A DNA stretch of 35,681 bases. Source: an uncultured Anaerolineae bacterium (GTDB lineage: Bacteria; Chloroflexota; Anaerolineae; Aggregatilineales; Phototrophicaceae). This document shows positions 1 to 35,681 of the stretch, in pieces; position 1 is the first letter of the stretch; each line of letters begins with the position of its first letter. The translations under genes and the position numbers were made by a program. The notes under the pieces are model-generated. The model had not been told where the DNA came from. It saw nothing but the letters and a program-made list of their open reading frames with translations, and did no database searches. The stretch covers positions 1 through 35,681 of the forward strand of contig CALAJK010000017.1 in assembly GCA_937922795.1 (NCBI GenBank), read 5' to 3'.

Positions 1-494
1 CTGACTGACGGCGCTGACGATTTGCGCTTGGACTAACCAGACGGGCGTGGTTTGCGGATGGTCGGTGGGATGGTAGACCCGCAGCGGCACGGCGGACAGC
101 CGAACCGTTACGCGCTGGCGTTTCGAACGGGATTGCCCAACTAGGCGCACGTCCAGCTCGGTTTCGACCTCTGCCAAGGGCTGTAAATGGGCGAAAGTCA
201 CATCGAGATAGCGCGCTTCCCACCTCCCTCGGCGGGTCTGCCACAGGACAATCCGCGCAATTTCTCGGTTCTCACTCTGGAAATCCGGCCGTACCCGTTT
301 GTCAGCCGACTGGCTGCGGGCCAGTTGGGGGGGGGGGGAAACAGGCAATCTGCGAGGCGCACAGACTGTCGCTGCTGATAATTCCCCGGATGACCTCGGC
401 AAACGTCGTTTTCGTGCGCTGGTCTCCCATCAGCGTGTCAAAGGTCGCTAAATACACCTGATTATTGATCCCGTGCTTCACTGCGCAGTGCCAT
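1..494 (-). pseudogene. Decayed DDE transposase, 5' part, two frameshifts
   Basis: Reading the minus strand gives a transposase-like protein in three pieces. A start ATG at 494-492 is preceded by a GAGGAG Shine-Dalgarno and reads MALRSEAR. The frame then shifts at the CCC at 470-472, where one base too many is present, into INNQVYLATFDTLMGDQRTK and onward. It shifts again in a run of twelve G at 327-338 into QLARSQSADKRV and then ...RYLDVTFAHLQPLAEVE..., open to the left window edge. Each shift is cured by removing one base of a homopolymer. The style (short N-terminal helical domain, then a beta-rich start of a catalytic core) fits IS4-superfamily transposases, but the catalytic acidic residues lie outside the window, so the family is inference. 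All long genes nearby are intact, so genuine decay is likelier than general sequencing error. Confidence 0.7.
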
Positions 495-538
495 GGCTCA
501 CTCTCCTCTTGTATGTCCGGTTCTCAAAAATTTCGTTG

Positions 539-567
539 TTGACATCCAGTTTCTTTTTTCTTAGAAT
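539..567 (+). promoter_or_regulatory. Sigma-70 type promoter for rpoB
   Basis: The -35 TTGACA at 539-544 is a perfect match. A 17-base spacer leads to the -10 TAGAAT at 562-567, one mismatch from TATAAT. Transcription would begin near 574, giving a leader of about 120 bases before rpoB. The promoter lies only about 45 bases from the start codon of the decayed, divergently oriented transposase, so it may sit at or inside the end of that element. Confidence 0.7.
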
Positions 568-641
568 GGAGGTTCGCGCGAACGAAATCAATCGCTTTCC
601 TCGCTTGATCAGAAACTTTCCTTCCCCCGATCCTGCTCATC

Positions 642-660
642 GCCCGGCTGTCACCCGGGC
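642..660 (+). other. Small hairpin in the rpoB leader
   Basis: GCCCGG at 642-647 and CCGGGC at 655-660 form a perfect 6-bp stem with a 7-base loop, about 35 bases before the preferred rpoB start. No T-run follows, so it is not a classical terminator. It could affect translation or be chance in GC-rich DNA. Confidence 0.3.
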
Positions 661-696
661 TGTTGGTCTTTGATCAGTTGGATGAGGAGTGGTACA

Positions 697-4629
<3,933 letters not shown>

Positions 4630-4660
4630 GCCCTGAAGCGATCTTCAAACATCAGTAGGG

Positions 4661-4693
4661 ACAGGGCGGCGCGCAGTCGCCCTGTTGGTTTGC
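4661..4693 (+). terminator. Rho-independent type terminator after rpoB
   Basis: ACAGGGCG at 4661-4668 pairs perfectly with CGCCCTGT at 4678-4685 (8 bp, 9-base loop), followed by the moderately T-rich TGGTTTGCTC. It lies 31 bases after the rpoB stop, between convergent genes. It supports rpoB being transcribed alone, without rpoC. Confidence 0.65.
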
Positions 4694-5800
4694 TCATGCT
4701 GGCCGATCGCCGCCCTCATCCGGCGGGGTCTTGGGCAGCGGCAGCGGGCGGAACGGCCCCTGCTGCACGCCCATCATGCGGCGCAGAGCGTTCATCTCGG
4801 TGGTGGTCAGCTTAATGTGGGCGGCGTCGTCTGAACCAGGGCGCTTGCGGCCAAACGCCTGGTCGAAAGCGATCCACTGGTACTGGAGATCAGCCAAGTT
4901 GGACACCAAACGGGTCGGGTTGATGCCGTGCGGCAGCACATCGCGCGGGCGGATCATGAGGATGCTGATCACCATCAGGCCAACCCCGATCAACTGCGGC
5001 GGCGTCAGTCGGTCACCCAGCACGACGAACGCCAGCGCCAGCGTGACGCCGATCTCGGTCAGCGCTAGAATGGCCGTTTGCAGGCTGCCGAAGAACTTGA
5101 CGCCGGCGAACAGCGCCAGCCGCGACAGTGCTGTCGTCAGCCCCAGCGCCAGAATTGGCGGCAGCGCCATCTCCAGCGCCTGCGCTTCCAGCGGCTGGCC
5201 GACCGCCGCCCACACGATCGTCACCAGCAGCGCCATCGTCGTCAGCGTGTAGAGCGTCACGGTGGGCGCGGGCATCTCGTACAGCACGTATTGGCTGAGG
5301 ATGACCGTCCCGGCGAACATCAGCGCATTGGCCAGCATCAAGCCCACGCCCAGCCAATTGACCGGGGCACTGCCGAAGCCGGTGATGATGACCAGCGCGG
5401 CGAACGCCAGCAGCACGCGAATCCGCAGCCGCCATCCCAGACGTTCGCCCCCCAGGCGCGACAGCAGCACCGCGAAGATCAGATAAGTGCCGTTGAGGAG
5501 CTGGGTGAGCGAAGCGTCCAGCATGCCCAGGCCGCCATAGTAGAACAGCGAGCCGATGCCGTTGACCGCTCCGACCACTACGCATCCGAGCAGGCCCGCT
5601 GGGTAGATGTAGATATAGCGCCGGGCGACCAGGACGTAGACCAGCCACAGCAGCAGCGCCGCCGTCACTGTGCGCCAGGCCGCCACCGTGAACGAATCGG
5701 CGCCGGCGTTGATTGCCAGCTTGCCTAAAACGGGCGCCATCCCCAGGAAGAGGGGCGTGAGCAAGCCGGCGACGACCCCGCGTGTATGCTTCCGGTTCAT
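4694..5800 (-). CDS. EamA/DMT-family transporter with C-terminal extension
   Basis: Ten-helix drug/metabolite transporter with two EamA repeats. The N-terminal repeat begins GLLTPLFLGMAPVLGKLAI; the second contains the small-residue-rich helices and the typical closing LIGVGLMVISILMI. The family exports small metabolites, and E. coli RhtA (threonine/homoserine exporter) is a member. The start ATG at 5800 has AGGAC about 7 bases upstream. The last roughly 85 residues, from RPRDVLPHG onward, form a hydrophilic, probably cytoplasmic tail that is not part of the usual fold, with a proline-rich end. It lies 62 bases downstream of the threonine synthase-REC fusion in the same direction, so co-transcription and a role in threonine or homoserine export are reasonable inferences. 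Substrate is not shown by the sequence. Confidence 0.85.
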   Translation of the reverse strand: MNRKHTRGVVAGLLTPLFLGMAPVLGKLAINAGADSFTVAAWRTVTAALLLWLVYVLVARRYIYIYPAGLLGCVVVGAVNGIGSLFYYGGLGMLDASLTQLLNGTYLIFAVLLSRLGGERLGWRLRIRVLLAFAALVIITGFGSAPVNWLGVGLMLANALMFAGTVILSQYVLYEMPAPTVTLYTLTTMALLVTIVWAAVGQPLEAQALEMALPPILALGLTTALSRLALFAGVKFFGSLQTAILALTEIGVTLALAFVVLGDRLTPPQLIGVGLMVISILMIRPRDVLPHGINPTRLVSNLADLQYQWIAFDQAFGRKRPGSDDAAHIKLTTTEMNALRRMMGVQQGPFRPLPLPKTPPDEGGDRPA

Positions 5801-5862
5801 GCTGTCCTGCTTTCATCATCTGGCGCGTCATCGCGTCATTGAATGCCGCCTCCGCCGCTCGG

Positions 5863-7536
5863 TCATTTGAGCTTGCTGACCAAGCTCTCGATGAATCGGT
5901 CATCCACGAACGAGCCTTTTTGCAGCAGCATGTCAATCTGACCGTTGAGGCGCGCGCGTTCGGCGGCTGTCAGCTCTTTGGCCGTCACCACCACGATTGG
6001 GATGTGCGCCAGCTTAGGATCGGCTTTCAGCGTGTCGATCACCTGGAAACCGTCCACATCGGGCATCATCAGGTCGGTGACGACCAGATCGGGCATGACT
6101 TCGTGGATGAGCTGGATGCCGGCAGCGCCGTTGTGCGCCAGATGGATGTCGTAACTGCCGCGCGCCTGCAGGATGCGGCGGATGAGCCGCGCCGCGTCCA
6201 TGTTGTCCTCGATGATGACGATGCGCCGCACCTGCGCCTCGACCTGTTCAAGCGCCGACAGCAGCCCTTCTTCGGGCAGCGCCGGCAGCCGCGCCTGGCC
6301 AGACAGATCCACCGAGTGCTGCCACTGTTCGCCCAGGATGTGCTTCTCCACTGCCATGGTGTGGCCAGAACAGTTGACGACCACGATGTCATCTGGCTTG
6401 ATGATGCGCTGACGCACCAGATTGATGAGGCCGGCGAAGGTCACTGCGGTAGCCGGCTCGACGGAGATGCCGTCGGTGCGCGCCAGGATCAGCGTGGCGG
6501 TGAAGGCATCATCGTCGGTGGCGGCGGTGAAATAGCCGCCGTGCGCCTGCACGTAATCGTAAAGCAGTTCGTAGGCCCGGCCGGGGTTGCCGGTCGCCAG
6601 CGTGGCGATGATCGTCTGCGGCGTCTCAACCGGCGTGGCGATGCGCTGGCCGCGCTCAAACGCCTCGACCATGGGCGCGCACCCCGCCGACTGCACCAGC
6701 CCCAGCGCCGGCATTTTGTCCACCAGGCCGAAGCCGACCATCTCGCGGAAACCTTTGGCGACGCCGATCGGCCCCATGCCGCCGCTGACCGACTGCAAGA
6801 ACCAGTCCGGCGCGCGCCAGCGCGCGCCCTCCTCGTATTCCTCGCCCAAATCCTGGGCGATCTCGTAGGCCATCGTCTTCATCGCCTCGATCGAGGCCAC
6901 GCTCTTGATGCCGCGGTCGAAGAAGATGCCTTTGCTGCGGGCGAAGCGGGCGGCGATCTCTTTCGTCTGGTCATACGTGCCGGTGATCTTGATGACCTCC
7001 GCACCGTACAGCGCCGCCTCGCGCATCTTTTCGCCGGGGGTCAGGCTTGGGAAGAACGCCCACAGCTTGATACCAGCGCGGGCGCAGTAGGCGGCGTAGG
7101 CGATGGCCACGTTGCCGGTGCTGGCGACCACCAGTTCGTTGACGCCCATCTCTTTTAGCGCCGAGATGGCGACCGTCGCCTGCCGATCTTTGAAGCTGCC
7201 AGTTGGCCCCTGGCGCTCATCCTTGATGTACAGGTGCTTCAGCCCCAAGCTGGTCGCCAGCGCCTGCGAGCGGATCAGCGGCGTGCCGCCCTCGCCCAGG
7301 CTGACGATGTGCGCCGAGTCCAGGATGGGCAGCACCTCGCGGTAGCGCCACAGGTTCGGTTGGCGCCGCCGCAGCGTCTGCACCCAGGTCTGAGGATCGA
7401 TCTTGTGCAGATCGTAGCGCGCCTCTAGGATGTTCTCGCCGCAGGACGGACAGCCAGTGACATCGCGGGTCAGCGGCAGCCGCGTGTGACAGTTGATGCA
7501 TTCGAGCTCGAAGTGCTGCGATGATGTTGTGTTCAA
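5863..7536 (-). CDS. thrC: Threonine synthase fused to a response-regulator receiver domain
   Basis: The N-terminal ~425 residues are a PLP-dependent threonine synthase (O-phosphohomoserine to threonine). An N-terminal zinc-ribbon-like motif has Cys13, 16, 29 and 32. The PLP lysine lies in GPTGSFKDRQ (about Lys116). The phosphate-binding STGNVAIAYA and SVSGGMGPIG motifs and a late NCSGHT are present. Residues ~436-557 form a complete receiver domain: acidic pair in VIIEDN, phospho-acceptor Asp in VVTDLMMPD (about Asp487), conserved Thr in VVVTAKE and Lys in LLQKGSF. The frame is unbroken across the joint, so this is a real fusion. The start is TTG at 7536 with an AGAGGAAAG purine run upstream. 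It follows the GAF/kinase operon by 169 bases and precedes an EamA transporter. The domain calls are secure; that phosphorylation controls the enzyme is inference. Confidence 0.93.
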   Translation of the reverse strand: MNTTSSQHFELECINCHTRLPLTRDVTGCPSCGENILEARYDLHKIDPQTWVQTLRRRQPNLWRYREVLPILDSAHIVSLGEGGTPLIRSQALATSLGLKHLYIKDERQGPTGSFKDRQATVAISALKEMGVNELVVASTGNVAIAYAAYCARAGIKLWAFFPSLTPGEKMREAALYGAEVIKITGTYDQTKEIAARFARSKGIFFDRGIKSVASIEAMKTMAYEIAQDLGEEYEEGARWRAPDWFLQSVSGGMGPIGVAKGFREMVGFGLVDKMPALGLVQSAGCAPMVEAFERGQRIATPVETPQTIIATLATGNPGRAYELLYDYVQAHGGYFTAATDDDAFTATLILARTDGISVEPATAVTFAGLINLVRQRIIKPDDIVVVNCSGHTMAVEKHILGEQWQHSVDLSGQARLPALPEEGLLSALEQVEAQVRRIVIIEDNMDAARLIRRILQARGSYDIHLAHNGAAGIQLIHEVMPDLVVTDLMMPDVDGFQVIDTLKADPKLAHIPIVVVTAKELTAAERARLNGQIDMLLQKGSFVDDRFIESLVSKLK

Positions 7537-7661
7537 GGGTTCGTCTTTCCTCTCAGTGGGCTGTGATGCCCGTCCATCGCGTTTTGCGCCCTCACCTCTT
7601 CAGCTGCCTCAATCTCTGCTGACGAGGTAGCGCAGGTCAAAGCGCATCGCACCTTTTAGAC

Positions 7662-7682
7662 GCGGCGTCAAAGAGACACCGC
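7662..7682 (-). terminator. Weak hairpin after the giant kinase gene
   Basis: GCGGCGTC at 7662-7669 can pair with GACACCGC at 7675-7682 (one G-T pair, 5-base loop), 24 bases past the kinase stop. No T-run follows on the minus strand, so termination here may be partial and thrC-REC could be read through from the operon. Confidence 0.25.
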
Positions 7683-7705
7683 CTTCACCTTCATTGGCCG
7701 CGGGG

Positions 7706-15841
<8,136 letters not shown>

Positions 15842-15864
15842 AACGCTGGCACACTCTCACTCAT

Positions 15865-18069
15865 CTAATGGTCGGCAGTGTTGGCATCGCCGTTGCTGTG
15901 GTTGAGGCGTATCTGTACCTGCGGTGCGCGCAGCGCCTGGCCAATCTCACGCACAGCGGTTTCCAGAATGAACGCGACTTCGGTCTGGCTGGTTAGCTTG
16001 CTGGCGATGGCGTTCACAATGCGCTCGCGCTCGGCGGCGCGCTGGCTTTCTTCGAACAGGCGGGCGTTGTCCAGGCTGATCGCCAGCCGGTTGGCCAGCT
16101 CTTGGGCCAGCAGGAGCTGGTTTTCATCCACCATTTCCGCTGGCAGCTCCCACTCCACCGCGCCCAGCGGTTGGCCGCTGATGCGGATCGGCACGGCGAT
16201 CGGCACAGTGCCGTGGCTGGTCACTTCGCCCACTACCACCCGCGCCTCGGCGATCGCCCGCCGCCGCAGCTCAGACAAGTCCGAGCCGGTCGGCACGCCG
16301 GCGGCGCTGGCCAGCGCGCGCTGCCGCTGCGAATAGATGTATTCCTGCCAGGTGGCGCGAGTCGCCTCACGGTTGATGCGTTCGATCTCAGCCAGCCGAC
16401 GCGTCGATTCTTGGTACAGACGGGCATTCTCCAGCGCGATGGCGATCTGGTCGGCCAGCGTCTCCAAGACGGCGATCTCATCCGGATGGAAAGCGGCGGG
16501 CTGTTTGCTCTGCACATCCAGCGCCCCGATCACGCGATCGCCGATGCGCAGCGGGATCGCCAGCTCAGCGCGGGTGTCGGGCAGGAATTCGTTGCGCTTG
16601 TGCACAGGGCTGACGGTCGTATCGCGCGCCACCACCACCTGCCCCAACTGGGTCACTTGGCCGATGACGCTGACGCTGCCCACCGCTAGCCGATGCCCGC
16701 GCCGCAGCAGCATCTGGCCGACCTCGCCGGTGCTGGCGCGCAGCAGCGCGTACTGACGGTCGTTATCCACTAAGAAGATCTGGGCATGATAGATCTGCGG
16801 AAAGTGCTGGACGATCAGATTGACGACTTCATCCATCAGCGTTTGTAAATCGCGCTGGGTGGCAGCAAACCGGCTGACCGCCTGGGTGGCGCTGACGTCG
16901 CGGGAACGGGCGGCTAGACGGGCTTCCAGGTCGTCCAGCAGCCCGCGCACCTGCGCGCGCAGGTCGAGGAACGCCGCCGCCAAACCGCCGATCTCGTCGC
17001 CCCGGTCGGCGACCGTCACCGGCGCTTGGAAGTCGCCGCGCGTCATGGCCTGGATAGCCCGGCGCACTTGCTGGATGGGCGGGCCGAACATCTGGTGGAA
17101 CAGCAGCGCCAACAGCGCCAGCAGCGCCGCCGGGCCGACGATCATCACGAACACGCGCGCGCCGTTGAAGTAGCCGAGCGCCTGGCTCATCAGCGCGCCG
17201 GCGTTCACTTCCGTCACCAGCGCCATCAGGACGCTGCCCGGCAGCGTCGGGTCGAGAATTGGTGCATAGAAGCCGATGACCGGCGTCTCGCGCTCGACGC
17301 CCACCCGATATTCGATCACCCCGCTCCCGCCCGTGAGAGCGCGCGCGACCGCTGCCGAGGCGGACGACTGCTCCGCCGCCGCCCGCGTCTCCGGCAGGCT
17401 GAAGATGACCAGGACATCGCCGGACGTGACCAGGTAGGTATAGGCGTTGTAGACGTTGCCCCCTAGGGGTAGATGGGCGCTGATGACGCGGGCGCTGTCC
17501 AGAGTGACCACCAGATATCCCGGCATATCACGCACATCGGTGATCGCCTGGGCGATCTCCAGCGCGCCGTTGGGCAGGATGGTGATGGTCGCCGCCCGGC
17601 CTTGTTCCAGCGCCTGGCGCGCGCGGCTGAACGTCAGCGCGTCAGTTTCATTGGGGGCGGTGGCGATCAGCGCATCTGGTCCGGTCTGGACGAGCACGCG
17701 GCCTTCGGCATCCAGCACGCGGGCTTTAACGTACAGGCTTGACCTCAACAGCGTGACTTGCAGCAGCGCCGCCGTGCTCTCCGGGCGCGGATTGGTCAAA
17801 TTGATCTGGCGGGTGAAGCCAGGGTTGGCGGCGAAATCCAGCAGCGCCGCGCTGGCGTGGGTGAGGGTTTCATTGATCACATGAGCCTGATGGCGGCCAC
17901 TCTCAACTACATAGTTTTCGATATAACGCCGATTGAGATCGTGAAATGCGCCCTGGACGATCACGCCGACCACCAGCGCCGGAACCACCACGGCCAGCGC
18001 AAACCCAGCCAGCAGCTTGGCCCAGATCGGCCACGACAGGATGCGGAAGGGGCGTAGGAGCGCATTCAT
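15865..18069 (-). CDS. Membrane sensor: extracytoplasmic domain, HAMP, GAF, half-GAF modules, no kinase
   Basis: About 734 residues from ATG 18069. This start overlaps the TGA of the preceding gene (ATGA) and has GAGGAG eight bases upstream, so it is preferred over a start 21 bases earlier. It has TM1 (WAKLLAGFALAVVVPALVVG), a Cache-like extracytoplasmic region, TM2 (VMIVGPAALLALLALLF), then HAMP with the typical P-x-x-x-V...GDF-x-x-P...DEIG pattern. A full GAF follows (YHAQIFLVDN to GALDVQS), then a WQEYI motif with the second half of a GAF (IAVPIRISGQPLGAVE). It ends in the shared tail ESQRAAERERIVNAIASKL...IRLN, which resembles the first half of a GAF. There is no HisKA, HATPase, GGDEF or methyl-accepting domain. 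It probably signals through partner proteins such as the giant kinase 23 bases downstream. Confidence 0.88.
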   Translation of the reverse strand: MNALLRPFRILSWPIWAKLLAGFALAVVVPALVVGVIVQGAFHDLNRRYIENYVVESGRHQAHVINETLTHASAALLDFAANPGFTRQINLTNPRPESTAALLQVTLLRSSLYVKARVLDAEGRVLVQTGPDALIATAPNETDALTFSRARQALEQGRAATITILPNGALEIAQAITDVRDMPGYLVVTLDSARVISAHLPLGGNVYNAYTYLVTSGDVLVIFSLPETRAAAEQSSASAAVARALTGGSGVIEYRVGVERETPVIGFYAPILDPTLPGSVLMALVTEVNAGALMSQALGYFNGARVFVMIVGPAALLALLALLFHQMFGPPIQQVRRAIQAMTRGDFQAPVTVADRGDEIGGLAAAFLDLRAQVRGLLDDLEARLAARSRDVSATQAVSRFAATQRDLQTLMDEVVNLIVQHFPQIYHAQIFLVDNDRQYALLRASTGEVGQMLLRRGHRLAVGSVSVIGQVTQLGQVVVARDTTVSPVHKRNEFLPDTRAELAIPLRIGDRVIGALDVQSKQPAAFHPDEIAVLETLADQIAIALENARLYQESTRRLAEIERINREATRATWQEYIYSQRQRALASAAGVPTGSDLSELRRRAIAEARVVVGEVTSHGTVPIAVPIRISGQPLGAVEWELPAEMVDENQLLLAQELANRLAISLDNARLFEESQRAAERERIVNAIASKLTSQTEVAFILETAVREIGQALRAPQVQIRLNHSNGDANTADH

Positions 18070-19760
18070 CGAGGCATCTCCTCTGACCACGCCGAGTCAG
18101 TCAGTTCCGGCTGAACGTATATGCGGGTGCTGACCGCCCCTAGCGCTTCATTGAATTGTTCAGCGGCTAGATCGAGCAGGGCGCGCACATCGGTCGCGCC
18201 GATCAGCAAACTGGCGATCTGGCCAGCTTTACGCTCACGCAGGGCCTGCGCCTGGCTCTGCTCGAATAGGCGGGCGTTCTCCAGCGCCAGCGCCAGGCGT
18301 TCGGCCACCACCTGCGCCATCTCAATCTGGCGGTCAGTCAGCGCGCGGCCAGGTGGCAGCGTGAAGGCCATCGCCCCTAACGTCTGGTCGCGGAAAGTGA
18401 TCGGCACATGCAGCACCTGGCCTGAGCCGTTCGACTCGACTTGAATCAAGCCGCTGGCCAGGGTAGCGCGCAGCGCGTCCGGCAGATCGTCGGCCAGTCG
18501 CAGCTCGCCAGTCTCTGATAGGTCAAAGCCCAGGGCAGCCCGCCCGCGCCCGCTGAGATAGGCGCTCCATATCCGGCTGACGCTGCGGCGGTCACGCTCT
18601 TGATAGCTGGATAGCTGTTCCTGGAGCTGGCGGACGACGGTGGCCTGCTCGCGCAGATCGCGCTCCATCTGGGCGACTGCCTGGCCGCGCGCCAGCAGCG
18701 CCCCCAACAGCCCGCCGAGCAGCCGCCCGGTTTCGATGCGCGCCGGCGGGAAGCCGGCGCTCTCGCCCGTCTGCAGCTCCAGCACCCCGATCAATTTCGA
18801 CCCGCTCAAGATGGGCGCGTACAGCGTGTCGCGGGTTGACGACCGCAGCAGCGCGCCGCGCCGCAGCGCTTCGACCGCTGACAGCGCCAGCGGCTGCCGA
18901 GTTCGCGCCGTCTCGCTCACCGGGTGGCGCTCGTTCAAACCCAAACTGGCGCCCGCAGCGGCCATCTCCTGCCGCACTAGGTCGGTATTCATCGCCGGGA
19001 TCAGGCGCTCGCCATCCTCGTCCAGCAGGTATACCTGCCCAAACACCACCCGAAAACGATCGCGCAGAACTTCCATCGTGCGCGCGAGGATCGCCCCCTG
19101 GTCGTTCACATCCTGGAGTTCCGCGCCCAGCTCCAGCAGCAGGCCGCGCCCCTCCAGATCAGACTGCATCTCAGCGGTCGTCCGGTCAAAACTGCTGATG
19201 AGGGCGGCCAGCAGCGCGCCCAGCACTATCAGCCCCAGCAGCAGCGTGAACAGATCGAATGGGGCAAGGCGCGCGGGCACGACCGTCACCGGCGCGCCGT
19301 TCTGGCTTTGGATGGCGGCGGCGACCAGCACGCTGCCGGCCAATATCAACCCGATGATCCCCAGGCCGCGGCGGTTGAGCAGCGCGCCGGCGGCGACCAG
19401 CGGCGCGGCCAGGGTGATCATGTTGGCGCTGCTGATGGTGATGCTGCCGTCCGGCGCCAGGAAAGCCACTTGGATCGTGGTGCCCGTCAGGATGCCCACG
19501 AACAGCCACGACGCCCGCCGCAGTTGGCCGGTCTGGATGAAGGTATAGTTCAGCCAGCAGATGACCAGGATGGCGATGGACACCGCCACCACGTTCCAAT
19601 CCAGGCCGTCCAAGTTGCCAGGGTTGACGAGCAGCCACAGGGCGGTGATGGCGGCGATGCCCCAGTTCGCCAGCAGCAGCGCATTCGCCCGCTGCCGGTC
19701 TACGGGGTTGGCATAGACCGCGCGGACGCGGAAGAACCTGTCTCGCAGTCGAGCGATCAT
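18066..19760 (-). CDS. 6-TM sensor with GAF and half-GAF modules (third paralogue)
   Basis: 564 residues. The N-terminal ~200 residues hold about six hydrophobic helices (for example NALLLANWGIAAITALWLL and LFTLLLGLIVLGALLAALI). A GAF domain follows (VVFGQVYLLDEDGERL to LIGVLELQTG), then a coiled-coil-like stretch, an IWSAYLSGRGR motif, a C-half GAF (LHVPITFRDQTLGAMAF) and the shared tail (LFEQSQAQALRERKAGQIASL...TRIYVQPE). No output domain is seen. ATGA overlaps at both ends (19757-19760 and 18066-18069) imply translational coupling. It is the most diverged of the three 6-TM paralogues: its GAF lacks the STGEVGQ-type loop seen in its neighbours. The membrane part could sense something in the lipid phase or merely anchor the protein; the ligand is unknown. 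Confidence 0.87.
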   Translation of the reverse strand: MIARLRDRFFRVRAVYANPVDRQRANALLLANWGIAAITALWLLVNPGNLDGLDWNVVAVSIAILVICWLNYTFIQTGQLRRASWLFVGILTGTTIQVAFLAPDGSITISSANMITLAAPLVAAGALLNRRGLGIIGLILAGSVLVAAAIQSQNGAPVTVVPARLAPFDLFTLLLGLIVLGALLAALISSFDRTTAEMQSDLEGRGLLLELGAELQDVNDQGAILARTMEVLRDRFRVVFGQVYLLDEDGERLIPAMNTDLVRQEMAAAGASLGLNERHPVSETARTRQPLALSAVEALRRGALLRSSTRDTLYAPILSGSKLIGVLELQTGESAGFPPARIETGRLLGGLLGALLARGQAVAQMERDLREQATVVRQLQEQLSSYQERDRRSVSRIWSAYLSGRGRAALGFDLSETGELRLADDLPDALRATLASGLIQVESNGSGQVLHVPITFRDQTLGAMAFTLPPGRALTDRQIEMAQVVAERLALALENARLFEQSQAQALRERKAGQIASLLIGATDVRALLDLAAEQFNEALGAVSTRIYVQPELTDSAWSEEMPR

Positions 19761-21373
19761 CGGACGGCTTCCCCTATATTCTGGCCATCGGCCACGCTCA
19801 GGCGGATGGCGCCGCGCGCCGCGCCCAGCGACTGGCTCAACTCGGTCAGGGTGACGCGCAGCAGATCGTCAACGCGGGTGATCGTCTGATAGCGCGCGAC
19901 GATGTCGTTGATGCGCTGCTCGTATGCGGCAGCCTCCTGCGATTCTTCGAACAGGCGCGCTTTGTCTAGGCTGAGCGACAGCCGTTGGGCGACGGCCTCG
20001 ACCGTCTCGACCACGTTCGCCGCCTGGGACGGATCTTCGGTCTCGATCTCGATCACGCCGATGACTTCCTCGCCCAACAGCATCGGCACGGCGGTCACCG
20101 CGCGCCCGTCCTGGACGACGGTCACCGGCTGACGCCGGCGTCCGGCTTCGATCTGGGCCGCGCTCCACTCGCCCTCGGCGGCAGGTTGGTCCGCGCCGAG
20201 CGTGACGCCGGTCACCGTGCGGCGGCTGCGCAGGTAGGCCTCCCAGCCAGCCCGGGTGAGCTGTTGGTTCAGGCGTTGAATCTCGCGCAGATTCTGCTCG
20301 GCTTCCAGGTACAGGCGGCGGGTCTCGGCGGTATTCTGTTCCTGAGCCGCGAACAGGCGGGCGTTGCGGATCGAAGTTCCCAGCAGGTTCGCCATCACCT
20401 GCAGCGCCTGCACGCGCTCGGCGTCGAAGGCCTCGCGGTAGCGGCTTTGCACATCGAGCGCGCCGATGATCCGGTCGCCGTCCAGGATGGGCACGGCCAA
20501 TTCGGCGCGGGTGTCGGGCAGCAGATCGTTGGGCAGGTAACCAGGGTCGGTATCGCGGGCGATCACCGGCTGCCCCAGCAGCGTCACCCGGCCGATCACG
20601 CTGGCCGAGCCGACCGCCAGTCGGTGCTGGCGCGCCAGAAGCTGCTGGCCGACTTCGCCAGTGCTGGCGACCAGTTCAGCATGGCTGCCGGCCTCGTTCA
20701 CCAGGAATACCTGCACGTGATAGAACGCCAACCGGTCGCGAACCTGTTCCACCGCGGCGGCGAGCATTGGCTCCAGATCCAGGATGCTGCCCAACCCTCG
20801 GCTGATCTCAGCCACCGCCTGCAGCAGCGCCGTGCCGCGCCGCGCCTGCAGGGCGGCGCGTTCGGTCTCCTCGATGAAATAGCGAGTGGCGAGCCCAACG
20901 ACGCCCAGCGCCAAAAACTGCACCAGCCGCTGTTCGGCTTCCGCTGGCATCGCGCCGCTGAACCCTGGCCAGATCTGCGCGATGCCGATCAGCCCAACTG
21001 CATACACCACGACATTGGCGATGATGAAGGTGAGGCGGTTGCCCAGCGCCGCCCCGGAGATCAGCGCCAGCGCGCTCATCGGCAGGAAGGCCTGCGGCGC
21101 GGCGGCCGCCGTCAGCGCAAACGTCGCCACGATCAGCGCCGCCGCCACCTGAGTCTGCCCACGCTCCACCACCAGCCAGAGCAGAATGCTGACGCCCAAG
21201 AAGGCGGCGATGGTTAGCGTCAGCGCCGCTTCGCCCCGGCGCAGCACTTGAATGAGGATGCCGGCGATGGACAGCGCCATGCCAACGACTGCCAGCGCCC
21301 GGATGAAACGGGCGTGCAGGCGGATGAATAGGTCGCTTTGAGCGACCAAAGGCGACAGCCGCTTCAGGTTCAT
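19757..21373 (-). CDS. 6-TM sensor with GAF and half-GAF modules (second paralogue)
   Basis: 538 residues. Six or so hydrophobic helices in the first ~180 residues (ALAVVGMALSIAGILIQVL, LTLTIAAFLGVSILLWLVV and others) lead to a complete GAF (YHVQVFLVNEAGSHAEL, ASTGEVGQQLLARQHRLAVG, IIGALDVQSRY). Next come a helical linker with WEAYLRSRR, a C-half GAF (AVPMLLGEEVIGVIEIE) and the shared tail (LFEESQEAAAYEQRINDIVARYQ...GAIRLS). There is no transmitter. Starts and stops overlap neighbours by ATGA on both sides. The first GAF is close in sequence to those of the flanking genes and to the ninth GAF of the giant kinase, so the set arose by duplication. Function beyond sensing or scaffolding is not visible. 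Confidence 0.88.
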   Translation of the reverse strand: MNLKRLSPLVAQSDLFIRLHARFIRALAVVGMALSIAGILIQVLRRGEAALTLTIAAFLGVSILLWLVVERGQTQVAAALIVATFALTAAAAPQAFLPMSALALISGAALGNRLTFIIANVVVYAVGLIGIAQIWPGFSGAMPAEAEQRLVQFLALGVVGLATRYFIEETERAALQARRGTALLQAVAEISRGLGSILDLEPMLAAAVEQVRDRLAFYHVQVFLVNEAGSHAELVASTGEVGQQLLARQHRLAVGSASVIGRVTLLGQPVIARDTDPGYLPNDLLPDTRAELAVPILDGDRIIGALDVQSRYREAFDAERVQALQVMANLLGTSIRNARLFAAQEQNTAETRRLYLEAEQNLREIQRLNQQLTRAGWEAYLRSRRTVTGVTLGADQPAAEGEWSAAQIEAGRRRQPVTVVQDGRAVTAVPMLLGEEVIGVIEIETEDPSQAANVVETVEAVAQRLSLSLDKARLFEESQEAAAYEQRINDIVARYQTITRVDDLLRVTLTELSQSLGAARGAIRLSVADGQNIGEAVR

Positions 21374-23076
21374 ACGTTCCCATCCTCGGAAGCCTGACCG
21401 ACCGGCGGTGTGCCCAGCCGGATGGCCACGCGCCCCACTTTGAGCGCTTCCTTCAGCGTGCGGGCGGCGGTATTGAGCGTGACCTCGACGCTGCTGCTGG
21501 CCTGCAGCTGGGTGGCAATCGCGTTCACCAGTGCCTCACGTTGAGCGACGCGCTGGCTCTCCTCAAACAGGCGCGTCGTCTCGGCGGCCAGACCCAGGCG
21601 CTCGCTCACCTCTTGCAGCAGATCAATGTCATCGGGCGTCAGCGACTGGTTGGCGTCCAGCTCAAACTCCATCGCGCCGACCACTTGGCCGCGCACCCGC
21701 AGCGGCACGGCCACCACCTGGACGCCGTTGGCCTGCTGCTGCACCACATGGTCACCCTCGGCCGCCTGCCGCAGGCTGGGCGTCCAATCGCCATCAGCAG
21801 TGCGGCGCGCCTCGAAATCCACTTCCAAACCTGGCGCTGCTGGCCGCTGGCGCAGATAATCCGCCCATAATTGACTCGTGAGCTGCTGATTGAGGCGCTC
21901 AACTTCGGCCATGGTCTGCCGCATCTGCGCCATCAGACGCTGGTTCTCCTGCAGCCGCTGCGCCGTCTCCTCGAACAGGCGGGCGTTGTCAATGGCAATA
22001 GCCAGATGATCGGCCAAAGACTGAAAGACGGGGATATCCTGCTCGCGGAAGGCAGTCGCCGTCTTGCTTTGCAGGTCGAGCGCGCCGATGACATTGTCGC
22101 CGATGCGCAGCGGGAAAGCGGCTTCAACCGCTGTCTCCGGCAAGAATTCGTTGCGGCGGTGGATAGTATCTGGCGAATTGGCGTAGGCGACGATGGGGCG
22201 GTTGGCGGCGGTGACCTGGCCGATCACGCTCAAACTGCCGATGGGCAGACTATGGCCGCGCGCCAGCAGCAGCCGGCCAACCTCGCCGGAGCTGGCGGCC
22301 AAACGAGCGCTCTGGCTGGGGCGATCGATCAGGAAAATCTGGGCGTGGTAGATGTAAGGATACTCATCGCGAATTTGCTCGACGGCCGCTTCCAGCACTT
22401 CATTGAGCGCCGTGCGGCGCGAGATGCGCTGAGCAACCTGACTGGTGATCTCGGCTAGGCGCAGCCGCTCAAGGTTCGCTTCGCTCTCGCCCTCAGCACG
22501 GCTCAGGCTGGCGTAGCTCAGAAATAGGTAGGTGATGCCGCTCACACCAGTCAATCCTAGCAGGGTGTAGACCAGTGTCAGATTGGCGGGGATGGCCGTC
22601 AGATCAGGCGGCGTCCCGCGCGAGCCGATGCCGATCAGCAGCACGACCAGCGCCAGCGCCATACCGGCCAGCAGGTGGCGGCCTGTGCCCTGCAGCCCGG
22701 CCAGCAGGATGAGAATCACCAGGATCAGACCGTCGCTCAGGGTCCACAACCCATTGCGGGCGATGGGCAGGCAGAAGCCGACTAACCAGGCGACGATGAG
22801 CAGCCGTCCCGCCCAGACGACTTGCCCTGCGCGCGCCAGGATGAAGCTAACGGCGGTCACCCCTAGCAAGAAGGCGACGTAAAACGCGACCGTTGAGTCG
22901 CGGGCGGCCTGCTGCCAGATGTTATCGCCGGTAGCCTCCTGTCGGCTGACGAGCGCATAGATGCTGCTCAGGAAGATGATGAGCAGGCTGACAATCATGA
23001 TCGTGCGCGCGCGGCTGCGCTCCAACGGAGTAGCGTAGCCGGACACATCAAACAGCCAGTTCAGGCGGTCACGCAT
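21370..23076 (-). CDS. 6-TM sensor with GAF and half-GAF modules (first paralogue)
   Basis: 568 residues. The N-terminus has about six TM helices (RTIMIVSLLIIFLSSIYALV, STVAFYVAFLLGVTAVSFIL, GLILVILILLAGL and more). A GAF follows (YHAQIFLIDRPSQSARL, ASSGEVGRLLLARGHSLPIG, VIGALDLQSKT), then LWADYLRQR, a C-half GAF (VAVPLRVRGQVVGAMEFEL) and the shared tail (LFEESQRVAQREALVNAIATQL...VAIRLG). The start ATG at 23076 lies 6 bases after the stop of the preceding gene, with AGGAG in the overlap region, and the stop overlaps the next gene by ATGA. No kinase or other output. The overall plan is the same as in its two downstream paralogues. Confidence 0.88.
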   Translation of the reverse strand: MRDRLNWLFDVSGYATPLERSRARTIMIVSLLIIFLSSIYALVSRQEATGDNIWQQAARDSTVAFYVAFLLGVTAVSFILARAGQVVWAGRLLIVAWLVGFCLPIARNGLWTLSDGLILVILILLAGLQGTGRHLLAGMALALVVLLIGIGSRGTPPDLTAIPANLTLVYTLLGLTGVSGITYLFLSYASLSRAEGESEANLERLRLAEITSQVAQRISRRTALNEVLEAAVEQIRDEYPYIYHAQIFLIDRPSQSARLAASSGEVGRLLLARGHSLPIGSLSVIGQVTAANRPIVAYANSPDTIHRRNEFLPETAVEAAFPLRIGDNVIGALDLQSKTATAFREQDIPVFQSLADHLAIAIDNARLFEETAQRLQENQRLMAQMRQTMAEVERLNQQLTSQLWADYLRQRPAAPGLEVDFEARRTADGDWTPSLRQAAEGDHVVQQQANGVQVVAVPLRVRGQVVGAMEFELDANQSLTPDDIDLLQEVSERLGLAAETTRLFEESQRVAQREALVNAIATQLQASSSVEVTLNTAARTLKEALKVGRVAIRLGTPPVGQASEDGNV

Positions 23077-23082
23077 GGCCTC

Positions 23083-25362
23083 TTATTCTCCTACCGCCTC
23101 GCCATCGGTCTCTGTCCGCAGGCGGATACGCGCCCGGCGCGCCCCCAACGCCTGACCGAGTTCTTGAACGGCCACGTCCATGATACGTGATAAATCCGTA
23201 TGCTGCTGCAGGCGCATGGCGATCGCGTTCACCAGCGCTTCATTCTTCACCATCCGCTGGCTTTGCTCGTAGGCCTGGGTGTTTTCGATAGACACGGCGA
23301 GCTGGTTCACCATCTGCTGGAACAGCGCCACATCGGTATCGCTGTAGCTGTAGGGGCGCAGGCTGCCCACGCTGACGATCCCCAGGATGCGCCCGCGCGA
23401 GATGATCGGCGCCAGTATCCAGGCGCGCAGCGCGCTCTCCGGGGTGTCGGTCGCAGCGTACAAGTCCGGCAGGTACAGCAGCTCCCTATTTTGCCAGACG
23501 GCAGCGATGTGCCCAGACAGGGGGATCAGGTCGCCCCCGGTCAGGTCGACTGAGACGGCGTCGCCATCGGCCAGCGTCGCCACCGTGCGCAGCGCCCCCC
23601 GCGCCGGATCGTACAGGCTAATGCTCGCCTGATCCTGCGGCAGCATTCGGGCAGTTTCGGTGAGCATGAGGGCGAACACGCTTTCCAGGTCGAGCGTGAC
23701 CTGCGCCGACTGGCCGAAGCTGGCGACGCGCTGCAGTTGATCGGCGCGGCGTCGCGCCTCGGCCAGCAGGCTCAGATTTTGCAGGCCGCTGGCGACCTGA
23801 GCCGCCAGCGTCCGCGTCAGCTCAATGACCTCCGGCGTGAACTGCCGTCCGGGCGTGTACAAGTCCAGGCCGACCGACCCAGAAAAGTGGCCGCGCACGA
23901 ACAGCGGCGCGATCAACAGCGCCTGAACGCCCAACTGCGCCATCAACTGGCGCGTGCTCTCGTCGAGTTCGGACGTGTGTTGGACATCATGAACCACCAC
24001 CGGACGAGGATCGTTTGCGCTGATCCGCTGATACAGCGGGTTGGCGCTGATGTTCATATGCGCTCCTACTGCGCCCTGTTCTGGGAATTCGGCAGCCACT
24101 ATGCCCGAAACGCCATCTGGCTCTAACAGCACTACGCCGGCATGATCGGTGCCCGTCGCCTGCACCAGTGTGCGGCAGGCGATATTCAGCAGCGTCTGTT
24201 CATCCTCGGCCGCGTTGGCCTGGCTGATAAACTGGTTGATGATTTGCAGCGTTCGCACCTGGTGCGTCAGTTGTTCAGCGGCGACCTGCGTCTCGCGCAG
24301 CAGACGTTGGTTTTGCAGGATGATGGCGATCTGATCGCCCAGCGCTTCGTACAGCCGGCGCTGCGCCGCATCGAACGCTTGCGGTGTGGCGAAACCGATG
24401 GTGATGGCCTCGCGCACCTGGCCAGCCTCCCGCAGCGAGAACGTCACATAGCTCAACAGTCCGTTCTGGCGTGAGAAATTCACCAGCGGGTCGCCAGCGC
24501 CCGGCTTGTTCAGGTCGCCGACGAAGGTCACAAGTTCGTCGCGGTGGTTCCACTCGTCCTCAAGCTGCTCCAATTCGTAGGGGGCGATCATTTGGTGCAG
24601 CGGCAGCTCAACTGCCTGTTCGCCGTCCGGCAAACTGAGAAAGTCCAGCAGGATCGACTCGATGCGCTGGGTGGCATTGTAATTCACCCGCAGATGGCTG
24701 ATGAGCAGCGCTTCCGGGGCGAGATGCCGGCGCAGCGCCCGCAGCACATCCAAGGTATCCTGAGCGCCGAGGATCGCACGGCTGACATCGTACAGTGTAC
24801 GCATCTCATCCAGCGCAGCGCGCGTCTGATGGATGAGGTCGCGATTGCGCAGCGCCAAGCCGATCTGCTCAGCCACCAGCGCGACCATCCAATGATCCTC
24901 CGGCGTCAGCGTTGGGGGGGTGTCGCTCAGCAGTTCGAGGATGCCGAGCAGCGAACCGTCGCCCGCGCGCAGGCCGAATGACGCCGTCCAGCGCACGACT
25001 TGATCGCCCACCACGAACAGCGGCGCATCGGTCTCAGCCTGCTGGGTGATCACCTCGCCGCGCGCCAGCGCCGCCAGCCGGTCGCCGGCCAGCGGCAGAT
25101 CTGGCGGCAGTTCGACAGGGGCGGCAGCATGCGCCATCACCGCCACGCGGCGCGGTTGGCTGGGCGGCGCATCTGACTCAAGCGGGCGGTTCAGATGGGT
25201 GATGGCGACGCCGGTCACACCGCCAGGGGCCGCTTGCAGCGCAGCCGTCGCCCAGTCCGCCAGATCGCGCCCGGCCAGGATGGCGCGGCTGGCGGTCAGC
25301 AAAGCGCGCGCCTGAGGGATCAAACCGTCGGGAAAGGTCGGCTGCGCTAGACCGCTCATCAC
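23083..25362 (-). CDS. Cytosolic protein of four GAF domains plus half-GAF tail
   Basis: 759 residues without TM helices. Four GAF-type domains are visible by their closing helices: IGLALRNRDLIHQ (~180), IAIILQNQRLLRE (~365), VASGLQNLSLLAE (~545) and LAVSIENTQAYEQ (~690). After the last comes the same tail as in the membrane sensors (QSQRMVKNEALVNAIAMRL...RARIRLRTE). There is no W-x2-Y/C-half module and no output domain. The start GTG 25362 has GAGGAG eight bases upstream; ATG 25359 directly follows as an alternative. It is the first sensor gene after the two receiver genes and lies 127 bases from them. Because it shares the tail but lacks an anchor, it may be the soluble member of a complex with the 6-TM proteins (inference). 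Confidence 0.87.
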   Translation of the reverse strand: MMSGLAQPTFPDGLIPQARALLTASRAILAGRDLADWATAALQAAPGGVTGVAITHLNRPLESDAPPSQPRRVAVMAHAAAPVELPPDLPLAGDRLAALARGEVITQQAETDAPLFVVGDQVVRWTASFGLRAGDGSLLGILELLSDTPPTLTPEDHWMVALVAEQIGLALRNRDLIHQTRAALDEMRTLYDVSRAILGAQDTLDVLRALRRHLAPEALLISHLRVNYNATQRIESILLDFLSLPDGEQAVELPLHQMIAPYELEQLEDEWNHRDELVTFVGDLNKPGAGDPLVNFSRQNGLLSYVTFSLREAGQVREAITIGFATPQAFDAAQRRLYEALGDQIAIILQNQRLLRETQVAAEQLTHQVRTLQIINQFISQANAAEDEQTLLNIACRTLVQATGTDHAGVVLLEPDGVSGIVAAEFPEQGAVGAHMNISANPLYQRISANDPRPVVVHDVQHTSELDESTRQLMAQLGVQALLIAPLFVRGHFSGSVGLDLYTPGRQFTPEVIELTRTLAAQVASGLQNLSLLAEARRRADQLQRVASFGQSAQVTLDLESVFALMLTETARMLPQDQASISLYDPARGALRTVATLADGDAVSVDLTGGDLIPLSGHIAAVWQNRELLYLPDLYAATDTPESALRAWILAPIISRGRILGIVSVGSLRPYSYSDTDVALFQQMVNQLAVSIENTQAYEQSQRMVKNEALVNAIAMRLQQHTDLSRIMDVAVQELGQALGARRARIRLRTETDGEAVGE

Positions 25363-25489
25363 AAGATCTGCTCCTCACTCCGGAGATATCCCGACACGGC
25401 TGGCCTGGCGGGTGCCAACGGCGCGCAGCGCCGAGCAGGTTAAGAGCGATGACGAATCGCCGGGTGAACTCCGCGCGTCTCAGGATGGG

Positions 25490-25930
25490 TTATTTCCACT
25501 CCCACACTTCTTCGCCCGCCAGCAGGCGGCGAATCTGGTTGGGGAAGCGGTCAGCGTCTAATGGTTTGCCCAGGAATCCATTGAAGCCGGCTTTGCGCGC
25601 TCGGCGCATCTGGTCTTCGCTGGCTTCGGCGGTGACAGCGCACACGATGGTATCGCGCAGACGGGGGTGCGCTCGCACCTTCTGCAGCGCTTGATAGCCG
25701 TCCTCATAAGGCAGGCGAATATCCATCAAGATCAGATCGACACGCGGGAGCGTATCGGCAAACTGAACCACCTGCCAGCCGCTTGTCTTCCATTCGCAGC
25801 GCTGCACGCCCATGAACGCCAACATTCGGGCGATCAGGACAAAATTGGGCACATTGTCCTCGACGACCAGGACATGCGCTTCGCCGGGTTCGATCGGTTC
25901 ACGCAGCGTAGACGTTGGCGCGTCGGTCAT
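25490..25930 (-). CDS. Single-domain response regulator (second)
   Basis: 146 residues, a stand-alone receiver domain with a short N-terminal extension. It has the acidic pair in LVVEDN, phospho-acceptor Asp in LILMDIRLP, conserved Thr in CAVTAEA and Lys in FLGKPLD. There is no DNA-binding or enzymatic output, so it would act as a phosphate shuttle, sink or protein-binding switch. The start ATG overlaps the stop of the preceding receiver gene (ATGA, 25927-25930). After it comes a 127-base gap with no gene before the GAF operon continues. The likely kinase is the giant hybrid kinase at the operon end (inference from context). Confidence 0.9.
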   Translation of the reverse strand: MTDAPTSTLREPIEPGEAHVLVVEDNVPNFVLIARMLAFMGVQRCEWKTSGWQVVQFADTLPRVDLILMDIRLPYEDGYQALQKVRAHPRLRDTIVCAVTAEASEDQMRRARKAGFNGFLGKPLDADRFPNQIRRLLAGEEVWEWK

Positions 25931-26307
25931 TGATGGCGACTCCTCAAGTAAGACAGCAGTTCATCAGGCAGCCGATCAACGTCAATCGGCTTGCGAATGT
26001 AACCATCGCAGCCCGCTTGTAGGGTGCGTTCTCGATCGCCGTCCATGACGTTGGCCGTCAGCGCCACGATGACCGTGTGGCGCAGCTCCGGGATGCTGCG
26101 GATATATCCAGTAGCCGTCAGGCCATCCATTTCCGGCATACTCACGTCCATTAAAATCAGGTCCGGCGGATTGCGCCGCGCCATCTCGATGCCAGCGATG
26201 GCTGACTCAGCCTCTTCCAGCTCGAACTGATAGTCGCTGGCCAGCAGCACCCGCCGCACCAGGACGCGGTTATCCCGATTATCCTCAATGTACAGGACTC
26301 GCGGCAT
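25927..26307 (-). CDS. Single-domain response regulator (first gene of the operon)
   Basis: 126 residues, CheY-like receiver only. It has the acidic pair in VLYIEDN, phospho-acceptor Asp in LILMDVSMPEMDG, Thr in VALTANVM and Lys in YIRKPID. The ATG at 26307 is preceded by an AAAGG purine run and a promoter candidate within 50 bases, so it is probably the first gene of the signalling operon. It is translationally coupled to the next receiver gene by ATGA. Two adjacent output-less receivers at the head of an operon ending in a hybrid kinase with two more receivers suggest a multi-step phosphorelay (inference). Confidence 0.9.
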   Translation of the reverse strand: MPRVLYIEDNRDNRVLVRRVLLASDYQFELEEAESAIAGIEMARRNPPDLILMDVSMPEMDGLTATGYIRSIPELRHTVIVALTANVMDGDRERTLQAGCDGYIRKPIDVDRLPDELLSYLRSRHQ

Positions 26308-26327
26308 ACCCGTTACCTTTCAACTCA

Positions 26328-26356
26328 ATCATACTAACTAACGCTGGCGCCGACAA
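26328..26356 (-). promoter_or_regulatory. Candidate promoter of the GAF/REC operon
   Basis: On the minus strand TTGTCG (26356-26351) and TATGAT (26333-26328) are separated by 17 bases, with 4/6 and 5/6 matches to -35 and -10 consensus. The predicted transcript would start near 26321, leaving a short leader with a Shine-Dalgarno-like AAAGG before ATG 26307. A second -10-like TATAAT lies at 26417-26412 without a good -35. Confidence 0.45.
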
Positions 26357-26398
26357 GCGAAATATAAACTTAGGCGACCGTTGCGCTCTATCCAGTAC

Positions 26399-26416
26399 CT
26401 CAATTATCTCAATTAT
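26399..26416. repeat. Tandem 9-bp direct repeat upstream of the REC operon
   Basis: CTCAATTAT occurs twice back to back (26399-26407 and 26408-26416), about 45 bases upstream of the candidate -35. The surrounding stretch is clearly more AT-rich than the genes. It could be a regulator site or a slippage product. Confidence 0.4.
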
Positions 26417-26470
26417 ACAGCAAATGATATATCGTAACCTTGAGGCTGGAGAGGTATATACGTGTATAGT

Positions 26471-26494
26471 ACCTAATGGACAAATCAATTAGGT
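26471..26494. repeat. Inverted repeat in the AT-rich intergenic region
   Basis: ACCTAAT (26471-26477) and ATTAGGT (26488-26494) are perfect 7-bp arms around a 10-base centre, just upstream of the 8-bp palindrome GTATATAC at 26454-26461. Possible operator; no T-run for a terminator. Confidence 0.3.
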
Positions 26495-26588
26495 GGCTAA
26501 CAAAATCAGCGGCACGTACTTCTCGATCTACTCCAATAGGACTTACGCAAATTGCATTCGAATAGCGGGTGAACGCAATTGAGAGCAC

Positions 26589-26969
26589 ATGTGTACAGTA
26601 GATGCTGTCCGCACGACCCGTAAGTACGGCCTCGGATGGATGTTCTTAAGCCAGACGCTGTCAAGTCTAGATAGCGAAATTGTCCAACAACTGCGGATTT
26701 CTTTCTTCGGTTTTGGCTTGAGCATGGGCTCAGAGTATCAGAAGCTGCGTGAGCTTGTCAGCGGTCAAACGGAAAGCATGAACCTCTATCAGCGTTTCAG
26801 AGATCCGCAGTCATCGTTTGACCCATCTTCTAAAGAATATTCGTTCATGACTGTCGGCCCGGTCTCACCTCTCTCCTTCTCAGGAACGCCGTTATTCTTC
26901 AATGCGTTCAATAGTCTTTCTGACTTTGTCGACGCCAACAATCTGAGACCGCAAAGACGCTTATTCTAA
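26589..26969 (+). pseudogene. C-terminal remnant of a HerA/DUF87-type ATPase
   Basis: The reading frame encodes the last part of a HerA-like ATPase: DAVRTTRKYGLGWMFLSQTL, then SSLDSEIVQQLRISFFGFGL, SMGSEYQKLREL and a closing LFFNAFNSLSDFVDANN. HerA-type hexameric ATPases translocate DNA; the segment seen here corresponds to the sensor and C-terminal part after Walker B. The Walker A and B regions are missing and an in-frame stop lies just before the first ATG, so the gene is 5'-truncated and presumably dead. Base composition is more AT-rich than its neighbours, suggesting acquired DNA. TAGGACTTACGCAAATTGC around 26537-26555 resembles insertion-sequence termini and may mark the breakpoint (weak). 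Family call rests on motif recognition. Confidence 0.6.
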
Positions 26970-26986
26970 GATTTGTCAAACGCTCC

Positions 26987-27020
26987 CCTCCCCACCCAAC
27001 TGCGCGGCTGGGTGGGGAGG
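26987..27020 (-). terminator. Strong hairpin after the UxaA-type operon
   Basis: CCTCCCCACCCA (26987-26998) and TGGGTGGGGAGG (27009-27020) form a perfect 12-bp stem with a 10-base loop, 17 bases past the last gene of the carbohydrate operon. On the minus strand it is followed by GGAGCGTTTG, so the T-tract is poor. It also separates the operon from the HerA relic on the other strand. Confidence 0.55.
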
Positions 27021-27036
27021 CGGCGCGAAGGGACGT

Positions 27037-28206
27037 TCAGATGCTGATGCCCACCCGGTGGATGGCGAAGCTGTTGTCGTCCTTCAGGATTTCGGATTTG
27101 GTCAGCCGCCCGTTGCAGGTGGCCAGCACCTCGTCGAAGATCATCTGCCCGCCCTGCTCGATGGTGATCTCGCCGCGCAGGATGCCGCTCACGTCCAGCT
27201 CCATCGTGTCCTTCATCAGCTCCCACGACTCGCGGTGGCCGGTGACTTTGATGGTCGGCATGATAGGGTGCGACACCGTGTGGCCGCCGCCGGTCGAGAA
27301 CACCAGCACCTGCGCCCCAGCCGCCGCAATGCTGCTGATCGATTCGGCGCCGTGGCCGGGGCCGTACATCACGTACAGGCCGGGCGTCTTGCCGGGGGGC
27401 ATGGCGATGTCCAAATAATCCACGATGGGCGAGCTGCCGGCCTTCTTGCACGCGCCCATGGACTTCTCTTCGATGGTGGTCAGCCCACCCAGAATGTTGT
27501 CGCCGGTGGGCTGCGAGCCGCGGATGTCCTCGCCGCTGGCCAGGGCGCGGGCTTCCATATCGGCCACGCCGGCCATGATCTTATCAGCCACTTCCTGGCT
27601 GACGGCCTTGCTGGTCAGCCAGACTTCAGCGCCCATCCATTCGGTCGTCTCGGCCATGATCGAACGCCCGCCCTCGGCGATGATCCGGTCAGAACAGTAG
27701 CCGGTGGCCGGGTTGCTGGCCAGGCCGGAGGTGGTGTCAGACGTGCCGCAGTTCATACCGAAGATCAGGCTGGAAAGCGGCACTGGCTGGCGGCGCTGGT
27801 CGCTGAGCTGGCGGGCGATCTCCATCGCATAGCGGGTGGCCTTTTCCGTAGCGGCAATCAAGCCGCCCGAACGACGGATGTTGACCGTCATCACCGGCTT
27901 ACCGGTGGGCGCGATGTCGGCGGCGATATCCTCGGCAGTGCAGCCCAGCTCCTGAAAATGATCCACGACGACCACGCCGCCCACGTTCGGGTTGCTGGCC
28001 GTGCCAGAGAGAAAGCGGCGGGTCATGCGCAGGTCAGGCTTCACCTGGGTGCGGCCCAGGGGATGCTCGATGGCGATAGCGCCCCAGATGAGGTTGGCGA
28101 CGTGGGCGCACAGTTTGTTGGCGTACACCGTCCCCGACAGGATCAGGATGTGGTTGCGGATGCCTACCGAGCCGTCCGGGCGCACATATCCGTAAAATTC
28201 GGTCAT
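27037..28206 (-). CDS. UxaA-family dehydratase, large (C-terminal) part
   Basis: 389 residues of the UxaA/GarD family large domain, which dehydrates sugar acids such as altronate or galactarate; sulfolactate sulfo-lyase SuyB belongs to the same family. Landmarks are the N-terminal GYVRPDGSVGIRNHILIL, a Cys-containing GMNCGTSDTTSG (compare KCGGSD in altronate dehydratases), GLTTIEEKSMGACKKAG and FSTGGGHTVSHPIMPTIKVT. It lacks the N-terminal SAF domain, which is encoded 76 bases upstream as a separate gene, so the enzyme is probably a two-subunit form. The start ATG has AAGGAG upstream. Last gene of the operon. Exact substrate is open: sugar acid dehydration is favoured by the GH4 neighbour, and sulfolactate cleavage cannot be excluded because Suy enzymes are also split. 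Confidence 0.85.
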   Translation of the reverse strand: MTEFYGYVRPDGSVGIRNHILILSGTVYANKLCAHVANLIWGAIAIEHPLGRTQVKPDLRMTRRFLSGTASNPNVGGVVVVDHFQELGCTAEDIAADIAPTGKPVMTVNIRRSGGLIAATEKATRYAMEIARQLSDQRRQPVPLSSLIFGMNCGTSDTTSGLASNPATGYCSDRIIAEGGRSIMAETTEWMGAEVWLTSKAVSQEVADKIMAGVADMEARALASGEDIRGSQPTGDNILGGLTTIEEKSMGACKKAGSSPIVDYLDIAMPPGKTPGLYVMYGPGHGAESISSIAAAGAQVLVFSTGGGHTVSHPIMPTIKVTGHRESWELMKDTMELDVSGILRGEITIEQGGQMIFDEVLATCNGRLTKSEILKDDNSFAIHRVGISI

Positions 28207-28282
28207 GGTGTTAGGTTCTCCTTAACCGGATCATTTCGTCAACGCAGGATGTTCCACAATCTGCCCGGCCGCGCGCCGGCTG

Positions 28283-28633
28283 TCATGTTTTAACCTTGCC
28301 TTTGGCCGTCAGGTCGCCGCGGCCGCGGTTGCTCTCCACGTTGTGGATATGCACGTGGTCGCCGGCCTTGATGTTGGCGGTGGCCGTGCCGATGCTCAGG
28401 CCGTATTTGATGACCGGCTGCCCTTTGCGGATCGGGCGCAGCGCGATCTTATGGCCGTAAGGGATGTCGGCCAGCGCCTTGAGCGTTACATCGGTCACGC
28501 GGCCGGCGGTGGTCACTGTGTCGCCCTTGCGGATCAGCTCCTCGCCGACGGCCGTGCCCACGTTGTCATCGGCCTCGATGACGAACACCGTCTTGACCGT
28601 GCGAGGCGCTTTGCGGGGTTTGCGTTCGGGCAT
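28283..28633 (-). CDS. UxaA-family dehydratase, small SAF-domain subunit
   Basis: 116 residues matching the N-terminal SAF domain of altronate/galactarate dehydratases: DDNVGTAVGEELIRKGD, then ALADIPYGHKIALRPIRKGQ, VIKYGLSIGTATANIKAGDHVHIHNVES. The HKIAL and YG-x-x-IG-A motifs are typical. The start ATG has a strong GGAGGAAGG Shine-Dalgarno. The family can be one fused protein or two subunits, and here the large part follows directly. An N-terminal basic patch (MPERKPRKAPRTVK) precedes the domain. It would contribute to metal and substrate binding in complex with the large part. Confidence 0.85.
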   Translation of the reverse strand: MPERKPRKAPRTVKTVFVIEADDNVGTAVGEELIRKGDTVTTAGRVTDVTLKALADIPYGHKIALRPIRKGQPVIKYGLSIGTATANIKAGDHVHIHNVESNRGRGDLTAKGKVKT

Positions 28634-28698
28634 CGTGTTCCTTCCTCCTTCAAAAAATCGCGCTTCTCTAGAACCAGGACGGCCGCAGCGGCGAGCGG

Positions 28699-30141
28699 CT
28701 AGCTCACCTTGGGCTGCGCCAGATAATCCGCCTCGCGGTTGAACTGCGGCAGGTAGTCGGCGAACTCGGTTAGGAAATCGTCCAGGATGGCGCGGGCGAC
28801 GTCAATGTCAGTGATCATCGGATCCAGCAGCAGCGCCTGTAGCGCTAGATTGCGGTCGCCCTGGACGGCCGCTTCCACGACTATTTTACTGCGAACCAGT
28901 TCGCGCCGGCACAGCTCGGCGATCCCCTCCGGCAGCGGCGGGAAGGCCAGCCCCTGGATGCCCATGCCGGACAGCACGCCCGGCACCTCGACGATGCTGT
29001 CGGCGGGCAGGTTCGGGATCAGGCCGTTGTTGGGGATGTTCAACTGCTGGCTGTAGTAGTTGTCGTTGAAGGTGATGGCTGAGATGATCTCCGGCACCGG
29101 CTCGTTGAGGATGGCGAACTTGCTCAGGTCGCGCAGCTCATCCACCGACCGTTCGCCGCGAGCGATGGCGGCGGCCAAAGCCCGGCGTTCGGCGCGGCGG
29201 CGGCGGTTGCCGTCCCAGCTCTGCAGCTTCAGGTCGTACTTCTCCCAGGGGCGGGTGATCGGGTCGTGGGTGTACGACAGATATTCGCACATGTGGCTGT
29301 CGCCGGCGGTCGGCATCATGCCGAAGATGTCGAATATCTCGCGCGTCAGCGGCTCAAAATTGCGGCGGTAGCCGCCCAGCCAGCGCTCACGCAGCAGCGG
29401 GTACAGGTCTTCGCCGGTCTGCCGGTCGCGGATTTCGTACACCCAAGAGAAATGATTGATGCCAGCCGCTTTGATGTCCAAGTACTTCAGACCGGCTTCG
29501 GCCACCGGGATGAAATTGGGCATGTTGTCGGCGTCAGTATGAACGTGGAAATGCGGCGGGACCGGCACATCGTAGCGGTCGGCCAATATGGCCATCGCCA
29601 TAGCATAGCCCCACAGCAGTTGGTGGCACAACCCCATCACTTTGATGCGGGTGTAGTGGTGCACCGCCCACGTCAGCCGGATGAGCGGATTGGTCAGGTT
29701 GAGATACCAAGCGTCCGGGCACAGGCGCTCCATGTCGCGGGCGATGCCCAGGATGACGGGCAGGTTGCGGGCGGTGTGGGCGAAAGCGCCGGGGCCGCCG
29801 TTTTCAGCATACGGCTGGCGGACGCCGTGGCGCAGCGGGATGCGCCAGTCCATCTCCCACATCGTCTCGCGCGGACCAACCTGAATCGAGACGATCACGA
29901 AGTCAGCGCCGGGCAGCGCTTCCGTTCGCTCGGTGGTGCTGGTGATGGTCATGCGCGCGTCCCAGGCCTGGTTCATTTTCTCGGCCACGCTGTGCATGGT
30001 GTCCAGGGCTTCGCGGTCGATGTCCACCATCGCCAGATGCGCGCCGCGCAGCCGCTCACACTGGATGATGCGAGCCAGCGCGCCCAGGCCAAAGATGGCG
30101 CTGCCAGCGCCGATGACGACGATTTTCGGGGGCTTCACCAT
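28699..30141 (-). CDS. Glycoside hydrolase family 4 (NAD- and metal-dependent)
   Basis: 480 residues. The Rossmann start IVVIGAGSAIFG binds NAD; Asn151 in NLTNP, Cys172-His173 in GLCHQL and His230 in GINHFSW correspond to the substrate and Mn-binding residues of GH4. The family cleaves alpha-glucosides, alpha-galactosides or alpha-uronides by transient oxidation at C3. The residue after Cys-His is often used to guess specificity; here it is Gln, not one of the commoner residues, so the substrate is open. The neighbouring UxaA pair makes an alpha-uronide a reasonable guess. The start ATG 30141 has GAGAG upstream, 36 bases from the aldolase gene. No signal peptide, so it acts on imported sugars. 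Confidence 0.88.
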   Translation of the reverse strand: MVKPPKIVVIGAGSAIFGLGALARIIQCERLRGAHLAMVDIDREALDTMHSVAEKMNQAWDARMTITSTTERTEALPGADFVIVSIQVGPRETMWEMDWRIPLRHGVRQPYAENGGPGAFAHTARNLPVILGIARDMERLCPDAWYLNLTNPLIRLTWAVHHYTRIKVMGLCHQLLWGYAMAMAILADRYDVPVPPHFHVHTDADNMPNFIPVAEAGLKYLDIKAAGINHFSWVYEIRDRQTGEDLYPLLRERWLGGYRRNFEPLTREIFDIFGMMPTAGDSHMCEYLSYTHDPITRPWEKYDLKLQSWDGNRRRRAERRALAAAIARGERSVDELRDLSKFAILNEPVPEIISAITFNDNYYSQQLNIPNNGLIPNLPADSIVEVPGVLSGMGIQGLAFPPLPEGIAELCRRELVRSKIVVEAAVQGDRNLALQALLLDPMITDIDVARAILDDFLTEFADYLPQFNREADYLAQPKVS

Positions 30142-30177
30142 AGCTCTCTACCGCACCTTCTGCTCACAAAATGGCGT

Positions 30178-31221
30178 TCACGGTCGGATATAACGAGTCA
30201 GGGCGTCCATCTTGACGTCCCGATGCTGCATATTGACGGCGATGGCGTCCTCGGCCGAAGCGCCCTGGTAGACGATGGCCTGCACCGCCGCGGCCACGGC
30301 GGCCGGGTCGTCCGCGCCGGGGAAGGTCACGTTGCGGCCAACCATCGCGCCGCGCACGTTGGGCCGCGTCGCCATGCCGGCGGCGAACTCGACATACGTA
30401 CTGCGCGGATCTTCTTTCGACGGCCCTCCCAGCAGGATGATCGGCAGGGTCGTAGCCTGCGCCACGCGGCGAAAGCCATCGCAGTACGGCAGCTTCAGCC
30501 AGATGCGCCGCGACGAATCGCCCAGCGTAGACAGCACGCCGACGAGCTTCACCAGCTCGTCGGCGGTATTGCGCATGATCCAGCGCCCTTCTTGGAAGTC
30601 CATCCGCAGCGGCTCGATGAAAGCTGGCAGATCGTAGCGATTGAGGTCGGTCACGGCCTGGGCGCAGTAGCTGATGGTGCGCAGCGTGCGTTCGTCGTCC
30701 GGCACGAACCGGATCAGCATCTTGCCGCCGTCCAGCCGGAACGCATTCAACGATTCGGCAGTGTAGGCGGTGAAGCGGTCGTCAATTTCGCCGGCCACGC
30801 CGGCCACGCCGCCGCGCTGCATACAGCCGATGAGCACACGGTTATCGAGAAAAGATGAGCCGCCGCCGTTCTGTACCAGGTAATCCAGAATGATTAGGTC
30901 TTCGATCATGTCGGGCGTGCTCATGAAACCGTCAAAGTCGGTGGCGAGCAGCACCCGCAGCACGCGCCCCAGCACCTGCTGCCGGTCGCCCATCTTGAAC
31001 GGATCGCTGCCGACAGCGGTCACGCCCCGGCCGGGATGGTCAGCCGCCAAGATGGTCAGCTTGCCCTGCGGCGCCAACCGCTGGCGGCGGTGGCGCGCTC
31101 TCGCATGACGCTCGATCAGCTCTGGCTCATCTACGCGGATGGCGGTGATACGGTCGAAGATATAGGTAGGAAAGAACGCTTCCAGATCAAAACGGTAATT
31201 TTCGACAGAATATTCGGTCAT
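30178..31221 (-). CDS. Class I aldolase-like TIM-barrel protein (Cgl0159-like)
   Basis: 347 residues from ATG 31221, chosen because GAGAGG lies 8 bases upstream and the protein then starts MTEYSVENYRF; an in-frame extension upstream looks non-coding. The sequence fits a class I aldolase barrel of the LacD/Cgl0159 type: LTILAADHPGRG near the start, DGFMSTPDMIEDL, a candidate Schiff-base Lys243 in RIWLKLPYCDGF, PIILLGGPS and GAMVGRNVTFPG phosphate-binding ends. Such enzymes cleave ketose phosphates or related C6/C7 sugars. With the phosphofructokinase gene upstream, a phosphorylation-then-cleavage step is plausible, but the substrate is not determined. It lies 52 bases after the DUF429 gene. 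Confidence 0.78.
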   Translation of the reverse strand: MTEYSVENYRFDLEAFFPTYIFDRITAIRVDEPELIERHARARHRRQRLAPQGKLTILAADHPGRGVTAVGSDPFKMGDRQQVLGRVLRVLLATDFDGFMSTPDMIEDLIILDYLVQNGGGSSFLDNRVLIGCMQRGGVAGVAGEIDDRFTAYTAESLNAFRLDGGKMLIRFVPDDERTLRTISYCAQAVTDLNRYDLPAFIEPLRMDFQEGRWIMRNTADELVKLVGVLSTLGDSSRRIWLKLPYCDGFRRVAQATTLPIILLGGPSKEDPRSTYVEFAAGMATRPNVRGAMVGRNVTFPGADDPAAVAAAVQAIVYQGASAEDAIAVNMQHRDVKMDALTRYIRP

Positions 31222-31273
31222 CTCAAAGCCTCTCTGCTCCCAGGAGCGCACGCTCAGCCGCGCAGACGCCGCT

Positions 31274-32200
31274 TCAAGCGGTCTGGCCCAATATCCAGCC
31301 CTCGACCCGCCGGACATCGTCATCGGGTGGTTCACCCGGCGCTCGCCGGCCGAGGACGACATTCAGCATCCCGAACAGGCCGACGACCGCATCGAAGCGA
31401 TCTTCGCCGTCCGCCCCAACGCCGAAGCCGCCGGCGATCTGCTCGGTCAGCGCCGGTTCCAGCGCGACGCCCGCATCTCGCGCCCATGCCAGCAGCGCAG
31501 CGCCCGCCCGCCGCCGCGCCTCCAGCGAGCGCTTGCTGCCGGTCAGCCGCACACCCAGATGGCGATAGCACTCAGCCGGGTACGTCTCGGCCGCCACAAC
31601 CCGGCCCGGCCGCAGCGCGTCCTCCAAGCGGCCGGCGAACGGCCACAGCGTCAGCCGGCCAGACGCTAACCCTGGCGCGAGCAGGTCGCGCCAGCCGGCG
31701 ATGGCGGCCTTGCCCACCTGCTGCGGCCCCAGCGTCCAGAACAGCGCCGCCGCTGCCGACCGCTCTGCTGTGCGCCGGTCGCAGCGCCGCAGCAGCTCGT
31801 CCGCCGCCAGCCCCAGGCCATCCAGCAGATGACGACGGCGCGCCCCGCCCGGCCGCGCCGGGTAGAAAGGGCGGCGCAGGCTGATATCCTGCGGGCGCTC
31901 CGCCGGGCGGTAGAAGTCCGCCCAGTCGCCCTGCCCCAACTGCGGCAGCAGCGCCGGAAAATCGTTCACACCGGCGCAGCGGGCATAGGCCGCCGGCAGC
32001 CCTACCGGCAGATCTAGCCCCAACAAGACCGCGCCGCCGCCCGCTGCGGCTAGCAGCCGTTCGATCAGCGCATCAGGCTCGCCCACCGGCTGGGGCGCGC
32101 CCGCAGCGCAGCCACCCGCCGGCATCAGCCGTGCCGCCGCCAGCCAGCGCTTGCCAGGGTGGGCGCTCCAGTCAGCATGAACCACCAGCGTCGGGCGCAT
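31274..32200 (-). CDS. DUF429 family protein (predicted RNase H-like fold)
   Basis: 308 residues. Motifs typical of DUF429 are present: VVHADWSAHPGKRWLA at the N-terminus, LLGLDLPVGLP, RVVAAETYPAE and EDRFDAVVGLFGML near the end, supplying conserved acidic residues as in RNase H-like nucleases. No function is established for the family. Very GC-rich and alanine-rich. Its ATG overlaps the stop of the phosphofructokinase gene by one base (TGATG), so the two are co-translated, which is odd for a predicted nuclease among sugar enzymes. It may be a sugar-related hydrolase or kinase-like regulator, but the sequence does not decide. Confidence 0.75.
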   Translation of the reverse strand: MRPTLVVHADWSAHPGKRWLAAARLMPAGGCAAGAPQPVGEPDALIERLLAAAGGGAVLLGLDLPVGLPAAYARCAGVNDFPALLPQLGQGDWADFYRPAERPQDISLRRPFYPARPGGARRRHLLDGLGLAADELLRRCDRRTAERSAAAALFWTLGPQQVGKAAIAGWRDLLAPGLASGRLTLWPFAGRLEDALRPGRVVAAETYPAECYRHLGVRLTGSKRSLEARRRAGAALLAWARDAGVALEPALTEQIAGGFGVGADGEDRFDAVVGLFGMLNVVLGRRAPGEPPDDDVRRVEGWILGQTA

Positions 32201-33411
32201 CAGCCGCCCCCTGTCATCGGCATCGGAGCCGGCAGCCGTGCCAGCCGGGGCAGATCGCCCACCAGCGGCGCCGCATAACGCCGGAAGTCCGGCACAATCA
32301 TCGTGCCGTCGGCGTCCAGATACTCGCGCGGCAGGAACTTCTCGCCCCGCGCCGCCTGCTCCAGCGGCACAGCGGTCGTCGCGCAGGCGTACGGCTCATC
32401 AGACAGCCGCATCAGGCTGACCATCAAGCCGGTCTGGCCGTCTGCCAGCAGCCGCGCCGCCGCTGCGCCCACCTGTTCGGCTTCGGCGCGATCGATCGCC
32501 GATACACAGGCAGACAGCGCCCGCCCGATCAGGCCAGGGCGGAGAAAGCGGCTTTGCAGCCCCAACCGCTCGCGCACCAGCCGCGCTAGATAGGCCGCCG
32601 GGCCGGTCGCCAGCGCGTACACCACCCGCCCCAGCGCGTCGGCGCTGCTGCCATCGGCGGCGTGCAGGCCGACGAAGCGGCCGTCAGCGCTGCGGATGCC
32701 CTCGCCGACCACCACGAACGCCCGCCCTAACCGGTCATGGACGCGGGCGACATCGGCTAGGAAGCGTCCCTCATCGAATGGCAGTTCTGGCACGTAGATC
32801 AGGTGCGGCGCGTCTTCCGGTTCATCTTTGGCCAGGCCAGCCGCCGCCGCCAGCCAGCCGGTGTCGCGCCCCATCGCCTCCAGCAGCACCACATCGTCGA
32901 AGGTCGTCATGGCCTCCAGGTCGCGCCCGCAGTCCCGGGCGGCCAGCGCCATGAAGCGGGCGGCGCTGCCGTAGCCAGGGGCGTGGTCAGTGCCGGCCAA
33001 GTCGTTATCCACCGTCTTGGGCACGCCGATGACGCGCAGATCGCCGCCCCGCGCCATCTGCGCCAGCCGGGCGCACACCCACATCGAGCCGTTGCCGCCG
33101 ATGTAGGCGAAGGCCGCAGCCCGGTGGGCGCGGAAGAAACCTAGCACTTGGGCATACTGGTCATCGGTCAAGCGGCAGCGCGTGCCGCCCAGTGCTGCGC
33201 CCGGCGTCTGCGCCAGCGCTTCCAGCGCCGTGTCGTCGAGGCTGGTCAGGTCATAGAACGTCCCGCTGAGCGCGCCCTCCATCCCGTGCGCCAGCCCGTA
33301 GATGGCGTCGAACGCGCCAGAACGCCGCGCCTCCCGGATGATGCCCGCCAGCGTGGCGTTCATCACCGGCGTAGGTCCGCCGGACTGACCGATCACTAAC
33401 CTGCCTGCCAC
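32200..33411 (-). CDS. 6-phosphofructokinase, ATP- or PPi-dependent
   Basis: 403 residues of the PfkA/PFP superfamily (phosphorylates fructose 6-phosphate or a related sugar phosphate). It has the start IGQSGGPTPVMNATL, GGTRC, YIGGNGSMW, then VPKTVDNDLAGTDHAPGYG with catalytic Asp135 and Asp137, EAMGRDTGWLAA (MGR motif) and VVVGEG. The donor signature is mixed: Lys132 replaces the Gly of classical ATP enzymes, but Gly108 at the E. coli Gly104 position is the ATP type. Asn107 replaces the Mg-binding Asp103. The start is GTG 33411 with GGGAG upstream; a TATAAT lies 40 bases upstream. First gene of the carbohydrate operon. Confidence 0.87.
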   Translation of the reverse strand: MAGRLVIGQSGGPTPVMNATLAGIIREARRSGAFDAIYGLAHGMEGALSGTFYDLTSLDDTALEALAQTPGAALGGTRCRLTDDQYAQVLGFFRAHRAAAFAYIGGNGSMWVCARLAQMARGGDLRVIGVPKTVDNDLAGTDHAPGYGSAARFMALAARDCGRDLEAMTTFDDVVLLEAMGRDTGWLAAAAGLAKDEPEDAPHLIYVPELPFDEGRFLADVARVHDRLGRAFVVVGEGIRSADGRFVGLHAADGSSADALGRVVYALATGPAAYLARLVRERLGLQSRFLRPGLIGRALSACVSAIDRAEAEQVGAAAARLLADGQTGLMVSLMRLSDEPYACATTAVPLEQAARGEKFLPREYLDADGTMIVPDFRRYAAPLVGDLPRLARLPAPMPMTGGG

Positions 33412-33449
33412 CCCCCAGCTCCCGATTAATTTTGCAACTTGACAAAATA

Positions 33450-33455
33450 ATTATA
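33450..33455 (-). promoter_or_regulatory. Candidate -10 element of the carbohydrate operon
   Basis: A perfect TATAAT on the minus strand lies about 40 bases before the GTG of the phosphofructokinase gene. The -35 position (GCCCTT) is poor, so the promoter may need an activator. The stretch 33421-33465 is distinctly AT-rich. Confidence 0.4.
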
Positions 33456-33505
33456 GCGCAAAATCGACGCGCAAGGGCGAGGGGTTTTCACAGCATTTCG
33501 GTTGC

Positions 33506-33937
33506 TCAGGCAAACGCGGGGGGTTCGCGGCGCAGCGTCAGCGCCCAGGCGGCGTCAGGCTCCGCCTCCACCCGCAGGCGCAGGCCGGAACCGGCTTTCA
33601 AAACCACCGAGCCGACTCCCGCCGCTGCGACCAACAGGCTTTCAGCGGCGTCAGCATCCGGGCGCAGATAGACGCGTACTGGCGCATCCTCCGCGAATTC
33701 GTATTCCAGACGGTAGCGGCCTGGCGCCAGGGCCAGCGGCCCGATGTCTGCAGCCCCCTCGCCCAACAGCTTGAGCGGCTCGTCCGGCGTCGCCTCGCGG
33801 ATCGTCACCAGCCCATCATCGCGCCATTCCAGGCGGCGGGGCAGCTCGGCGGCGTCGCGGCGCAGCTTACGATAGGCGGCATAGCCCACGGCGGCCGCCA
33901 ACAGCAGCGCGATCAACAGTGGCGCAGCTGCATCCAT
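33506..33937 (-). CDS. Small membrane-anchored protein of unknown function
   Basis: 143 residues from ATG 33937, chosen because AAGGAG stands 9 bases upstream; the longer open frame before it reads as low-complexity non-coding DNA. One N-terminal TM helix (APLLIALLLAAAVGYAA) is followed by a basic stop-transfer KLRRD and a soluble beta-rich domain with short repeating hydrophobic strands (GRYRLEYEF, VRVYLRPDA, SVVLKAGSGLRLRVE), like a small beta-sandwich. I do not recognise the family. It lies between a truncated sugar-binding protein gene and the phosphofructokinase promoter, and the link to either is unclear. Confidence 0.65.
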   Translation of the reverse strand: MDAAAPLLIALLLAAAVGYAAYRKLRRDAAELPRRLEWRDDGLVTIREATPDEPLKLLGEGAADIGPLALAPGRYRLEYEFAEDAPVRVYLRPDADAAESLLVAAAGVGSVVLKAGSGLRLRVEAEPDAAWALTLRREPPAFA

Positions 33938-34038
33938 CAGCTTTGACTCCTTCCAGGGAGCGTAGCCAGCCCGATCATAAACCACGCCGCCCTGCCTGAC
34001 AACCGTGACCGACGGCAGACGTCTGCCATCCCAATGCG

Positions 34039-34066
34039 CCGGGGTCTGGCGGCTGCCAGACCCCGG
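34039..34066 (-). terminator. Strong hairpin after the sugar-binding protein gene
   Basis: CCGGGGTCTGGC (34039-34050) and GCCAGACCCCGG (34055-34066) form a perfect 12-bp stem with a 4-base loop, 35 bases after the stop of the binding-protein remnant. No T-run follows on either strand, so it may be a terminator or mRNA-end stabiliser. Confidence 0.5.
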
Positions 34067-34100
34067 ACGTTCAGCTATGCGGTTCGATCCGGAGCGCTGA

Positions 34101-34877
34101 CTAGGGGATATTGGCGGCGGTGAGGAGCTTGATGGGGGCGTCAATCCGCGTCGGGATCGGCCGGCCCTCCGCCAGCTTGATCGCGTTCTCTACCGCCAGC
34201 ACCCCGATCTCATACGGGAACTGCGCTACCGTCCCCGTCATCCGCCCCGCCTTGATCGCCTCCAGCGCCTCTGGGATCGCGTCCGTCCCGATCACGATCA
34301 CCTGACCCTCCAGCCCCGCCGCCTTCACTGCCTCGACCGCGCCCAGCGCCATCGTGTCGTTGCAGGCGTAGATCGCCTTCAAGTCCGGGTTCGCTTGCAG
34401 GATGTTCGTCGCCGCGTTCAAGGCCTTCGCCCGATCCCAGTCCGCCGGCTGGCTCGCCACCAGGTTCATCGTCCCGCTCACTGTGTCCGCGAACCCGTCG
34501 CGCCGGTTCTGCCCCGACACGTTCCCCGCCAGCCCCTCCAGGATCGCGACCTTGCTCCCCGCCTCCAGGTTGTCCAGCACGTACTGCCCCGCCAACTGGC
34601 CTGCCTGGTAGTTGTTCGACGCGATCCGCGTGGCGATGTCTATCCCCGCCTCCCGCGCCGCATCCACCGGGATCAGCTCATCCACGTTGATCACCGGTAT
34701 CCCCGCCGCCGTCGCCTGCGCCAGCGCCGAGTTCAGATTCTGCGGCGTGATCGGCGACACCAGCAGCGCGTCATACCCCCGATCCAGCCACGACTCCAGC
34801 AGCGCCAACTGCTGTGCCGTGTCCGCCTCGGTCGGCACCGATCCCACGTCGGTAGCTCCACAAGACAGCGTGGTCAT
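34101..34877 (-). pseudogene. Sugar ABC transporter substrate-binding protein, 5' end lost to an IS
   Basis: Type 1 periplasmic binding protein (ribose/RbsB-like): EADTAQQLALLESWLDRGYD, ALLVSPITPQNLNSAL, GIPVINVDELIP, ASNNYQAGQLAGQYVLDN, VAILEGLAGNVSGQNRRDGF, AIYACNDTMALGAVEAVKAAG, VIVIGTDAIPEALEAIKAGR and TVAQFPYEIG. The signal peptide and first strand (roughly 60 residues) are missing. Upstream of ATDVGSVP the sequence belongs to the insertion sequence. An ATG at 34877, within IS-derived DNA and preceded by AGGAGG with 7-base spacing, is in frame, so a 258-residue cytoplasmic product could be made. It cannot work as an exported binding protein. No permease or ATPase gene is in the window. 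Confidence 0.85.
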
Positions 34878-34884
34878 GCAGCAG

Positions 34885-34890
34885 CCTCCT
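34885..34890 (-). promoter_or_regulatory. Shine-Dalgarno at the IS end, feeding the truncated binding protein
   Basis: AGGAGG (minus strand 34890-34885) overlaps the transposase stop (TTTAGGAGG) and stands 7 bases before ATG 34877, which opens the fused binding-protein frame. It would allow translational coupling from the transposase end into the remnant. Confidence 0.55.
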
Positions 34891-35681
34891 AAAGAATCCG
34901 TTTTGGAGGTCTGCCGCGTCGTTTGGGAGGCACAAAGGGCGGCGGTGGGGCTTTGAAGGTGAGCAGTTCCAGCACAGACCAACGATGGTCGGTGAGGCCA
35001 GCAGCCATGGCCGGTGTGCGCTGACCCAATAGCAGCGCCGTTGCGAAATCCACAAGGGCAGCCTGAGACTGGTATGATGGTTACAGAAGTTATAGACGCA
35101 GCCGACCAGGCACATGCCGGCTTGCAGCGTGTGGGCCTGGCGCGCCAGCGAGCGGGAGCGGCGACCCAAACAGGCCAGACACTGGCGGAAGGTGGCATTG
35201 AGCCGTTCAATGAAAGCGGTGTTGAGCTGGCCGCCGCCCTGGGAGGTCTTGAGGCAGGTGGCCACCGCCTGCGCATCACCGTGCATGATGCGCCGTTCAA
35301 GGGATAAACCGCTGGCGGTGCGCCGCTTGACCACCTGCACGATATTGATCCCTTGCCAGGGCATGAGCCGACGGCGTCTGCGTTTGCCGGTGGGCAGGGG
35401 ACTGCAAAAGGCTTTCTGGAGGGCGGCGACATAGCTGACCAGGCCATCGACTGCCAGCAGCAGTACCCGACACAGGGCAACCGCCCGGATTGGGGCTACC
35501 AGTGTGCCAATGAGCCGCTTATCGCGCTGGCTGCTCACCACCCCGCCCAGCCACAAGCGGGTCGAGACCATCAGCGCCAGCGCCATCCACACCGTGCCCT
35601 GCTGCGTCTTGACCTTGATCTCATCGGCCTGCACCTGTCCCAAATCAAGCTGACTGTGACCGACTATCTGTTCATGCACCT
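34889..35681 (-). pseudogene. DDE transposase, frameshifted and cut by the window edge
   Basis: Minus-strand transposase running off the right edge. It has QVQADEIKVKTQQGTVWMAL with the first Asp, LLLAVDGLVSYVAALQKAF with the second, and AFIERLNATFRQCLACLGRR with the Glu, then [15 protein letters not shown]. The frame then shifts by one missing base near 35055 (CTGCCCTTGTGGAT) and continues as [20 protein letters not shown] and ...[11 protein letters not shown] to a TAG at 34891-34889. The C-terminal [14 protein letters not shown] ending and basic tail look like a complete natural terminus. The shift probably inactivates it; no slippery A- or T-run suggests programmed frameshifting. The family was not assigned. 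The element's end lies between about 34850 and 34889, inside the sugar-binding protein gene. Confidence 0.8.

Follow-up and report, generated by a model that had tools for sequence, protein, structure and literature searches.

A widespread Chloroflexota fusion of a threonine-synthase-like enzyme and a receiver domain, probably switched by an adjoining histidine kinase

A 35,681-nucleotide stretch of DNA from an uncultured Anaerolineae bacterium (the window) encodes a pyridoxal phosphate (PLP) enzyme resembling threonine synthase (ThrC) that is fused to an intact receiver (REC) domain, and this fusion recurs in many related genomes, most often directly downstream of a histidine kinase gene. The interpretation we favor, and consider reasonably likely from the sequences compared here, is that the protein acts as an enzymatic response regulator, in which a receiver phosphorylated by the kinase would switch a re-tooled PLP enzyme whose product is perhaps exported. 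The fusion is real, conserved and no mere fluke; where an earlier note on this DNA, made from its letters alone, ties it to threonine, the case is weak.

The fusion gene occupies 5863..7536 on the reverse strand, as do all window features given below. It begins with a TTG codon and stays open for 557 amino acids, bearing out the earlier note's description of a single frame for enzyme and receiver, and its extent is supported by orthologues. Pfam assigns residues 78-389 (6370..7305) to the PALP family of fold-type II PLP enzymes (PF00291, E 1.4e-70) and residues 439-540 (5917..6222) to Response_reg (PF00072, E 3.4e-17); each match passes the gathering threshold. According to Foldseek, the closest solved folds to the PALP domain are threonine synthases and the cysteate synthase CapA2. 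Lys116 (7189..7191, motif SFKDRQ), by homology the lysine that forms the Schiff base with PLP, is kept in all 75 unique fusion rows and, together with Ser139, Thr140 and Asn142 of the STGN loop, in 111/111 rows of a larger alignment. The 75 unique rows were drawn from 104 loci passing a coverage and score filter, with identical copies and fragments removed. Ahead of the PALP domain lies a zinc-ribbon-like segment (residues 10-35; 7432..7509) whose four cysteines (Cys13, Cys16, Cys29 and Cys32) are all present in 75/75 of these rows; its match to the Pfam family DUF7129 is weak, under that family's cut-off, and the cysteine pattern leads us to infer that it binds zinc.

The receiver carries the normal set of site residues, namely an acidic pair (Glu443-Asp444), the predicted phospho-acceptor Asp488 (6073..6075), Thr518 and Lys540, and these are nearly invariant: Asp444 and Asp488 occur in 75/75 unique rows and Lys540 in 74/75, and position 518 is Thr or Ser in 94/94. 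The completeness of the receiver had been anticipated, with the acceptor placed at about residue 487, one short of its exact position. Between enzyme and receiver, residues 393-435 (6232..6360) form a linker of low AlphaFold2 confidence (pLDDT <50 at 393-401 and 411-435). Both domains are well modelled (mean pLDDT 82.9, pTM 0.69 for the protein), and because of the low-confidence linker their relative placement is not given by the model, in which we saw no confident orientation of PALP versus receiver and no allosteric interface. A scan of window positions 4500-8000 for promoters and terminators returned nothing beyond chance.

Fusions of two kinds were found: the window type, a ThrC-REC protein of ~560 amino acids, and a second clade at ~50% identity whose members mostly carry two receivers and measure about 690-790 amino acids. 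Among 22 rows examined from this second clade, all 21 that have a second receiver retain the full set of site residues in it (acidic pair, Asp, Thr/Ser, Lys). In a tree of PALP domains, all 111 fusion rows (72 of the window clade, 22 of the two-receiver clade and 17 from the phylum-level search) form one clade with a support of 0.90 and a stem length of 1.07, to which none of the 39 other threonine-synthase-like rows from the same genomes belongs. By sequence, 110 of the 111 are distinct, and since L142 and L175 are the same gene and L107 and L148 look alike, slightly fewer are independent.

Is the enzyme the cell's threonine synthase? Probably not. The window's own genome encodes three further threonine-synthase-like proteins, on contigs C23, C60 and C61, and the C23 gene adjoins thrB in divergent orientation. 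Its product scores 256.5 bits on the threonine synthase model TIGR00260 (cut-off 167.1), and counterparts 68-81% identical to it were present in the thrB-adjacent stretches of 20/20 relatives fetched. Because a canonical ThrC stands beside thrB, we reject a housekeeping role for the fusion; threonine would be made by this separate enzyme. The fusion itself reaches 170.2 bits on TIGR00260, barely above the cut-off, and the two-receiver relative L108 falls below it at 129.4 bits. Searches of 96 fusion loci at E 1e-10 returned no match to thrB, and the best match to the housekeeping ThrC, at 42% identity, was not such an enzyme.

Two observations concern the remaining paralogs. The C61 protein (L004) resembles additional threonine-synthase-like proteins of ~365 amino acids encoded a few genes from the fusion in some relatives (L036, 15983-17080; L046, 16046-17143), and is closest to PRK06450, below that family's cut-off. 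The C60 gene (L003, 1408-2697), which encodes a "threonine synthase" of the PRK08197 type, adjoins a gene that by eye looks like a carbamate kinase, and in 13 of 17 PRK08197-type rows a Thr replaces the canonical Arg discussed below; the annotation of the C60 protein is thus also doubtful.

The substrate site of the fusion differs consistently from that of ThrC. In the Thermus thermophilus enzyme, Asn154, Ser155, Arg160, Asn188 and Asn191 are the residues that we take, from the 1v7c work, to hold the substrate phosphate of O-phosphohomoserine. All five are kept at their columns in 21/21 housekeeping ThrC rows, and none occurs at its column in any of the 111 fusion rows, which instead have mostly Arg/Lys, Gly, Ala/Ser/Gly and a loop of the form SGG[MLI]GP (L152, the same gene as L108, was left out of this comparison). 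One column beyond the missing Arg, at position 216, a basic residue is found in 36/111 fusion rows overall: 4/72 in the window clade, 22/22 in the two-receiver clade and 10/17 at the phylum level. Outside the window's clade, this residue could stand in for the Arg under a shifted alignment; since the window's own clade mostly has no basic residue there, the result left our weighting of the readings unmoved. Other positions are uniform across the fusions, with Arg108, Gln119, Gly209, Ser251, Pro256, Cys286 and Thr315 invariant in 111/111 rows, and this uniformity points to a different, constrained active site rather than to decay. The site also stays basic, at position 208 in 96/111 rows and at 211 in 105/111.

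What had been called a complete PLP threonine synthase accordingly retains the PALP domain, the catalytic lysine and the STGN loop of such an enzyme and lacks, at their columns, the five residues expected to bind its substrate. Under our favored interpretation, the enzyme would be a duplicated protein of the threonine synthase fold with a re-tooled active site that most likely catalyzes beta/gamma elimination or replacement; its substrate would be an acidic amino acid other than O-phosphohomoserine, or at least one bound differently from it. The basic site, and a loop closer to that of CapA2 than to that of ThrC (see below), lead us to guess at an acidic, beta-substituted amino acid.

The view of the earlier note, that a kinase uses this protein to add threonine production, would make the fusion a signal-controlled second threonine synthase that binds O-phosphohomoserine through different residues. 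Its TIGR00260 score just above the cut-off, threonine synthases as its nearest solved structures, and the basic residues near the site (208, 211, 216 and the invariant Arg108) speak for this, as does the allosteric activation of ThrC by S-adenosylmethionine (SAM), described in the part of PMC3174156 drawn on here. We nevertheless judge it unlikely, given the housekeeping ThrC already beside thrB, the loss of all five canonical residues from every fusion row, the 96 fusion loci without thrB or housekeeping ThrC, and the two-receiver relative that falls under the family cut-off.

Directly upstream of the fusion and on the same strand, the window encodes a giant hybrid histidine kinase of 2711 amino acids (7706..15841), in which Pfam recognizes seven GAF stretches, a PAS domain, HisKA (PF00512, residues 2191-2258; 9068..9271), HATPase_c and two receivers. 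It is preceded by genes for five proteins in which Pfam finds GAF domains (741, 564, 538, 568 and 759 amino acids; 15865..25362), and the run is headed by a pair of overlapping genes for stand-alone receivers, also by Pfam (146 and 126 amino acids; 25490..26307). The neighbors are thus as described previously. GAF proteins are often found upstream of fusion loci elsewhere.

Linkage between kinase and fusion is common. Some of the 88 loci with an upstream gene belong to close relatives, so that the counts do not represent independent events. In 70 of the 88, the immediately preceding gene on the same strand encodes a histidine kinase, with a median gap of 12 nt and a gap of at most 20 nt in 39 of these 70; at one of them (L073) only the receiver end of the kinase is in the sequence. 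At the other 18 loci, the gene called directly upstream is not a kinase. Gene calling at 96 loci returned no intact fusion in L056, L066, L090, L109, L110 and L114; the open frame is nonetheless present in L056, L066 and L090, where it runs to the contig end in the last. In five genomes, G015 (L043), G016 (L042), G028, G029 and G031 (L066, which is outside the 88-locus count), the kinase is not adjacent and a close kinase is encoded at another place in the genome. No such kinase was matched at E 1e-120 in four genomes of the same family that lack the fusion, with all candidates scored in three of them and 24/33 in G017. At the same threshold, 26 of 61 genomes, many of them with the fusion, gave no kinase match among the at most 24 candidates scored per genome, a scope that makes these absences uncertain. 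A long open frame in G188 that could be taken for a fused kinase-enzyme polypeptide is, from its start codon, a separate 812-amino-acid PALP-REC-REC protein beside a kinase; G488 has a similar long frame.

The fused receiver shares a lineage with a receiver of the kinase. Its best match elsewhere in its own genome, at 43% identity, is the second, C-terminal receiver of the window kinase (residues 2592-2688; 7778..8068). A receiver tree that covers the window and 28 of the 96 loci joins the fused receivers to the kinase's last receiver (support 0.80) and separates them from kinase first receivers, stand-alone receivers and REC-kinases; the closest non-fusion receiver is a kinase last receiver for 29/29 fused receivers. 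Inner supports are low (0.24-0.56), and the kinase receivers form no clade of their own. Among the two-receiver fusions, a kinase lies directly upstream in 13 of 19 loci (20 loci in all, with the single-receiver L142 set aside; the other 6 have no kinase called upstream), and none of these 13 kinases shows a receiver in the last 228-847 amino acids, the C-terminal part covered. A kinase without a detected receiver also stands beside a one-receiver fusion in L161, L163, L167 and L169. It thus seems that kinase and enzyme have exchanged receivers, as would fit a single phosphoryl route.

The linkage, the receiver lineage and the receiver-less kinase C-termini beside two-receiver fusions all point to the adjoining kinase as the cognate one, and we conclude that the fusion is probably switched by it. 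In our proposed mechanism, the fused receiver would be the phosphoryl acceptor, or one of them, of the GAF-rich kinase encoded just upstream, and phosphorylated Asp488 would switch the attached enzyme through the flexible linker or through receiver dimerization. Counting against this route, the kinase's own two receivers could compete for the phosphoryl group. By eye, the first of them (8087-8467) has an Arg at the position expected for the conserved Lys (SRPF), so it may be altered; the second keeps the Lys.

On the other side of the fusion, 62 bases downstream, the window encodes a transporter of the EamA family (DMT superfamily; PF00892; 4694..5800). A same-strand EamA gene begins within 2 kb downstream of the fusion in 54 of the 86 loci that have 2.5 kb or more of downstream sequence and does not in the other 32. 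This confirms the exporter gene noted earlier as a family member; the label "RhtA-like" does not carry over, because only the broad EamA family was matched and the protein's single NCBIfam match reaches 30.6 bits against a cut-off of 230.2. Perhaps the EamA protein exports the product of the fusion. Taken with the intact receiver, the conserved architecture and the kinase upstream in 70/88 loci, the EamA gene in 54/86 makes a link from signal to enzyme the natural reading, and this portion of the earlier proposal that signaling and biosynthesis are joined is supported; the identity of the enzyme as the threonine synthase is not.

Two further explanations must be weighed against this architecture. 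The PLP domain may be a small-molecule sensor or brake, which binds PLP and an amino acid, alters the lifetime of the receiver phosphate and thereby feeds metabolic state to the kinases. Signaling genes make up most of the nameable neighbors, and the common lineage of the fused receiver and the kinase's receiver would suit such a role; retention of Lys116, the SxGN loop and a PLP-phosphate-type loop goes beyond the needs of a binder, however, and the frequent EamA gene suggests that there is something to move, so we regard this as improbable. The receiver could alternatively serve only for docking or dimerization, pairing REC to REC with the kinase's last receiver and stationing the enzyme at the kinase cluster, with phosphate playing no regulatory part. 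Shared lineage with that receiver and the apparently flexible linker are compatible with docking, but docking alone needs none of the phosphorylation residues, which are nearly invariant here and complete in the second receiver too (21/21), and we consider this account very unlikely.

The wider neighborhood holds further genes. Within the nearest three genes downstream of the fusion, a REC-HisKA-HATPase-type protein occurs in 36/88 loci and a lone receiver in 8/88. In L165, L168, L170, L172 and L173, a gene for a ParA/MinD-like ATPase of the AAA_31 type lies just before the GAF kinase, a call made by Pfam in L165 and from a shared N-terminal sequence in the other four; its presence suggests localization or clustering of the kinase module. 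A GNAT acetyltransferase-like gene is found near the fusion in L108, which has two receivers, and in L161. Farther along the window, a sugar-acid and glycoside run (27037-31362) encodes the C-terminal part of an altronate/galactarate dehydratase, a family 4 glycosyl hydrolase and a Cgl0159-like protein.

The fusion is widely distributed. A search of 61 genomes, namely that of the window and 60 relatives, gave a match of E 1e-160 or better in 56, G017, G027, G032, G034 and G055 being those without. At E 1e-75, matches were obtained in 146 of 396 genomes sampled from the class and in 37 of 350 sampled from the phylum, two samples that overlap; seven of the 37 lie outside the class and come from two families. 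Among the matches listed, every one from the phylum sample extends to residue 552 or beyond, and the best matches from the class sample extend to residue 529 or beyond. Nine class genomes had their best match outside the listing, of which eight were inspected singly and G038 was covered by the 61-genome search. Short matches in G667, G495 and G445 are cut by contig ends; in G518 and G617 the fusion is broken across frames or pieces and retains its receiver, G623 has one copy split over frames with its receiver present, and the window-clade copy of G011 contains 100 N. The possibility raised earlier that orthologues never carry the receiver can be set aside: across the 61-genome, class and phylum sets, we found no verified member without one. 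Two loci come from public records that are labelled otherwise, L041 (Bacteroidetes) and L066 (Pleurocapsa minor), and have contig coordinates identical to G010 and G031, respectively. Since the genome set assigns G010 and G031 to the genus and family of the window, these records are probably mislabelled bins. An assembly join or chance neighboring frames, a concern for a draft genome of 127 contigs such as the window's, is refuted by the same fusion in many independent assemblies, among them the single-contig G065, G172 and G396, and we give it practically no weight.

If correct, our interpretation describes a direct switch from kinase to metabolism that operates without transcription and is conserved across much of a bacterial class, one represented here mainly by environmental genomes. 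The fusion also marks a subfamily of PLP enzymes that is annotated "threonine synthase" and probably does something else. We tentatively extend this to a larger proposal, which we hold as possible rather than likely: an ancient, widely conserved Chloroflexota system in which the giant GAF kinase would directly phosphorylate a PLP enzyme whose dedicated, exported product would be an amino-acid-type signal or metabolite other than threonine, with the receiver traded between the two proteins in the course of evolution. The output of a two-component system would then be a small molecule made on site, instead of transcription.

Compared with characterized enzymes, the fusion shares with threonine synthase (TIGR00260, EC 4.2.3.1; structures 2zsj, 1v7c, 2d1f and 2c2b) the fold, the SFKDR lysine and the STGN loop, and its N-terminal Cys segment is common to the housekeeping ThrC of these genomes; it differs in the replacement of the five Asn/Ser/Arg positions, in a SGG[MLI]GP loop where ThrC has GNxGN, and in the added receiver. 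A ThrC-like fold is also common to cysteate synthase (TIGR03844; CapA2, structure 9k3c), to which the fusion is 23% identical over the Foldseek alignment and which has no counterpart of its receiver; in the aligned loop, VGSGTGAI of CapA2 resembles VSGGMGPI of the fusion more than ThrC does. On TIGR03844 the fusion scores 126.5 bits and the housekeeping ThrC 59.7; with its score far under the family cut-off of 324.9, the fusion does not qualify as a cysteate synthase by this model. The best NCBIfam match of the fusion is the PRK08197 "threonine synthase" (NF006050) at 285.1 bits, below the cut-off of 303. The C60 protein passes that cut-off (317.8 bits) at a length of only 429 amino acids, and the best 25 of its 45 NCBIfam matches include no receiver model.

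Precedents exist for both halves of the proposal. The SAM activation described in PMC3174156 refers to Arabidopsis threonine synthase (1e5x) and offers a precedent within the fold for allostery in the fusion. Microcystis ThrC has been reported, in the part of PMC12172450 drawn on, as both a synthase and a deaminase, a dual activity that makes annotation by ThrC homology unsafe in this family. Among the literature titles and abstract openings listed, we found no fusion of a threonine synthase to a receiver, and mention in the output-domain censuses of 2006 and 2010 is possible. Joining REC to a metabolic enzyme is itself a known kind of architecture: the section of PMC5847659 consulted describes multiple instances in bacteria, by which enzyme activity is put under environmental control, and archaeal examples of narrow distribution, confined to a family or genus. 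The window fusion is like these response regulators in its REC-enzyme plan and unlike them in its output, a fold-type II PLP domain not named in that section. It is also unusually widespread, spanning, in contrast to the archaeal fusions as portrayed there, much of a class and seven genomes of two families outside it.
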